A stretch of DNA of 64,000 bases from an uncultured Sulfitobacter sp. (lineage in GTDB: Bacteria; Pseudomonadota; Alphaproteobacteria; Rhodobacterales; Rhodobacteraceae), in the NCBI GenBank assembly GCA_905182645.1, contig CAJJCJ010000006.1:62001-126000 (forward strand), written 5' to 3'. The notes below the pieces were generated by a model, which saw only the letters and a list, made by a program, of their open reading frames with translations, searched no databases and was not told where the DNA came from. Each line of letters starts with the position of its first letter. The stretch's first letter is position 1. Below are positions 1 through 64,000 of the stretch, piece after piece. A program made the translations under genes and the position numbers.

Positions 1-25
1 CATGAACAAAGGGGAAGCAGCCTAA
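1..25 (+). CDS. C-terminal end of an upstream gene (partial)
   Basis: The frame closing at TAA 23-25 reads M-N-K-G-E-A-A before the stop, and this stop overlaps the next start codon by one base (TAATG). Tight coupling to two ABC permease genes suggests this is the tail of the ATP-binding subunit of the same importer, but only a few codons are visible, so identity rests on context alone. Confidence 0.45.
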
Positions 26-1128
26 TGGATGCGATGCCAAAATGGGCTGATGTGGTCCTCATTCCGTTGATCAGTTTGATCTTAGCCGCGACCATATCGG
101 CGCTGGTTATCCTCGCTATTGGTGAAAGCCCCGTTGAGGCGCTGAACCTGATGGTCAAAGGCGCGCTTGGGTCGACTTACGGCTGGGGTTATACCCTGTA
201 TTACGCTACCAACTTCATCTTTACCGGACTTGCAGTATCCGTCGCATTCCACTCTCGCATGTTCAACATCGGCGGCGAAGGTCAGGCGATGGTCGGCGGC
301 TTGGGCGTAGCATTGATCTGCCTGTATGTGCCGTGGCCACATTGGTCACTGGCGCTAGTTGGCGGTATTCTCGCGGCGGCAATATTTGGCGCAGCGTGGG
401 CGGCTATTCCAGCGTTCCTTCAAGCCAAACGCGGCAGCCATATCGTGATTACGACAATCATGTTCAACTTTATCGCGGCGGCTTTGCTGAACTACCTGCT
501 TATCGGCGCATTAAAACCAAAAGGATCGATGGAACCAGCAACGGGTAAATTCCCCGAAGCAACGCACCTGCCATCGTTCCAAGACATGTTTAGCTTTGGG
601 GAAACCGCGCTATTCCGCGGCGCACCTGCAAACGTGTCATTCTTTGTGGCTGTCGTGGCTTGCTTTGCGGTCTGGGCGCTGATCTGGAAAACCAAGCTCG
701 GCTATGAAATCCGCGCATTTGGACATTCTGAATCGGCGGCGAAATATGCGGGCATCAGCCCGACCAAAATCATCATGATTTCCATGATGATCTCTGGCGG
801 ACTGGCAGGCATGATGGCCATCAACAACGTGCAAGGCGAGGCCGAACGGCTGGTCCTTAACGCGGTTGAGGGCGCGGGCTTCATCGGCATCGCCGTCGCA
901 CTTATGGGGCGCAGTCACCCGTTCGGGGTGTTCCTTGCAGCGCTGCTGTTTGGGTTTTTGTACCAAGGCGGCGCAGAGCTGGCACTCTGGACGAAAATTC
1001 CACGCGAAATGATCGTCGTTATCCAAGCCCTCGTGATCCTGTTCACAGGCGCGCTTGATGACATGGTACGGGCACCGCTGGAACGGGTGTTCCTTGCCCT
1101 CAAACGCCGTAAACGGAAGGCAGCTTAA
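25..1128 (+). CDS. ABC transporter permease, nucleoside/simple-sugar (BmpA-associated) type
   Basis: A 367-residue inner-membrane protein with about eight to ten hydrophobic segments. The stretch FNIGGEGQAMVGG near residue 80 is the signature of the branched-chain/ribose permease family (BPD_transp_2), subgroup that works with BMP-family lipoproteins to import nucleosides or simple sugars. The C-terminus is basic (KRRKRKAA). The start at 25 has a GGGGAAG ribosome binding site inside the preceding gene. It overlaps the next permease gene by one base, so the two should form a heteromeric channel. The exact substrate cannot be read from the sequence; purine nucleosides are a reasonable guess, and deoD lies about 12 kb away. 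Confidence 0.9.
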   Translation: MDAMPKWADVVLIPLISLILAATISALVILAIGESPVEALNLMVKGALGSTYGWGYTLYYATNFIFTGLAVSVAFHSRMFNIGGEGQAMVGGLGVALICLYVPWPHWSLALVGGILAAAIFGAAWAAIPAFLQAKRGSHIVITTIMFNFIAAALLNYLLIGALKPKGSMEPATGKFPEATHLPSFQDMFSFGETALFRGAPANVSFFVAVVACFAVWALIWKTKLGYEIRAFGHSESAAKYAGISPTKIIMISMMISGGLAGMMAINNVQGEAERLVLNAVEGAGFIGIAVALMGRSHPFGVFLAALLFGFLYQGGAELALWTKIPREMIVVIQALVILFTGALDDMVRAPLERVFLALKRRKRKAA

Positions 1129-2096
1129 TGGATCTCTTAACCGTTCTTCAAGTTCTGGACAGCACTGTCCGCCTTGCTACGCCGTTGTTGCTCGCATGTC
1201 TTGCAGGTCTTTTCTCAGAACGCGCTGGTATCTTTGATATCGGGCTCGAGGGGAAAATGCTGGCAGCTGCATTCCTGTCTGCCGCCGTTGCCTATACATC
1301 GGGGTCGGCTTGGGTCGGGCTTGGGGCTGGTATCTTTGCGTCCCTGCTGTTGTCAGGCATCCACGGGCTCGCGTCGATTACGTTCCGTGGAAACCAACTG
1401 ATCTCTGGGGTGGCGATTAACTTCTTGGCCGCAGGCATGACAGTCGTTGTCGCGCAAAGCTGGTTTGGCCAAGGCGGGCGTACACCGCAATTGTCCGGGG
1501 CCGCGCGCTTTGAACCGATCACACTGCCTTTCGCAGAAGCGCTGCGCGAAGTGCCTGTCCTAGGGCCGATCTACTATGAACTTATCTCGGGCCACACTGC
1601 ACTGGTATATATCGCGCTGCTGTTTGTGCCGCTGACTTGGTGGATATTGTTTCGCACACGGTTTGGTCTGCGCTTACGGGCGGTCGGTGAAAACCCTGCG
1701 GCGGTCGACACCGCTGGTATCTCGGTCGTCTGGCTGCGCTATATGGCTGTGCTGATCTGCGGCGTACTCTGCGGAATTGCTGGTGCCTATCTGGCGACAG
1801 CGCTGCAAGCCAGCTTCGTCAAAGACATGAGCGCAGGACGTGGTTTCATTGCGCTCGCCGCCCTGATCTTTGCCAAGTGGCGGCCGTGGCAAGCGCTGTA
1901 TTCCTGCCTGCTGTTCGGGTTCCTGCAAGCCTTTGCGCTGCGCCCCGATGTGATCCAGACTGTAGTTGGGTTTAAAGTAAACGGTCAGCTGCTTGATGTG
2001 CTGCCATACATCCTAACAGTGATCATTCTGGCAGGCTTTGTCGGCAAGGCCGTGCCGCCACGCGCCGGCGGAGAGCCCTACGTCAAAGAACGCTAA
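1128..2096 (+). CDS. ABC transporter permease, second subunit of the same importer
   Basis: A 322-residue polytopic membrane protein of the same permease family, with the conserved block FDIGLEGKMLAAAFLSA near residue 36 that parallels FNIGGEGQAMVGG in its partner. The ATG shares its A with the TAA of the upstream gene, indicating translational coupling and equal stoichiometry. It is the last gene of the operon: a long perfect hairpin follows 25 bases after the stop. As with its partner, membership of the BMP-dependent nucleoside/sugar importer class is clear but the transported compound is not. Confidence 0.9.
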   Translation: MDLLTVLQVLDSTVRLATPLLLACLAGLFSERAGIFDIGLEGKMLAAAFLSAAVAYTSGSAWVGLGAGIFASLLLSGIHGLASITFRGNQLISGVAINFLAAGMTVVVAQSWFGQGGRTPQLSGAARFEPITLPFAEALREVPVLGPIYYELISGHTALVYIALLFVPLTWWILFRTRFGLRLRAVGENPAAVDTAGISVVWLRYMAVLICGVLCGIAGAYLATALQASFVKDMSAGRGFIALAALIFAKWRPWQALYSCLLFGFLQAFALRPDVIQTVVGFKVNGQLLDVLPYILTVIILAGFVGKAVPPRAGGEPYVKER

Positions 2097-2121
2097 GGCC
2101 AAAAAACACAGACGTTATATC

Positions 2122-2167
2122 CAATGGGGCGGGAAATGCTGCATTTGCAGCATTTCCCGCCCCATTG
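2122..2167. terminator. 21-bp perfect inverted repeat, likely terminator of the ABC operon
   Basis: The left arm runs 2122-2142 and contains AATGGGGCGGGAAATGCTGC; the right arm 2147-2167 is its exact complement; the loop is ATTT. There is no strong T-run on either side, so it is not a textbook intrinsic terminator, but its position between the ABC operon and the TauE gene fits a transcription end or RNA stability element. The unusually long perfect stem is discussed as a finding. Confidence 0.6.
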
Positions 2168-2238
2168 CATTTGACATGCCACTAGGAAAGGTTTTTGGTG
2201 CAACTCATCCGCCATTCACACCTTTGCCGGGACAGCTC

Positions 2239-3156
2239 ATGCAGATTTACCTTCCTATCGCCGAAGTTTCGGTGAACGCCTTCCTATTACTTGGATTAGG
2301 TGGAATCGTGGGCGTTTTGTCCGGAATGTTTGGTGTCGGCGGCGGGTTCTTAATGACACCGCTGTTGTTCTTTATAGGCATCCCCCCTGCGGTGGCCGTG
2401 GCAACCGAAGCAAACCAAATCGTAGCATCATCATTCTCGGGCGTACTTGCGCACCTGAAACGGAAAACTGTCGATCTGCGCATGGGCACCGTGCTGCTGA
2501 TTGGCGGACTTGTTGGGGCAGCCCTCGGGGTTATTGTTTTCAACTACCTGCGGTCGCTGGGTCAAGTCGATCTGCTGGTCAAGCTTTGCTACGTTGTGTT
2601 CCTTGGGATCATCGGCGGTCTGATGTTCATCGAAAGCTGGAATGCGATCCGCAAATCCAAAAAATCAGGCGGACGGTCACCGGCGCGGCGTAAACACACA
2701 TGGCTGCATAACCTGCCATTCAAAATGAAGTTTCGGGTATCCGGCCTGTATATCTCAGTCATTCCACCACTGATCGTCGGCGTGCTTGTGGGCATTTTGG
2801 CGGCAATCATGGGCGTGGGCGGTGGGTTCATCATGGTCCCCGCGATGATCTATCTGCTGGGTATGCCGACTAAAGTGGTCGTGGGCACATCCCTGTTCCA
2901 GATCATCTTTGTCACCGCATTCACCACAATGCTGCACGCAACGACGAACTTTACCGTTGATATTGTGCTTGCGGTTCTGCTGCTTGTTGGCGGCGTCATT
3001 GGCGCACAAATCGGTACACGCATCGGCGTAAAGATGAAGGCAGAACAACTGCGCATCTGGCTCGCCGTCATGGTGTTGGCTGTCTGTATTAAGCTGGGTT
3101 TGGATCTGCTGATCCAACCAATTGAGCTTTATTCACTCGGCGAGGGAGGCCACTAA
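2239..3156 (+). CDS. Sulfite exporter TauE/SafE family membrane protein
   Basis: About 305 residues with two homologous hydrophobic halves. Each half carries a glycine-rich motif typical of TauE/SafE (GMFGVGGGFLMTPLL near residue 30 and AAIMGVGGGFIMVPAM near 195). The open frame extends further upstream, but that would overlap the ABC permease and the hairpin, so I chose the ATG at 2239. Members export sulfite, sulfoacetate or related organosulfur anions across the inner membrane. The downstream TIGR02186 gene overlaps it by one base, a pairing common in Rhodobacterales. Substrate is unproven. Confidence 0.85.
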   Translation: MQIYLPIAEVSVNAFLLLGLGGIVGVLSGMFGVGGGFLMTPLLFFIGIPPAVAVATEANQIVASSFSGVLAHLKRKTVDLRMGTVLLIGGLVGAALGVIVFNYLRSLGQVDLLVKLCYVVFLGIIGGLMFIESWNAIRKSKKSGGRSPARRKHTWLHNLPFKMKFRVSGLYISVIPPLIVGVLVGILAAIMGVGGGFIMVPAMIYLLGMPTKVVVGTSLFQIIFVTAFTTMLHATTNFTVDIVLAVLLLVGGVIGAQIGTRIGVKMKAEQLRIWLAVMVLAVCIKLGLDLLIQPIELYSLGEGGH

Positions 3157-3905
3157 TGATGCGTCTTGTATGTCTCCTGTTGCTCTTGTCCCTGCCCGCG
3201 CAGGCCGAAGAAGAAATCATCCTTGGCCTTAGCCAAAACGAAATCGACATCACTGCGACCTTTACCGGATCCGAGATCCTCCTGTTTGGTGCAATCCGGC
3301 GTGACGCACCTGTACCTGACGGCAACCTCGGGATTATTGTCACGGTTGCTGGTCCCGAAGTACCCGTGACTGTGCGGCGTAAAGAACGGCGTTTTGGTAT
3401 TTGGGTTAACGTTGACGACGTGAAAATCGCGGCAGCTCCATCATTTTATGCGGTGGCAACGTCTGCCGATTTGTCCAAAGTGCTGCGTCCCTCTGAGGAT
3501 CTCATCAACCGGATCACCATCCCTCAAGTCGTTCGGCACGTCGGCACCAATGTGCTTGATAGCCAAAGTTTTTCACGCGCATTGATGCGCATTCGGGAAG
3601 AGAACAACCAATACCAACGGCTTGAAGGGGCAGTTGCGATATCTCGTGACACCCTGTTCCAGACCCGCATTCAGATGCCAGCGAACCTGACCGAAGGGTT
3701 CTATGTCGCCAAAATATTCCTGACCCGCGACGGCAATATTGTTGACGAATATGAGACATCTATTCCAGTTAAAAAGGTTGGACTGGAAAGATGGCTTTAT
3801 AATCTCGCCCACGACAACGCATTTCTATATGGCTTGATGTCGCTCGCAATCGCGATTGCAGCAGGCTGGGGTGCATCAGCAGTATTTAGCCTTTTCCGCC
3901 GCTAG
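3156..3905 (+). CDS. TIGR02186 family membrane-anchored periplasmic protein
   Basis: A 249-residue protein with a cleavable-looking signal peptide (hydrophobic LVCLLLLLSLPAQA then EEE) and one C-terminal transmembrane helix (about 222-245) ending FSLFRR, so most of the chain should lie in the periplasm. The start is coupled to the TauE gene (TAATG) and has a GGGAGG ribosome binding site. The family is conserved in alphaproteobacteria next to TauE/SafE exporters; its biochemical role is unknown, and a partner function for the exporter is an inference from gene order. Confidence 0.8.
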   Translation: MMRLVCLLLLLSLPAQAEEEIILGLSQNEIDITATFTGSEILLFGAIRRDAPVPDGNLGIIVTVAGPEVPVTVRRKERRFGIWVNVDDVKIAAAPSFYAVATSADLSKVLRPSEDLINRITIPQVVRHVGTNVLDSQSFSRALMRIREENNQYQRLEGAVAISRDTLFQTRIQMPANLTEGFYVAKIFLTRDGNIVDEYETSIPVKKVGLERWLYNLAHDNAFLYGLMSLAIAIAAGWGASAVFSLFRR

Positions 3906-5431
3906 TCTTCGTCTAGCGACGTCAGTTCCAATGCGACTGGGGCGACATGCAGATCATCCACAGACAGGGGCATACTTGGGCGCGCCAAACGGTTGCGCAC
4001 GACCCAGCGTAGCTGTGTCTCTGCCCGCGTAATCGCAACATAGGCAAGGCGTTTCCACAGCGGCTGTCCCGCCTCCAGACGGCCCATCTTGGCTGCGATC
4101 TCAATGTCTGGCGCGAACACCTGTACCGTATCCCACTGGCTACCTTGGGCCTTGTGGATCGTCACCGCAGCACCGTGTAAAAACGTGGCACCCATCTTCG
4201 CGGCAAACGGAATGAACGGCTCTGCGTCACCCTCTTGTTCGATCTTTACAATCGACGCAGCACTGACCTGCGGGTCCTCCGCCCCCATGACATGCAAACG
4301 GCTAAATCCAGGTTTCCGGCCAGGTCCAAGGTAGATAACTTGCGCGCCCTTGATCAGACCACGGGCCTCTAGGTCTAGGCGCTTTTTGCGGTGCTTCATT
4401 GGCAATTCAATACCGTCACAGATCAACGGCTCGCCCGCCAACAACTCATCCATCGGGGCATCGAACGCCGCACGAAACGCATGAATCAACCGAATACGGG
4501 TGGCATTACGCCAGACAAGCACGGGACTGCGAGCCATCAAATCTGCCTCAACCCGCTGGGCCATCACGACACGTTCATCAACCGCAGCGGCCTCTGCTAC
4601 CAACCTCTCAAACGCATAGAAATCGATCATCGGATCAGCCAAAGCATGCGCCAGATCAAGAATCGGGCTGCCGGCATCTTGGCGGTGCACACGGCTAAGA
4701 GTTTGCACGCGCTCTGGTGGCATCGTCTCAAACACCATCCCCCCAGATGTCTGTACAGGCGGCAACTGAGCAGGATCACCAAACAACACAAGCGTCGGGA
4801 AAATCTCTTGCAGGTCCGCAAATTGCTTGGCATCCAGCATCGAACTTTCGTCAACAAAACCAATGTCCATCGGCTCTTCGCGGCGCTTCCATCCGGTAAT
4901 GAAATCAGACCCACGCAAACCCGCAGCAGCCAGCGCGGCCGGAACAGATTTATGCGTTTGATACGACGAAAACGCGCGGTCTAACGCGATGTCAGTCAGC
5001 CCTTCAATATCGGGGCGTTCGCCCTGCCCAGCCAACCATTCGGCGATTTTTTCGTATTCGGGGTCATAGACCGGTGTGTATAAAATCCGGTGGATCGTGG
5101 TGGCAGGCACGCCGTGATTACGCAAAACCGAAGCGGCCTTATTAGTCGGCGCAAGAATGGCCAAGGTGCGGCGGTCCTTGCGCTTTTTGCCCTCCCAGTC
5201 GCCCGAAATGATATCAACGCCAGCGTCTTCCAACGCTTTATAAAGGCGGGCCAAGAGCATGGTTTTACCTGACCCCGCCTTGCCGATTACGGCCATCACA
5301 GATGACGTATCCGACTGCGGCGGCATCAGCAGACTGTCGTCCAAATCAACGCCCGACAGGCGCAAGGCTGCGGCGACGCTATCCCATGCTTCGGCCTGAT
5401 CTTCAGAGAATGTAAGTAGCGTTATGCTCAT
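3902..5431 (-). CDS. SF1 DNA helicase, RecD/Dda-like (ATP-dependent)
   Basis: A 509-residue protein with a full set of superfamily 1 motifs: Walker A GKAGSGKT (50-57), TIHRILY near 112, Walker B-like VDESSML (193-199), GDPAQLPPV (218-226), LSRVHRQ (245-251), the UvrD_C_2-type VTIHKAQGSQWDTV near 436 and YVAITRAETQL near 470. It should act in DNA repair or recombination in the cytoplasm. It lacks the long N-terminal region of RecD and resembles stand-alone RecD-like/Dda helicases. It starts 39 bases after the luxI stop on the same strand, so it may be co-transcribed with the AHL locus. It overlaps TIGR02186 tail-to-tail by 4 bases. Confidence 0.85.
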   Translation of the reverse strand: MSITLLTFSEDQAEAWDSVAAALRLSGVDLDDSLLMPPQSDTSSVMAVIGKAGSGKTMLLARLYKALEDAGVDIISGDWEGKKRKDRRTLAILAPTNKAASVLRNHGVPATTIHRILYTPVYDPEYEKIAEWLAGQGERPDIEGLTDIALDRAFSSYQTHKSVPAALAAAGLRGSDFITGWKRREEPMDIGFVDESSMLDAKQFADLQEIFPTLVLFGDPAQLPPVQTSGGMVFETMPPERVQTLSRVHRQDAGSPILDLAHALADPMIDFYAFERLVAEAAAVDERVVMAQRVEADLMARSPVLVWRNATRIRLIHAFRAAFDAPMDELLAGEPLICDGIELPMKHRKKRLDLEARGLIKGAQVIYLGPGRKPGFSRLHVMGAEDPQVSAASIVKIEQEGDAEPFIPFAAKMGATFLHGAAVTIHKAQGSQWDTVQVFAPDIEIAAKMGRLEAGQPLWKRLAYVAITRAETQLRWVVRNRLARPSMPLSVDDLHVAPVALELTSLDED

Positions 5432-5470
5432 GGCTGCACAGTATCCCGCTCGCCCATCGCCTGCCAGCGG

Positions 5471-6103
5471 TTAAGCGGCCTTGCTGCGGATAACCTTATG
5501 TCCAAATGACCGCTCGAACCAATGTTTCGAAACTGCACTAGAAACACCTGCGCGGCGCAGCACGGTGGTACGGTCACCACTGCGATACGCCCACAGGCCC
5601 ACCGAAATCTTTTCACGCCCTGTGCCACTGCTGCCCAAAACATCTGGCGAAGCACCGATCATGTTATAAATTCGGACCATGCGGGCATCAAAAAACCCCA
5701 ATAGATGCGTCAGGTCAAAGGCGCGCATCAGCTCTCCTCCTGCCAACATCAGGGCGGCAGCGACATGGGTACCCGCACCCTGCGAGATGCAAAAACGGGT
5801 GCACTCCAAAATCTGTTCAAATCGCACATCGGCACCACCCAAAAATGACGGAAAATGATCATGAACCATCGTACGCCCCGAGGTTGGCAAAAATCGCATT
5901 GATCCGCCATGGCGACCGCTAGGCATTTCCCAGATCACATAAAGCGGATTCATCGCATCATATTTATCGCGCTCAAATCCATCGGCATCTACGGTCACAT
6001 CCCACTTTAGCCAATCTCGGAATTGGGCAGTAAGGTCGCGGTGCATAGTATCGCGCAAAACTGGGTACGCCGCCAATTGATCTGTGGTCAAATAACGTAA
6101 CAT
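5471..6103 (-). CDS. luxI: Acyl-homoserine-lactone synthase (LuxI family)
   Basis: A 210-residue autoinducer synthase that would make an N-acyl-homoserine lactone from acyl-ACP and S-adenosylmethionine. Conserved family positions are present: R and W in the N-terminal stretch FRDWLKWDV, the acidic pair in FERDKYDAMNP, SMRFLPT, and the E/R pair in LECTRFC. I start at 6103 rather than the upstream in-frame codon because AAGGA precedes this ATG and family members begin at this point (MLRYLTTDQ). The preceding gene is a damaged luxR in the same orientation. A 25-base palindrome sits directly upstream of the ribosome binding site. Acyl specificity cannot be predicted. Confidence 0.92.
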   Translation of the reverse strand: MLRYLTTDQLAAYPVLRDTMHRDLTAQFRDWLKWDVTVDADGFERDKYDAMNPLYVIWEMPSGRHGGSMRFLPTSGRTMVHDHFPSFLGGADVRFEQILECTRFCISQGAGTHVAAALMLAGGELMRAFDLTHLLGFFDARMVRIYNMIGASPDVLGSSGTGREKISVGLWAYRSGDRTTVLRRAGVSSAVSKHWFERSFGHKVIRSKAA

Positions 6104-6113
6104 TAGCGTTCCT

Positions 6114-6138
6114 TTCAAACTGGTTAAGCCAGTTTCAA
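6114..6138. promoter_or_regulatory. Lux-box-like imperfect palindrome upstream of luxI
   Basis: TTCAAACTGG (6114-6123), centre TTAAG, CCAGTTTCAA (6129-6138): 10-base arms with a single mismatch. Size and symmetry resemble LuxR-family operators. It ends 11 bases from the luxI start codon, so if the transcript starts upstream the site would lie inside the leader and would more likely mediate repression or attenuation than activation. Function is inferred. Confidence 0.5.
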
Positions 6139-6205
6139 GGATCGTTGGGTTGGTAAAAGGAAACATGACCGGACCGCACGGTCGTCTGAAAAATTGGTTA
6201 ACGAC

Positions 6206-6985
6206 CTAAAAGTTAACGGCTGCTGCGCTCTGTTCTTTGCGTCCAGGCCAATTACTGGCGGCAGCACGGGCGGCACCCCCAATGACAATCAACTCTTCGG
6301 ATAATGCACGGGCAACAGCATGGGTGGTGTTTAGCGCACCCAACTTAAATCGAGCACTCTCGATATACGCGCGCAAGGTATGTTCAGAAATTGAAAGCAT
6401 CTCGGCGACTTGGCTGCGGTTATACCCCATCGCCAAAAACGTCAGCGCATCGGTTTCACGCAGTGACAAGGCACGTACCGGCTCTGGGGCGCGGCCCTTT
6501 TCCAGCTTAAGCGCCTTTTCATTAAGGTAATGCGCAATAAGCAGAAGATTGCGCTGCTCAGCTTGCGTGAATACCGACCACGCATCGTCATCTGTAGTGT
6601 GGGACACCGTGAATAACGCAAACTGGCCATTTGGGCCGCGAATTGGGATCGTGAACCCTTGATTACCAATGCCATGGTCAATCGCATCTTTGCGAAATGC
6701 ACGCGCCGCCCGCGATGACCAATCTAGGCGTTTCAAATCTACCAGATGAAAGCGTTGGAAGCTCCCTGATACGACGGGGTCAATCCGCAAGTAGTCCTTA
6801 TCCACATAGTGCTGCACCCATTTTGGGTCATAGGTGCCAAAGCCGTATTGCTCGCCGTCTGCGCTGACCCAATGATACACAACGTGGTCATCCTTAAGCG
6901 CGTCGCTCAGGCCGACAATCAGATCTTAAAGCTGCTCAAGTGCGTCTGCCTTCTCCAACTTGGACAAAAAGTGATCGAGTTTCAG
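6206..6985 (-). pseudogene. luxR: LuxR-family AHL receptor gene with an in-frame TAA near its 5' end
   Basis: The open part (6206-6880, 224 codons from a GTG) encodes an autoinducer-binding domain followed by a LuxR/GerE helix-turn-helix (LSLRETDALTFLAMG ... LGALNTTHAVARAL). All six classic ligand-pocket residues are recognisable (W and Y in KWVQHYV, DP in RIDPVV, W in DWSS, G in NQGFTIP and in RGPNG). The same frame continues upstream as LKLDHFLSKLEKADALEQL, stop (6926-6928), DLIVGLSDALKDDHV, which looks like the normal N-terminus of the family. The first codon of that stretch is CTG at 6983-6985 after GAGGAGAG, where an ATG would be expected. The gene is therefore either inactive or makes a receptor lacking about 35 residues from GTG 6880. 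It lies directly upstream of luxI in the usual luxR-luxI order. Confidence 0.75.
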
Positions 6986-7151
6986 CTGTCTCTCCTCGCA
7001 CCGGCATCGGCGCCCCTAAGGTCATCTGGCTTACCTCCGCTTGCGCAACGAGGGTCGCATCATCCAATTACGCCGCCAGCAATGGCAGTTCATTTTTATG
7101 AGCGAAACTGCGTAGGACAGCGAGCACGTCGATGATCCAATCGTTTCCCAC
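6936..7151 (-). pseudogene. Small conserved ORF upstream of luxR, interrupted by TAA
   Basis: A GTG start at 7149-7151 follows GGAGG (7158-7162) with 6-base spacing. It reads GNDWIIDVLAVLRSFAHKN then ELPLLAA, a TAA at 7068-7070, and continues in frame LDDATLVAQAEVSQMTLG to a TGA at 6936-6938, giving 71 codons without the internal stop. From memory, rhodobacteral luxR genes are often preceded by a roughly 70-residue protein of this pattern (W-I-x-x-V-L-x-D-L then L-x-A-L-A-E-Q-L-D-D), in which the stop position is Gln. Its end overlaps the luxR reading frame, implying translational coupling in the ancestor. Function unknown. Confidence 0.6.
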
Positions 7152-7289
7152 AATCAACCTCCAATGGTTTAATTAATGAAACGTTAACAACCTATGATAG
7201 CATCAAATTAGTTAACCAAATACTCGCCCGTTTACCTCCCCCATAAACAGGGGGGCGCATTTCAAGAAACTATTGAAACTGGGCAATCC

Positions 7290-7330
7290 AAAGAAAAACC
7301 GGCGTAACCCTGTCAACAAGGCACACCGGT
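7290..7330 (-). terminator. Intrinsic terminator of ccr
   Basis: On the minus strand ACCGGTGTGCC pairs with GGGTTACGCCGGT (one bulge, two G-U pairs), followed by TTTTTCTTT. It lies 28 bases beyond the ccr stop codon. Confidence 0.7.
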
Positions 7331-7357
7331 CATGTTGCCGATCCGTTCGCAGTTTGG

Positions 7358-8638
7358 TTAACCTTGAGATTCGACCTGCGCGTCTTCAAATGTACGCAAC
7401 CCAACCTTGGGGGATTGCACCAAAACGGCCATATTTCCGGGCTTATGTTCGTTGCGGCGCATCTTGGTATGCGCGGCAGGGATATCGGCCCAAGTGAATA
7501 CTTCGGACATGCACGGATCAAGGCGGCGCTCGACCATCAGTTTGTTGGCTGATGACGCCTGCTTGAGGTTGGCAAAGTGGCTGCCCTGCAAACGCTTTTG
7601 ATGCATCCACATGTAGCGCACATCAAACGTCAGATTATAGCCCGTCGTTCCCGCACAAATCACAACCATGCCGCCGCGCTTACACACAAATGTGGACACA
7701 GGGAACGTCGCCTCGCCAGGATGTTCAAACACCATATCGACGTTATTGCCCTTGCCAGTAATCTCCCAGATCGCCTTGCCAAACTTGCGAGTCTCGGTGA
7801 ACCATTCCTTATACTCTGGTGTGTTCACAGTTGGCATTTGACCCCAGCACTTGAAATCATTCCGGTTAATGACGCCTTTTGCGCCGAGCGACATAACAAA
7901 ATCGCGCTTGCTTTCGTCTGAAATCACACCGATGGCATTCGCTCCTGCCGTATTGATCAATTGGATCGCATAAGACCCCAGACCACCAGACGCGCCCCAA
8001 ACCAGAACGTTCTGACCAGGCTTTAGCTCGTGAGGGTGGTGACCAAACAGCATGCGATACGCGGTGGCCAGCGTCAGCGTATAACAGGCGCTTTCCTCCC
8101 ACGTCAGATGCTGCGGGCGGGCCATCAACTGTTGTGACTGGACACATGTGAACTGTGCAAACGACCCATCAGGGGTCTCGTAACCCCAGATGCGCTGGCT
8201 TTCCGAAAACATCGGATCACCACCGTTGCATTCTTCATCATCGCCGTCGTCTTGGTTACAATGGACAACAACTTCGTCGCCAATTTTCCAGCGCTTCACC
8301 TTGTCACCCACGGCCCAGACGATGCCCGACGCATCCGACCCTGCAATATGGTAGTCAGCTTTGTGCACATCAAACGGGCTAATCGGGATGCCAAGACCAG
8401 CCCAGACGCCGTTATAGTTCACACCAGCGGCCATCACCATAATCAGCACTTCGTTGCTGTCAGGCTTGGGCACATCCACGACCTCGACTTCAAACGCCTT
8501 TTCTGGCTCGCCGTGGCGTTCGCGACGGATTGTCCACGCATACATCTGCTCAGGGACGTGACCGACTGGGGGCATTTCACCCACTTCATAAAGATCTTTG
8601 CCAGAAGCTGCTTTTGCCGTGTCCTGATCAAGGGCCAT
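7358..8638 (-). CDS. ccr: Crotonyl-CoA carboxylase/reductase
   Basis: A 426-residue NADPH-dependent enzyme of the medium-chain dehydrogenase fold that reductively carboxylates crotonyl-CoA to (2S)-ethylmalonyl-CoA, the defining step of the ethylmalonyl-CoA pathway for acetyl-CoA assimilation. Recognisable blocks are GHVPEQMYAWTIRRERHGEP at the N-terminus, the nucleotide-binding WGASGGLGSYAIQL near 220, and the CCR-specific FEHPGEATFPVS and GGMVVICAGTTG. I chose the ATG at 8638 (MALDQD) because GGAG lies 8 bases upstream and homologs start MALD; an ATG four codons earlier is also open. Ethylmalonyl-CoA mutase lies 1.7 kb away, transcribed divergently beyond an acyltransferase gene. The gene ends at a good terminator. 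Confidence 0.95.
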   Translation of the reverse strand: MALDQDTAKAASGKDLYEVGEMPPVGHVPEQMYAWTIRRERHGEPEKAFEVEVVDVPKPDSNEVLIMVMAAGVNYNGVWAGLGIPISPFDVHKADYHIAGSDASGIVWAVGDKVKRWKIGDEVVVHCNQDDGDDEECNGGDPMFSESQRIWGYETPDGSFAQFTCVQSQQLMARPQHLTWEESACYTLTLATAYRMLFGHHPHELKPGQNVLVWGASGGLGSYAIQLINTAGANAIGVISDESKRDFVMSLGAKGVINRNDFKCWGQMPTVNTPEYKEWFTETRKFGKAIWEITGKGNNVDMVFEHPGEATFPVSTFVCKRGGMVVICAGTTGYNLTFDVRYMWMHQKRLQGSHFANLKQASSANKLMVERRLDPCMSEVFTWADIPAAHTKMRRNEHKPGNMAVLVQSPKVGLRTFEDAQVESQG

Positions 8639-8774
8639 ATCGGTCTCCATCGTTCAAATTACCAAAAATTGCCGCACCGCGGAATCGGCACCTTTACATA
8701 GGTCTAAAATTGCCAAGGTAACAATGCAACCCATTTGGATCATATATTGTAATTTTCTGTCTTCTGCAGCGCAG

Positions 8775-8799
8775 AAAAATCTACCGCGCGCGGCGCGGT
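8775..8799 (-). terminator. Terminator downstream of the acyltransferase gene
   Basis: ACCGCGC (8783-8789), loop GCG, GCGCGGT (8793-8799); on the minus strand the stem is followed by AGATTTTTC. It separates the acyltransferase gene from the ccr promoter (8639-8775), in which I see no clear operator besides a short TTCTGC/GCAGAA repeat at 8762-8776. Confidence 0.6.
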
Positions 8800-8850
8800 G
8801 ACGTCGGTATTCCGCGCCCGCTGTCCGGCCAGCAGAATCAGCCCGCGCAA

Positions 8851-10203
8851 TCAGGTGTCAAAGTGATGGGAAATTGTATCTGCGTAATAGGCGATGATCT
8901 CGACCTGCTCTGTGGGCACCACAACGTGCTGACCAGACGTGACCACCACCTTGCGCAACGCAAACCGGCTCAGTGCATCGTCGACCATCGCGCCAATTTC
9001 TCGGCGCGGCACCGGCATGTTCCGGCTGCACAAATCATCCAGCATCAAGGACACAGCACCAACCAGCGCGGCGCGATTTGTATCAGGCTGCGCAACCAAC
9101 GCACGCGCAACCAATGGGACAGCCAAAATTGGCACAACCTTTTTGATCCGCGCCATCAGCTCGACTGCGACTGCCTCGGTGCGACCCTCACCAACAGGAA
9201 TACTTGATAACTCCAGCGGCGTGCCAAAGCCAACAGACGCCGTACCAAATCCACGGAACTTGCCGCGCAGACGCCACCACGCATAAACTGCACAACTGCG
9301 AACAACCGTCCACACGCTTGGGCGAAAACGACGCTTGCCAGTCTTACCAGCGTTGATCAAAAACTGATCCTCAAGGACCTGATCATAGTTCAATGCAACG
9401 GGTACAAAAATGACGTCACGGCCGTTCTGGGGCGTATTTGACACAATATAACTTAGCAAACCCAGCTTGGCTTCACCCACCTTCCCTGTCAGGCTCAAAC
9501 CGCCTTCTGGGAACATCGCTTGGGTAACACCGCCCTCGGTGGCAAGCTGCACATAACGGGCCAAAACACGGCGGTACAAAGACCCGCGCGACCGTCGCCG
9601 GATAAAATATGCACCAAGTATTTTGATCACCGACGACAGCGGCCAAACGCGCGCCCATTCGCCCACCGCATACGACAGCGAGCCAGCGCGGCTTACCAAA
9701 TGTGTGACCAGCACGTAGTCCATGTTGCTGCGGTGGTTCATGACAAAGATGACCGTCGCATCAGGGTCGATCTTTTCCAACGCATCGCGGTCAAACGCAC
9801 CCAACCGGACACGGTACAGCATCCGCGTCAGCCAACGCGCGAACCGCACACCAACGGTAAAATACGCCGTCGCAGAAAACGACGGCACGATCTCGCGGGC
9901 ATAATGGCGGGCCTTTTCAAACGCAACGTTCTCAGGGATCTTCTCTTCGCGGGCGTAATCAGCAACGGCTTGTGTCACTTCAGGGTCGTAAATCAGCCGC
10001 TGAATCATGTCGTAACGCCGCGCCAATTTGAACGGCTCAATCGGACGGGTCAGGCGTTTGTTCAGCTTTGCAATCACCCGCTCCGCGCGTTTTCGAAAAA
10101 ACCAGCGCACAGATGGGAATAGGAAATGCGACGCAAACGTCACTGCTGCGAACAGCAGGATGAGTACGAAAGCCCAGATGGGCATGGAAACCGTTTGCGT
10201 CAT
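8851..10203 (-). CDS. PlsC-domain glycerolipid acyltransferase (glycerol-3-phosphate/1-acylglycerol-phosphate type)
   Basis: About 450 residues. An N-terminal membrane helix (MPIWAFVLILLFAAVTFASH) is followed by a phospholipid acyltransferase domain with the catalytic H-x4-D motif in MNHRSNMDY and the substrate motif FPEGGLS. It is expected to acylate glycerol-3-phosphate or lysophosphatidate at the inner membrane. The length and C-terminal extension match a PlsB-like family in Rhodobacteraceae rather than short PlsC. The open frame extends to 10299, but the ATG at 10203 (MTQTVSMPIW) is more natural; 10185 is also possible, since neither has a strong ribosome binding site. It is divergent from ecm. 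Confidence 0.75.
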   Translation of the reverse strand: MTQTVSMPIWAFVLILLFAAVTFASHFLFPSVRWFFRKRAERVIAKLNKRLTRPIEPFKLARRYDMIQRLIYDPEVTQAVADYAREEKIPENVAFEKARHYAREIVPSFSATAYFTVGVRFARWLTRMLYRVRLGAFDRDALEKIDPDATVIFVMNHRSNMDYVLVTHLVSRAGSLSYAVGEWARVWPLSSVIKILGAYFIRRRSRGSLYRRVLARYVQLATEGGVTQAMFPEGGLSLTGKVGEAKLGLLSYIVSNTPQNGRDVIFVPVALNYDQVLEDQFLINAGKTGKRRFRPSVWTVVRSCAVYAWWRLRGKFRGFGTASVGFGTPLELSSIPVGEGRTEAVAVELMARIKKVVPILAVPLVARALVAQPDTNRAALVGAVSLMLDDLCSRNMPVPRREIGAMVDDALSRFALRKVVVTSGQHVVVPTEQVEIIAYYADTISHHFDT

Positions 10204-10340
10204 TCGGGGACACTGACAGGGAACGTGCATGGGGTAAATCCCGCCATGCCGCAATGCAGCGAATTGACAGCGCCAGATAATGTCGGATAATACCCCCACA
10301 TACGAAACAATATTTCGCCACGTTCACCAAGGAGCCCGCC

Positions 10341-12308
10341 ATGTCGCACCCGCAGAAAGATCGCCCTTGGCTGTTTCGGACCTACGCTGGGCACTCCACG
10401 GCGTCCGCCTCCAACACGCTTTATCGCGGTAATTTGGCCAAAGGGCAGACAGGGCTTTCCGTGGCCTTCGATCTGCCGACCCAAACTGGCTATGACAGTG
10501 ATCACGTTCTGGCACGCGGTGAGGTCGGAAAAGTCGGCGTTCCCGTCAGCCATCTTGGCGATATGCGTGCGCTATTCGCCGATATCCCGCTCCACCAGAT
10601 GAATACCTCGATGACGATCAACGCGACCGCACCTTGGTTGTTGTCGCTCTATATCGCCGTCGCCGAAGAACAAGGCGTTGATGTATCCACCCTGCAAGGC
10701 ACCGTGCAAAACGACATTATCAAAGAATACCTGTCGCGCGGCACATACATTTGCCCGCCCGAACCATCCATGCGCATGATCACTGATGTGGCCGCCTATA
10801 CGCGTGAACATCTGCCCAAATGGAATCCGATGAACGTCTGCAGCTACCACCTACAAGAGGCGGGCGCGACGCCAGAGGAAGAGTTAGCATTTGCATTAGC
10901 CACAGCCACCGCCGTGCTTGATGATCTGCGCGGCAAAGTCCCTGCAGAACATTTCCCCGCAATGGTTGGGCGCATTTCGTTCTTTGTGAACGCAGGCATC
11001 CGTTTTGTCACAGAGCTGTGCAAAATGCGCGCCTTTGTCGAGCTGTGGGATGAAATCTGCGCCGACCGCTATGGCGTTGAAGATGCAAAATACCGGCGCT
11101 TTCGCTACGGCGTGCAAGTAAACTCGCTTGGGTTGACCGAACAGCAGCCCGAAAACAACGTCTACCGCATTCTCCTCGAAACGCTCGCGGTGACCCTATC
11201 GAAAAACGCCCGCGCCCGCGCCGTGCAACTGCCCGCATGGAACGAGGCGCTTGGCCTGCCACGCCCATGGGACCAACAATGGTCGCTGCGGATGCAACAA
11301 ATTCTCGCCTATGAAACCGACCTTTTGGAATTCGACGATCTGTTCGACGGCAACCCTGCCATCGACCGCAAAGTGAACGCACTAAAAGAAGGGGCGCGCG
11401 CGGAACTTGCCCAAATTGACGGCATGGGCGGCGCAGTCAAAGCAATCGCCTATATGAAAGGGCGGTTGGTAGAATCCAACGGGGCCCGTATCGCAGGTAT
11501 TGAAGACGGCACAACCACCGTTGTCGGCGTGAACAGATGGCAAGCGGGCGAACCATCGCCATTAACAGCAGGCGACGACGCGATCATGGTCGCCGATCCA
11601 AAGGCCGAAGCAGACCAGTTGGGCCGCCTCAGCGCTTGGAAAAGATCCCGCGACAATGCGGCAGTGACCACGGCACTGACAGCACTGCGCCAAGCCGCAA
11701 AAGACGGCACCAACATCATGATCCCGTCCATCGCTTGCGCACGCGCTGGTGCGACCACTGGCGAATGGTCCGACGTGATCCGCGCCGCATTCGGTGAATA
11801 TCGCGCACCAACAGGCGTAAGCAAAAACCCGTCCAACCGGACCCAGGGACTTGATGAGCTACGCGAACAGGTCGATCTGGTCAGTCACGCACTTGGTCGT
11901 CGCCTGAAATTCCTTGTCGGCAAACCGGGCCTCGATGGACACTCCAACGGCGCTGAACAAATTGCTGCCCGCGCACGCGATTGCGGCATGGATATCGCCT
12001 ACGAAGGGATTAGGCTCACACCCGAAGATATCGTCAGCGCCGCAGCCAACGATGACGCACATGTCATTGGGCTTTCAATCCTGTCCGGCTCGCATATTCC
12101 GTTGGTCAGGGACGTGATCGCACGGTTAAAAGATGCCAACCTCAGCCACATCCCCGTCATCGCCGGTGGGATCATCCCAGAAGACGACGCACAAATGCTG
12201 CGCGACATGGGCGTCGCCGCTGTCTACACGCCCAAGGATTTTGAATTGAACAAAATCATGGCCGACATCGTCACGCTAGTGGACCCACGCGACATTGCCG
12301 CCGAATAA
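10341..12308 (+). CDS. ecm: Ethylmalonyl-CoA mutase (adenosylcobalamin-dependent)
   Basis: A 655-residue B12 enzyme that converts (2R)-ethylmalonyl-CoA to (2S)-methylsuccinyl-CoA. The N-terminal mutase barrel begins RPWLFRTYAGHST and includes VAFDLPTQTGYDSDH. The C-terminal cobalamin-binding domain carries the DxHxxG motif (D532, H534, G537 in GLDGHSNG) and ends with the Rossmann-like VIGLSILSGSH and VIAGGIIPEDD blocks. Length and the single-subunit architecture distinguish it from methylmalonyl-CoA mutase (over 700 residues). An AAGGAG ribosome binding site precedes ATG 10341. It works with ccr, mch and mcl2 elsewhere in this window. Confidence 0.94.
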   Translation: MSHPQKDRPWLFRTYAGHSTASASNTLYRGNLAKGQTGLSVAFDLPTQTGYDSDHVLARGEVGKVGVPVSHLGDMRALFADIPLHQMNTSMTINATAPWLLSLYIAVAEEQGVDVSTLQGTVQNDIIKEYLSRGTYICPPEPSMRMITDVAAYTREHLPKWNPMNVCSYHLQEAGATPEEELAFALATATAVLDDLRGKVPAEHFPAMVGRISFFVNAGIRFVTELCKMRAFVELWDEICADRYGVEDAKYRRFRYGVQVNSLGLTEQQPENNVYRILLETLAVTLSKNARARAVQLPAWNEALGLPRPWDQQWSLRMQQILAYETDLLEFDDLFDGNPAIDRKVNALKEGARAELAQIDGMGGAVKAIAYMKGRLVESNGARIAGIEDGTTTVVGVNRWQAGEPSPLTAGDDAIMVADPKAEADQLGRLSAWKRSRDNAAVTTALTALRQAAKDGTNIMIPSIACARAGATTGEWSDVIRAAFGEYRAPTGVSKNPSNRTQGLDELREQVDLVSHALGRRLKFLVGKPGLDGHSNGAEQIAARARDCGMDIAYEGIRLTPEDIVSAAANDDAHVIGLSILSGSHIPLVRDVIARLKDANLSHIPVIAGGIIPEDDAQMLRDMGVAAVYTPKDFELNKIMADIVTLVDPRDIAAE

Positions 12309-12374
12309 TTACTCTTCCAGCAAGGTGACCAAATCATCATATGAATAGCTTTCTGCGATGATAAGATGTTTCAT

Positions 12375-12890
12375 CTAATTTCCTAATTTCTCGCGTAACG
12401 CGTCATATTCATAGGCGTCCGCGATATCGCCATCCTTGCCTTTTTGGAAGCCCGGAGCTGTGGGCAGGCACCTAATACCACACACCTGATAGGCAACTAA
12501 CAGCCTGCTATCAATAAACCACATACGTCCACCTGGGGTGGACACATAACCATTCATGTAAAATTCGGCGTCACCTTCCATATCCACGACACTTGGGACT
12601 TCATTAAAGTAACCTGCGTCAAAATCGCCATGCGTGTGATAAGATGCTGTCACGGCTATATCGCGAGGAAATGGGGCACCACATGACGCCTGATCACCAG
12701 CCACGGGTTTGGTCGCAATCATGATGCCATCGGCGTTGTACCCGACATAACCACAGTACTCGCGGCGCTTTTCAAATGACAGGGGCTGCAAACGGGTCAG
12801 CACTTCTTTCGCTACAACCAGTTCCGCCGCATCTTGGGCCATCGCAGGCATACCGTATGCAAGGACGGAAACCGCTATAAATTTGCGCAT
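12375..12890 (-). CDS. Exported DUF4329 (JAB-like) domain protein
   Basis: 171 residues with a signal peptide (RKFIAVSVLAYGMPAMAQ) and a soluble domain containing SYHTHGDFDAGYFN. The H-x-H-G plus acidic pattern resembles the metal-site motif of JAB/MPN-like DUF4329 domains found in secreted or toxin-type proteins. The start at 12890 is set by GAGGAGGGG just upstream; the longer open frame would run back over deoD. It probably acts in the periplasm, perhaps as a metal-dependent peptidase, but no substrate can be named and no toxin or immunity partner is adjacent. Confidence 0.7.
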   Translation of the reverse strand: MRKFIAVSVLAYGMPAMAQDAAELVVAKEVLTRLQPLSFEKRREYCGYVGYNADGIMIATKPVAGDQASCGAPFPRDIAVTASYHTHGDFDAGYFNEVPSVVDMEGDAEFYMNGYVSTPGGRMWFIDSRLLVAYQVCGIRCLPTAPGFQKGKDGDIADAYEYDALREKLGN

Positions 12891-12953
12891 TTTCCCCTCC
12901 TCACTGGGCGTGTTTCGCCCTAGACTAGCTGGACCAGCAAAAGGATTCCACAC

Positions 12954-13661
12954 ATGACCATCCACATTGGCGCCAAATCTGGCGATATCGCGCCCACCGT
13001 TCTGATGCCCGGCGACCCCTACCGCGCCAAATGGGCCGCCGAGACGTTTCTCGATGATGCGCGACTGGTAAACGAGGTCCGCGGCATGTTGGGTTACACG
13101 GGCACATGGCATGGCAATCCAGTCACCATCCAGGGGTCCGGCATGGGCATGCCATCGCTGTCGATCTACGCCAACGAACTGATAACCAAATATAACGCGC
13201 AAACCCTGATCCGGATCGGATCATGTGGCGGCATGCAAGACCACGTTGGCATCCGCGACGTAATCTTGGCGATGACGGCGAGCAACATTTCGACCCCGTC
13301 GCGCGGCATTTTCAAAGAACTGAATTTTTCACCCTGCGCCGACTACGGCCTGCTATCTGCAGCCTACGCGGCGGCCACTGCAAAAGGCGTCACGACCCAT
13401 GTCGGCGGTATTTATTCAGCTGATGTATTCTATGATGAACGGCCTGACCTGAACGAGCTGATGGTACGGCACGGCATTTTGGGCGTCGAAATGGAAGCAG
13501 CAGAGCTGTACAACCTCGCGCACCGCCATAAACGCCGCGCCTTGGCTGTCCTCACAGTATCCGACCATCTGATCACGCACGAAGCACTTCCTGCGCAAGA
13601 CCGCGAAAGCAGCTTTGGCGAAATGATCGAAATTGCGCTCGCCGCAGCGTTCCCGACCTAA
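12954..13661 (+). CDS. deoD: Purine-nucleoside phosphorylase, DeoD type
   Basis: A 235-residue hexameric-type PNP that phosphorolyses purine (deoxy)ribonucleosides to base and (deoxy)ribose-1-phosphate. Diagnostic blocks are [36 protein letters not shown] and [10 protein letters not shown] with the ribose-binding Met and Glu residues. Length is typical. It overlaps the convergent DUF1989 gene by 4 bases. It supplies the substrate route leading to DeoC (48589), although the two genes are not linked. Confidence 0.93.
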
Positions 13662-14503
13662 CGGCCATGGGTGCGGCTGTAGGCACTGACCTGCGGGCGC
13701 ACCCAACCTTCCAGCGCATCAACTGCAGGCGCATAAACCTGCATCAACAGCGGATAACACGCCGCCGTATCGCTGGAATGCACGGTGCTGCAATCCCCAC
13801 CAGGGCACGCGCTTAGCACTGCCAGCAAATCAATCTCAGCGAATAATTCCAGGTAATCATCGGGCCGCACAGGGCTGGCCTTCATAAAATATTGCCCCGT
13901 ATCGCGGGTAAATCCGGTGCACATGAACAGGTTCAAAACATCATGCACATGGGCCTCGGCCTCGTTCAGCGACAAACCAGTATGATCCGCCAAAGCCCGC
14001 GTCAGGTTGGAATGACAGCAATGATGATAGTCGTCGCCAGACAGCAAACGCGCCGTATAAGGGTCGCACCGCGTCCCAATAACGTCATGCACAGACCCGC
14101 CAGATGCATCGATACCGTACCAATTTAGCGTATCAGCCAGAACTGTAGCCATCGGGCGTAAATACGGAAAACACGACCACATGCGGTCACCTGTAGTGAT
14201 GTGAGTGCCGTGCAGCGCACGAGTTTTGCCAGAATAAAACCGCTCTGCCAGATCGGCGGCCGCAAACAAGTTCAGATCCCCGACTTGCGGGCCATCCACC
14301 GACTGCATACGCAAAAAATGCCCCGCAGGAACTTCAATTGCGGCGGCTTCACGCCGCAACACAAGCACCTCATCCACCAACTCCGCGCCAGCACGGGCCT
14401 CGTGGTAAAGGGGTAAATCTGGGCTTGGCAAGGTCTCAACCGGATAACAAATCACGGGTTCAACAGCGCGGCGGGCATCGGCATCTTTGGGTTCATTCAT
14501 CAT
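13658..14503 (-). CDS. DUF1989 / urea-carboxylase-associated family protein
   Basis: About 281 residues. Family features include [45 protein letters not shown] and a cysteine-rich [10 protein letters not shown], compatible with a metal-binding cupin-like fold. Relatives occur with urea carboxylase/allophanate systems and in guanidine or amine metabolism; here no urea carboxylase is adjacent, so the role is open. The start is uncertain: the open frame reaches a TTG at 14536, and I prefer the ATG at 14503 (14500 is equally possible); none has a clear ribosome binding site. Confidence 0.7.
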
Positions 14504-14570
14504 GACATCAGCAAACCCGATCGCGACAGAAAACAAAACCCTCTTTGGATGTCAATTTCCCACGCCCCAA

Positions 14571-14598
14571 ACAAAAACGCCGCCCCCATAGGGACGGC
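14571..14598 (-). terminator. Intrinsic terminator of the sdh operon
   Basis: On the minus strand GCCGTCCC, a TATG loop and GGGGGCGGC form a GC-rich stem with one mismatch, followed by GTTTTTGTTT. It is located 24 bases after the sdhB stop. Confidence 0.75.
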
Positions 14599-14621
14599 GC
14601 AATGTCATATTGAACGGGGCT

Positions 14622-15401
14622 TTAAATAATCCGCTCAACCATCTTTTTCTTGATCGATGCAATCGCCTTGGCGGGGTTCAAACCCTTGGGGCATGTCTTG
14701 GCGCAGTTCATAATCGTGTGGCAACGGTACAGCTTGAACGGATCATCCAGCTCGTCCAACCGCTCGCCAGTTGCTTCATCGCGGCTATCCACAATCCAAC
14801 GGTAAGCATGCAACAACGCTGCTGGTCCAAGGTATTTGTCGCCATTCCACCAATATGATGGGCACGATGTGGAACAACACGCGCACATCACGCATTCATA
14901 CAATCCATCCAGCTTTTCACGGTCCTCAATGGACTGTTTCCACTCTTTGGCAGGGGTGTTCGACTTTGTTTCAAGCCACGGCATGACACTTGCGTGCTGG
15001 GCGTAAAAATGTGTCAGGTCAGGGATCAAATCGCGCACGACGGGCATATGCGGCAGCGGATAAATCTTCACATCCCCAGACACCTCGTCCATGCCGTAGA
15101 TGCACGCCAGCGTGTTGATGCCGTCGATGTTCATCGCACACGATCCACAGATACCTTCACGGCAAGACCGGCGGAAAGTCAGCGTCGGATCAATCTCGTT
15201 CTTGATCTTGATCAGCGCGTCCAAAACCATCGGGCCACAGCTGTCCATATCCACGAAATATGTGTCCAACGAAGGGTTTTTGTCGTCGTCGGGGGTCCAA
15301 CGATAGACTTGCACTTTGCGCAGATTAGTGGCGCCAGCCGGTTTAGGCCACGTCTTGCCAGTCACCATGCGGCTGTTCTTTGGAAGCGTCAGTTCTACCA
15401 T
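14622..15401 (-). CDS. sdhB: Succinate dehydrogenase iron-sulfur subunit
   Basis: 259 residues carrying the electron chain of complex II. The N-terminal 2Fe-2S site is visible in [15 protein letters not shown] with a distal Cys in LAC, and the 4Fe-4S/3Fe-4S sites in [16 protein letters not shown] and [17 protein letters not shown]. It is the last gene of sdhC-sdhD-sdhA-orf-orf-sdhB. AGGAGAGACGAG precedes the ATG. A 10-base homopolymer tract and a GGGGGCGCCCCC palindrome lie just upstream in the gap after the lipoprotein gene. Confidence 0.96.
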
Positions 15402-15416
15402 TCTCGTCTCTCCTAT

Positions 15417-15433
15417 GGGGGGGGGGCGCCCCC
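15417..15433. repeat. G10 homopolymer with overlapping 12-bp palindrome, upstream of sdhB
   Basis: Ten consecutive G (15417-15426 on +) run into GGGGGCGCCCCC (15422-15433). On the transcribed strand this is a C10 tract 5 bases ahead of the AGGAG ribosome binding site of sdhB. Long homopolymers are rare in this window. Confidence 0.8.
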
Positions 15434-15439
15434 TTTGGC

Positions 15440-15727
15440 TTATCGGGTTCTTAAAACAAGTGGGCGGATCGGCAATTCACCCGTCAATTGTAGGACACAG
15501 GCATCGTAGACCTGCGCGGGGTCGCGGCCCTGCAGAAAATCACTGCTGAGCCCGATCTTAGCATTGGTAAACGCGCCAGAGTTACTGTTCACGCCAAACG
15601 CAATCTCACCGGTTGGGCTTTGTGCGGCGCGGGCACGTTCCTCGCACCGTTGGGCCGCCAATTCAGGGTTCACCAGACCGCATGACGCGACCCAACCTAA
15701 CATCAACACTGGCAACACAAACCGCAT
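15440..15727 (-). CDS. Small lipoprotein encoded inside the sdh operon
   Basis: 95 residues starting [15 protein letters not shown], a lipoprotein signal with a C after V-A-S, followed by [19 protein letters not shown]. No family recognised. Its ATG shares a base with the TGA of the preceding ORF (TGATG), so it is translationally coupled to sdhA-orf. A longer open frame to 15790 exists but would overlap that ORF and lose the signal peptide. It probably resides on the periplasmic face of a membrane. A link with complex II is suggested only by position. Confidence 0.65.
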
Positions 15728-16134
15728 CAGTTCGCTCCGGCAAAGCAGTAGGACGCACCGCCATACAGGCCCGTACGGCCACGTGGGCAAACACCCGAAT
15801 TATGATCCGTGGGCGCAGTTGCGGGGGTGATCGACGCGGCATCCGACATCGGCACAACCATCAAGCCACCACTGAGCGTCGCAGAACTGTCGGCGCAGGC
15901 ACTAATCCGCGCGGCGTCCTGCGCAGTGATCAAGTCAAACGGGACCACACGCGCCGTCGGCACACCACCATCAAATGTCACTTGGGTCTGGGTCTGGCCA
16001 GGCAATCCCAGCTGGGCCTTACATTCCAGCAACGCAAATTCCATCTGCTCTGCCAGTGTATTCGCGGTTGGTCCCTGCTCCATGCACGCCGCTAGAGAGA
16101 ACGCATCCACAACAGCTGATATCCGGCCCAACAT
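15727..16134 (-). CDS. Hypothetical protein inside the sdh operon, possible lipoprotein
   Basis: 135 residues; the start ATG overlaps the sdhA TGA by one base. The N-terminus ([17 protein letters not shown]) resembles a lipobox at LAAC but contains an Asp and Arg in the hydrophobic part, so export is uncertain. The body includes QMEFALLECKAQLGL and ends in a Cys-containing GASYCFAGAN. I recognise no domain. Coupled positions before and after link it to succinate dehydrogenase expression. Confidence 0.6.
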   Translation of the reverse strand: MLGRISAVVDAFSLAACMEQGPTANTLAEQMEFALLECKAQLGLPGQTQTQVTFDGGVPTARVVPFDLITAQDAARISACADSSATLSGGLMVVPMSDAASITPATAPTDHNSGVCPRGRTGLYGGASYCFAGAN

Positions 16135-17939
16135 CAAAACGTCCGCTCTTTCGGGGCAAACTGCTTGGTGTTGATGCCGCCTTGCTTTTCAGTTGTCAGC
16201 GCCTTGGTAATCACTGGGCGGTATGACAAATCGACCTTGGTGCCATCGACATTCGCAATCGTGTGCACGCGCCAGTTTTCATCGTCGCGGGTTGCATAAT
16301 CTTCGTGGGCATGCGCACCACGGCTTTCCTTGCGGGCCTCGGCGCCGACAATCGTGGCCATCGCGTTTGGCATCAAGTTGGTCAGCTCAAGCGTTTCCAT
16401 CAGGTCCGAATTCCAGACCATTGAGCGATCAGTGACCTTGATACCGTCCATCTTGGACGCAACAGAAGTCATCTTTTCAACGCCCTCTTTAAGGGTTTTA
16501 TCGGTACGGAACACAGCAGCATCGGCTTGCATCGCCTTTTGCATTTCAAGGCGCAATTCCGCAGTGCCAACATCACCTTTAGCATGGCGCAAGCCATCAA
16601 ATCGGTCAAACGCTGCGTCCACGGATGACTGGTTCAGCACAGGGTTTGCGCTGTCACGATCAACGGTTTTACCTGCCTGAATGGCAGCAGCACGGCCAAA
16701 CACCACGAGGTCAATTAAGCTATTGGACCCAAGACGGTTCGCACCATGCACAGACGCACAGCCCGCTTCACCCACTGCCATCAAACCGGGAACAACCGCG
16801 TTCGGATCCTTCTTGGTCGGGTTCAAAACCTCACCATGATAATTCGTCGGAATACCGCCCATGTTATAATGCACAGTCGGCAGCACAGGGATTGGTTCCT
16901 TTGTCACGTCAACACCCGCAAAGATGCGCGCGCTTTCCGAAATACCAGGCAAGCGCAGGTTCAGCGCCTCGGCGGGCAAGTGGTTCAAGTTCAGGTGGAT
17001 ATGATCGCCGCCTGTGCCAACACCACGGCCTTCACGAATTTCCATGGTCATACAGCGGGACACGTAATCGCGCGGGGCCAAATCTTTGTAATTTGGGGCA
17101 TAACGCTCCATGAAACGCTCGCCTTCAGAGTTAGTCAGATAACCACCCTCGCCGCGCGCACCCTCAGTAATCAGGCAGCCTGCGCCGTAAATGCCGGTCG
17201 GGTGGAACTGCACAAATTCCATGTCCTGCAATGGCAGCCCCTGACGGGCGACCATGCCGCCGCCATCACCGGTACAGGTGTGGGCAGATGTGGCGCTGAA
17301 ATACGCGCGACCGTAACCACCAGTGGCAAGCACAGTGGTCTTGGCGTTGAACACATGCATCGTGCCGTCGTCCAGCTTCCACGCGACAACACCCTGACAT
17401 TGACCGTCTTCGGACATGATCAAATCAGTGGCGAAATATTCGATATAGAATTCAGCCTTCTGCTTCAGGCTTTGCCCATAAAGCGTATGCAAAATCGCGT
17501 GACCAGTCCGGTCGGCAGCAGCACAAGTCCGCTGCACAGGCGGGCCTTCACCAAATTCAGTTGTATGACCACCAAACGGGCGCTGATAAATCTTACCCTC
17601 TTCGGTGCGCGAAAACGGAACACCGTAATGCTCAAGCTCGTAAACCGCCTTGGGGGCTTCGCGGGCAAGGTATTCCATCGCATCCGTATCACCAAGCCAG
17701 TCAGACCCTTTGACCGTGTCATACATATGCCACTTCCAACTATCAGGGCCCATGTTGCCAAGCGATGCTGCAATACCACCTTGGGCGGCAACAGTATGGG
17801 AACGGGTCGGGAAAACCTTGGTGATACACGCGGTCTTTAGACCTTGTTCAGCCAGACCAAGCGTCGCGCGCAAACCAGCACCACCGGCGCCAATGACAAT
17901 CGCGTCAAAAGTGTGGGTTTCATATTCATAAGCAGCCAT
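16134..17939 (-). CDS. sdhA: Succinate dehydrogenase flavoprotein subunit
   Basis: 601 residues. The FAD-binding [17 protein letters not shown] is near residue 17, the covalent-FAD site [10 protein letters not shown] near 47, catalytic blocks [10 protein letters not shown] and [22 protein letters not shown], and the C-terminal [11 protein letters not shown]-type motif appears as [13 protein letters not shown]. It oxidises succinate to fumarate at the inner side of the cytoplasmic membrane and passes electrons to SdhB. It is third in the sdhCDA..B operon. Confidence 0.97.
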
Positions 17940-17962
17940 TGTTATCTCTCCGGCACAATTAT

Positions 17963-18334
17963 TTAAAGCGCGATACGCAGAACGGCGAATACGCCAAACG
18001 CTGCAGCACCATATGACAAACAGATCATCGCAATCAACAGCACCTTGCGGGCAACGCCGTGTACGTAATCTTCAATCAACGTCTGCACGCCCTTGCGGAA
18101 ATGGTAGAACGTTACAAACATCGTCAGCGCTGCAATCGTCGCAGGCACTGGACGGCTATAATAGGTAATGACCTCTTCGTATGAGCCACCCAAAGTGGCG
18201 CCAAACTGAAAGATGAAAATCGGCAAAAGCAATAGCATCGCAACCGAGCTGATCATCATGTGCCAATGGCTCAGCGTGCCAGATTTGGCGGACCCCGTCC
18301 CAATCGCACGCTTTCGATCTGTCATAAATGTCAT
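17963..18334 (-). CDS. sdhD: Succinate dehydrogenase membrane anchor subunit D
   Basis: 123 residues with three transmembrane helices (about 27-50, 60-80, 95-120). The [17 protein letters not shown] start and the histidine-containing second helix ([18 protein letters not shown]) are typical of alphaproteobacterial SdhD, providing haem b and quinone contacts. It lies 12 bases after sdhC and 23 bases before sdhA. Confidence 0.9.
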
Positions 18335-18346
18335 GTCAGATACTCC

Positions 18347-18730
18347 TTATACAACAATGACGGTCAGAACGGTCATCAGCACGGATGCAATGATCATAAC
18401 CAAACCGGCAGTTTCAGATTTATCGACATCAAGCATATAGCCCATGTCCCAGATCAAATGGCGAATGCCGCCAAACATGTGATACCAGACAGCCCACGTC
18501 GACAAGAACAGCACCAGATCCCCGAACCAGCTGCGCATGAACCCGTCAGCGGTTACAAATGCGTCAGGGCCAGCAGCGGCAGCAACAAACCACCAGACGA
18601 TCATCAATGCAGCGACCAGCAACGCGTTGCCGGTAATACGTACGAAGATCGATGTGATCGACGTCAATTGTGGGCGGTAAATTGTCAAGTGTGGTGAAAG
18701 TGGGCGATTGCCGCGGTTCACATCAGCCAT
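18347..18730 (-). CDS. sdhC: Succinate dehydrogenase cytochrome b556 subunit
   Basis: 127 residues with three membrane helices. The conserved RPLSPHLTIYRPQLTS and the haem-ligand helix YHMFGGIRHLIWDMG identify the family. I start at 18730 (MADVNRGN) with AAGGA upstream; the longer open frame is not supported. It is the first gene of the sdh operon; a pair of GTGATCAC palindromes lies about 120-150 bases upstream. Confidence 0.93.
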   Translation of the reverse strand: MADVNRGNRPLSPHLTIYRPQLTSITSIFVRITGNALLVAALMIVWWFVAAAAGPDAFVTADGFMRSWFGDLVLFLSTWAVWYHMFGGIRHLIWDMGYMLDVDKSETAGLVMIIASVLMTVLTVIVV

Positions 18731-18849
18731 TGGTGTTCCTTCGTGTCTGCGCAGGTTTGGGCCTTTGTGCATGATATATTTCGCAGTGTCACGCAGCCTA
18801 CCCTTTAAAAATGGTGAATAATTCACCCAATTGGCAAAAATTCGAATTA

Positions 18850-18878
18850 GTGATCACACGCAAAATATTTGTGATCAC
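18850..18878. promoter_or_regulatory. Paired GTGATCAC operators upstream of the sdh operon
   Basis: GTGATCAC at 18850-18857 (in TTAGTGATCACACG) and at 18871-18878 (in TTTGTGATCACAAG), centres 21 bp apart, two helical turns. The same pair with the same spacing is found before sucC (24650-24678), and a single copy before gntR (34491-34498). This is probably a binding site for a GntR-type regulator. Confidence 0.7.
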
Positions 18879-18908
18879 AAGTTACGAAGTTTTCGAGGGA
18901 AACTTGGA

Positions 18909-19934
18909 TCACAGTGGCATCAACGCCCAATAATCCAGATCCAGCAGAACCTCCGGCAAATACTTACCATCGTCACCGCGCAGATCACCCGCTTTGCCCT
19001 TGGTCGCAACAAGCCGCAAACGCACTGCGCCAACACCCGGCGCATCAACATCCGCCTTATCCAGCACCTCTGTCCAAGCCCTCACAGTATCGCCCGCAAA
19101 ACATGGGCTCGCATGTGCGCCACCGTTCAGTGCGGCAATCATCTGCGCATTGGCCAGCCCGTTAAACGACAGCGCGCGCGCCAATGAAATCACATGACCG
19201 CCATAGATCAGCCGCTTACCGTCGGCACGGTTGGTCGCATCAAAATGCACCTTGGACGTGTTCTGCCACAGTCGCGTGGCCATCATATGCTCTGCTTCTT
19301 CAATCGTCACACCATCTACATGGTCAATCACCTCACCCACGCCGTAATCGCCCCAGCGATGCGGCTCACCTGCCAATGCAAAATCGTAATGCGTAAAATC
19401 CAGACCCTTTGGAATGATCAGATCAGCAGGATCAACGACCTTGGACAGTTCTGGCACAACAGGCGTCGGCGCAGGCCCGTCAGCGCGGCGGCGGACCATG
19501 ACCCAACGGACAAATTCCATCAGCACGTCGCCATGTTGATTGCGGCCAGTGGTGCGGACCCAAACAATCCCCGTCTTGCCGTTTGAATTTTGCTTAACGC
19601 CAATCACCTCGGACGATGACGTCACGGTATCACCCGCCCAAAGCGGCGTAATCCAACGGCCCTCGGCATAGCCAAGATTGGCAACAGCGTTTAGCGACAC
19701 ATCTGGCACAGTTTTGCCAAACACTGTATGAAACGTGATAAAATCGTCAATAGGGCTGCACGGCAGGCCACAATCTTGGGCAAACATATCCGACGAATGC
19801 AAGGCGTGACGAGCGGGATACAGCGCGTGGTAAAGCGCGCGTTCACCCATGTTAATAGTGCGGGGCACCGCATGGGTGATCACATCACAAACGGCGTAAT
19901 CCTCGAAAAACCGACCTGCATTCGTCTTTGACAT
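18909..19934 (-). CDS. mch: Mesaconyl-CoA hydratase (beta-methylmalyl-CoA dehydratase)
   Basis: 341 residues with two MaoC-like hot-dog domains. Characteristic stretches are GRFFEDYAVCDVITHAVPRTI, NLGYAEGRWITPLWAGDTV and KVHFDATNRADGKRLIYGGHVISLARALSF (split by position here only). The enzyme hydrates mesaconyl-C1-CoA to beta-methylmalyl-CoA in the ethylmalonyl-CoA pathway. Start at 19934 (MSKTNAG) is chosen because the ATG overlaps the TAA of the upstream DUF1737 gene (TAATG), and the length then matches the family. It is the last gene of mcl2-nnrU-DUF1737-mch. Confidence 0.92.
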   Translation of the reverse strand: MSKTNAGRFFEDYAVCDVITHAVPRTINMGERALYHALYPARHALHSSDMFAQDCGLPCSPIDDFITFHTVFGKTVPDVSLNAVANLGYAEGRWITPLWAGDTVTSSSEVIGVKQNSNGKTGIVWVRTTGRNQHGDVLMEFVRWVMVRRRADGPAPTPVVPELSKVVDPADLIIPKGLDFTHYDFALAGEPHRWGDYGVGEVIDHVDGVTIEEAEHMMATRLWQNTSKVHFDATNRADGKRLIYGGHVISLARALSFNGLANAQMIAALNGGAHASPCFAGDTVRAWTEVLDKADVDAPGVGAVRLRLVATKGKAGDLRGDDGKYLPEVLLDLDYWALMPL

Positions 19935-20137
19935 TAGACAGCGCCCAACTTCATCTCGCGGGAATATTCGACGTCTGCTTGCTTGGTAACAGCCTGCGCA
20001 CATCGCATCACGCCATTGGCCTGATCAAACGCATACTGCGGGCTGCCATGCAGTGCCCAACCCTTTGACATCGCCTCTGTAACGCGGTGACAAAAGTTGG
20101 ACGTGTCGTCCTCGGTGATCAATCGGTAAACAAGCAT
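19934..20137 (-). CDS. DUF1737 domain protein
   Basis: 67 residues, matching DUF1737: YRLITEDDTSNFCHRVTEAM then SKGWALHGSPQYAFD. Function unknown. It is coupled to mch by a TAATG overlap and lies three bases after nnrU, so it is clearly part of the ethylmalonyl-CoA operon. Small proteins of this type often accompany metabolic enzymes; a regulatory or assembly role would be conjecture. Confidence 0.75.
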   Translation of the reverse strand: MLVYRLITEDDTSNFCHRVTEAMSKGWALHGSPQYAFDQANGVMRCAQAVTKQADVEYSREMKLGAV

Positions 20138-20140
20138 CAA

Positions 20141-20686
20141 TTATCCAAACGGGCTCGGGCCGACCACCATGTGGATCAGCGCAACAACAACAAACACCAC
20201 GCCCGTGGCAGCAATCGCGGTGATTTCTTTCTTAATCGGCACCGCGTGGTACGGCATGCGGGCACCTTGGATACCATTGATCAAAACGATCTCAACTGCG
20301 GCCCATAACGCCATCCCGCCAAACAGTAAAATCGACGGGGTATCGCCGTTCACCAGCACATGGGCGCCAGACCAAACGATCAGGGCGGTAAGCTGCGGAT
20401 GACGAATAAACTTTGTAATAGATGTCTTAGCGCCAGATGCCGCGAACAGATAAAACGCAAACAGCATCAACAGGTTATTCACGCCCGTCAGGCCACTCGT
20501 GCGATCCCAAAGCACAACGCCCTCAGCACCGCGATAGCCGATCACCATCAAAATGGTCGCAATGATCGACCCAAAAGCAACGATAACCTTGCCCTTTTCG
20601 CCAAAGCTGGCGCGATGATCTGGTGCAACCCGTTTCCAGACATGAACAAGGGTCCACAAAAGTAGACCAAGAATAATAATCGTCAT
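20141..20686 (-). CDS. NnrU family membrane protein
   Basis: 181 residues with about five hydrophobic segments and the NnrU pattern HPQLTALIVWSGAHVLVNGD, WAAVEIVLINGIQGARMPYH. The family was first described next to denitrification genes but is widespread; the related MAPEG/isoprenylcysteine methyltransferase-like fold suggests membrane enzymology of unknown substrate. It overlaps mcl2 by 4 bases (ATGA). No nitrate or nitric oxide reductase genes are seen in this window. Confidence 0.8.
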   Translation of the reverse strand: MTIIILGLLLWTLVHVWKRVAPDHRASFGEKGKVIVAFGSIIATILMVIGYRGAEGVVLWDRTSGLTGVNNLLMLFAFYLFAASGAKTSITKFIRHPQLTALIVWSGAHVLVNGDTPSILLFGGMALWAAVEIVLINGIQGARMPYHAVPIKKEITAIAATGVVFVVVALIHMVVGPSPFG

Positions 20687-21525
20687 GATGCCTCCAATGC
20701 GGCGATGGCCGCGGCTTTGGCCAAGGTCGCCTTTGCCGTGACGATATGCAAGTTCTCGACGATCTTGCCGCCTACAACGGCCACGCCTTGCCCGTCTGCT
20801 TCGGCCGCATCAAAAGCGGTAATCTGGCGGTTGGACAGATCAATCTCGGCATCTGACGGACCAAAAGCCACATTGCAAATCGCGACCTGCGCGGGATGGA
20901 TCAACGTCTTGCCATCAAACCCCATATCACGGCCCTCAGCACATTCAGCGGTCAAACCTTCGTCGTCCTTGAACGCGTTATACACACCGTCCAACACGAC
21001 AATCCCAGCAGCCTTGGCGGCAAGCACAGACATCTGCAAAGCGGTCATCAAGGCAGCGCGCGAGCGCGAATTCAGATCCTTCGCCAGATCATTTGTGCCC
21101 ATAACAAAGCCAGCCATGCGCGGATGGGCGGCAATAGCGGCTGCATTCAATACACCCATAGGGGTCTCTATCATCGCCCAAATTGGTTTATCAGGTAACA
21201 GCGCAGCAAATACATCCAGATCAGCAGGGCCATTTACCTTTGGCAACAGCACAGCATCGCAGTCCATCAAAGCAATCGCCGCGGCGTCATCAGCGCCCCA
21301 AACAGTATCAAGCGCGTTCATCCGCACCACCCTAAGGCGCGGACCATAGCCACCTGCCTCAAGGGCAGTTGCCAATGTGCTCCGCGCAACGACTTTAGCA
21401 TCTGGGGCAACTGCATCTTCCAAATCAAACAGGATGACATCTACCGGTAAGTCCCGAGCCTTATCCAAAGCCCGCTTTTTTGATCCAGGTATATATAGTG
21501 CAGACCGATAGGGGCGATGATTCAT
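20683..21525 (-). CDS. mcl2: CitE-like (3S)-malyl-CoA thioesterase / beta-methylmalyl-CoA lyase family
   Basis: 280 residues of the HpcH/HpaI-CitE TIM-barrel superfamily: RSALYIPGSKKRALDKARDL, VILFDLEDAVAPDAK with metal-binding acids, WAMIETPMG, and DGKTLIHPAQV. The length matches Mcl2-type malyl-CoA thioesterase (about 280-285) better than the about 318-residue Mcl1 lyase, so I favour hydrolysis of (3S)-malyl-CoA to malate, the last ethylmalonyl-CoA pathway step; this assignment between paralogs is an inference. It heads the operon with mch, with an AGGAAG ribosome binding site. Confidence 0.8.
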   Translation of the reverse strand: MNHRPYRSALYIPGSKKRALDKARDLPVDVILFDLEDAVAPDAKVVARSTLATALEAGGYGPRLRVVRMNALDTVWGADDAAAIALMDCDAVLLPKVNGPADLDVFAALLPDKPIWAMIETPMGVLNAAAIAAHPRMAGFVMGTNDLAKDLNSRSRAALMTALQMSVLAAKAAGIVVLDGVYNAFKDDEGLTAECAEGRDMGFDGKTLIHPAQVAICNVAFGPSDAEIDLSNRQITAFDAAEADGQGVAVVGGKIVENLHIVTAKATLAKAAAIAALEAS

Positions 21526-21698
21526 TTGATTCTTCCTCGTAATATTGTTGCTCCCAAAGGGTCAGATATTTCCGGATTATTCAACCACAAATACGCCGCA
21601 GCGCAGCATGAGCAGCCCACCGTCACGGTGGGTTAACAATATTGGCGGATCTACACCACAGTTTAGGGCATGTCATTTTGACCCTGAAAGGCGACCCC

Positions 21699-22013
21699 AT
21701 GATACGTAATTTTTACCTTTTGTCCTTTGGTATCGGTGCGATGTTACTTGCGGCCAACCACGCGCAAGCCCAAGGTGCCAACTGTGCGGACCATGCAACC
21801 ATCGTTGAACAGCTCGCACAAAACTATGGTGAACGGCGATAATCGATGGGGCTCGGCGACAACAATACAATCCTCGAGGTGTTTGCATCCGACACCACCG
21901 GCACGTGGACCATCACGGTAACAGCGGCAGGCGGGCTGACATGTCTCGTAGCTGCGGGCCGCGCGTTTCAGATGACAACTGACGCCCTGCCCGACACCAA
22001 CGACGGAGCCTAG
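21699..22013 (+). pseudogene. Small exported protein gene interrupted by an in-frame TAA
   Basis: From ATG 21699 (AAAGG upstream) the frame encodes a signal peptide ending HAQAQ and GANCADHATIVEQLAQNYGERR, then TAA (21840-21842), then continues in frame SMGLGDNNTILEVFASDTTG, TWTITVTAAGGLTCLVAAGR up to TAG 22011-22013. Both halves match one conserved small periplasmic family I know from Rhodobacterales (C-x(n)-L-x-x-x-Y-G-E-x-R-Q-S-x-G-L-G ... V-E-V-F-A-S), where the stop position is Gln. Without the stop the protein would be 104 residues. The second half retains its sense, so the lesion looks recent. Its end overlaps the convergent TauE gene by 4 bases. Confidence 0.75.
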
Positions 22014-22762
22014 GCCAAAGCGACCCAGATCAGGCGCAGTCCCGTCAGCACCAACAACACATAGGTCAGCGCAAAAAACGCCCTCTCAGGAACCAAATGG
22101 TGGGCTTTTATCCCGATAAACGCGCCAAGTAATGCAAAGGGGGCCAACAACAGGGCCCCTTTAAATGTGTCCCACGAGAATATCCCAAGATAAAAATACG
22201 GGATGAACTTCATCCAGTTAATCGCCCAAAACGTGATGACCGTTGTGGCTTGATACGACAGCTTGCTTAGCCCCTGAGACAACAGAAACACCGCCGTTGG
22301 TGGGCCACCCGCGTGGCTGACAAAACTGGTGAACCCACCGACGGCCCCCGCCATCCATGCATAAGATCGGCGAAACGGTAAACGGCGCAGCTTGAGCAGC
22401 CCAAGCTGTTGCGACACTTGGAATGCGACAAACGCCAGACAAATCGCCCCGATCAAAACACGGAACACATCTGCATCAACAAAGGCGTAAACCGCTGCCG
22501 CGATCGCCACACCAGGGATCGCGCCCAAAACCATGCCCTTGGCGGATGGGGCATGCCATTTACCCCAATAGGGCTTCAAAGTCGCCGCATCAATCAGCAT
22601 GAACAGCGGCAAAACAATACCCAACGCAGCCCCCGGCGGGACGACCAACGCCAGAATCGCACCAGCGGCAAATGCAGCACCAGAGCCAAATCCACCCTTG
22701 GATATGCCACCGAAAATGATCGCAGGGATGCCCAGCACAAAGAATTGTAGATTAAACTCCAT
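22010..22762 (-). CDS. TauE/SafE family exporter-like membrane protein
   Basis: 250 residues with about eight transmembrane segments. GISKGGFGSGAAF near residue 20 and GAVGGFTSFVSHAGGPPTAVFL near 140 are the two family motifs. Start at 22762 (MEFNLQFF); the longer open frame would run into mdh. The substrate is unknown and it is not closely similar to the TauE at 2239. It is divergent from mdh. Confidence 0.85.
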   Translation of the reverse strand: MEFNLQFFVLGIPAIIFGGISKGGFGSGAAFAAGAILALVVPPGAALGIVLPLFMLIDAATLKPYWGKWHAPSAKGMVLGAIPGVAIAAAVYAFVDADVFRVLIGAICLAFVAFQVSQQLGLLKLRRLPFRRSYAWMAGAVGGFTSFVSHAGGPPTAVFLLSQGLSKLSYQATTVITFWAINWMKFIPYFYLGIFSWDTFKGALLLAPFALLGAFIGIKAHHLVPERAFFALTYVLLVLTGLRLIWVALA

Positions 22763-22912
22763 CGTCGAATTTATCTCGTTTTTACATTGTTCTCGTATCG
22801 TTAGCGCAAACAGACTGGATGAACTATCACGATTTTTGTGATGCCGCGCTGCAGCGGACTTGCGCGCAGGACGGCAAAGCCTTACCCAAAGCGCCAAATA
22901 CAACCCTGATAG

Positions 22913-23887
<975 letters not shown>

Positions 23888-23907
23888 GCCACGTTTGATC
23901 GTTTAAG

Positions 23908-23935
23908 AAAGCGTCCCTTCGGGGGCGCTTTTTGC
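23908..23935 (+). terminator. Intrinsic terminator of mdh
   Basis: AAAGCGTCCC, loop TTCG, GGGGCGCTTT forms a 10-bp stem (one T-G pair) with a stable tetraloop, then TTGCGTTTT. It starts 21 bases after the mdh stop. Confidence 0.9.
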
Positions 23936-24037
23936 GTTTTGGGCAAAGAACGGGCGCGCATTTGCAATGCCTGCTCAGCGGACTTAGCAACCTTCCAGAA
24001 GCTGCTCCACATATTGTACAGCTCAAGTTTCAGGCTT

Positions 24038-24448
24038 CTAATCTGGCTGCGTCGCGAAGGAAACTACATCTTCGCCAAGCTGATCCCAATGAGGTTTGTC
24101 ACGCTCAAAAATGACAACTTCAACCTCCAGCCCACGAGCATCGTCCATTGTGCCAAGAGATAGTGTTAGATGATCAGGTAGTCGCGTGTTCTTACCATAA
24201 ATTGGGCTGCCGCAACTCGCACAGAATACCTTGGTAACCTCTGAGCCTATGTCAGACGAGTAACTGAATTCACTCAATTTTCCACTCACGCTAACCGCAT
24301 CTAAAACGAACATGGCGCCGACTGTATGACCTGTCCCGCTCAATCGGCGGCATTCTTCACAGTGGCATTGAGCAACGACGATAGGCGGTCCGTCAGCGGT
24401 GTATTGGACCTCGCCGCAAAGGCATTTCCCTGTGTATTCCTTTGTCAT
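24038..24448 (-). CDS. GFA / CENP-V domain protein (glutathione-dependent formaldehyde-activating-like)
   Basis: 136 residues with the zinc-binding cysteine pattern of the GFA family: GKCLCGEVQY near residue 9, CHCEECRRLSGTGH near 33, and FCASCGSPIYGK near 79. Members bind zinc; most are not true formaldehyde-activating enzymes and their substrates are unknown. I start at 24448 (MTKEYTG); the longer frame to 24610 has no domain support. Confidence 0.8.
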   Translation of the reverse strand: MTKEYTGKCLCGEVQYTADGPPIVVAQCHCEECRRLSGTGHTVGAMFVLDAVSVSGKLSEFSYSSDIGSEVTKVFCASCGSPIYGKNTRLPDHLTLSLGTMDDARGLEVEVVIFERDKPHWDQLGEDVVSFATQPD

Positions 24449-24649
24449 ATTTCGGACACTACTACGCCAACAGAGAGGTGCAACCACAAAGCAAGAAGCG
24501 GCTGGCGAGTTCGCCAGCCTGTTTATGTTCTGAGGTGGATGATCTGTCAGTAAGAGCTCGAAGCAGACGTTTGCCAACCGACATTCCTTTGCACAACGCC
24601 CCATAACCACCTCCAGAACCCAGAGATTCTCATCAACACACTTAATTTT

Positions 24650-24678
24650 GTGATCACACTATTTTAACGTGTGATCAC
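24650..24678. promoter_or_regulatory. Paired GTGATCAC operators upstream of sucC
   Basis: GTGATCAC at 24650-24657 (TTTTGTGATCACAC) and 24671-24678 (GTGTGATCACAAAT) are again centred 21 bp apart; together they form a 13-base inverted repeat around a 9-base spacer. They lie about 100 bases before the sucC start. The rest of the 328-base divergent gap 24449-24776 shows no other gene. Confidence 0.7.
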
Positions 24679-24776
24679 AAATGTCGCTTTTTTGGGTGTT
24701 CTTCATAAAACGTTGTTCTTTTGCGGATCGAGCTGTGGTTCAAATGACCAAACCCAGCAACGCAAGGGACGATTTG

Positions 24777-25970
24777 ATGAACATCCACGAATACCAAGCC
24801 AAGGCACTTTTAAAGTCATATGGCGCTCCGGTCAGCGATGGCCGCGCCGTGCTCAAGGCAGAAGACGCAAAAACAGCCGCGGGCGAAATGGATGGCCCGC
24901 TTTGGGTTGTTAAGGCGCAAATCCACGCAGGTGGCCGCGGCAAAGGTTCCTTCAAAGAAGCCGACGCAGGCGAAGCCGGTGGCGTACGTTTGACAAAATC
25001 TGTCGAAGAAGCATCGCAAGAAGCCAAGAAAATGCTGGGCCGCACATTGGTCACGCACCAAACTGGTCCTACTGGTAAGCAAGTCAACCGCGTCTACATC
25101 GAAGACGGCGCTGGGATTGAAACCGAACTTTACCTCGCACTTGTCGTTGATCGCCAAACAAGCCGCATCGGCTTTGTCTGCTCCACCGAGGGCGGCATGG
25201 ACATCGAAGAAGTCGCAGCCTCCACGCCAGAGAAAATCATCAACTTCACCGTTGATCCAGCCACGGGCTACCAAGCCTTCCACGGTCGCCGCGTTGCTTT
25301 CTCACTTGGCCTTGTTGGCCCGCAGGTCAAACAATGCGTGAAACTGATGGGGCAATTGTACCAAGCATTCACCGAAAAAGACATGGAGATGCTGGAAATC
25401 AACCCACTGATCGTCACTGATAAGGGCGATCTCAAGGTGCTTGATGCCAAGATATCTTTCGACGGCAACGCGATCTACCGCCACGCCGACATCGCCGCCC
25501 TGCGCGACGAGACCGAAGAAGATCCAAAAGAACTGGCAGCGTCCAAGTTCGACCTGAACTACATTGCGCTTGATGGCGAAATTGGCTGCATGGTCAACGG
25601 CGCAGGTCTGGCGATGGCCACAATGGACATCATCAAACTTTACGGCGCATCCCCTGCTAACTTCCTTGATGTTGGTGGCGGTGCGACAAAAGAAAAAGTC
25701 ACTGAAGCATTCAAGATCATCACCTCTGACCCGCAGGTCAAAGGCATCCTTGTGAACATCTTTGGCGGCATCATGCGGTGCGACGTTATCGCCGAAGGCG
25801 TTGTCGCAGCCGTAAAAGAGGTCGGCCTGAAAGTGCCGCTTGTTGTCCGCCTTGAAGGCACCAATGTGCAGCTGGGTAAGGACATTATCAACAATTCGGA
25901 CGTAGATATTATTGCGGCCGATGATCTGAAAGACGGCGCAGAAAAAATCGTAAAAGCGGTGAAGGGGTGA
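24777..25970 (+). CDS. sucC: Succinyl-CoA synthetase beta subunit (ADP-forming)
   Basis: 397 residues. The N-terminal [18 protein letters not shown], the ATP-grasp region ([15 protein letters not shown]), [10 protein letters not shown] and the C-terminal CoA-ligase part ([15 protein letters not shown]) are typical. Start 24777 is chosen over the earlier in-frame ATGs because AAGGGA is correctly spaced and homologs begin MNIHEYQ. sucD follows after 122 bases, a longer gap than usual. The paired palindromes upstream suggest co-regulation with sdh. Confidence 0.96.
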
Positions 25971-26092
25971 CGTTAAGGGTCCCATTCCCTGCGTCAAAAG
26001 GGTCGACACCGATCAGCTGGCTCAGCAAATCGGTATCATTCGATGACCTGCCCTCCCCACTTGCGACAGAACTAAAAGCATAGGATCTCGAC

Positions 26093-26977
26093 ATGGCCAT
26101 TCTCGTAAATGAAAACACTCGCGTAATCTGTCAGGGCCTCACCGGCTCACAGGGCACATTCCACTCTGAACAAGCGATCGCCTATGGGACCAAAATGGTC
26201 GGCGGCGTGACACCGGGAAAGGGCGGTCAAACCCACCTTGACCTGCCAATCTTCAACTCCGTGCACGAGGCCCGCCACGTCACGCAGGCCAACGCCTCCG
26301 TGATCTACGTGCCGCCGCCATTCGCAGCCGATTCCATTCTGGAAGCGATTGATGCGGAGATGGAACTGATCATCTGCATCACTGAAGGCATTCCTGTGCT
26401 TGACATGATGCGCGTCAAACGGGCGCTTGAAGGGTCCAAATCCCGCCTGATCGGGCCAAACTGCCCCGGTATCATCACACCAGACGCCTGCAAGATCGGC
26501 ATCATGCCCGGCCACATCCACAAACGCGGATCAGTCGGCGTTGTTTCGCGCTCCGGCACGCTGACTTACGAGGCTGTTAAGCAGACATCCGATCTTGGCC
26601 TCGGCCAGTCCACTGCTGTGGGCATCGGCGGCGACCCGATCAAGGGCACAGAGCATATCGACGTTTTGAACATGTTCCTCGACGACGACGAGACACACTC
26701 GATGATCATGATCGGTGAAATCGGCGGCTCCGCAGAAGAAGAAGCGGCCGAATTCCTGGCAGACCAACGCAAGAAAGGCCGCTGGAAACCAACCGCAGGC
26801 TTCATCGCAGGTCGCACGGCCCCTCCAGGTCGCCGCATGGGCCACGCTGGCGCAATCGTCGCTGGCGGCAAAGGTGACGCTGAATCCAAAATCGAAGCAA
26901 TGAAATCCGCAGGCATCATCGTCGCCGACAGCCCAGCCACACTTGGTGAAGCTGTAGCGGAAGCCATCGCTAAATAA
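26093..26977 (+). CDS. sucD: Succinyl-CoA synthetase alpha subunit
   Basis: 294 residues. CoA-binding [16 protein letters not shown] near residue 15, [20 protein letters not shown] near 122 and the phosphohistidine site [17 protein letters not shown] near 240 identify it. It forms the catalytic heterotetramer with SucC, converting succinyl-CoA to succinate with substrate-level phosphorylation. sucA follows after 68 bases. Confidence 0.96.
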
Positions 26978-27045
26978 TCCAAACGCCTCCGCCGTTCGCG
27001 CGGGGGCGCCCCATTCGGCAACCCATAGCGGCTGAGGTTAAACCC

Positions 27046-30006
27046 ATGAACGACCAATCCCCCAACGACGTCCTCCACGCATCGTCCTTCCTACAAGGAC
27101 ATAACGCCGAATACGTCGAGCAGCTTTACGCGCGCTACGCCGATAATCCCGGTGCGGTTGATGCAAGCTGGCAAGAGTTCTTCAAATCGCTCGGCGATGC
27201 CCCAGCGGACGCCAAGGCCGAGGCCGCAGGCCCGTCATGGGCACGCAGTGATTGGCCGCCAATTCCAAACGACGACCTGACAGCAGCGCTTGATGGTCAA
27301 TGGGCCGTTGAACCAGAAGCAACTGGTAAAAAGATCACTGCAAAAGCCGCTGAAAAAGGTGTCGGCCTTAACGAACAACAGGTTCGCCACGCCGTCCTTG
27401 ATAGCATCCGCGCGCTGATGATCATTCGAGCCTACCGCATTCGTGGGCACCTGATTGCCGATCTCGACCCGCTGGGCATGCGCGAACTGAAACCGCACCC
27501 AGAACTGGACCCCGAATCTTACGGCTTCACCGCTGCCGACATGGATCGCCCGATCTTTATCGACAATGTGTTGGGCCTCGAAATCGCATCGATGAACCAG
27601 ATCATCGCCATCGTGCGCCGCACGTATTGCGGCACATTCGCGCTGCAATACATGCACATCTCCAATCCTGAAGAGGCCCGTTGGCTCAAAGAACGGATCG
27701 AAGGCTACGGCAAGGAAATCACCTTTACGCAAAACGGGCGTAAGGCAATCCTGAACTCGCTGGTACAAGCCGAAGGCTTCGAAAAATTCCTGCATGTGAA
27801 ATACATGGGGACCAAGCGGTTCGGCCTTGATGGCGGCGAAACCCTGATCCCTGCGATGGAACAGATCATCAAACGCGGCGGTCAGCTTGGCGTCGAAGAA
27901 ATCATCATCGGCATGCCGCACCGTGGGCGCCTGTCCGTGCTGGCCAACGTCATGCAAAAACCGTACCGCGCGATCTTCAACGAATTCCAAGGCGGGTCGT
28001 CCAAACCCGAAGACGTCGACGGGTCCGGCGATGTGAAATACCACCTTGGCGCGTCATCCGACCGCCAGTTTGACGACAACACAGTGCACCTGTCGCTGAC
28101 AGCAAACCCGTCCCACCTAGAGGCTGTGAACCCCGTCGTCATCGGTAAGGTCCGCGCGAAGCAAGACCAGAAAAAAGACGAAAACCGCGAAAAAGTTATG
28201 GCGATCCTGCTGCACGGCGACGCGGCCTTTGCTGGCCAAGGCGTCGTGGCCGAAGGGTTCGGTTTGTCCGGCCTTAAAGGGCACAAAACCGGCGGCACCA
28301 TGCACATCGTGGTCAACAACCAAATCGGCTTTACAACCGCGCCACACTTTAGCCGCTCGTCTCCCTACCCGACTGACATCGCGCTCATGGTTGAGGCCCC
28401 GATTTTCCACGTCAACGGCGACGACCCAGAGGCAGTTGTTCACGCCGCCCGCGTCGCAACTGAGTTCCGCCAAAAGTTCCACAAAGACGTGGTTCTCGAC
28501 ATCATCTGCTACCGCCGCTTTGGTCACAACGAAGGCGACGAGCCGATGTTCACCAACCCGCTGATGTACAAAAAGATCAAAAAGCAAAAAACAACGCTGA
28601 CGCTTTATACTGAGCGCCTGATCAAAGATGGGCTCATCCCCGAAGGCGAGATCGAGGATTTGAAAACAGCGTTTCAGGCCCACCTGAACACTGAATTTGA
28701 AACCGGTAAATCCTATAAGCCGAACAAAGCTGACTGGCTTGACGGCAAGTGGTCGCATCTTGATCGCAAAGACGAAGATTATCAGCGTGGCGCCACCGCA
28801 ATTGACGAGAAAACATTCAAGGATGTAGGCCGCGCATTGACGACACCGCCGGAAGATTTCCCGCTGCATAAAACCATCAACCGCTTAATAGACGCCAAGG
28901 CAAAGATGTTCGACAGCGGTGAAGGGTTCGATTGGGCCACCGGCGAAGCACTCGCATTCGGGTCGCTTCAGACCGAAGGGTATCCTGTGCGTCTGTCCGG
29001 CCAAGACTGTACTCGCGGCACATTCAGCCACCGCCATTCGGGTCTAATTAACCAAGACACTGAAGAACGGTACTACCCGCTCAACCACATCCGCAAAGGC
29101 CAAGCGCAGTACGAAGTCATCGACAGCATGCTGTCCGAATACGCGGTGCTCGGGTTTGAATACGGCTACTCGCTGGCCGAGCCAAACGCGCTGACACTGT
29201 GGGAAGCCCAGTTCGGCGATTTCGCCAACGGCGCGCAGATCATGTTCGACCAATTCATCTCGTCTGGTGAAAGCAAATGGCTGCGCATGTCCGGCCTCGT
29301 TTGTCTGCTGCCGCACGGCCATGAAGGCCAAGGGCCAGAGCATTCCAGCGCACGTCTGGAACGGTTCCTGACCATGTGCGGCGGGGATAACTGGATCGTG
29401 GCCAACTGCACGACGCCTGCGAACTACTTCCACATCCTGCGCCGACAGTTGCACCGGAGCTACCGCAAACCGCTCATTATGATGACACCGAAATCGTTGC
29501 TGCGGCACAAAATGGCCGTATCCAAAGCCGAAGAGTTCACAACAGGATCGTCGTTCCACCGCGTCCTGTGGGACGATGCACAGCACGGCAATTCGGACAC
29601 CACGCTTGTGGCTGACGATAAGATTAAGCGCGTCGTGATGTGTTCCGGCAAGGTCTACTTCGACCTTATGGAAGAACGCGACACACGCGGGATCTCCGAC
29701 GTCTACATCATGCGCTACGAACAGTTCTATCCATTCCCAGCACAGTCCGCGGTTAAGGAGTTGGAACGGTTTAAAAACGCTGAAATGGTCTGGTGTCAGG
29801 AAGAACCAAAAAACCAAGGGGCTTGGTCATTCATGGAACCCAATCTTGAATGGGTCCTGACCCGCATCAAAGCCAAAAACACGCGCCCGATTTACGCGGG
29901 CCGCTCCGCCGCCGCCTCACCTGCAACAGGTATGGCCAGCAAACACAAAGCAGAACAAGCAGCCCTCGTAAGCGATGCGCTAACAGTTGAAGGATCAAAA
30001 TCATGA
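27046..30006 (+). CDS. sucA: 2-oxoglutarate dehydrogenase E1 component
   Basis: 986 residues, full length for the family. An N-terminal [21 protein letters not shown] segment is the E2-binding/subunit-binding motif; thiamine-diphosphate domain blocks include [32 protein letters not shown] and [16 protein letters not shown]; the C-terminal transketolase region includes [21 protein letters not shown] and [11 protein letters not shown]. It overlaps sucB by 4 bases (ATGA), ensuring coupled production of E1 and E2. Confidence 0.97.
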
Positions 30007-31175
30007 GCACAGAAGTCCGCGTCCCAACCCTTGGCGAATCCGTGACCGAAGCAACGGTTGCAACATGGTTCAAAAAACCCGGCGATGCCGTCGCTGTCGA
30101 TGAAATGCTCTGCGAGCTGGAAACTGACAAAGTCACGGTCGAAGTGCCAAGCCCCGTGGCAGGCACATTGTCAGAAATCGTCGCTTCTGAGGGCGAAACA
30201 GTGGCCGCCGACGCGCTGCTTGCGCAAATCTCTGAAGGGACCGCAGCAGCCCCCAAGGCCGAAGCACCAAAAGCCGCAGCAGCACCCACAGCCACAAAAG
30301 ACATCGAAGACGCGCCATCTGCGAAAAAGCTGATGGCGGAAAACAACCTGACGGACGTTGACGGCACCGGCAAAGATGGCCGCGTAATGAAAGAGGACGT
30401 GCTTAAGGCATTATCTGGTTCGGCCCCAGCGCCTGCGGCGACTGCGCCCACCCCAGTGCGGGCCCAATCAGATGACCCCCGTGAAGAGCGCGTCAAAATG
30501 ACCCGCCTGCGTCAGACCATCGCAAAGCGCCTCAAGGAATCCCAAAACACCGCCGCTATGCTCACCACCTATAACGAGGTCGACATGACAGAGGTGATGG
30601 CCCTGCGCACCCAGTACAAAGACCTGTTCTTGAAAAAGCACGGCGTCAAGCTTGGCTTCATGTCCTTCTTCACCAAGGCCTGCATCCATGCGCTCAACGA
30701 AGTCCCAGAAGTGAACGCCGAAATCGACGGCACCGATGTGGTCTACAAGAAATTCGTCAACATGGGCATCGCCGCTGGCACACCAACCGGCCTCGTGGTC
30801 CCCGTGATCAACGACGCCGATCAGATGTCATTCGCAGGCATCGAGAAGGCAATCAGCGTCATGGGCGGCAAAGCCCGCGACGGCAAACTGTCGATGGCTG
30901 ACATGCAAGGCGGCACATTCACCATCTCCAACGGTGGCGTCTACGGCTCGCTGATGTCCTCGCCCATCCTGAACCCCCCGCAGTCCGGCATCCTTGGCAT
31001 GCACAAAATCCAAGACCGCCCAATGGCAATCAACGGCGAAGTCGCGATCCGCCCAATGATGTATCTGGCCCTGTCCTACGACCACCGGATCGTCGATGGC
31101 AAAGGCGCGGTAACCTTCCTCGTGCGCGTCAAAGAAGCACTCGAAGATCCACGTCGCCTCCTCATGGATCTGTGA
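30003..31175 (+). CDS. sucB: 2-oxoglutarate dehydrogenase E2 component (dihydrolipoyl succinyltransferase)
   Basis: 390 residues. One lipoyl domain (lipoyl-lysine K43 in ETDKVTVE), an Ala/Pro/Lys-rich linker (about 78-98), a peripheral-subunit-binding domain ([13 protein letters not shown] to DVLKAL, about 103-137) and a catalytic domain ending with the active-site [13 protein letters not shown]. It transfers succinyl groups to CoA. A hairpin lies 18 bases downstream; two MAPEG genes then separate it from lpd. Confidence 0.96.
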
Positions 31176-31193
31176 TTCGCGACGCTAGACTTG

Positions 31194-31219
31194 CAGCACT
31201 CGCCCTGAGGCGGGTGCTG
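31194..31219 (+). terminator. Hairpin downstream of sucB
   Basis: CAGCACTCGCC, loop CTGA, GGCGGGTGCTG: an 11-bp stem with one T-G pair. There is no T-run after it, so it may be a partial terminator or 3' processing element separating sucAB from the MAPEG genes. Confidence 0.5.
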
Positions 31220-31292
31220 TACGTGGGCGCGGAACGCTTGGTTTCGACACTATAATTATGCGCTGATTTCTTAACTCGAGAATGGACCCAAA

Positions 31293-31679
31293 ATGACTGT
31301 TGAACTCACATACCTCCTCTATGCTGTGATCCTCTTGATTGCACACATCATCATTCAAGCCACATTCTCTGACCTATCCAAAGGTATCTTTTGGGCGATT
31401 GGGCCCCAAGATGAACCGCGCGACCAAAATGCGATTGCGGATCGCATACAACGGGCTTTGCGCAACTACCTAGAGACCTTCCCCGCGTTTGCCGCACTGG
31501 CCATATTGATCGCAGTCGCCGAAAGAAGCAGTGCAATGTCCATGAATGGCGCAGCGCTATATTTCTGGTCTCGGGTTGCATATGTTCCCGCGTTCGCATC
31601 TGGTATTCCATTGGTCCGGTCCGTCGCGTGGTTTGCTTCCCTGGGTGGGCTTGCGATGATGGTTCTGCCGTTGCTATGA
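31293..31679 (+). CDS. MAPEG family membrane protein (first of a pair)
   Basis: 128 residues with four hydrophobic helices; the block NAIADRIQRALRNYLETFPAFAALAIL near residues 49-75 is the MAPEG (membrane-associated eicosanoid/glutathione metabolism) signature. Bacterial members may be glutathione-linked enzymes, but most are uncharacterised. It overlaps a second MAPEG gene by 4 bases, so the two likely assemble together in the inner membrane. Confidence 0.82.
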   Translation: MTVELTYLLYAVILLIAHIIIQATFSDLSKGIFWAIGPQDEPRDQNAIADRIQRALRNYLETFPAFAALAILIAVAERSSAMSMNGAALYFWSRVAYVPAFASGIPLVRSVAWFASLGGLAMMVLPLL

Positions 31680-32086
31680 CCCCCGAACTCACAGTTCTCA
31701 CCTACGCCGCCCTCCTCCAGTGCATTCAATTCGCCCTCATGGCGATCCCTGCAAACATGGAACTCGGCACGGGCAAAACATCATCCCCACGTGACCTCGA
31801 CCGCCTCGGCAAACCGATGATCGAATTGCTATCAGTCAGTACTGCCCGCCTTGCGCGTGCAATGAACAACCATTTCGAGGCGCTGATCCTTTTCACCATC
31901 GCCATTACCGTGGTGTCGCTGTCGGACAAAACCACAGCGTTCACCACCGCCTGCGCATGGACCTACCTCGGCGCGCGCGTCCTTTATATCCCTGCATACT
32001 ATTTCGGCTGGACCCCATGGCGCTCCCTGATCTGGTTTGCTGGATTCCTCGCAACTTTGCTTATCTTAGTCACGGCCCTCATTTAA
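31676..32086 (+). CDS. MAPEG family membrane protein (second of a pair)
   Basis: 136 residues and four membrane helices; RLARAMNNHFEALILFTIAITVV is the MAPEG motif. Start 31676 (MTPELTVL) is favoured by the ATGA overlap with the preceding gene; the open frame extends 16 codons further without support. It is related to its neighbour and probably arose by duplication. A 72-base gap precedes lpd. Confidence 0.82.
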   Translation: MTPELTVLTYAALLQCIQFALMAIPANMELGTGKTSSPRDLDRLGKPMIELLSVSTARLARAMNNHFEALILFTIAITVVSLSDKTTAFTTACAWTYLGARVLYIPAYYFGWTPWRSLIWFAGFLATLLILVTALI

Positions 32087-32158
32087 AATTCGACATATGC
32101 GAAACTTATGTAGAACTTATACAATAATTACGCCCCAAATCGACCCAAGGAGAGACCC

Positions 32159-33547
32159 ATGTCCAGCTACGACGTCATCATTCTCGGTGCAGGCCCCGGC
32201 GGCTATGTATCCGCAATTCGCTGTGCCCAATTGGGTCTGAAAACCGCTATCGTCGAAGGGCGCGACACCCTTGGCGGCACCTGCTTGAACGTCGGCTGTA
32301 TCCCGTCCAAGGCGATGCTACACGCGACAGAAATGCTGTACGAGGCGGAACATAACTTCGCGGAAATGGGCCTGAAAGGAAAAGCACCTTCTGTCGACTG
32401 GAAGCAGATGCTGACCTACAAAGAAAACACGATCAACCAGAACACTGGTGGCATCGAATTCTTGATGAAAAAGAACAAGATAGACTGGATCAAAGGCTGG
32501 GGATCAATCCCTGCTGCGGGCAAAGTTAAAGTCGGCGACGACACCCATGACGCCAAACATATCATCGTGGCATCTGGGTCCGAACCAGCATCCCTCCCCG
32601 GTGTAGAGGTCGACGAGAAAACCGTCGTGACCTCCACCGGCGCGCTTGAATTGGGCAAAATTCCGAAATCTATGGTGGTGATTGGTGCGGGCGTTATCGG
32701 CCTTGAACTAGGCTCCGTTTATGCCCGCCTTGGCACCGACGTAACGGTTGTTGAATTCCTCGATACCATCACACCCGGCATGGACAAAGACATCGTGCGC
32801 GCGCTTAAAAGAACTCTTGAAAAGCAAGGGCTTAAGTTCATTCTTGGGGCCGCCGTACAGGGCACTGCGATCAAGAATAACAAGGCCACCGTCAGCTATA
32901 AACTGCGTAAAGATGACAGCGAACACGCCCTGCAAGTCGACACCGTTTTGGTCGCCACAGGGCGTAAACCCTTCACCAAGGGGCTCGGTTTAGAAGACCT
33001 CGGCGTCACAATCTCGGACCGCGGCCAGATCAAAACCGATGATCATTATCGCACCAACGTCGCAGGTATCTACGCCATCGGCGACGCGATTGACGGACCA
33101 ATGTTGGCCCATAAAGCCGAAGACGAAGGCATGGCCGTCGCCGAAGGCATCGCAGGCCAGCACCCGCATGTGAACTACGGCGTGATCCCTGGCGTGATCT
33201 ACACCCACCCCGAAGTTGGCACCGTCGGACAGTCCGAAGACGTGCTGAAAAAGGAAGGCCGCAAGATCAAAGTCGGCAAATTTTCCTTTATGGGCAACGC
33301 ACGCGCCAAGGCAAACTTCATGGGCGAAGGGTTTGTGAAGATCATCGCGGACGCCGAAACCGACCGCATTCTCGGGGCGCATATCATCGGCCCAATGGCT
33401 GGCGATCTGATCCACGAAATCTGCGTCGCAATGGAATTTGGCGCCGCCGCAGAAGACCTCGCGCGGACTTGCCATGCGCACCCAACATACTCCGAAGCAG
33501 TGCGCGAAGCCGCCCTTGCTTGTGGTAACGGTGCCATCCACGCATGA
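32159..33547 (+). CDS. lpd: Dihydrolipoyl dehydrogenase (E3)
   Basis: 462 residues. FAD-binding [17 protein letters not shown], redox disulfide C42/C47 in [16 protein letters not shown]-binding [34 protein letters not shown] and the C-terminal catalytic His in [14 protein letters not shown] are intact. It reoxidises lipoyl groups of the SucAB complex. AAGGAGAG precedes the ATG. It overlaps a small membrane gene by 4 bases. Confidence 0.96.
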
Positions 33548-33834
33548 TGCCAGAGATTACCTTACTTATTGTGAACGCTATATTTTTAGCGTTCACATAC
33601 CTCGGGGTTTATCCAGGTCTTACGACAAAAACGATCAACCTAATCTTGATTTACGATGCAGTGATTAGCTGCGCGGCATTGCTTGTTGCGGGGCTTTTGT
33701 TTTGGGGTAGCGACACCGATTTCAGTCTGATTTTCTTCTCAACTAATTGGGCCGTGTTCGCGATCATCACTCTTAGCCTTATGGAACTGCCGCTATTCGC
33801 GTGGTTCGCCAAGAAACACAACCTCGACATTTAG
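33544..33834 (+). CDS. Small membrane protein coupled to lpd
   Basis: 96 residues, three hydrophobic helices (about 3-22, 30-52, 60-85). No family recognised. The ATG overlaps the lpd TGA (ATGA), so it is co-translated with E3. It overlaps the convergent gntR by 4 bases. Similar small membrane proteins follow lpd in some relatives, from general memory; function unknown. Confidence 0.7.
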
Positions 33835-34481
33835 CCCTTCAACATGCGCAGCCCTTGGGTCGCGTCGGTCCGCACGGCCAGCCGTAATCCTGGATCATCT
33901 CCAGCTTTTAGGGCGGCCAAAATCAACCGATGATGATAGGGCGGCTCGGTCCGGTTTAACCGGCCGTAAAGCGCGCGCATCGTTGGCCCCAACTGCAGCC
34001 AAACCGTTTCCGTCATGGCCAGCATCGCAGGCGCTTGGGCCCGCAAATATAGCGTGCGGTGAAATTCCAAATTCATCCGAATATAACCCGATGCATCATG
34101 GCGCGCGACCATTTGGCTGATGCCGTTATTAATCGTCTCTAACCGCTCAATCAGGGCAAAATGGGCACGTGGCAACGCGCGTGTGGCCAATTCTGGCTCC
34201 AGCATTGCACGCAGTGTCGCAAGTTCTTCGATCCGTTCATTTGACAGCACTGGCGTAGATACACGACCCGACGACGATAGGAATAGCGCACCTTCAGCCA
34301 CCAAACGGCGTACCGACTCGCGCGCAGGCGTCATTGATACATCGTAGGTTTTTCCAATGCCGCGCAAAGTTAACGCCTCTCCTGGTCCCAACTCACCATG
34401 CATAATGCGGGTCCGCAGGCTGCGATAGACCCGTTCATGGGCTGGCATGTTTGGATCAATGGGGCGTGGTTGTAACAACAT
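33831..34481 (-). CDS. GntR-family transcriptional regulator (FadR/FCD subfamily)
   Basis: 216 residues: an N-terminal winged helix-turn-helix (VYRSLRTRIMHGELGPGEAL, then MTPARESVRRLVAEGAL as recognition region) and a C-terminal all-helical FCD ligand-binding domain (NLEFHRTLYLRAQ with the metal-site His). Such regulators sense organic acids. The palindrome TTTGTGATCACAT sits 10 bases ahead of its start codon, and the same palindrome occurs in pairs before sdhC and sucC. I infer that this protein autoregulates and controls TCA-cycle genes; the ligand may be a TCA intermediate. R. sphaeroides is recalled to have a GntR-type TCA regulator (AkgR), a possible counterpart. Confidence 0.85.
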   Translation of the reverse strand: MLLQPRPIDPNMPAHERVYRSLRTRIMHGELGPGEALTLRGIGKTYDVSMTPARESVRRLVAEGALFLSSSGRVSTPVLSNERIEELATLRAMLEPELATRALPRAHFALIERLETINNGISQMVARHDASGYIRMNLEFHRTLYLRAQAPAMLAMTETVWLQLGPTMRALYGRLNRTEPPYHHRLILAALKAGDDPGLRLAVRTDATQGLRMLKG

Positions 34482-34490
34482 GATGCCTTT

Positions 34491-34498
34491 GTGATCAC
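34491..34498. promoter_or_regulatory. Single GTGATCAC palindrome in the gntR leader
   Basis: GTGATCAC inside TTTGTGATCACATC, 10-17 bases upstream of the gntR start codon and overlapping its ribosome binding region, as expected for an autorepressor. No clear second copy lies 21 bp away on either side. Confidence 0.6.
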
Positions 34499-34512
34499 AT
34501 CACGCGAACGGG

Positions 34513-35202
34513 TCAATCACCGAAATTGACGCGGTGCAGAACATCACCGTTTTTGCGCAACCACGCACGGTGAACGGCGTAATCAGGACAAATGCGTTCA
34601 ACCACAGCCCAGAAGGCATCAGAATGGTTCATCTCTACCAAATGCGCGACCTCGTGGGCGGCGACGTAATCAAGCACGTCAGGCGGCGCCATGATCAGCC
34701 GCCACGAATACATCAATACCCCCTCGGACGAACACGACCCCCACCGTGACCGCGTATCACGAATACTTAAGCGGCTATACGTGCGCTCCACCTGTGCGGC
34801 ATAGCGATCTGATGCAGCCGCCAATTCATCGCGGGCCCGCAGTTTTAAGAACGCCTTGGCACGAACGCCCGCAGTTGGGACGTCAGGCACCTGTAGGGTG
34901 CCTTCACGCATCGCCGTTCGCTTTACGGGCCCGACAACAACTGGCAGTTCAGCACCACGGTAAGGGACCGTGCCACCAGCCGCAACAACGGCTTCTGGTG
35001 CAAGACGAATCAGATGGGTGCGCAGCCATAGCTCGCGGGTCTCAAGAAAGTGTATTCCTTCGCGCAGCGGGCTACGTTGCGGCACAGTTAGCGTAACTTT
35101 TCCGTCCAAACGCGATACGCGAAGCGAAAGTTTACGCGCACGAGCAGATCGGCGTACCGATACGTCAATTGGGGGGTTACCGTGCAGCCTGTGAACGCTC
35201 AT
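34513..35202 (-). CDS. YgjP/SprT-like zinc metallopeptidase (DUF45)
   Basis: 229 residues. The zinc-binding H-E-x-x-H is in HEVAHLVEMNHSDAFW near residue 190, and the preceding TRSRWGSCSSEGVLMYSWRL is the hallmark of the YgjP/M48-like family. The N-terminus RRSARARKLSLRVSRLDGKV is also typical. A soluble cytoplasmic peptidase or protein-processing factor; substrate unknown. The upstream gene TIGR02300 is divergent. Confidence 0.85.
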   Translation of the reverse strand: MSVHRLHGNPPIDVSVRRSARARKLSLRVSRLDGKVTLTVPQRSPLREGIHFLETRELWLRTHLIRLAPEAVVAAGGTVPYRGAELPVVVGPVKRTAMREGTLQVPDVPTAGVRAKAFLKLRARDELAAASDRYAAQVERTYSRLSIRDTRSRWGSCSSEGVLMYSWRLIMAPPDVLDYVAAHEVAHLVEMNHSDAFWAVVERICPDYAVHRAWLRKNGDVLHRVNFGD

Positions 35203-35311
35203 TTTGCGCTTTCATTCTTAAAGCTGTGCCAAAGCCTTTGACACCACCTGTTACCTATGGCAATTGGCCTTGATGCGCCACACGCGCGACCAGAATTTGA
35301 AGGGATAGCCT

Positions 35312-35641
35312 ATGCCTAAGGAAGAATGGGGTACAAAGCGCCTTTGCCCAGAAACCGGCAAACGCTTTTACGACCTGAATGCGACGCCGATCATCAGCCC
35401 ATATACCGGTAAAGAGGTTGCAGTAGACACCTCGAAAACGCGGACGATGGCTGCTGACGCTGAAGACGCGCAGACCAAAAAAGCAAAAGAAGCCAAAGAA
35501 GCCGAAGATCTCGTCCTCGACGATGCCGAGGACGACGACGAAGATGAGACAAATCTTGGCGATGACGTGCTTGACGACGACGATGACGACACGGTCAGCC
35601 TCGAAGAATTGGCCGATGTGCCCGTCAGCGACGACGAGTAA
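35312..35641 (+). CDS. TIGR02300 family acidic protein
   Basis: 109 residues. The N-terminal EEWGTKRLCPETGKRFYDLN resembles a half zinc ribbon and defines TIGR02300; the C-terminal half is extremely acidic, rich in Asp/Glu (DDAEDDDEDE, DDDDDD). An alphaproteobacterial family of unknown function, usually encoded upstream of a tRNA-Ala as here. A hairpin follows the stop. Confidence 0.88.
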   Translation: MPKEEWGTKRLCPETGKRFYDLNATPIISPYTGKEVAVDTSKTRTMAADAEDAQTKKAKEAKEAEDLVLDDAEDDDEDETNLGDDVLDDDDDDTVSLEELADVPVSDDE

Positions 35642-35653
35642 ATAAACTAACAG

Positions 35654-35689
35654 TTGGGCGAGGTTTTTATCTTGATCTCGCCCAACTAG
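35654..35689. terminator. Inverted repeat after the TIGR02300 gene
   Basis: AGTTGGGCGAG (35654-35664) and CTCGCCCAACT (35679-35689) are perfect 11-base arms around a 14-base T-rich loop. It separates the TIGR02300 gene from tRNA-Ala; no T-run follows. Confidence 0.55.
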
Positions 35690-35712
35690 CTGCATAGACA
35701 GCACCCAATGAT

Positions 35713-35788
35713 GGGGCCTTAGCTCAGCTGGGAGAGCGCCTGCATGGCATGCAGGAGGTCAGCGGTTCGATCCCGCTAGGCTCCACCA
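35713..35788 (+). tRNA. tRNA-Ala (anticodon GGC)
   Basis: 76 bases with encoded CCA. The acceptor stem GGGGCCT pairs with AGGCTCC (one G-U), D-arm AGCTCAGCTGGGAGAGC, anticodon stem CCTGC/GCAGG with loop ATGGCAT (anticodon GGC, reads GCC), T-arm AGCGGTTCGATCCCGCT. An integrase fragment begins about 100 bases downstream, so this tRNA was probably used as an attachment site. Confidence 0.97.
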
Positions 35789-35886
35789 TCATCCAAAACA
35801 GTGAGGAAGTTCAGTAACTTTCTGTTTTTATGGGAACTTTTCGAGGGTTGTTACACCGAGGTGTTACAGTGAGGCACCTACAGAAA

Positions 35887-36186
35887 ATGACCGGACACAC
35901 CCGCTTGTACCGCCGTGGATCGACTTATTATCACCGCACAGCAGTCCCCAAAGACATCCAAGACACTTACGGAAAGCGTGAAGAGACGTTCTCACTAAAG
36001 ACAAAGGATAAGGCAGAAGCACTCCTTCTCGTCAGAGTTGAGGCTGTGCGATTGGACAGGCTGTTTGCCAAGCACCGTCGCGATCAATCACGGGTTACAC
36101 TGAACACCCCCAATCCCGCGTTGGACGAATTAATACCGGACCAGATTGCAATCGTCAAACGTGGACGAGCTATTTGCCGATCATAA
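35887..36186 (+). pseudogene. N-terminal remnant of a tyrosine-type phage/island integrase
   Basis: About the first 90 residues match the SAM-like N-terminal region of site-specific integrases that start HTRLYRRGSTYYHRTAVP, with DTYGKREETFSLKTKDKAEA following. A complete integrase has about 400 residues including the catalytic R-H-R-Y domain; nothing of that domain is present. Homology fades near 36155, where a decarboxylase remnant begins in another frame. The open frame starts at 35830; I mark the ATG at 35887 as the natural start. Location next to tRNA-Ala fits an excised or deleted genomic island. Confidence 0.75.
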
Positions 36187-36361
36187 AATTTCCACCCAGA
36201 CAGAGGCCGCTTTGCGCACCCTTACCGGCAAACACGGTGTTATGGACGTTATAGCTACAGTCGGTTTCTATTCCACATTGGGCTATATCCTGAACACATT
36301 TGAAATACCGCTGGATCAAGATATCGCTACCCAATTACGTGCCGATCCACTGATTACCTAA
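36158..36361 (+). pseudogene. C-terminal remnant of a carboxymuconolactone-decarboxylase-like (AhpD-type) protein
   Basis: NVDELFADHKISTQTEAALR followed by LTGKHGVMDVIATVGFYSTL and LNTFEIPL looks like the C-terminal helices of carboxymuconolactone decarboxylase family proteins (G-V-x-D-x-x-x-x-x-G-F-Y-x-x-x-x-x-x-L-N). The N-terminal half with the catalytic cysteines is missing, and the fragment begins where the integrase remnant ends. No ribosome binding site is evident, so it is probably not expressed. Confidence 0.65.
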
Positions 36362-36445
36362 CCAAGGGCCATCAGAAAAACCGATTGAATTGGTGCCATG
36401 CGTAGTGTCAGATAGCCGAACATCCGCGCAAAAAGGACCACGCTC

Positions 36446-37303
36446 ATGTCAAACGCAGTTGCCCTGTTAGGCACCAAAGGCGGACCAGCCATTCGGCCCG
36501 GCTCGACCATGCCAACATCAAGCCTGCTGACACTTGGTGGCAGGCGGATCGTTGTGGACTGCGGGTTGGGCGTCGCACGTGGTTTGGTCGATCAGGGAAT
36601 GCAACTCAAAGACTTAGAACTCATTTTCATTACGCACTTGCATTCGGATCATTATCTTGAACTTGGCCCGCTGTTGCACACCGCTTGGACGGCAGGGCTA
36701 AAGACCGTTGTCGATATTTGGGGGCCAGCGGGGTTGAATATTTATTGGAAACATTTCATCGCATCCATGCAGGCCGATATCGATTTACGTATTGCAGATG
36801 AAGGGCGCCCTGACCTACGTGACTTGGTGCGCATACTCGAGATCGACGCAGGCGACGTGATGCAAGACGGCGATATGACCGTGCGTGCGATGCGCGTGTC
36901 CCACCCGCCGCTTGTCGATTGCTTTGCGCTGTCATTTGAAGCGCCGTCCTGCCGCGTCGTGTTTTCAGGCGACACTGCATATTTTCCAGCGCTGGCAGGT
37001 TTTGCAAAAGGGGCCGATCTGCTGATCCACGAAGCGATGTTGCACGCCGCACTTGCACCCTTAGTTGCGCGAGTAGGCAACGGCGATGACCGACTGATGC
37101 AGCATCTACTGCGCAGTCACACAACCGTCGAGGACGCTGCGCGCATCGCAACTGCTGCTGGCGTCAAAGCATTGGCGCTTCACCATTTGCTGCCATCTGA
37201 CGACCCAGATTTCACCGCCGCCGATTGGGATGCAGCCGTGACGCCGCATTGGACAGGGCCATTCCATCTTGGGACCGATGGCTTGCGTATCACGTTGCCG
37301 TAA
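36446..37303 (+). CDS. MBL-fold metallo-hydrolase (RNase Z-like group)
   Basis: 285 residues. The metal motif H-x-H-x-D-H is in ITHLHSDHYLEL near residue 65; FSGDTAYFPAL and a late His in ALHHLLPSD supply the remaining ligands, and VLSHPPLV-type text (VSHPPLVDCFALSFE) is seen in the middle. The layout resembles RNase Z/arylsulfatase-like beta-lactamase-fold hydrolases. Substrate unknown. It is not obviously part of the neighbouring sulfonate operon, which runs the other way and ends at a shared terminator. Confidence 0.82.
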   Translation: MSNAVALLGTKGGPAIRPGSTMPTSSLLTLGGRRIVVDCGLGVARGLVDQGMQLKDLELIFITHLHSDHYLELGPLLHTAWTAGLKTVVDIWGPAGLNIYWKHFIASMQADIDLRIADEGRPDLRDLVRILEIDAGDVMQDGDMTVRAMRVSHPPLVDCFALSFEAPSCRVVFSGDTAYFPALAGFAKGADLLIHEAMLHAALAPLVARVGNGDDRLMQHLLRSHTTVEDAARIATAAGVKALALHHLLPSDDPDFTAADWDAAVTPHWTGPFHLGTDGLRITLP

Positions 37304-37329
37304 AAAAGGGCGCCCATATACGGGCGCCC
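37302..37329 (-). terminator. Terminator of the hpsN-comE operon
   Basis: GGGCGCCC (37308-37315), 6-base loop, GGGCGCCC (37322-37329). On the minus strand the stem is followed by TTTTTT, so it terminates the operon ending at 37336; it may also stop the MBL transcript arriving from the other side. Confidence 0.85.
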
Positions 37330-37335
37330 AATGAT

Positions 37336-37890
37336 TTAACTGGCCACTGCGTTCATGAACCGGTCGCGGATGACGACGGGGTCCATCGTGATGACGGGCA
37401 GTTTGATGTTGCCGCTGTCGCATTTGGATACGATCACAGTCATCTGTTTGCTGTCGATCGCGGCTTGCAGGACGCGACCTGTGTCCACGTCTTGGCACGT
37501 CACAACGTTTTCGCAACCGCAGGCGGTGGCGACGGCTTCAAGCTTGGTTTTCTTGCCAGCATATGTCGGCTGATCGCCAGTGGATCCGTAAGATCCGTTG
37601 TCGATGATCAACAAAATATAGTTGTCAGCCACGTTGTTCGCGATCGTTGGCAAGGTGCCAAGGTTCGTCAAAACAGAGCCGTCGCCATCAATAGAAATGA
37701 CGGTTTTTGGCTGTGACAAAGCAAGTCCAAGACCGATGGACGATGACAGGCCCATCGTGCCCAACATGTAAAAGTTGGATGGCTGATCGTCGATCATATG
37801 CAGCTCTTGGCTGGGCAAACCGATGTTACAAACGACCAATTGGTCACGCAGGATTGGCGCGATTTCGCGCAGGATTTCTGATCTGATCAT
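37336..37890 (-). CDS. comE: Sulfopyruvate decarboxylase beta subunit (ComE-like)
   Basis: 184 residues, the C-terminal half of a thiamine-diphosphate decarboxylase. The cofactor motif GDGSVLTNLGTLPTIANN (G-D-G-S then N) and the following IIDNGSYGSTGDQPTYAG are clear. With ComD it should decarboxylate 3-sulfopyruvate to sulfoacetaldehyde; phosphonopyruvate is a possible alternative substrate of this family. Start 37890 (MIRSEILREI) overlaps comD by 4 bases (ATGA), coupling the two subunits. It is the last gene of the operon, followed by a strong terminator. Confidence 0.85.
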   Translation of the reverse strand: MIRSEILREIAPILRDQLVVCNIGLPSQELHMIDDQPSNFYMLGTMGLSSSIGLGLALSQPKTVISIDGDGSVLTNLGTLPTIANNVADNYILLIIDNGSYGSTGDQPTYAGKKTKLEAVATACGCENVVTCQDVDTGRVLQAAIDSKQMTVIVSKCDSGNIKLPVITMDPVVIRDRFMNAVAS

Positions 37891-38393
37891 TGGTCGCCGT
37901 AGCCTCCCCAGAACGACGCATCCGTCAGGATCGCCACAGGTTTGTTGCACATGAATGTGTATTTCAGGATCGCGTCGAGCTCGTCCACATCGCTTTCCTT
38001 ATGGAAATGATATGTCGGGATGCTGAGCTGGTTCAGCAATGCTTTGGTGTGTACCGCCATTTCGACCTGACAAGCCACAGGTTCGCGCAGCTCTCCGCGG
38101 TACGAAATCAGCATCGGCAACGGCATCCGGTAATATTGGGTCAGCGTCGCGAGGGTGTTGATCGTGACCCCGATGGCGGTGTTTTGCATGATGATCGCTG
38201 GGCGTTTGCCGCCCATAAACGCACCAGCGCAAAGACCCATGCCCTCGTCTTCTTTGTTGGATGGGATGTGGAAAATGCTATCGTGGGCTTCGACCTCTTC
38301 AATGACACCTGCCAGCTGCTTGCATGGCACGGTCGTCACAAACTCGATGCCATTGGCTACGAAATCATCAACGATCTTTTGGGATATGGACAA
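37887..38393 (-). CDS. comD: Sulfopyruvate decarboxylase alpha subunit (ComD-like)
   Basis: 168 residues, the N-terminal (pyrimidine-binding) half of the split thiamine-diphosphate enzyme. FVTTVPCKQLAGVIEEVEAH and the catalytic Glu in IPSNKEDEGMGLCAGAFMGG are typical. The two-gene layout with subunits of 168 and 184 residues matches ComDE rather than single-chain phosphonopyruvate decarboxylase. Four bases separate it from the upstream alcohol dehydrogenase gene. Confidence 0.85.
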   Translation of the reverse strand: MSISQKIVDDFVANGIEFVTTVPCKQLAGVIEEVEAHDSIFHIPSNKEDEGMGLCAGAFMGGKRPAIIMQNTAIGVTINTLATLTQYYRMPLPMLISYRGELREPVACQVEMAVHTKALLNQLSIPTYHFHKESDVDELDAILKYTFMCNKPVAILTDASFWGGYGDQ

Positions 38394-38397
38394 GTAT

Positions 38398-39387
38398 CTA
38401 CTCCTCTTGGTCCGGAATTAAAATAATTTTGGGTGAGGCAACACGGCCTGCATGCAAATCCGAAAACGCCGCCGCACCAACATACATGGGGCGGGTTTCA
38501 ACCCAGTCCAATGCGCCAAGCTGGCCGCCAAAAATCGCATGTGCGGTTTCGTGAAAGTCGGCCATCGTATACGTATACGTTCCGATAAACGTGATTTCCT
38601 GCAGCGTCATGCGCCGCACATCGAGGCCGCCAGTGCCTTCACCCAACCCGACATGCGCGATCACACCTCCGGGATGGGCCATCTCAGTTGCGTCAGCGCG
38701 GGTCGCCGCATAGCCGACCGCATCGATGACAAGATGGGCATGCCCGTCAAAACCACCAGCGCCCACAGCGACAAAGCCGTCGATACTATCCAGTTTAGCG
38801 CGGCGCATGTCGTTGGGTTCAATCACAGTGATATCGACCGCTCCAAAGGCACGCAGCGCAAGTGCGGCTCCGATGCCAATCGCACCACCACCAATGACCA
38901 AGCACCGGGCCTGATCCAATGGGCGGTCCACGGCTTCTTCAGCCAAACGCACAGCATGCCAACCGCATGCCAATGGCTCGGCAAGTGCGGCTTTCTCGAA
39001 TGAAACATGCTTCGGCACAGTGACCAAATTCGCGTTCGCCATCGCAACGAATGGCGCAAACGCGCCCTCGCGCGGGGGCATTGAAATGATCATGCGATCA
39101 GGGCACAAATTGTCACAGCCACGCTTGCAAGCATCACATGTGCCGCATGTCACTAATGGGTTGATCGTAACCCGACGACCTGTTCCTTCAACGACACCGG
39201 CTGCCTCATGACCAAGGATCAGTGGCGCAGGACGCCGGTCATCATGACCCAAATAGGCATGCATATCAGATCCACAAAGTCCGGACGCATAGACTCGGAC
39301 CAACGATTGGTCAGGGCCCGCCACGGGAAGCGGCATATCGCGCATCTCCAGCATCTCGACCCCAGTATAGACCAGAGCACGCATCAT
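38398..39387 (-). CDS. Zinc-dependent alcohol dehydrogenase, candidate sulfodiol 2-dehydrogenase
   Basis: 329 residues of the medium-chain dehydrogenase family. Catalytic zinc ligands lie in GLCGSDMHAY and GHEAAGVV; the structural zinc lobe is TCGTCDACKRGCDNLC; the NAD-binding turn is VIGGGAIGIGAALALRAFG. Between hpsN and comDE (4-base overlap with hpsN) it could be the dihydroxypropanesulfonate 2-dehydrogenase that interconverts enantiomers, or oxidise sulfolactate to sulfopyruvate. The second role would complete the route, but neither can be shown from sequence. Confidence 0.75.
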   Translation of the reverse strand: MMRALVYTGVEMLEMRDMPLPVAGPDQSLVRVYASGLCGSDMHAYLGHDDRRPAPLILGHEAAGVVEGTGRRVTINPLVTCGTCDACKRGCDNLCPDRMIISMPPREGAFAPFVAMANANLVTVPKHVSFEKAALAEPLACGWHAVRLAEEAVDRPLDQARCLVIGGGAIGIGAALALRAFGAVDITVIEPNDMRRAKLDSIDGFVAVGAGGFDGHAHLVIDAVGYAATRADATEMAHPGGVIAHVGLGEGTGGLDVRRMTLQEITFIGTYTYTMADFHETAHAIFGGQLGALDWVETRPMYVGAAAFSDLHAGRVASPKIILIPDQEE

Positions 39388-40691
39388 TCGCTTGCAGACA
39401 AATCAAAGTTTTCACCGGGGAAGTATTTTGCCAACCGCACATCTGCTGCACGGGCGTGGCCTTCCATGCCCTCAAGCCGTGAAATCCGTGCGGTAGCCAC
39501 ACCCACACGTTTTGACCCATCACGTGTGGCGCGCTGCCAAGTGACGATCTTCATGTACTTGTGAACCGACAATCCGCCAGTATATCGGGCAGACCCAGAT
39601 GTCGGTAAAACGTGATTGGTGCCCGATGCTTTGTCGCCGTAGGATACCGTGGTTTCTTCGCCCAAAAATAGCGACCCATAGCAAAGCAAGCGGCCAAGCC
39701 ACCAGTCCAGATCACCGGCCTGAACGGTCAAATGCTCGGGGGCATAATCATCAGAACATGCGGCCATTTCTTCGCGGTCGGCGCATACGATGACCTCTGC
39801 GTAATCGCGCCATGCGGCCTCGGCATTTTGGCGGTTTAACTCTGGCAAATCGGCAATCAAGTCAGGCACAATGCTCATGACATTACGCGCTAAAATTTCG
39901 TCGTCTGTCACCAACCAAACAGGCGAATTATATCCATGTTCGGCTTGGCTGACCAAATCGACGGCAACGATCATCGAGTCTGCGGTGGCGTCCGCAAGGA
40001 CCAGACTATCAGTCGGGCCAGCAATCATATCGATACCCACGCGGCCAAACAAAATGCGCTTTGCTTCTGCGACGAACTGATTCCCCGGGCCCACAAGAAT
40101 GTCGGCTTTCGGCAAGCCAAACAGACCAAACGTCATGGCAGCGACTCCCTGAACCCCACCCATCGCAAGAATCTTATCCGCGCCGCACAAGTCGGCGGCA
40201 TAGATAATCGCAGGGTTCACGCCAACACCCACGCGCGGTGGAGAACACGCAACGATATGCTCACATCCAGCAACCTTTGCGGTGGTAACGGTCATGATCG
40301 CGCTGGCAATATGGGAATAGCGTCCGCCTGGAACATAGCAGCCAGCAGCGCGCACAGGGATCGCCCTTTGACCTGCAATCAAGCCAGGCACGATCTCTGT
40401 TTCGACGTCGGTCATTGTGGATTTTTGCAGCTCTGCGAAGCGACGCACATTGTCGTGAGCGAACTGAATATCAGCCTTTAGCTTTTCAGGGACCAGCGCC
40501 GAAGCAGCCGCGATTTCCTCCGCAGATAAAATCACGCTGCCCTCATATTTGTCGAACTTGGTCGCATAGGCCAACGCGGCCTGATCGCCACCCGCTTCGA
40601 TGTCTGACAGGATCTTTTGCACCGTATCGCGCACATCGCCCGAATCGGTCATGGCCGTTTTTGCTGCAGTTTTCAGATAATTACGTGCCAT
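39384..40691 (-). CDS. hpsN: Sulfopropanediol 3-dehydrogenase (HpsN), histidinol dehydrogenase family
   Basis: 435 residues with the histidinol dehydrogenase architecture: GCYVPGGRYSHIASAIMTV, GPGNQFVAEAKRILFG, SQAEHGYNSPVWLVT, the catalytic pair in YAPEHLTVQ, and GLSVHKYMKIVTWQ. It is not in a his operon but next to sulfopyruvate decarboxylase, and the pattern matches HpsN, the zinc enzyme that oxidises (R)-2,3-dihydroxypropane-1-sulfonate twice to (R)-3-sulfolactate. It heads the operon hpsN-adh-comD-comE, divergent from a LacI regulator with two operators between. Confidence 0.82.
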   Translation of the reverse strand: MARNYLKTAAKTAMTDSGDVRDTVQKILSDIEAGGDQAALAYATKFDKYEGSVILSAEEIAAASALVPEKLKADIQFAHDNVRRFAELQKSTMTDVETEIVPGLIAGQRAIPVRAAGCYVPGGRYSHIASAIMTVTTAKVAGCEHIVACSPPRVGVGVNPAIIYAADLCGADKILAMGGVQGVAAMTFGLFGLPKADILVGPGNQFVAEAKRILFGRVGIDMIAGPTDSLVLADATADSMIVAVDLVSQAEHGYNSPVWLVTDDEILARNVMSIVPDLIADLPELNRQNAEAAWRDYAEVIVCADREEMAACSDDYAPEHLTVQAGDLDWWLGRLLCYGSLFLGEETTVSYGDKASGTNHVLPTSGSARYTGGLSVHKYMKIVTWQRATRDGSKRVGVATARISRLEGMEGHARAADVRLAKYFPGENFDLSASE

Positions 40692-40723
40692 GGAGCTGAT
40701 CCAATATGTAATGAATTACCGGT

Positions 40724-40763
40724 AATGTAAGCGCTTACATTGCACAAAGCAAGCGCTTACATT
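40724..40763. promoter_or_regulatory. Two LacI-type operators between hpsN and lacI
   Basis: AATGTAAGCGCTTACATT (40724-40741) is a perfect 18-bp palindrome with the central CG typical of LacI-family sites; a second copy GCAAGCGCTTACATT follows at 40749-40763, centres 22 bp apart. A further palindrome ATTACCGGTAAT (40715-40726) overlaps the first. They occupy the divergent promoter region and should be bound by the adjacent regulator. Confidence 0.85.
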
Positions 40764-40774
40764 ATACTGTACAG

Positions 40775-41797
40775 ATGAGCATGAAAGCACAGCCCACCTT
40801 ACAAGACGTCGCCAATCTCGCTGGTATTTCCACCGCGACCGTCAGCCGTGCGCTTAATGATCCAGACAAAGTCGGCCAAGCAGCCCGCGACCGGATCGAT
40901 AACGCGATTACAATTCTTGGCTATACCCCAAATTTTGGGGCGCGCGCGCTCGCGACCAACCAAACGAACACCGTGGGTGCGATTATCCCGACTCTGTCAA
41001 ATGCAATGTTCGCCAGCGGCATCCAAGCCTTTCAAGAGGTGCTCTCTGAGGCGGGGATCACTTTGCTGATCGCCACGTCGGGCTATGACCCCGAAAACGA
41101 ATTGCGCCAGATCAAGTCACTGGTGTCCCAAGGCGCCAGTGGACTTTTGCTAATCGGAAATGACCGGCTGGACGAAACACGCAAATACCTTGCAACACGA
41201 CGCACACCGCATGTGATCAGTTGGTGCTACCACGACGGCGCGGATCAGATGTTTGTCGGGTTTGACAATTACGCTGCCGCCTATGACGCAACCCAGCGTG
41301 TGCTTGCCAACGGGCACAAACGCATCAGTATCATCGCTGGCGATTGCACATCTAATGACCGTGCGCGGGCGCGACGCGACGGTGCAATTGCAGCCGTTGG
41401 CGACGCACTAGATGCCCAAGTTGTACACGTTGTTCAGGCCCCCTACCGGATCGACGCAGGCAGACAAGCCTGCGAAGAAATCCTAAACTTTGCCAACCGT
41501 TCAACAGCCTTAATCTGCGGCAACGATGTGCTGGCAGCAGGCGCGATGATTGCAGCCCGAGGTCTTAACCTGAACATTCCAGACGACATTTCCATCGTTG
41601 GCTTTGACGACATCGGCTTGGCATCCGTCGTGACTCCGCCGATGACAACTGTGCGCGTACCACAGATTGAGATGGGCCGCGCCGCAGCAGCCCTATTACT
41701 TAATGTTGTTGCCGGAAAACCTGATCTGTCAGGGGTACGCTTGGACACACAATTCATTGAACGCGGCTCGCTAGGGCCCGCCCCAACAAAAGGCTGA
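40775..41797 (+). CDS. LacI-family transcriptional regulator
   Basis: 340 residues. The N-terminal LacI helix-turn-helix with hinge (TLQDVANLAGISTATVSRAL, then NDPDKVG) and a periplasmic-binding-like effector domain (VGAIIPTLSNAMFASGIQAF ... ISIVGFDDIGLASVVTPP) are complete. Two matching operators lie immediately upstream. It most likely represses the divergent hpsN operon and its own operon (with the downstream dehydrogenase, 2-base gap). The effector should be a sulfonate intermediate or a sugar acid. The start may be ATG 40775 or 40781; no strong ribosome binding site is seen. Confidence 0.92.
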   Translation: MSMKAQPTLQDVANLAGISTATVSRALNDPDKVGQAARDRIDNAITILGYTPNFGARALATNQTNTVGAIIPTLSNAMFASGIQAFQEVLSEAGITLLIATSGYDPENELRQIKSLVSQGASGLLLIGNDRLDETRKYLATRRTPHVISWCYHDGADQMFVGFDNYAAAYDATQRVLANGHKRISIIAGDCTSNDRARARRDGAIAAVGDALDAQVVHVVQAPYRIDAGRQACEEILNFANRSTALICGNDVLAAGAMIAARGLNLNIPDDISIVGFDDIGLASVVTPPMTTVRVPQIEMGRAAAALLLNVVAGKPDLSGVRLDTQFIERGSLGPAPTKG

Positions 41798-41799
41798 CA

Positions 41800-42669
41800 A
41801 TGACAAAAATTGCATTCCTTGGGATCGGGCTTATGGGCGATCCAATGGCGCGGAACCTTGTCGCAGCAAAGCACGGCGTCACTGTCTGGAACCGGACGCG
41901 CGCGAAAGCCGATGCAATTGTGGGCGCGACTTTAGCAGACACGCCGGCGACGGCTGTCGCGGGTGCAGATGTCATCATCTCAATGTTATCCGACGGGGAT
42001 TCGACACGGGCTACCCAGTCCAACCCAGCGTTGCGCGTTGCCTTGCAGCAGGGTCAAATCTGGATCGAAATGGCATCAATCAAACCGGCTGAAGCGCGCG
42101 CGCAGGCGGATGACCTTGCTGCCCTCGGCGTGGCCCACCTTGATGCACCAGTATCGGGCGGAACCACAGGCGCGATTGCGGCCACGTTGGCAATCATGGT
42201 TGGCGGCAACGCTGAAACATTTGCAAGTGCCGCGCCCATCCTATCGGCGCTTGGCAGACCCGTTCATGTCGGTCCATCAGGGACAGGGCAATTGGCCAAG
42301 CTCGCCAACCAGGGCATCGTCGGCATCACAATCGGCGCAGTCGCAGAGGCCATGTTACTGCTGGAAAAAGGTGGTGCTAATCCAGCGGCGGTTAGGGATG
42401 CACTGAGCGGTGGATTTGCTGACAGCACCATTTTGCAATTGCACGGCGCACGCATGACCAACGACGATCTGGGCGCCCGTGCGAAAGCCGCGATCCAACT
42501 CAAGGACATGAACAACATCATGGAGGAGGCGCACAATCTTGGCCTGTCGCTTCCGATGTCAGCCGACATTCAATCGCGGTTCAATACGCTATGCTGCGAC
42601 ATGGGTCTTGGCGGGCTAGATCATGCCGCACTTTACCTAGAGCTGCTTTCACGTAACCCCAAAGATTAG
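41800..42669 (+). CDS. Beta-hydroxyacid dehydrogenase (3-hydroxyisobutyrate dehydrogenase family)
   Basis: 289 residues. The N-terminal Rossmann motif [16 protein letters not shown], substrate loop [19 protein letters not shown] and catalytic Lys in [15 protein letters not shown] define the family, which includes tartronate-semialdehyde and sulfolactaldehyde reductases. It lies two bases after lacI and shares its operators, so it may act in the same pathway as HpsN/ComDE, for example on sulfolactate or sulfolactaldehyde, or in sugar-acid catabolism with the convergent dehydratase. It overlaps that gene by 4 bases. Confidence 0.85.
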
Positions 42670-44486
42670 TGGCTGTCGCGCAGGTTCGACTTGCGTGCAA
42701 TGTCTTGGTATTTATCTGCATCGCGCAAGATCATACCCTCATCAAACTGACCGACAAGCTCGCGGAAATATTGCTGCCAAGGGGTCTGACTTTCTGGCTG
42801 GGCGTAACCGCCAGCTGCGACCAGCTTGGTTGCGCGGTCCGCCAGTTCTGCCAATGGAACCAACATATCAGCGGAGCATTTATTCAGGTCAATGCGCACG
42901 CGGTCACCGTTTTGCAGCAACGCAAGACCGCCACCATCTGCGGCCTCTGGGGATGCGTTCAAAATTGACGGGCTGCCGGATGTCCCTGACTGACGGCCAT
43001 CTCCGATGCACGGCAACGCCTCTACCCCCTGCTTAATCAAATAGGACGGTGGGCGCATATTCACGACCTCCGCACCGCCCGGATACCCCTTAGGACCAGC
43101 GCCGCGCATGAACATAACGCAAGTTGCATCCAAGGCTTCAGCCGGATCATCAATCCGGTGGTGGAAATCTTCGGGGCCATCATAAACCACGGCACGGCCT
43201 TCAAAGGCGTTCATGTCATCAGGGTTAGACAGATACCGCTGGCGGAACGCGGCGCTGATCACGCTGGTTTTCATGATCGCACTGTCAAACAGGTTGCCAG
43301 ACAGGTTGATAAAACCAGCCTGTTCCTTAAGTGGCTCAGCCACAGTTTTGATCACACGAATGTCCAACGTGCGGGATTTGGCACAGTTATCACCGACCGT
43401 CTGACCGTTAACCGTCATCACATTCGGATGCGGCAAAAGATCAGCGGCAATCAGCTCACCGATCACAGCAGGGACACCGCCAGCTTGCTGATAATCTTCG
43501 CCCAGATATTCGCCCGCAGGCTGCAAGTTCACTAACAGCGGCATATCGTGGCCAACATTCTGCCAATCATCATTGTTCAGCGGCACACCCAAATGACGGG
43601 CAATCGCGTTGAGGTGAATTGGCGCATTCGTGGACCCACCAATGGCGGAATTAATGACAATCGCGTTTTCAAACGCTTCGTGGGTCATAATGTCTGTGGG
43701 GCGCAAATCTTCCCAAACCATGTCAACGATCCGCTTACCAGTTTCATACGAAATCTGGCCGCGTTCGCGGTATGGGGCGGGAATGGCGGCCGCACCCGGC
43801 AGTTGCATACCAAGCGCCTCGGCCAATGAATTCATCGTCGAAGCAGTACCCATGGTATTGCAATAGCCCACGGACGGGGCAGATGCTGCGGCAATGTTCA
43901 TAAACTCTTCATCGTCAATCTCGCCAGCGGCCAACTGCTCTCGGGCTTTCCAGATCACGGTACCAGACCCCGCGCGTTCGCCTTTCCACCAGCCATTCAG
44001 CATCGGACCAACCGACAGGGCAATCGCGGGGATATTTACGGTGGCCGCAGCCATCAACAACGCAGGCGTCGTCTTGTCACAGCCAATATTTAAGACCACG
44101 CCGTCCAGCGGATAGCCAAACAAGGTCTCGACCAACGACAGATAAGCGAGGTTGCGGTCAAGCGACGCAGTCGGGCGCTTTCCGGTTTCTTGAATAGGAT
44201 GCACAGGGACTTCAATCGGCGTGCCGCCAGCCGCAATGATCCCGTCACGCACACGCTTGGTCAGTTCAATGTGGTGGCGGTTACAGGGCGAAAGGTCGCT
44301 ACCAGTTTGAGCGATCGCAATGATCGGCTTGCCCGACTGCAACTCATCACGGGTCAGCCCATAATTCAGATACCGCTCCAGATAAAGCGCCGTCATTTCT
44401 GGATTATTTTTGTTCATGAACCATTGGCGAGAGCGCAAGTCTTCAATGCTGATTTTCTTCAAAGGAATGTCCTGACCAACTGGCAT
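42666..44486 (-). CDS. IlvD/Edd family sugar-acid dehydratase (xylonate-dehydratase-like)
   Basis: 606 residues. Iron-sulfur/metal-binding features of the family are visible: [17 protein letters not shown] near residue 60, [21 protein letters not shown] near 132, [21 protein letters not shown] near 200, and the C-terminal [21 protein letters not shown]. The sequence pattern ([33 protein letters not shown]) is closer to xylonate/arabinonate dehydratases than to IlvD. It converts an aldonic acid to a 2-keto-3-deoxy acid. A sulfogluconate role cannot be excluded given the neighbouring sulfonate genes. It is convergent with the HIBDH-type gene. Confidence 0.85.
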
Positions 44487-44614
44487 AGATTTGGGGCACC
44501 CACAGGCCCCCTCGAGTTACGCGCACTTTACGACCCACAACCCAAATTGACTATAGCCACAGCACGAAAATATGGGATGCGACAACGAAGCCCGTTAACG
44601 CAAACACCGCGATA

Positions 44615-46033
44615 TTATTCAGCAGCCAAAACTGCCTCCATCTTGACCTTCAGATCAATTTCCCAGCCGACACGCATCTCGTTGAATTTGGCGATCAAGG
44701 CTTCATTTTCCGCCATGGACACAGCTGGATCATAGTGCGACGCAATCTCAATCATACCCTTACGGTCCATTTCATCAAACACCGTAACAGTGGCATCTGC
44801 TTGCGTACGGTCCGCACCCAAGTGCTCTAACGATGATCGGCCCATGCGCAGCGCACTGTCGTAATTTTCGCGAATGATATCACGGCAACCCGCATTCCAC
44901 AGATCATAGACGTGGGTCCAGTCCACCGCACGCGCCACGACCTTTAGGTCAGGGTATTGGTGGTGCAAATAGCGGGCCAGTTCGGTAATCTGATCTTTGC
45001 CGTCAATGGCGATGACGAACAGTTTAGCATCCGCAATTCCGGCGGCATGCAGCAAATCAGGGCGGGTCGCGTCACCGTAATAGGCATGTGCGCCGAACCG
45101 CTCGAGAAATTCCAACTGGGCGGAACTAAAGTCGATCACTGTTGGCGCATACCCTGCCCCATTCAAGACCCGCGAAACGAGGCCGCCAACACGGCCGTGC
45201 CCCGCGATAATGATCTTGCTTCCACCTTCGGGCATCGCGTCGACTTCGCGGATCTCACCCACAACAAAGCGCGGCACAATCACACGGTCAAACAGGATGA
45301 ACAATGCAGGCGTCAGCAACATGGACAGGGCGACAATTAACAACAATTGATCCGCGAGCGCTGTCGGTATCACACCATTGGCCACCGTGAACGACAACAG
45401 CACAAAGCCAAATTCACCGGCCTGCGCAAGGCCGAGCGCAAACAGCCAGCGGTCCGCACCTTGCACTTTGAACACAATCGCGAGGACATACAAAACGCTT
45501 GCCTTCAGTGCGATCAAACCCAACGTCAGACCAACAATCGACGCAAGGTTTGCGCTGAGCAGGCCAAAGTTGATGCCTGCACCAACCGTCATAAAGAATA
45601 GCCCCAGCAACAGACCCTTAAACGGGTCAATATCGCTTTCAAGCTCGTGACGATATTCTGAGTGCGCAAGAACAACGCCCGCAAGGAACGTGCCCAGCGC
45701 AGGGGATAAGCCCCCCAGCGACATCAGCAAAGCAATCCCAATAACGATCATCAGCGCAGTGGCCACGAACATCTCGCGCAAGTTTGCCGCTGCAATAAAC
45801 CAAAAAATCGGGCCAGTCAGATAGCTGCCAACAACAATAACAGCCGCAATCGCGCCCAGCGTGACAAGTGCAACCTGCCAACCAACCAGCCCAGCAACAA
45901 GGCTTATGCCACCATGATCGTCGACTTCTCCATGGGACATCGCTTCGATCAATTCGGGCAATGCCAGCAGCGGCACCAGGGCCAGCATCGAGATAACCGC
46001 GATATCTTGGAACAGCAGGACCGAAAAGCACGT
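44615..46033 (-). pseudogene. kefB-like K+/H+ antiporter, 5' part lost
   Basis: The remaining frame encodes the later membrane helices (FSVLLFQDIAVISMLALVPL onwards, about residues 1-240) and an intact C-terminal TrkA-N/RCK domain (IIAGHGRVGGLVSRVLNGAG, then DVTRPDLL-like DATRPDLLHAAG). Complete KefB proteins have about 600 residues; here roughly the first 130-150, with the first membrane helices, are absent. Upstream of TCFSVLLFQD the frame turns to nonsense and a DUF4173 fragment takes over, marking a deletion junction at about 46030. The first available ATG (45988) lies inside a transmembrane helix and has no ribosome binding site, so function is unlikely. Confidence 0.8.
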
Positions 46034-46792
46034 TGAACACGACCAACGCTCGCATCACCGACCGGACATTGACCATCCCAACGCGGCAGACATTGGCACG
46101 CGCACTGGGTGGCAAGGCGTGCAGTCGCATCGCGCAAAGGCGCAACAAAGGCCAAATGACCAGCGCAGCAATCGTCCATGCGATGATCCGCCCAAGGCTT
46201 GGGGCATTGTCAATACTGAAATTTGACAGAAACTCAGCCGCAATCGGATTGGCCGCCACAAACAGCGCTGCAAAAATTGCACCTATGTCAATAGGTAGGG
46301 CCCAGTCGATAAGGCTGGTCCTATTGGTCCCGTTCAGGCGCGTATTCCCGATATCTGTCCACGTCTGAGCCACCCCTGTAAACGGCAGTCGCATCACAGC
46401 CGCCACGATCCGGTCACCCGTCAGCATGGCTGCAAAACCGTCAATCCCAACCAAGCAATGATGAATGACGTGAATTGCACTACATCTATTACGGGGATCA
46501 AAGACACGAAAAGCACGGCCCAAGCTGATAGCGCAGGGGTCACGCCAATGTCACCGCGCATGACCCAATGGGTTGCACCCGCAAGAATGCCAATCAGGAA
46601 TACAAATCCCAAACCAGGCGGTGTGCGCATCACCAATATATCGGCGCAGACGACAAGCAAGACCAGCAACTACACTGGCCGCGGCTTTGGCCTGTCTGAA
46701 CCACATCCAACGCCGGTCTGGGCATCAGCGGCCATCCACCATGCATCGCGCTGTAATCCACGCAGCAAACCCCGCACTGTCATTGAGGTCAT
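46027..46792 (-). pseudogene. DUF4173 membrane protein gene with stop, frameshift and missing 3' end
   Basis: From ATG 46792 (AAGGA upstream) the frame reads GLLRGLQRDAWWMAADAQTG, hits TAG at 46670-46672, continues LLVLLVVCADILVMRTPPGL ... FTSFIIAWLGLTV, then shifts frame at a run of four A on the plus strand (46434-46437). The next frame continues AAMLTGDRIVAAVMRLPFTG ... DWALPIDIGAIFAALFVAAN ... SVMRALVVFNVLF up to about 46030, where kefB sequence begins. The three pieces together follow the DUF4173 family order. A one-base loss in a T run plus a CAG-to-TAG change would explain the lesions. Confidence 0.75.
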
Positions 46793-46881
46793 TTTCACCG
46801 TCCTTACGTTTGTTGATTATCAACAGGTCTAAGGACCAGCCGTGTACAGGCTTTGTGGGGGTTGTGCAGTTCTTGCGCAGA

Positions 46882-47574
46882 TTACGCGGCAGCGTTTTCA
46901 GTGGCGACCTTGCGGATGTTGCGAATGTTTTCGCCGTAAGGGGCCGGATTGGCCACTGACCCACCACGGAACACGGCCGATCCAGCAACCAACACATCAG
47001 CACCAGCAGCCGCGACCAAAGGCGCAGTTGTCACATCAACGCCGCCATCAATCTGGATATGCACCGGACGTTCACCGATCATGGCACGCAAATCCGCAAC
47101 CTTAAGCGACATATCGATAAACTTTTGTCCGCCAAAACCGGGATTCACCGTCATCACGCAAACCAGATCAACCATATCAAGCAGTTCTTCGACCACCGAC
47201 GCAGGCGTGCCAGGGTTCAATGCGACACCAGCCTTGCAACCAAGATCGCGGATGTTTTGCATGGTGCGGTGAATATGCGGACCAGCTTCGTAATGGGCGG
47301 TAATGAAATCAGCTCCAGCATCCGCAAACCCTTGCAAATACGCATCCACAGGCGAGATCATCAGATGAACGTCCATAATGGTTTTGACATGTGGGCGGAT
47401 CGCCTTGCAGGTTTGCGCGCCAAACGTAATCGCGGGCACAAAATGACCGTCCATGACATCGACGTGAATCCAGTCGGCACCTTGGGCTTCCACGGCTTCT
47501 ATTTCGGCCCCGAAATTGGCAAAGTCGGCGGCCAGAATGGATGGCGCAATCTTGATGGAACGATCAAATGTCAT
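46882..47574 (-). CDS. rpe: Ribulose-phosphate 3-epimerase
   Basis: 230 residues, a TIM barrel. IAPSILAADFANFGAEIEAV, the metal-binding HVDVMDGHFVPAITFG, DVHLMISP, TVNPGFGGQKFI and IQIDGGVDVTTA contain the His and Asp catalytic/zinc residues. It interconverts ribulose-5-phosphate and xylulose-5-phosphate. Start 47574 (MTFDRSIK) is preferred over a GTG at 47613. It is divergent from the AraC-type gene. Confidence 0.95.
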   Translation of the reverse strand: MTFDRSIKIAPSILAADFANFGAEIEAVEAQGADWIHVDVMDGHFVPAITFGAQTCKAIRPHVKTIMDVHLMISPVDAYLQGFADAGADFITAHYEAGPHIHRTMQNIRDLGCKAGVALNPGTPASVVEELLDMVDLVCVMTVNPGFGGQKFIDMSLKVADLRAMIGERPVHIQIDGGVDVTTAPLVAAAGADVLVAGSAVFRGGSVANPAPYGENIRNIRKVATENAAA

Positions 47575-47682
47575 GGCAATAGAATCCCCTTGGTGCAGCG
47601 GCGTTGCCTTCACTTAACCGGTTGGGCCAGCGGCGTCCAACTTTTCCACCCACAACGTGCAAACCTATGCTAATTTGATCCC

Positions 47683-48519
47683 ATGACGGATTTGACCCTT
47701 GGCTATCGTGACATTCTAACAGGTGGGGCCGCCGTGCATATCGCGCGGGCGCAAGTGACACCTGCGCGCCCCAAAGCCCTGCACGGGCACGATTTCTTTG
47801 AGCTATTTTGGGTGCAAAACGGGCAAATCCGGCATCATACACCTGACGGCATTAAAACCATGCCCGAAGGCAGCGTCGGCTTTATGCGCCCAGGTGACAC
47901 CCACGGGCTGCAAGGGCGCGGGGATCATGCGTTGGTTGTGTCGCTCACACTGCACCCCAGCCTAATTGATGCGCTTGTCAAAAGACACGCGGCGCTTCAG
48001 GGTCAATTTTTCTGGGCGGATACACCACAAATCCTGCATCTGGATATGCAAGCAATGCTGGGACTGAACCAAGCAGCATTGACGCTAGAGCGCAGCGCAT
48101 TGGACCGGCTATCGACCGAAGCATTCCTGCTTCCGATCTGCGCGGGGCTGTCAAAACCAGCACAACCAGATACGCCCGACTGGTTGCGTCATGCGATGGC
48201 TGCAGCCAAGTCACCCAAGGTATTTCGCCAAGGCGCCGCTGGCCTTGTGGCCGCAACGGGCCAAACCCACCCGCATGTCAGCCGGACGATGAAGCAGGCA
48301 ACAGGAATTAGCCCATCCGCATATATCAATGATCTGCGCATGACCCATGCGGCGCGACAACTGACAAGCACGTCTGATGCGCTCGCAGACATCGCGACCG
48401 AAATCGGCGTTCCAAACTTATCGCATTTCCACAAAATATTCCTATCACATCACAAAATGACGCCGCATCAATACCGACGCAAATTCCAACGTGACGTCGT
48501 GCAACCGATCAAAGATTGA
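47683..48519 (+). CDS. AraC-family transcriptional regulator with N-terminal cupin
   Basis: 278 residues. An N-terminal cupin-like sensor (HGHDFFELFWVQNGQIRHH, then GSVGFMRPGDTHGLQ) and a C-terminal double helix-turn-helix (MKQATGISPSAYINDLRMTH, DALADIATEIGVPNLSHFHK) with the usual HQYRRKF ending. It stands 69 bases upstream of deoC in the same direction and probably activates deoC-aldehyde dehydrogenase in response to deoxyribose or a nucleoside. Confidence 0.88.
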   Translation: MTDLTLGYRDILTGGAAVHIARAQVTPARPKALHGHDFFELFWVQNGQIRHHTPDGIKTMPEGSVGFMRPGDTHGLQGRGDHALVVSLTLHPSLIDALVKRHAALQGQFFWADTPQILHLDMQAMLGLNQAALTLERSALDRLSTEAFLLPICAGLSKPAQPDTPDWLRHAMAAAKSPKVFRQGAAGLVAATGQTHPHVSRTMKQATGISPSAYINDLRMTHAARQLTSTSDALADIATEIGVPNLSHFHKIFLSHHKMTPHQYRRKFQRDVVQPIKD

Positions 48520-48588
48520 CCAAGTGGTCAAAATTTGGCATGACGGGCCAAACATGACAGGCTGAAACGGCACCCCAAGGAGGCCAAG

Positions 48589-49581
48589 TTGCAAACAACT
48601 CAAACACCAACGATGACCGCGCAGCTGCCGCAAGTGCACGCGCCGCGCAATGATGGCACCGCGCTTGATCTCGATTGGGTTGCGTCCGTGCAGGCCAATA
48701 CATCCGCCATTGAACGGCGCGCGGCATCGCTTCCCGGACGGCGCAGCGTCAAAAAAGACTATCAAGCCGCTTGGCTTTGCAAAGCCGTCAGCCTGATGGA
48801 CCTGACCACCCTATCCGGTGACGACAGCGAAGGCCGCGTGCGGCGTCTATGTGCCAAAGCTCGTCAGCCAGTGTCGCAAAATTTGCTCGAAGCAATCGGT
48901 ATGGAAGGCCTGACAACTGGGGCCGTTTGCGTTTATCACGACATGGTCGAAACCGCCGTGGACGCGCTGCGAGGGACAAACATCCCTGTGGCCGCCGTTT
49001 CCACAGGCTTTCCGGCTGGGTTGTCCCCTTTCCACCTGCGCATCCAAGAAATCCGCGACAGTGTGGCCGCTGGCGCGCAAGAAATCGACATCGTCATCAG
49101 CCGTCGCCACGTGCTGACTGGCAATTGGCAAGCGCTCTACGATGAAATGTGTGAGATGCGCGCAGCCTGCGGTGACGCACACGTCAAAGCGATTTTGGCT
49201 ACCGGTGAGCTTGGGACGTTGCGCAACGTGGCCCGCGCCAGCCTTGTCTGCATGATGGCGGGCGCAGATTTCATCAAGACGTCAACGGGCAAAGAGCCCG
49301 TGAATGCGACCTTGCCCGTCACGCTCACGATGATCCGCGCGATCCGCGATTACCGCGACCGGACAGGTGTTAAGGTCGGTTACAAACCTGCGGGCGGAAT
49401 CTCCAAGGCAAAGGATTCACTCGTATATCTATCAATGATCAAAGATGAGTTGGGTGATCGGTGGCTACAACCTGATCTGTTCCGCTTTGGCGCTTCATCG
49501 TTGCTCGGCGATATTGAGCGGCAGTTGGAACACCATGTTACGGGCAGTTATTCTGCCAACTGGCGTCACGCAATTGGATAG
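48589..49581 (+). CDS. deoC: Deoxyribose-phosphate aldolase
   Basis: 330 residues, the long form of DeoC. The Schiff-base lysine is in FIKTSTGKEPVNATL and the second active-site lysine in VGYKPAGGISKAKDS. It cleaves 2-deoxyribose-5-phosphate to glyceraldehyde-3-phosphate and acetaldehyde. I accept the TTG start at 48589 because AAGGAGG lies 5 bases upstream; an ATG eight codons later (48613) is the alternative. The aldehyde dehydrogenase gene 48 bases downstream would oxidise the acetaldehyde. Confidence 0.92.
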   Translation: MQTTQTPTMTAQLPQVHAPRNDGTALDLDWVASVQANTSAIERRAASLPGRRSVKKDYQAAWLCKAVSLMDLTTLSGDDSEGRVRRLCAKARQPVSQNLLEAIGMEGLTTGAVCVYHDMVETAVDALRGTNIPVAAVSTGFPAGLSPFHLRIQEIRDSVAAGAQEIDIVISRRHVLTGNWQALYDEMCEMRAACGDAHVKAILATGELGTLRNVARASLVCMMAGADFIKTSTGKEPVNATLPVTLTMIRAIRDYRDRTGVKVGYKPAGGISKAKDSLVYLSMIKDELGDRWLQPDLFRFGASSLLGDIERQLEHHVTGSYSANWRHAIG

Positions 49582-49629
49582 GCTGATGCAATTGAGTATT
49601 TTTAAAAAAGCGAGACGGGAAGTGACATC

Positions 49630-51930
49630 ATGACCATTAAGGATATTTTTGAAACGATGGAATATGGTCCAGCACCTGAATGCGCGTCCGAGGCGCTTGC
49701 GTGGATTGCTGATCATGGCGGCATAGCAGGTCATTTCGTCGGCGGCAAATGGCGCGCGTTGCGCGACGATTTCGCAACGACCAATCCGGCAACTGGTGAG
49801 AAGCTGGCGGGTGTGACCAAAGGCACGGCTGACGAGGTTGCATTGGCTGTCAAAGCTGCCCGCAAGGCGCAAGGCGCTTGGGCAAAGGATGCACATGCCC
49901 GTGCGCGTATCCTGTATGCGATTGCCCGCTTGATGCAGAAACATTCACGTCTTTTGGCGGTGATGGAGACGTTGGATAACGGCAAACCGATCCGCGAAGC
50001 CCGCGACATCGATGTACCGCTTGCGATCCGCCATTTCTATTATCACGCGGGTATGGCCCAATTGATGGACGACGAATTGCCCGACCGCGAGCCGCTTGGC
50101 GTGTGTGGCCAGATCATTCCGTGGAATTTCCCACTTCTGATGCTCGCATGGAAAATCGCGCCCGCGTTGGCGATGGGAAACACGGTCGTGCTAAAACCCG
50201 CCGAGTTCACACCGATGACAGCCATGGTATTTTGCGAAATCTGCACGCAAGCTGGCGTGCCAGCAGGCGTCGTGAATATCGTCACAGGCGACGGCGAAAC
50301 CGGCGCGGCCCTTGTGGACGCCGACGTCGATAAAGTTGCCTTTACCGGCAGCACAGATGTCGGACGGATTATTCGCAAACAAACGGCTGGATCAGGCAAG
50401 GCATTGTCTCTAGAGCTGGGCGGCAAGTCCCCCTACATCGTGTTTGAAGACGCGGATATCGACAGCGCGGTCGAAGGGCTGGTCGACGCCATTTGGTTCA
50501 ATCAGGGCCAAGTCTGCTGCGCAGGATCGCGCTTATTGGTCCAAGAAGGGATCGCAGACGGATTTTATGCAAAGCTTAAGGCGCGCATGTTGGGCCTGCG
50601 CATCGGCAACCCGCTCGACAAATGCATCGACGTCGGTGCCATCGTGGATCCAAGCCAGCGCGACATGATCGCCAAACTGGTCGCCAATAACACCGAGGGC
50701 GAGACATTTCAGACGACCGCTCCGGAAGGCTGCTACTATCCACCAACATTGATCACGGGCCTGCACCCAGCATCCCACTTGATGCAAACCGAAATCTTTG
50801 GGCCAGTTCTTGTGGCAACAACTTTCCGCACCCCTGCCGAGGCCGTCGAGATCGCGAATAACACGCGCTACGGCCTCGCAGCATCTGTTTGGTCAGAAAA
50901 CATCAACCTCGCGCTTGATATCGCACCCAAACTGGTCGCAGGGATCGTCTGGGTAAACGGAACCAATATGATGGATGCCGCGGCAGGCTTTGGCGGGGTC
51001 CGCGAAAGCGGCTTTGGGCGTGAGGGCGGCTGGGAAGGACTGGCGGGTTACACCAAACCCAAAATATCAGCCAAGCCGCGCAAAGCGGCAGAGCCGTACG
51101 CTGGTGCCGACACACCAACAGATCCACTGGACCGGACCGCAAAGCTGTATATTGGTGGCAAACAGACACGCCCCGATAGCGGATATTCAGACGCGATTTA
51201 CGGACCCAAAGGCGCATTGCTTGGACACGTATCCACCGGCAGCCGCAAGGACATCCGCAACGCCGTTGAGGCAATGAACGGGGCTAGCAAATGGTCCAAA
51301 ACCACTGGGCACCTACGCGCCCAAATACTATACTTCCTTGCTGAAAACCTGTCTGTGCGGGCGGACGAATTTAGCAAACGGATAAGCGCGCTCACTGGAA
51401 AATCCGGTGCCAAAGAAGTCCAAGACAGCATCAACGCGCTCTTTACCTATGCGGCGTGGGCCGACAAATACGACGGGCAAGCGCACGGCGTTCCCATTCG
51501 CGGGGTGGCACTTGCGATGAAAGAACCTGTCGGAAATATCGGCATCCTATGCGGTGACGCGCCGCTGCTGGAAGTCATCACGCCAATGGCCGCGGCAATC
51601 GCAATGGGCAACCGGACAACGCTAGTCCCAAGCCACGCATTTCCACTTGCGGCAACGGATTTGATCCAACTGCTTGAAACCAGTGATGTTCCAGCCGGCG
51701 TCGTGAACATCGTAACCGGCAACCCTTCAGAGCTTGGCAAAACGCTGAGCGATCATTTGGATGTGGATGCGGTTTGGAATTTGGGCAGCGCCAGCAACAC
51801 CGCGATGATCGAAGCCAATAGCGCGGGCAACCTCAAACGGACGTGGGCACCGTCAGGGACGCCGGTCCCGCGTGACTATTTGATGTCCGCGACAGAGGTT
51901 AAAAACATCTGGATCCCATACGGCGAGTAG
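49630..51930 (+). CDS. Tandem-domain aldehyde dehydrogenase (active plus degenerate ALDH domain)
   Basis: 766 residues. The N-terminal ALDH domain (about 1-480) has the catalytic Glu in SLELGGKSPYIVFEDADID, the nucleophilic Cys in QGQVCCAGSRLLV, and the NAD-site PWNFPLLMLAWKIAPAL. A second ALDH-like region (about 505-740) keeps the fold (GGKQTRPDSGY, EPVGNIGILCGDAPLLEVIT, DVPAGVVNIVTGNPSE) but stops before an equivalent Cys, so it is likely non-catalytic. This two-domain form regularly accompanies deoC and should oxidise the acetaldehyde released by DeoC to acetate. GGAAG precedes ATG 49630. Confidence 0.88.
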   Translation: MTIKDIFETMEYGPAPECASEALAWIADHGGIAGHFVGGKWRALRDDFATTNPATGEKLAGVTKGTADEVALAVKAARKAQGAWAKDAHARARILYAIARLMQKHSRLLAVMETLDNGKPIREARDIDVPLAIRHFYYHAGMAQLMDDELPDREPLGVCGQIIPWNFPLLMLAWKIAPALAMGNTVVLKPAEFTPMTAMVFCEICTQAGVPAGVVNIVTGDGETGAALVDADVDKVAFTGSTDVGRIIRKQTAGSGKALSLELGGKSPYIVFEDADIDSAVEGLVDAIWFNQGQVCCAGSRLLVQEGIADGFYAKLKARMLGLRIGNPLDKCIDVGAIVDPSQRDMIAKLVANNTEGETFQTTAPEGCYYPPTLITGLHPASHLMQTEIFGPVLVATTFRTPAEAVEIANNTRYGLAASVWSENINLALDIAPKLVAGIVWVNGTNMMDAAAGFGGVRESGFGREGGWEGLAGYTKPKISAKPRKAAEPYAGADTPTDPLDRTAKLYIGGKQTRPDSGYSDAIYGPKGALLGHVSTGSRKDIRNAVEAMNGASKWSKTTGHLRAQILYFLAENLSVRADEFSKRISALTGKSGAKEVQDSINALFTYAAWADKYDGQAHGVPIRGVALAMKEPVGNIGILCGDAPLLEVITPMAAAIAMGNRTTLVPSHAFPLAATDLIQLLETSDVPAGVVNIVTGNPSELGKTLSDHLDVDAVWNLGSASNTAMIEANSAGNLKRTWAPSGTPVPRDYLMSATEVKNIWIPYGE

Positions 51931-52008
51931 CCGCCAACTATATATCGATCGGGGGCCTCATGTGGGCCCCCAAAACCAAATATGTCGTGGGCGCAGCCCA
52001 CCTTTGGG

Positions 52009-52686
52009 TCAACGCTTGTCCTTGGCGCGCCACGTATCAAGCCAGCGAAGCATGCGACCACGCCGCTTCGCCATGCCCGCACTTGCCTCGTCATAGTGAT
52101 GACCGGCGGTGTCCAACAACAGGTCAACCGCGCGTTCACGAAACTGCATCCACATCGCACGCAAAAATGCGATCCCGGCGACCAAGAAAACAAAGAAGAA
52201 TATGTTGAACCACGGGATGATACGCACGTCAGGGCTGTCCACAATCCGCACAGAAATCGCATTGGGATAGATCGACGCCCAGCGCACGCGCCAGCCATAA
52301 TGGGTCAAAACAGCCCAACTATCACCACGGGCAACGCTCGACGCTTCGGCTTGCAGATCGGAACTGTCGAACTTGAAATACGGCGGCCAAATCCAACCCG
52401 TATCCTCGTTGCGGTAGACCATGACCTCAGTGGTATCGCGGGCCACAAACCCCAAAAAAAACGTGTTTTTCTTATCAGTATTGATCAAGCGCAAATCGCG
52501 GGTTGGCTGCTCAACACCACCACTATCGGCTTGGGCATAAAACATCCGGTTAAACCCACTAAAATCCGTGCGAATGACTTCGGTCGATCCGATCCGGACA
52601 ACATCATGCTGAGGCAACACATAATGCAACAGCAAGCCAAAGGTCACAAAAACCAAAACCCGAAAGGCGATTTTCAAACGTAGCAT
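52009..52686 (-). CDS. DUF1523 family membrane protein
   Basis: 225 residues with an N-terminal membrane helix (AFRVLVFVTFGLLLHYVL), a periplasmic-looking middle (PQHDVVRIGSTEVIRTDFSG, then FFLGFVARDTTEVMVYRNED) and a second helix (WFNIFFFVFLVAGIAFLRAM) before a basic cytoplasmic tail. The pattern matches DUF1523, widespread in Rhodobacterales and of unknown function. It lies ten bases after the small membrane protein gene, in the same direction. Confidence 0.8.
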   Translation of the reverse strand: MLRLKIAFRVLVFVTFGLLLHYVLPQHDVVRIGSTEVIRTDFSGFNRMFYAQADSGGVEQPTRDLRLINTDKKNTFFLGFVARDTTEVMVYRNEDTGWIWPPYFKFDSSDLQAEASSVARGDSWAVLTHYGWRVRWASIYPNAISVRIVDSPDVRIIPWFNIFFFVFLVAGIAFLRAMWMQFRERAVDLLLDTAGHHYDEASAGMAKRRGRMLRWLDTWRAKDKR

Positions 52687-52696
52687 TTTTAGGCCC

Positions 52697-52972
52697 TCAA
52701 TTCGTATTTGTTATATAAACGATGCCAGCCACGATCACCGTGGGCACAACATAAACCAGCGCAATCAGCTTGGGGCGGTAAGACGCGTTATAGTCCGTAA
52801 TCCCTTTTGCAACGAATGCATCGTGGGCGGACGTATCGGTGCTGGCTGGGTTATCTTCGGCCCATGCCTTTTCCAACTTTTCACGCCGCACTGACCGCGA
52901 ATAAACTGCGACCGATAGGTAAATAACGCTCAGCGCCAGAAACCCAAAAACAACCAACCGTACAAATGCCAT
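52697..52972 (-). CDS. Small two-helix membrane protein
   Basis: 91 residues with helices at each end (about 3-22 and 68-88) and a charged middle (RSVRREKLEKAWAEDNPAS). No domain recognised. ATG 52972 is chosen because AGGAGG is six bases away; that ribosome binding site lies at the very end of the upstream DUF6638-like gene, so the two are translationally linked. Confidence 0.72.
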   Translation of the reverse strand: MAFVRLVVFGFLALSVIYLSVAVYSRSVRREKLEKAWAEDNPASTDTSAHDAFVAKGITDYNASYRPKLIALVYVVPTVIVAGIVYITNTN

Positions 52973-52975
52973 CAC

Positions 52976-53938
52976 TTACCTCCTGCGCACAGCGCCCCAC
53001 GGACCAACCGCTTTGATCATATCACGTTTTTGCAGCGCAGGCTCTTCCAGCGGCGCATCATGGCCAAACAAAGCGGCGCGCGTGCCTGCCTTATCGACTT
53101 GGTATTCGCGATCCAAAAAGTCCACCACATAAGCGCGCTTTTCATCCGGCCAAGCTGCATAGGCCGCATAAAACGCAGCCTTATGGCAGATAAACAACTG
53201 CCGAATGTCCAGCGGGCACAGCTCTGCCAATAGCATATTCACCAAATCAGCGTCACCGTGGTCTCTGGCGCGCAGCGTATAAAAATACGCATCATGGTCC
53301 GACGTGATGCGCGGCCAAGGCCCGTCTTCCTCCGCCCAGCGCACAAGCGCCGCGAGCCCCTGCCACGCTGCAGGTAAATCGTCTGCATATCGCCGCCCAA
53401 GCTGGCGCAGATCACGGCGGGTTGCCCCAGCCAAATCTTCGCCCATCTCAGCGGCAACAGAGGCAACGATGAAATCCATCTTTTGATGCAAGATCGCAGC
53501 GGCGTCCAAACCGCGCGCCTCGACAATCCGCTCCACTAAATCATTCAGCGTCAGGAACTTAGCAATCGCCGCCCGATCCGACACATCAAACACGTGGTCC
53601 ACCGGTATCCGCCCGAACACATTCTTGTTACCTGCGGCAATCACAGCCGGATGCTCCACGCCGCGAAACACATACATGCCGCCAAAATGCGCAGTCCAAA
53701 AATTCATCTGATCAAAACGCATCTGATCAAGCGTCACAGAATTGCGGGTCACATCGCCTGTTTCCTTGGCGAGCCCAATCATCCGGCCAATCAACACATC
53801 ATCAAACCAAGCATCATCCTCAGCCTTAAACTGATCAATCAAACCGCGCAGCTTGGCCGCCGTGCGCACAGTTCCCTCAGTCGTATCGGCCTCGATCGTG
53901 ATCCGGCGAATATCAAACAGACGGGCAGCGCTATCCAC
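52976..53938 (-). CDS. DUF6638-like protein, probably missing its N-terminal third
   Basis: 320 residues from a GTG at 53938 with AAGG five bases upstream. The visible part (DSAARLFDIRRITIEADTT, RNSVTLDQMRFDQMNFWTAHFGG-type text, LCPLDIRQLFICHKAAFYAA) resembles a rhodobacteral family I remember as about 440 residues long with roughly 110-120 residues before ARLFDIRR. Here the frame is closed by TAG shortly upstream and the L,D-transpeptidase gene follows at 53967. This suggests a deletion that removed the start of the gene; a shortened protein may still be made. Function unknown. Confidence 0.65.
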   Translation of the reverse strand: MDSAARLFDIRRITIEADTTEGTVRTAAKLRGLIDQFKAEDDAWFDDVLIGRMIGLAKETGDVTRNSVTLDQMRFDQMNFWTAHFGGMYVFRGVEHPAVIAAGNKNVFGRIPVDHVFDVSDRAAIAKFLTLNDLVERIVEARGLDAAAILHQKMDFIVASVAAEMGEDLAGATRRDLRQLGRRYADDLPAAWQGLAALVRWAEEDGPWPRITSDHDAYFYTLRARDHGDADLVNMLLAELCPLDIRQLFICHKAAFYAAYAAWPDEKRAYVVDFLDREYQVDKAGTRAALFGHDAPLEEPALQKRDMIKAVGPWGAVRRR

Positions 53939-53966
53939 CGTAACCTTGGGGCTACAGAGCTTTTTA

Positions 53967-54797
53967 TCAAAGTGGGACGTTAGATTCTATGATTGGCGCA
54001 TTGGGGTCCACCGCATCAAAATCCGGCGGTTGATCATTTGCCAGCGCCTCTTCACCGTAAATCATGTCTGGATCGATCTGTTTGGCAGGTAGTTCCACAC
54101 CGCGGTTATAGTTTTCGGGATCAACGCGCAGCGATTCGTCTTCAGACCGAACCAGAACTTTGATCCCTTTTTCGACCGCATCATACAGATGGATCATGTC
54201 TTGGTTGAACATGCGGATGCAGCCCGCGCTTCCTGAGTTACCAATCGATCCGAGGTCGTTTGTTCCGTGAATACGGTAATATGTGTCACGCCCATTGCGG
54301 AACAAATACAGGGCACGCGCGCCAAGCGGGCTGCGTAATCCACCCGGAATACCGCGACGGAATGGGCCGTAAATTTCAGGCTCCGTGCGCAGCATATTTT
54401 GCGTCGGGCTCCATCCGGGCCACTGCTTTTTCAACCGAATAACGCCAGTTCCGCGAAAACTACGACCAGCGTGACCGACACTAATAGGATAGCGTACAGC
54501 GGTCCCGTCGCCTTTGACGTGATACAAAAACTTCGCATAGGGATCGACGTCGATTGAATTTTTAGGTGCTTCGCCAAGATAGGTCCCCGACATGCGCCGG
54601 TTGATGCCCGTTGTGTACTCTACCGGAATGCCCGGAAGGTCAAAGCCCGCATCAAACAACGGCTCATATTCATCCAGAAAGCTCGGCAAGATGATCTTGA
54701 CGGGGATCGGCTCTGGTTGCCGCAACGCGCAAGCTGCGGTCGATCCAAGCATCAACGCTCCGAATGAACGACGCGTAAAATTTGTAGAAATGGTCAT
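53967..54797 (-). CDS. L,D-transpeptidase (YkuD domain), exported
   Basis: 276 residues. The N-terminus TRRSFGALMLGSTAACAL has a twin-arginine-like motif and a lipobox-like TAAC, so it may be a Tat-exported lipoprotein. The YkuD catalytic region is complete: HGTNDLGSIGNSGSAGCIRM with the His and the nucleophilic Cys. It would form 3-3 cross-links or attach proteins to peptidoglycan in the periplasm. A 125-base gap separates it from the creatinase gene upstream. Confidence 0.9.
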   Translation of the reverse strand: MTISTNFTRRSFGALMLGSTAACALRQPEPIPVKIILPSFLDEYEPLFDAGFDLPGIPVEYTTGINRRMSGTYLGEAPKNSIDVDPYAKFLYHVKGDGTAVRYPISVGHAGRSFRGTGVIRLKKQWPGWSPTQNMLRTEPEIYGPFRRGIPGGLRSPLGARALYLFRNGRDTYYRIHGTNDLGSIGNSGSAGCIRMFNQDMIHLYDAVEKGIKVLVRSEDESLRVDPENYNRGVELPAKQIDPDMIYGEEALANDQPPDFDAVDPNAPIIESNVPL

Positions 54798-54922
54798 TGT
54801 CAGCCACTACCAAAAATAATTATTAGCACTTACAATAGAGTACAAAACTCCAGTTACAATTCAACGCATAGTGAGCAGCGTGAAACACGGGGCACCGTGA
54901 CGCCGATGCCCCAATTCTTAGT

Positions 54923-56128
54923 TTAACCAACCACGTTAAAGTCAGGCCCAAATGGATATTTGGTGATATTCTCGTTCCCGTCTTGCGTGATGAACAAGAT
55001 ATCATGCTCGCGGTAACCGCCGGCACCAGGCTGGCCTTCTGGAATGGTCAACATCGGCTCCATCGAAATCACCATGCCGGGCTCCAGCACTGTGTCGATG
55101 TCTTCGCGCAGCTCCAAGCCCGCCTCGCGGCCATAGTAATGCGACAGCACACCAAATGAATGGCCGTACCCAAACGTGCGGTACTGCAACAGCTGGCGCT
55201 CCTCAAAGAACGTGTTGATCTTGGCCGTTACCTCCGCGCACGACACGCCCGGTTTCAGCAGGCTCATCCCGTATTCATGGGCGGCGACATTTGCCTCCCA
55301 AATGCGCAGGCTCGCAGGGTCGACTTCGCCAACAAACAATGTCCGTTCCAGCGCGATATAATACCCGCTGATCATCGGAAACGTGTTCAGCGACAAGATA
55401 TCGCCGCGCCGCAATTGCCTTGCGGTCACAGGGTTATGTGCGCCGTCCGTGTTGATCCCAGACTGGAACCAAACCCAACTATCGCGATATTCCGCATCGG
55501 GGAACCGCTTGGCAATCTCCAGTTCCATTGAGTTACGACCAGCCATAGCCACGTCAATTTCACGCGCACCCACGTCAATCGCATCACGAATGGCAAAGCC
55601 ACCGACGTCTGCAACACCGGCACCATGGCGGATCAAGTCCAGCTCTGCTTGCGATTTATGCATGCGCTGCACCATCGTCATAGGGGCGATGTCGACAACC
55701 CGCGCAGGCTGCATGAACGCCTCAAGCTTTTGGCTTTGCAGTAATGTCAGATGGTCACCTTCCATGCCGACAACGGCACCGGTTCCCGTAACAGACACGA
55801 TAGCGCGCCAATAATTGTCGCGCTCCCAGTCGGTATAGGTAATGTTATCGCCGTGACAGCGACGCCAAGGCTGCGACGCATCAATGCCCGCCGAAATCGT
55901 GACACTTTCGGTCGCCGTGACGACCAGCGCATAAGGGCGGCCAAACGCACAATACAAAAAGCCGGAATAATAGGCGATGTTGTGCATTGACGTGAAAACA
56001 GCCCCCTGCACGCCTGCATCAGACATGATTTTTCGAAGACCCGTCAGGCGGGCCTCAAACTCAGCATCAGAAAACTGAAGCTGCTTTTCACCTTGGTGAA
56101 ACCGATAGAATTGTGGACGCGTTGTCAT
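54923..56128 (-). CDS. Creatinase-type M24 hydrolase (creatine amidinohydrolase)
   Basis: 401 residues with the pita-bread fold of the M24 family. Long stretches match creatinase: NIAYYSGFLYCAFGRPYALV, GIDASQPWRRCHGDNITYTD, SWVWFQSGINTDGAHNPVTA with the catalytic His, YGHSFGVLSHYYGREAGLEL and MVISMEPMLTIPEGQPGAGG. Creatinase hydrolyses creatine to sarcosine and urea. Start 56128 (MTTRPQFYR) gives the usual length. No sarcosine oxidase or urease is nearby, so the product fate is not shown; a related guanidino substrate is possible. Confidence 0.82.
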   Translation of the reverse strand: MTTRPQFYRFHQGEKQLQFSDAEFEARLTGLRKIMSDAGVQGAVFTSMHNIAYYSGFLYCAFGRPYALVVTATESVTISAGIDASQPWRRCHGDNITYTDWERDNYWRAIVSVTGTGAVVGMEGDHLTLLQSQKLEAFMQPARVVDIAPMTMVQRMHKSQAELDLIRHGAGVADVGGFAIRDAIDVGAREIDVAMAGRNSMELEIAKRFPDAEYRDSWVWFQSGINTDGAHNPVTARQLRRGDILSLNTFPMISGYYIALERTLFVGEVDPASLRIWEANVAAHEYGMSLLKPGVSCAEVTAKINTFFEERQLLQYRTFGYGHSFGVLSHYYGREAGLELREDIDTVLEPGMVISMEPMLTIPEGQPGAGGYREHDILFITQDGNENITKYPFGPDFNVVG

Positions 56129-56332
56129 TGCATAGACCTCACATAGATGGGGTCTGATGTGCAGACCCCGAAAGGTCCCGGCGTTCAGGACGAAGAGGTC
56201 AATAAAGGCCCCGAGCGGCATAAAACCTGTGACGACGCCATCGTCATGTGCTCAAGCGGAACTGCTAGTGCAAACTCAACCAATCTGGCAAGCGAATTTT
56301 TGGGGCTGACAACGGATCGCTTGGGCGGCACG

Positions 56333-56752
56333 ATGTATCCTATGAATATATTTTCCCGCCTGCGCACCCTGATGAACGGGGACCCCCAGCCCAAATTGCC
56401 GCCTGCCTTGCAAGAAGGCAAACTGCGAATTCACTTGTTATCGGCCGATTTTACAGATGCCGACGCGGCGATGGCCTATTGTTTTCACGCCGAAGGCGAC
56501 GCCCCCGAACAGATCACCTTTGATCAACCCAGCGCGTTCATTGATACCGGTTTCGTCGAAGTCGTGCACCGCAACCCCGCCACCCGCCTTGCCGATTTTC
56601 TGCCCGCAAAAGACGTTGACCGGACAATCGCCAAGATGAAAGGCGTCAACACGCTGATCATCATCACCGAGGACGCGTTTGGCGGTTTTCCCTACGTGCT
56701 GACGTCCAATAAAATCGTGTATTATATCGGCCCAATTGTGGTGGATGTCTGA
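56333..56752 (+). CDS. Hypothetical protein, small cytoplasmic
   Basis: About 139 residues from ATG 56333 (or 56342). No domain recognised with confidence; the central region (RIHLLSADFTDADAAMAYCF) and the C-terminal half (LIIITEDAFGGFPYVLTSNK, then IVYYIGPIVVDV) suggest a compact alpha/beta protein, vaguely like immunity proteins. It is coupled to the cupin gene by a TGATG overlap. The open frame begins at 56147, but the earlier part has no ribosome binding site. Confidence 0.6.
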   Translation: MYPMNIFSRLRTLMNGDPQPKLPPALQEGKLRIHLLSADFTDADAAMAYCFHAEGDAPEQITFDQPSAFIDTGFVEVVHRNPATRLADFLPAKDVDRTIAKMKGVNTLIIITEDAFGGFPYVLTSNKIVYYIGPIVVDV

Positions 56753-57102
56753 TGAAAAAGGTCAACCTCGCGGATAAACTGGCCACGTTTTCTGACCACT
56801 GGTCGCCACGCATCATCGGGAAATATAATGACAACGATCTCATGGTGGTCAAAGTCCAAGGCGAATTTGTCTGGCACAGCCACCCCAACACCGATGATCT
56901 GTTTCTGTGCCTGTCCGGCTCGGTCGATGTTGAACTGCGCGACAAAACTGTGACCCTGAATGCGGGTGAAATTTGCGTGGTCCCCGCAGGTGTCGAGCAC
57001 CGACCAACAGCGCGCGGTGAGGCACATCTTTTGTTGATTGAGCCCAGCGGCACACCAAACACAGGTGACCCGGACACCGCAGTGCATAAGCCCTTCATAT
57101 GA
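56752..57102 (+). CDS. Single-domain cupin protein
   Basis: 116 residues with both cupin motifs: WHSHPNTDDLFLCLSGSVDV (G-x5-H-x-H-type metal site) and AGEICVVPAGVEHRPTA. Such small cupins are dioxygenases, isomerases or sensors. It overlaps its upstream neighbour by one base and the P1 peptidase by four, forming a three-gene operon. Metal and substrate unknown. Confidence 0.85.
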   Translation: MKKVNLADKLATFSDHWSPRIIGKYNDNDLMVVKVQGEFVWHSHPNTDDLFLCLSGSVDVELRDKTVTLNAGEICVVPAGVEHRPTARGEAHLLLIEPSGTPNTGDPDTAVHKPFI

Positions 57103-58061
57103 TGCGCAATCTGATCACCGATGTGCCGGGTATTCTGATCGGCAATGCACATGACACCCATGTAAAAACTGGCACCACAGTGCTGACTGCAACCCAGCCG
57201 TTCACCTGCGGCGTACACGTTATGGGTGGCGCGCCAGGCACACGCGAAACCGATCTGCTTGCGCCAGATAAACTGGTCGAACAGGTCGACGCGCTTGTGC
57301 TGTCTGGTGGGTCGGCCTTGGGGCTCGATGCGGCGTCCGGCGTGGCAAACGCACTACGCGCATCAGGACGCGGTTTTGCAGTTGGCACTCAACGCGTGCC
57401 CATTGTACCCAGCGCGATCCTGTTTGATCTGCTGAACGGCGGTGACAAAGACTGGCTTGAAAACCCTTATACGGCTTTGGGCGCACAGGCCCTTGCGTCC
57501 GCCAGTAACACCTTTGATCTCGGCACAGCAGGCGCAGGTTTCGGGGCAACCACAGCCAAGCTAAAAGGCGGACTTGGATCGGCCAGCATGTCTCTGCCAG
57601 ACGACACTATCATCGGCGCACTGGTCGCGGTCAACGCCGTCGGATCAGTGACGGTCGGCGACGGACCACACTTCTGGGCGGCGCCATTTGAGGCCCATGG
57701 CGAGTACGGCAATCTCGGCCCCTCACCAACCTACCCCACAGGACGGCCCGCAACCAAAGGGGACGGGCGCAACACCACCATCGGGATCATTGCGACCAAC
57801 GCCAAACTGACCCAAGCACAATGCACGCGCCTTGCAACTGCAGCCCATGATGGGATCGGACGGGCGATTGTGCCTGCGCATACACCTGTCGACGGCGACC
57901 TGATTTTCGCGGCAAGCATGGGGGACGTAGACTGCGACGACTTGCTCCATCTCGGCCACGCCGCAGCAACCTGCATGGCGCGAGCAATTGCACGAGCCGT
58001 CTATCTCGCGCGGTCCACCCCGTTCGAAGACCCACCCTGCTATTCGCGGACGTTTAGCTAA
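57099..58061 (+). CDS. P1-family peptidase (DmpA/L-aminopeptidase-like)
   Basis: 320 residues of the self-processing N-terminal-nucleophile DmpA superfamily. TDVPGILIGNAHDTHVKTGT, VLSGGSALGLDAASGVANAL and the cleavage-site region GRNTTIGIIATNAKLTQAQC fit the family; the predicted nucleophile is the Thr in NTTIG. Members hydrolyse beta-peptides, amides or remove N-terminal residues. The gene overlaps the cupin gene and, tail-to-tail, an alpha/beta hydrolase. It may act on an amide compound together with these neighbours. Confidence 0.85.
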   Translation: MMRNLITDVPGILIGNAHDTHVKTGTTVLTATQPFTCGVHVMGGAPGTRETDLLAPDKLVEQVDALVLSGGSALGLDAASGVANALRASGRGFAVGTQRVPIVPSAILFDLLNGGDKDWLENPYTALGAQALASASNTFDLGTAGAGFGATTAKLKGGLGSASMSLPDDTIIGALVAVNAVGSVTVGDGPHFWAAPFEAHGEYGNLGPSPTYPTGRPATKGDGRNTTIGIIATNAKLTQAQCTRLATAAHDGIGRAIVPAHTPVDGDLIFAASMGDVDCDDLLHLGHAAATCMARAIARAVYLARSTPFEDPPCYSRTFS

Positions 58062-58815
58062 ACAGGGCTCGCGTCAGCGGGCTATCCGCATCCGCCAACC
58101 CATCAATCACATTAAAATGGTGCTGATCAGGGGCAAGGGTTACGCTACAACCCCACGCAAACCCCAACGCTTGGGCTTGCTCAATGAACACCGGACGCTC
58201 ATTCGCGCCGACCCAAACGGTCACGGGCACGTCAGGCGCTGCAGCATCCACTGGGCTTTCAGCCATCGCCTCATCTGCTGACAACTGAAAATCGTCTTGC
58301 ATCTTCGTCTGCATCAATGGGACCAAATCCGTCACCGGCGAAATCGGTACCACACGGGCCAACCGGCCGTCCCAATCCATCCCTGCAAGTCGGGCGACCA
58401 ACTGTCCACCAGCCGAATGCCCCGTCAAACGGATCGGCCCGGGCACACGGGCAGCAGCCAAACGCACCGCCGCTGTCACCTGCTCCGTGATGTCAGAAAT
58501 CCGCACATCAGGGCAAAGATCATACGACGGCATCGCCACCGCCCAGCCATGCGCCAAAGGGCCAGCCGCCAAATGCGACCAGCTAGATTTATCAAACATC
58601 CGCCAATATCCACCATGCACAAACACCACCAAGCCTTTGGACAATCGGTGAGGGTGAAAAATGTCCATCACCTGACGCGGGCTTGGGCCATATGGCACAT
58701 CAATCTCGGCCAAAACTCTGTTGCGAAAACCCACCGCTTGCGTGTTCCAACGATCCGGATAATCCGCAGCACCATCAATATACGCGCCATTGGCGAACCG
58801 ATCATCCATGTCCAT
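58054..58815 (-). CDS. Alpha/beta hydrolase, kynurenine-formamidase-like
   Basis: 253 residues. The oxyanion-hole motif HGGYWRMF and nucleophile elbow GHSAGGQLVAR, with a late catalytic His in DQHHFNVIDGL, match esterases related to arylformamidase. Start 58815 (MDMDDRF) has AAAGG upstream; the much longer open frame is not supported. It is divergent from gabD, with a 90-base gap. Confidence 0.85.
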   Translation of the reverse strand: MDMDDRFANGAYIDGAADYPDRWNTQAVGFRNRVLAEIDVPYGPSPRQVMDIFHPHRLSKGLVVFVHGGYWRMFDKSSWSHLAAGPLAHGWAVAMPSYDLCPDVRISDITEQVTAAVRLAAARVPGPIRLTGHSAGGQLVARLAGMDWDGRLARVVPISPVTDLVPLMQTKMQDDFQLSADEAMAESPVDAAAPDVPVTVWVGANERPVFIEQAQALGFAWGCSVTLAPDQHHFNVIDGLADADSPLTRALFS

Positions 58816-58905
58816 GTTTGGGCCTTTCATAATGCCAGTGTCGGTTTGCGCTTTACCAACGTGACCGCGCAAGGTCAGATGGGGAAAACTGAACAGGAGC
58901 CTACC

Positions 58906-60384
58906 ATGCTTGACGACATCACCAACCTCAAATCCATGCTGAAGCGCCCTGATCTGGTCTGCGAAGACGCGTTTATTGGCGGCGAATGGTCTGCGGCCGC
59001 ATCTGGCAAAACCTTTGACGTGACCAACCCCGCACGTGGGGACGTGATTGCAACCGTCGCTGACCTTGATCGGGCCGACGTGGCACGGGCCATTTACGCA
59101 GCAAAAAAGGCGCAAGTTGGCTGGGCCACTTTGGCCGCCAAAGCACGCTCTAATATCTTGCGCAAATGGTTTGACCTTCTGATGGCCAACCAAGAAGACC
59201 TCGCGATCATCATGACCGCGGAACAAGGCAAACCAATGACTGAATCGCGTGGCGAAGTCGCTTACGGCGCGTCGTTCATCGAATGGTTCGGCGAAGAGGC
59301 CAAGCGCAACTATGGCGAAACCATCCCCGGTCACATGGCCGACAAACGGATCACCGTGATTAAACAGCCCATCGGTGTGGCAGCCGCGATCACGCCTTGG
59401 AACTTCCCCAACGCAATGATCGCTCGCAAAGTGGCCCCTGCACTTGCCGCTGGCTGTGCGTTCGTGGTGCGCCCTGCATCCCAAACACCGCTGTCAGCTC
59501 TCGCCATGGCCAAACTGGCGCAAGAGGCAGGCGTGCCAAACGGCGTGATTTCCGTCGTGCCGTCCAACGACGCATCAGGCATCGGCAAAGAGTTCTGCGA
59601 AAACCCGATTGTGCGCAAATTGTCGTTCACCGGATCAACCCAAGTCGGGCGCATCTTGATGAAACAAGCCGCGGATCAGGTCATGAAATGCTCGATGGAA
59701 TTGGGCGGCAACGCGCCGTTCATCGTGTTTGACGACGCCGATCTGGACGAGGCCGTGATCGGCGCCATTGCCTGCAAATTCCGCAACAACGGCCAAACAT
59801 GCGTCTGCGCCAACCGGATTTACGTGCAAGCGGGCGTCTATGATGCCTTCGCACAAAAGCTGAAGATCGCGGTTGAGAACCTGCTCGTTGGCGATGGCAT
59901 GACAGACGGCACCACGCTTGGACCGCTGATCGAACCTTCCGCAGTCGTCAAAGTACAATCGCACCTCGATGACGCCTTATCCAAAGGCGCCACAGTCCTG
60001 ACAGGCGGAAAACCACACGCTCTTGGCGGCTTGTTCTTCGAGCCAACAATCGTGACAGGGGCGACCAAAGACATGGTTGTCAGCACCGACGAGACATTTG
60101 GCCCCTTCGCGCCTTTGTTCAAATTCGAAGACGAAGACAACGTGATCGCCCTTGCCAATGATACGATCTTTGGGCTGGCATCCTATTTCTATGCCAAAGA
60201 CATCAGCCGCGTCGCCAAAGTGGCCGAGGCACTGGAATACGGCATCGTCGGCATCAACACGGGCATCATTTCGACCGAAGTGGCGCCGTTTGGTGGGATC
60301 AAACAGTCTGGTCTTGGCCGCGAAGGCAGCAGGCACGGGATGGATGACTACATGGAAATGAAATACATCTGCACGTCCGTTTAA
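58906..60384 (+). CDS. gabD: NAD(P)-dependent succinate-semialdehyde dehydrogenase
   Basis: 492 residues. ITPWNFPNAMIARKVAPALA, FTGSTQVGRILMKQAAD, catalytic Glu in SMELGGNAPFIVFDDADLD and Cys in NNGQTCVCANRIYVQ identify the GabD subgroup of aldehyde dehydrogenases, producing succinate from succinate semialdehyde. CAGGAG lies before ATG 58906. A large inverted repeat follows the stop. Confidence 0.9.
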   Translation: MLDDITNLKSMLKRPDLVCEDAFIGGEWSAAASGKTFDVTNPARGDVIATVADLDRADVARAIYAAKKAQVGWATLAAKARSNILRKWFDLLMANQEDLAIIMTAEQGKPMTESRGEVAYGASFIEWFGEEAKRNYGETIPGHMADKRITVIKQPIGVAAAITPWNFPNAMIARKVAPALAAGCAFVVRPASQTPLSALAMAKLAQEAGVPNGVISVVPSNDASGIGKEFCENPIVRKLSFTGSTQVGRILMKQAADQVMKCSMELGGNAPFIVFDDADLDEAVIGAIACKFRNNGQTCVCANRIYVQAGVYDAFAQKLKIAVENLLVGDGMTDGTTLGPLIEPSAVVKVQSHLDDALSKGATVLTGGKPHALGGLFFEPTIVTGATKDMVVSTDETFGPFAPLFKFEDEDNVIALANDTIFGLASYFYAKDISRVAKVAEALEYGIVGINTGIISTEVAPFGGIKQSGLGREGSRHGMDDYMEMKYICTSV

Positions 60385-60393
60385 ACGAAAACA

Positions 60394-60440
60394 GTCGCAC
60401 GGCTATCAGTTCAAAAAATTGTGACCACAGGCCGTGCGAC
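60394..60440. repeat. 10-bp inverted repeat after gabD
   Basis: GTCGCACGGC (60394-60403) and GCCGTGCGAC (60431-60440) around a 27-base loop containing AAAAAATTGTGACC. It could form an RNA stem at the 3' end of gabD, or mark old mobile DNA near the adjoining truncated gene. The remaining sequence to 60520 shows nothing else. Confidence 0.5.
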
Positions 60441-60520
60441 GTTCGTCTAAGTTGTGAAAAAATCAACGCGGATGGACAGTATGGCCAAAGCCAAAAAATC
60501 AACCAACAAACATAATGCTG

Positions 60521-60811
60521 CACACCGAGCGCCGCAGCATAACGCACGGACCGCTTAAAATCTTGGCGGAACCGCGACCCAGCAACCGCAACAAACCCAC
60601 GTGCGCCACCTGTATAATTCGGGGGCGGACAATTGATCGTCGCCAATGGCAAGTCATTGCGGGCCAGCACCTTCAATATATCGGGCACCGCAACATCGTA
60701 GGGAAACAGTACCTCGACCGCGTCAAACCCCGTTGCACGGGCTGCAGCAAACCGCTCCAAGAATGGCAGCTACGCAAACAACATCGTCAGGTTGGCGCAA
60801 AAGCGCGGCAT
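60521..60811 (-). pseudogene. Hydroxypyruvate isomerase (Hyi-like) N-terminal remnant with an internal TAG
   Basis: ATG 60811 overlaps the TGA of the DUF1285 gene. The frame reads MPRFCANLTMLFA, TAG (60770-60772), LPFLERFAAARATGFDAVEV, then FPYDVAVPDILK, INCPPPNYTGGARGFVAV and FRQDFKRSVRYAAALGVQH, after which similarity ends at about 60521. The order matches the first about 100 residues of the AP-endonuclease-like TIM-barrel isomerase family (about 260 residues). Both a nonsense codon and a 3' deletion are present, so no active enzyme is expected. Confidence 0.78.
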
Positions 60812-61407
60812 CAGGACAGCTCTGCCGCTGGAATAATCCTGAAAAACGCGCCCTTGGATCGGACACCAAACCAACGAACACCGTCCACCCCAGCCTCTTC
60901 ACCCTCATCAACCAAACGGTAAAACGACTTGCGATCAATAAGCGCCTCTAGGTTGGAGCGGACCAAAACATAAGGCGACGGCTCACCGGTTTGCGGGTCA
61001 CGAACAACGCGGATCGGATGCTCTGGACCTGCCGTGAAAAAGTCACCGACATTTGTTTCAAATACCAACCCGTCATCCACACGGTTGAAATCCACGGCCA
61101 CAAACGGGGCATCCTCCACCGTGATCCCGACCTTCTCAACTGGGGTCACCAGAAAGTAATCGTCGCCATCGCGGCGCAGAATCGTCGAAAATAGCTTCAC
61201 CAGCTCGACCCGACCAATCGGCGTGCCAAGGTAAAACCACGTCCCATCCCGCGCGATGCGCATGTCCAAATCCCCGCAAAACGGCGGATTCCACAAATGC
61301 ACGGGCGGCAATTCGCCTTTTTTGGCGGCGCGCGCGGCTGCAGCAAGGCTTTCAGCGCTTGGGGTCACGTTCTTTTGTTCGGTCATTGTTTTTGCCATTG
61401 GGGTCAT
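60811..61407 (-). CDS. DUF1285 family protein
   Basis: 198 residues. PPVHLWNPPFCGDLDMRIAR, DGTWFYLGTPIGRVELVKLF and FRVDDG-like VDFNRVDDGLVFETNVGD are typical of DUF1285. Function unknown; the family is commonly encoded beside moxR in Rhodobacterales, as here (divergent, 48-base gap). Start is uncertain among ATGs at 61407, 61398 and 61386; none has a strong ribosome binding site. Confidence 0.82.
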   Translation of the reverse strand: MTPMAKTMTEQKNVTPSAESLAAAARAAKKGELPPVHLWNPPFCGDLDMRIARDGTWFYLGTPIGRVELVKLFSTILRRDGDDYFLVTPVEKVGITVEDAPFVAVDFNRVDDGLVFETNVGDFFTAGPEHPIRVVRDPQTGEPSPYVLVRSNLEALIDRKSFYRLVDEGEEAGVDGVRWFGVRSKGAFFRIIPAAELS

Positions 61408-61455
61408 TGGGGTTATCTGTTGTTATAAGCATATAGGTGAAACAGGAGCATTGTC

Positions 61456-62463
61456 ATGGCAAACCCCGATCAATTGGTCGCAGACATCAAAATTTTGCGC
61501 GGGAAACTGGCTGAGGCACGCACCAGTATTGCTGCGCGGTTCATCGGGCAGCCCCGTGTTGTGGACCTGACACTAACGGCGCTGATATGTGGCGGCCATG
61601 CCGTCTTGGTCGGGCTGCCTGGTTTGGGGAAAACCCGTCTGGTTGATACCCTATCCACCGTGATGGGCCTGCATGGCAATCGTATTCAGTTCACGCCAGA
61701 CCTGATGCCTGCCGACATTCTTGGCTCTGAAATCCTTGACACCGAAGCCGACGGCACCCGCAGCTTTCGCTTTATCCAAGGGCCAGTATTTTGCCAGCTG
61801 CTGATGGCCGACGAGATTAACCGCGCATCGCCGCGCACCCAATCCGCGCTCCTGCAAGCCATGCAGGAAAAACAGGTCACCATCGCGGGCCAAAACCGCC
61901 CGCTTGGCGCGCCGTTCCATGTGCTCGCCACACAAAACCCGATCGAACAAGAAGGCACATATCCCCTGCCAGAGGCACAACTCGATCGGTTCCTCATGCA
62001 GATCGATGTGCCATATCCTGATCGGGACACAGAAAAAGACATCCTGATAGCCACAACAGGTGCGACTGAAAACGAGGCAACTGCAGTCTTCACCTCACAA
62101 GAGTTGCTTGACGCGCAAACCCTGCTGCGGCGCATGCCAGTGGGCGACAATATCGTTGAGATGATCCTCGATCTGGTCCGGTCCTGCCGCCCCGATGATG
62201 ATGCATCTGCCGCGATCCGCGACAATATCAGCTGGGGGCCCGGTCCGCGTGCGGCCCAAGCGCTCATGCTCACCGTGCGCGCCCAAGCCCTGCTGTCTGG
62301 TCGCCTTGCACCCAGCGCCGAAGACGTCATGGCCATGGCCGTGCCAGTCCTTGAACACCGTATGGCTCTGTCGTTTGCAGCTCGTGCGCGCGGAGTCAGC
62401 ATCACCGATATCATCACCGACGTTGCAGTCTCTGTCACCCAAACAAAGGCCGCCGTCGCGTGA
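61456..62463 (+). CDS. MoxR-family AAA+ ATPase
   Basis: 335 residues. Walker A GLPGLGKTRLVDTLS near residue 57, the MoxR pattern FTPDLMPADILGSEIL, Walker B LLMADEINRASPRTQSALLQ and sensor region VLATQNPIEQEGTYPLPEAQ are present. It acts as a chaperone-like ATPase together with von Willebrand-type proteins. CAGGAG lies before the ATG. It overlaps the DUF58 gene by 4 bases (GTGA). Confidence 0.93.
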   Translation: MANPDQLVADIKILRGKLAEARTSIAARFIGQPRVVDLTLTALICGGHAVLVGLPGLGKTRLVDTLSTVMGLHGNRIQFTPDLMPADILGSEILDTEADGTRSFRFIQGPVFCQLLMADEINRASPRTQSALLQAMQEKQVTIAGQNRPLGAPFHVLATQNPIEQEGTYPLPEAQLDRFLMQIDVPYPDRDTEKDILIATTGATENEATAVFTSQELLDAQTLLRRMPVGDNIVEMILDLVRSCRPDDDASAAIRDNISWGPGPRAAQALMLTVRAQALLSGRLAPSAEDVMAMAVPVLEHRMALSFAARARGVSITDIITDVAVSVTQTKAAVA

Positions 62464-63329
62464 CAAAAGCCCTGACGCTCAGATCGGATGCCCAAGGGCT
62501 TGCAGCCCCGATGCCCGCGCTATTGGCCGCCGCCGATCAATTGGCGTCTACCGTCATGCTGGGCGATCACGGGCGCAGACGTGCAGGTATGGGCGACATA
62601 TTTTGGCAGTACCGACCCGCGCAGCAAGGCGATGAAGCACGCGCAATCGACTGGCGCAGATCAGCCCGTGCAGACAGTAACTTTGTCGCTGACAAAGAAT
62701 GGCAAATTGCACAATCTGTCCTGCTTTGGGTCGACCAATCCGCCGCGATGCAATTCACATCTGACGACAACATTTCCACCAAATCCGCATGCGCCCGCAC
62801 GCTCGCACTTGCCACAGCAATCCTGCTGACACGTGGCGGCGAACGGGTCGGTCTGACAGGGCGTCGGCTTCCGCCAAAACGCGGCGCAGGTCAAATCCGA
62901 CAAATGGCCGAACTATTGTGCAAAAACGACAACAGCGATTTTGGAAGCCCCGACACCCAAGGACTATTGCCGCACAGTCGCGCTCTTTTTATCAGCGATT
63001 TCTTAGGCGGCATCGGCCCCACCAAAGCGGCCCTATTCGAAGCTGCAGATCGCGGGATCAAAGGCTGCATTCTGCAAATCCTCGACCCACAAGAAGAGGC
63101 ATTCCCGTTCAGTGGGCGCACCAGTTTCCACTCCATGGGCGGCAGTATAACCCATGAAACCCTATCCGCAGATGGGCTCAAAAAACGCTACCTCGACAAA
63201 CTCGCCAAACGCAAAGACGCGCTGCAAACCCTTGCGCGCCAAACCGGTTGGCAGTTCCACACGCACCACACAAACGCCCCCGCAACATCTGCCCTGCTCT
63301 GGCTCTACCAATCACTGGAGGCGCAGTAA
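62460..63329 (+). CDS. DUF58 domain protein (MoxR partner)
   Basis: 289 residues from a GTG start that overlaps the moxR TGA. Family markers are GRRRAGMGDIFWQYRPAQQG, AIDWRRSARADSNFVADKEW near residue 60 and LLWVDQSAAMQF. The DUF58/VWA-like fold interacts with MoxR ATPases in envelope or cofactor assembly. It ends directly before the next gene (TAAATG, no gap). Confidence 0.9.
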   Translation: MTKALTLRSDAQGLAAPMPALLAAADQLASTVMLGDHGRRRAGMGDIFWQYRPAQQGDEARAIDWRRSARADSNFVADKEWQIAQSVLLWVDQSAAMQFTSDDNISTKSACARTLALATAILLTRGGERVGLTGRRLPPKRGAGQIRQMAELLCKNDNSDFGSPDTQGLLPHSRALFISDFLGGIGPTKAALFEAADRGIKGCILQILDPQEEAFPFSGRTSFHSMGGSITHETLSADGLKKRYLDKLAKRKDALQTLARQTGWQFHTHHTNAPATSALLWLYQSLEAQ

Positions 63330-64000
63330 ATGTGGACGCTCGGCCCCCTTGGTTTCACCGTACCGTTGCTTTTGCTTGGCCTGATCATCTTGCCAATCTT
63401 GTGGCTTTTACTGCGCGCGGTTCCACCCGCCCCCGTCAAACGACGCTTTCCTGGCGTGGCACTTTTGCTGGGCCTACAAGATGACGAAAGCCAATCCGAC
63501 CGGACCCCGTGGTGGCTTTTGCTGCTTCGGCTCATCGCGGTCGCTGCCCTCATCATTGGCTTCGCAGGCCCAGTGCTCAACCCCACCGACAGCCGCGCAG
63601 GCACAGGCAATTTGCTGATAGCACTTGATGGATCATGGGCAGGCGCTCCCAGCTGGACGGCGCGCATCAAACGGGTCGACGCACTCCTATCAGAGGCGGC
63701 GCGCGACGACCGACCCGTCAGCGTCATAAACCTGTCCAATCTGCCCGCAGGCGACCTGACATTCAGCGCGGCAAGCACTTGGCAAAGCCGCCTTGCAAAT
63801 CTGCAACCCCAACCATGGCAACCCCGCGCCGTGGCTGATTGGGTATCCGCACAAACTGCAAATTTTGAAACACAGTGGATGTCAGACGGCATCGACTGGG
63901 AAGGGCGAACAGCAGCGCTTTCCGCATTCGAGGCGAAAGGCACCGTCACAGTCTTCCAATCGCCGCGCGCAACCTTTGGGCTTCAGCCCGCTGTCTTTGA
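63330..64000 (+). CDS. BatA/DUF4159-type membrane protein, 5' part (runs off the window)
   Basis: 223 codons are visible and stay open to the last base. The N-terminal BatA-like segment (GPLGFTVPLLLLGLIILPIL, helix 1; RRFPGVALLLGLQDD; LLLRLIAVAALIIGFAGPVL, helix 2) is followed by a von Willebrand-like region (LLIALDGSWAGAP). In this gene order such proteins usually carry a DUF4159 domain further on, which would lie outside the window. Confidence 0.85.
   Translation, partial: MWTLGPLGFTVPLLLLGLIILPILWLLLRAVPPAPVKRRFPGVALLLGLQDDESQSDRTPWWLLLLRLIAVAALIIGFAGPVLNPTDSRAGTGNLLIALDGSWAGAPSWTARIKRVDALLSEAARDDRPVSVINLSNLPAGDLTFSAASTWQSRLANLQPQPWQPRAVADWVSAQTANFETQWMSDGIDWEGRTAALSAFEAKGTVTVFQSPRATFGLQPAVF

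Follow-up and report, generated by a model that had tools for sequence, protein, structure and literature searches.

The GntR-type regulator encoded beside lpd in the window (the whole 64,000-nt stretch of DNA analysed here) is, as judged from sequence, the ortholog of AkgR (RSP_0981) of R. sphaeroides, and very probably uses paired GTGATCAC operators upstream of the sdh and suc operons, likely for activation, and a single operator for autorepression. Behind this reading stand the sites themselves, their spacing and conservation, the co-occurrence of regulator and sites and the geometry of the promoters, from which we infer binding, cooperativity, activation and autorepression. An earlier note on this DNA had proposed a GntR-controlled TCA regulon; the proposal was right in substance, but its regulator had already been published as AkgR. 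The TCA regulon is already known, and the gain is mostly confirmation and a sharper picture of the site arrangement.

Candidate operators before the sdh and suc operons

The relevant features of the two operons are as follows.

14622..18334, minus strand: sdhD (17963-18334), sdhA (16134-17939) and sdhB (14622-15401), from Pfam and tblastn to R. sphaeroides
18347..18730, minus strand: sdhC, first gene of sdhCDAB, true start 18730 (Pfam Sdh_cyt)
18787..18792, minus strand: GTGACA box, presumed sdhC -35, 86 bp from the pair start
18850..18857, no strand: candidate promoter-proximal sdhC operator, GTGATCAC, present in relatives too
18871..18878, no strand: candidate distal sdhC operator, GTGATCAC, 21 bp from the proximal one, present in relatives too
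24650..24657, no strand: candidate distal sucC operator, GTGATCAC, present in relatives too
24671..24678, no strand: candidate proximal sucC operator, GTGATCAC, 21 bp from the distal one, present in relatives too
24777..25970, plus strand: sucC, true start 24777 (Pfam ATP-grasp_2 and Ligase_CoA)
26093..33547, plus strand: sucD (26093-26977), sucA (27046-30006), sucB (30003-31175), two small ORFs and lpd (32159-33547), as ORF calls
10498: GTGATCAC copy within a 655-aa ORF (10341-12308) that by eye resembles a mutase
19876: GTGATCAC copy within the mesaconyl-CoA hydratase ORF (18909-20003)

Pfam supports sucD, sucB and lpd, and sucA was identified from a tblastn match in the syntenic locus of R. 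sphaeroides. All five GTGATCAC sites that the earlier note had located, the two pairs and one site ahead of gntR, were found at its coordinates, and the identical 21-bp spacing that it had described before sdhC and sucC was borne out. The shared flank that it had reported, TTGTGATCACAA, does occur near the sites but is not exact everywhere, with 0, 1, 1, 1 and 2 mismatches over the five. AT flanks border the single gntR site on either side and the paired sites mainly on the outer side.

GTGATCAC occurs 7 times in the window, where dinucleotide shuffles give an expectation of 1.14 (at least 7 in 0 of 100 shuffles); the two that the earlier note lacked, at 10498 and 19876, both lie within coding sequence. 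Across the whole genome the word occurs 60 times, near the ~48 expected when the window shuffle rate is scaled up, so single words are weak evidence and the count of the single 8-mer was dropped. The signal is the pairs, not the single words: two exact 21-bp pairs are seen in the genome against ~0.001 expected for 60 sites placed at random, and to that extent the earlier view that chance is unlikely holds for the paired sites. The palindrome TTTGTGATCACAAA, with two mismatches allowed, finds 33 places in the genome, from which we draw no further regulon members.

Upstream of the respective start codons, the pair begins at 127 bp for sucC and at 148 bp for sdhC. We compared 42 loci, 40 of them picked for holding two pairs and the others being the window and R. 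sphaeroides. The distance from the GTGAC box to the sdhC pair start is 86-89 bp in 39 of the 42 (37 by script, plus two with a second GTGAC at 88 bp added by eye) and 107-108 bp in two; one lacks the box. No constant promoter box was found in the upstream regions of sucC in the same loci, and a strict scan found no sigma-70 promoter match at sdhC or at gntR.

The regulator gene and its own candidate operator

33831..34481, minus strand: gntR, AkgR ortholog by sequence, GntR and FCD domains, 216 aa, sharing 76% identity with its syntenic counterpart in R. sphaeroides
34491..34498, no strand: candidate gntR operator, GTGATCAC, 9 bases before the ATG, kept in 77 of 97 relatives
34511..34516, minus strand: TTGACC box, presumed gntR -35, lying 18 bp ahead of where the operator starts and 35 bp ahead of the ATG
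34513..35202, minus strand: YgjP-like metallopeptidase gene upstream of gntR (Pfam YgjP-like)

The product carries an N-terminal GntR winged helix-turn-helix (PF00392, 47.9 bits, cut-off 27) and a C-terminal FCD domain (PF07729, 64 bits, cut-off 24.3), in agreement with its earlier description as a GntR-type regulator. FCD domains typically carry an Asp and three His metal ligands; N137, H141, H184 and D206 are invariant across 17 aligned sequences, their putative ligand role being placed by eye.

One copy of GTGATCAC stands ahead of gntR, as had been noted, but the gap to the ATG is 9 bases rather than 10. Among relatives, the word occurs in 77 of 97 gntR upstream regions (the truncated locus L081 left aside) against 0.1 expected from shuffles, and in 69 of these 77 a TTGAC lies exactly 18 bp ahead of it. 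This usual distance makes autorepression of gntR likely, and the retention of the operator in the promoter region lends support, at the level of sequence, to the autoregulation that the earlier note had suggested. A perfect site is missing in the other 20, R. sphaeroides included, 7 of which have a copy one base off, so autoregulation would not be universal. The TTGACC box shares bases with the stop codon of the gene that lies upstream.

A proposed model for activation and autorepression

We propose that a dimer of the gntR product recognizes TTTGTGATCACAAA-like palindromes, and that two dimers would bind next to each other at a distance of two helical turns, probably cooperatively, on the composite operator that precedes the promoters of sdhCDAB and of sucCD-sucAB-lpd. 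From this position, well ahead of the presumed sdhC -35 box, the dimers would most likely activate transcription. The single operator would lie across the -10 region and the spacer in the possibly leaderless promoter of gntR itself, so that binding there should block RNA polymerase and the regulator would limit its own amount.

FCD regulators are often repressors, and the gntR site sits where a repressor would, which could suggest that the gntR product represses sdh and suc as well, in the manner of PdhR or FadR-type repressors. We consider this unlikely: the sdhC pair ends ~60 bp ahead of the GTGAC box that is conserved there, a poor place from which to block polymerase, and in the abstract of Imam et al. 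2015 AkgR is reportedly called an activator of TCA genes. Operator position and this abstract make activation of sdh and suc the most likely outcome.

Conservation of the pairs across the family

The earlier note had called for a search of the genome and its relatives for pairs with 21-bp spacing, and in this search 338 of the 394 genomes from the window's family (Rhodobacteraceae) had the exact GTGATCAC pair, the genome itself having two. In 198 of these family genomes, 164 have the 21-bp pair compared with 35 for thirty other spacings together. The control for the pair counts, the pattern read backwards, is a weak one, as the reversed word includes CTAG, a tetramer uncommon in many bacteria. 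A pair precedes both the sdh and the suc operon in all 42 loci read; the loss of these sites in relatives, which the earlier note had named as evidence against its proposal, is thus not what is seen, either in these loci or in the 338 of 394 genomes.

Searching the 56 pair-less genomes with two mismatches allowed gave matches in 51, but these are uninformative, since among the matches listed most appear to be chance occurrences in coding sequence. The stretches examined around pairs at 31, 30, 31, 24 and 24 bp (L271, L272, L275, L276 and L277) gave no match to suc, sdhC, sdhA, mdh, lpd or gntR, and the same holds for a 22-bp pair (L273) whose stretch ends near a contig end.

Co-occurrence of regulator and sites

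A match to the regulator at E<=1e-40 is found in 363 of the 394 family genomes. Regulator and pair are both present in 331, the regulator alone in 32, the pair alone in 7 and neither in 24 (Fisher p = 4e-17; 11 regulator-less genomes were identified by difference). The sites follow the regulator across genomes, and this supports the link, drawn earlier from a single stretch, that would tie the gntR regulator to the sdh and suc sites.

The exceptions were read individually. For 19 of the 32 genomes with regulator and no exact pair, the sucC upstream region holds a 20-bp pair in 16, a 21-bp pair with one base changed in two and no site in one, G396, whose regulator is divergent; the 20-bp result rests on these 19 loci. 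We accordingly dropped the reading of a missing exact 21-bp pair as missing control. Of the 24 genomes with neither, 21 have a sucC match of at least 68% identity. We read 11; two had no findable sucC start, and the nine readable ones lack GTGATCAC within 350 bp of sucC, one of them having a copy one base off. Of the seven genomes in which a pair occurs without a regulator match at the cut-off, five are under 90% complete, the exceptions being G173 (100%) and G315 (93%). Across the class, 12 of 289 genomes match the regulator at E<=1e-30: four strong matches, all from the window's family, and eight paralogs of 33-40% identity.

Relation to AkgR and other regulators

The closest R. sphaeroides match to the gntR product is 76% identical over 211 residues, the next paralog only 30%. 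Its gene lies ~750 bp past sdhB and, by position in the locus-tag order, is RSP_0981. In the genome identified as R. sphaeroides 2.4.1, a 21-bp pair precedes sucC and another sdhC, and the likeness to its AkgR regulon takes in the syntenic GntR gene, the sdh and suc targets and the word GTGATCAC. The two differ in that gntR lies on the lpd side of the cluster in the window but beyond sdhB in R. sphaeroides, and in that, of the two, just the window carries an operator in the promoter region of gntR. By sequence profile the nearest solved relative is McbR (YncC) of E. coli (4p9f, E=6.5e-32), whose targets are not known to include TCA genes.

RSP_0981 is predicted to control sucCD, sdh and the 2-oxoglutarate dehydrogenase genes (PMC4344238), and GTGATCAC is listed among AkgR sites (PMC6365646). 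CceR (RSP_1663) is likewise predicted, in PMC4344238, to act on sdh and mdh, but is a LacI-family protein with another inverted repeat, not the GTGATCAC motif. We did not find the 21-bp pairing or the gntR operator described in the literature searched, which was available in part; the primary AkgR paper (mBio 2015, e02461-14), outside that set, may describe them.

The word GTGATCAC might be common to a wider subfamily, with the pairs bound by a paralogous GntR/FCD protein instead of the neighbouring gntR product. The genome does encode a 31% identical paralog (C3:58550), and GTGATCAC occurs in 3.6 kb around distant paralogs in other families (L259, L261, L264 and L269). PS417_07240 of Pseudomonas simiae, a deoxyribonate cluster regulator 32% identical to AkgR, is also proposed to use GTGATCAC, which precedes the deoxyribonate cluster; the accessible part of that paper mentions no TCA role for it (PMC6365646). 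However, no GTGATCAC lies in 3.6 kb around the own-genome paralog, the pair tracks close relatives of the gntR product (E<=1e-40) across genomes, and the word also stands in the promoter region of gntR itself, which together make a paralog very improbable as the binding protein. A chance or non-regulatory word, for example a methylation or structural motif, would fit the near-chance genome-wide count of the single 8-mer (60 against ~48) but is scarcely credible in view of the 20-22 bp pairing, the same two operons, the family-wide conservation and the regulator co-occurrence.

A possible family-wide design

Returning to control by the AkgR ortholog, we suggest tentatively that most of the family may keep one rigid design, in which two palindromes 20-22 bp apart activate sdh and suc while the regulator gene, leaderless in this view, has a single one for autorepression at exactly 18 bp from its -35 box, giving a cooperative TCA response near the single-site threshold. 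If so, the single site would hold the regulator near threshold while the TCA genes respond cooperatively, a built-in homeostat that certain lineages, including R. sphaeroides, would have lost in part. A regulator known from a single model organism is here traced through the greater part of the family (matches at E<=1e-40 in 363 of the 394 genomes sampled), with a simple candidate operator code for sdh and suc. Bacteria of the Roseobacter type have a prominent role in marine carbon turnover. The natural variants, with 20-, 21- or 22-bp spacing, with the gntR operator lost, or with regulator and sites both missing, amount to ready-made experiments on activation distance and autoregulation.

Sites and genes in the window

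According to the earlier note, a GntR-type regulator controls TCA-cycle genes through shared sites, paired before sdhC and sucC and single before its own gene. All five copies of the 8-bp palindromic word GTGATCAC, the putative operator, were found in the window sequence at the coordinates it gave. The gene names hold as well: Pfam identifies sdhC/D (Sdh_cyt), sdhA, sdhB, sucC, sucD, sucB and lpd, sucA is recognized by its match to the syntenic Rhodobacter sphaeroides gene, and the gntR product, P0001, is a 216-residue protein with GntR and FCD domains. Two more copies of GTGATCAC in the window both lie within genes, and the 60 single copies genome-wide are near chance. The exact 21-bp pairs are not: the organism's own genome has two, against about 0.001 expected.

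Conservation and anatomy of the pair

A scan of related genomes for GTGATCAC at 21-bp spacing bore out the paired arrangement: the exact pair occurs in 338 of 394 genomes of the family sample (approximately one genome per genus), mostly in two copies each. Within the same genus it is present in 35 of 36 genomes, the organism's own included, the one without it being G001, which is 83% complete; it was found in none of 24 genomes from other families of the class. Thirty other spacings (22–51 bp), pooled, gave pairs in 35 of 198 genomes, compared with 164 of the identical 198 for the 21-bp pair, and many of the pairs at these spacings look like occurrences in GC-rich coding stretches. The pair starts 126–159 bp upstream of the sucC ATG and 144–220 bp upstream of the sdhC ATG at all 42 loci analysed, 40 of which were picked for holding two pairs, the others being the window and R. 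sphaeroides. At loci picked via gntR instead of the pair, all 11 sucC upstream regions of readable length contain the 21-bp pair; 23 further ones were too short or partial, and none of the stretches picked via gntR extended to sdhC.

On the outside, the 42 sucC pairs are flanked by T-rich sequence ahead of the distal site and by AAA behind the proximal site; the inner flanks are mainly A(C/G) and (G/C)T, so that the whole pair forms a dyad; sdhC pairs do likewise, more weakly. Two dimers set about the central dyad would account for this form. The single gntR site has AT on either side.

Co-occurrence of regulator and pair

Relatives of P0001 (E≤1e-40) are present in 363 of the 394 family genomes. 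Regulator and pair occur together in 331, the regulator alone in 32, the pair alone in 7 and neither in 24 (p=4e-17, indicative only, as the table was compiled by hand and related genomes are not independent). The sucC upstream region was readable for 19 of the 32 genomes with the regulator alone: 16 have two perfect sites 20 bp apart, two have a 21-bp pair with one base changed and one (G396) has no site. A single genome, G229, has its sucC pair at 22 bp. Since 20-, 21- and 22-bp pairs were all found, sucC pairs use spacings of 20–22 bp, or two helical turns.

Among the 24 genomes with neither, the sucC upstream region was obtained for 11; nine have no GTGATCAC within 350 bp of sucC, one of these having a copy one base off, and in two the start was not recognisable. 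Absence of the operon as the cause of the missing sites is excluded by SucC matches (E≤1e-100) in 23 of the 24, with at least 68% identity in 21 of them. The best matches of the other two, G080 and G393 (51–53% identity), may be paralogs, and G231 has no match at this threshold.

Identity of the regulator

Of the 394 genomes, G110 alone matched a 24-base motif taken from PMC4344238. Because the match falls at the chromosome position stated there, G110 was taken as R. sphaeroides 2.4.1. It has a single close match to P0001 (76% identical; next best 30%), located about 750 bp past sdhB in the cluster lpd-sucBADC-mdh-sdhCDAB, and both exact pairs, one before sucC and one before sdhC. It follows from the tag order that this gene is RSP_0981, a GntR protein predicted to control RSP_0967-6 (succinyl-CoA synthetase), RSP_0974-6 (sdh) and RSP_0965-62 (2-oxoglutarate dehydrogenase) (PMC4344238).

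AkgR, a known TCA-gene regulator, is present in the window organism, where sdh and suc are very likely its targets via the paired operators. The primary study of AkgR (RSP_0981) reportedly describes direct activation of TCA genes. From site position and earlier work on R. sphaeroides, we infer that the sdh and suc operons are activated and that gntR is self-repressed. The link from regulator to operons is already published, and the window shows this regulon in a further genus. What may be new is the geometry of the pair with its 20–22 bp range, the geometry at the regulator's own promoter, and the co-occurrence.

The gntR gene and its YgjP-like neighbour lie beyond sdhB in R. sphaeroides (gntR at L169, 17663-18295) but at the lpd end of the cluster in the window (gntR at 33831-34481, minus strand), so the two genes have moved inside an otherwise syntenic block. 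Residues N137, H141, H184 and D206 of P0001 are invariant across 17 sequences, a 31% paralog among them. FCD domains typically have an Asp and three His as metal ligands; if these four residues fill that role, Asn seems to have taken the place of the Asp, and Asp that of the last His.

Promoter regions

At sdhC, 39 of 42 loci have a GTGAC box 86–89 bp past the pair start (a script counted 37, and in two more it had halted at an earlier GTGAC); the box lies at 107–108 bp in two and is missing in one; the shift of about 20 bp preserves the helix face. No constant promoter box was found before sucC, and strict sigma-70 scans of the window sdhC and gntR regions gave no promoter match.

A perfect GTGATCAC occurs in the last 75 bp of 77 of 97 distinct gntR upstream regions (from 111 loci, omitting 13 duplicates and one incomplete), against 0.1 expected from mononucleotide shuffles, mostly 16–17 bp ahead of the start. 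Seven of the remaining 20 have a copy one base off. For 69 of these 77 regions, TTGAC starts exactly 18 bp ahead of the site, which commonly places it about 35 bp ahead of the ATG. A GATTGAC context, which can take in the upstream gene's stop codon, surrounds the box in 50 of the 77, so its conservation could be in part coding; the box is also present at loci lacking this context. The transcript would then be leaderless, beginning at the ATG, with the operator overlying the spacer and −10. The gntR promoter region has a single putative operator at a repressor's position. This own-promoter site, present in the window, is absent from the R. sphaeroides gene, whose best upstream copy is three bases off, and the autoregulation proposed in the earlier note could therefore have been overlooked in that model organism.

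Five sdhC upstream regions (L201, L202, L207, L226 and L235) contain (G/T)CGCTAAC-type words between the pair and the GTGAC box. These resemble half of a CceR-type repeat, CceR being a second regulator predicted for sdh (PMC4344238). In the window, the stretch from the sdhC operators to the presumed promoter of that gene holds one further feature:

18813-18827, minus strand: small hairpin GGTGAATTATTCACC, then ATTTTT

This hairpin might end the transcript of the upstream mesaconyl-CoA hydratase gene.

Pairs at other spacings

Perfect GTGATCAC pairs at other spacings, in loci fetched from other genomes
L271, 3343-3381: 31 bp
L275, 2713-2751: 31 bp
L272, 1468-1505: 30 bp
L276, 3060-3091: 24 bp
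L277, 2914-2945: 24 bp

None of the tested TCA genes lies within the fetched stretch at these five loci, and the pairs are possibly operators of paralogous regulators. At L261, from a genome of another family, two GTGATCAC sites (2277 and 2301) lie 24 bp apart just past the gene of a 35% identical paralog, so paired use of the word may extend past the family.
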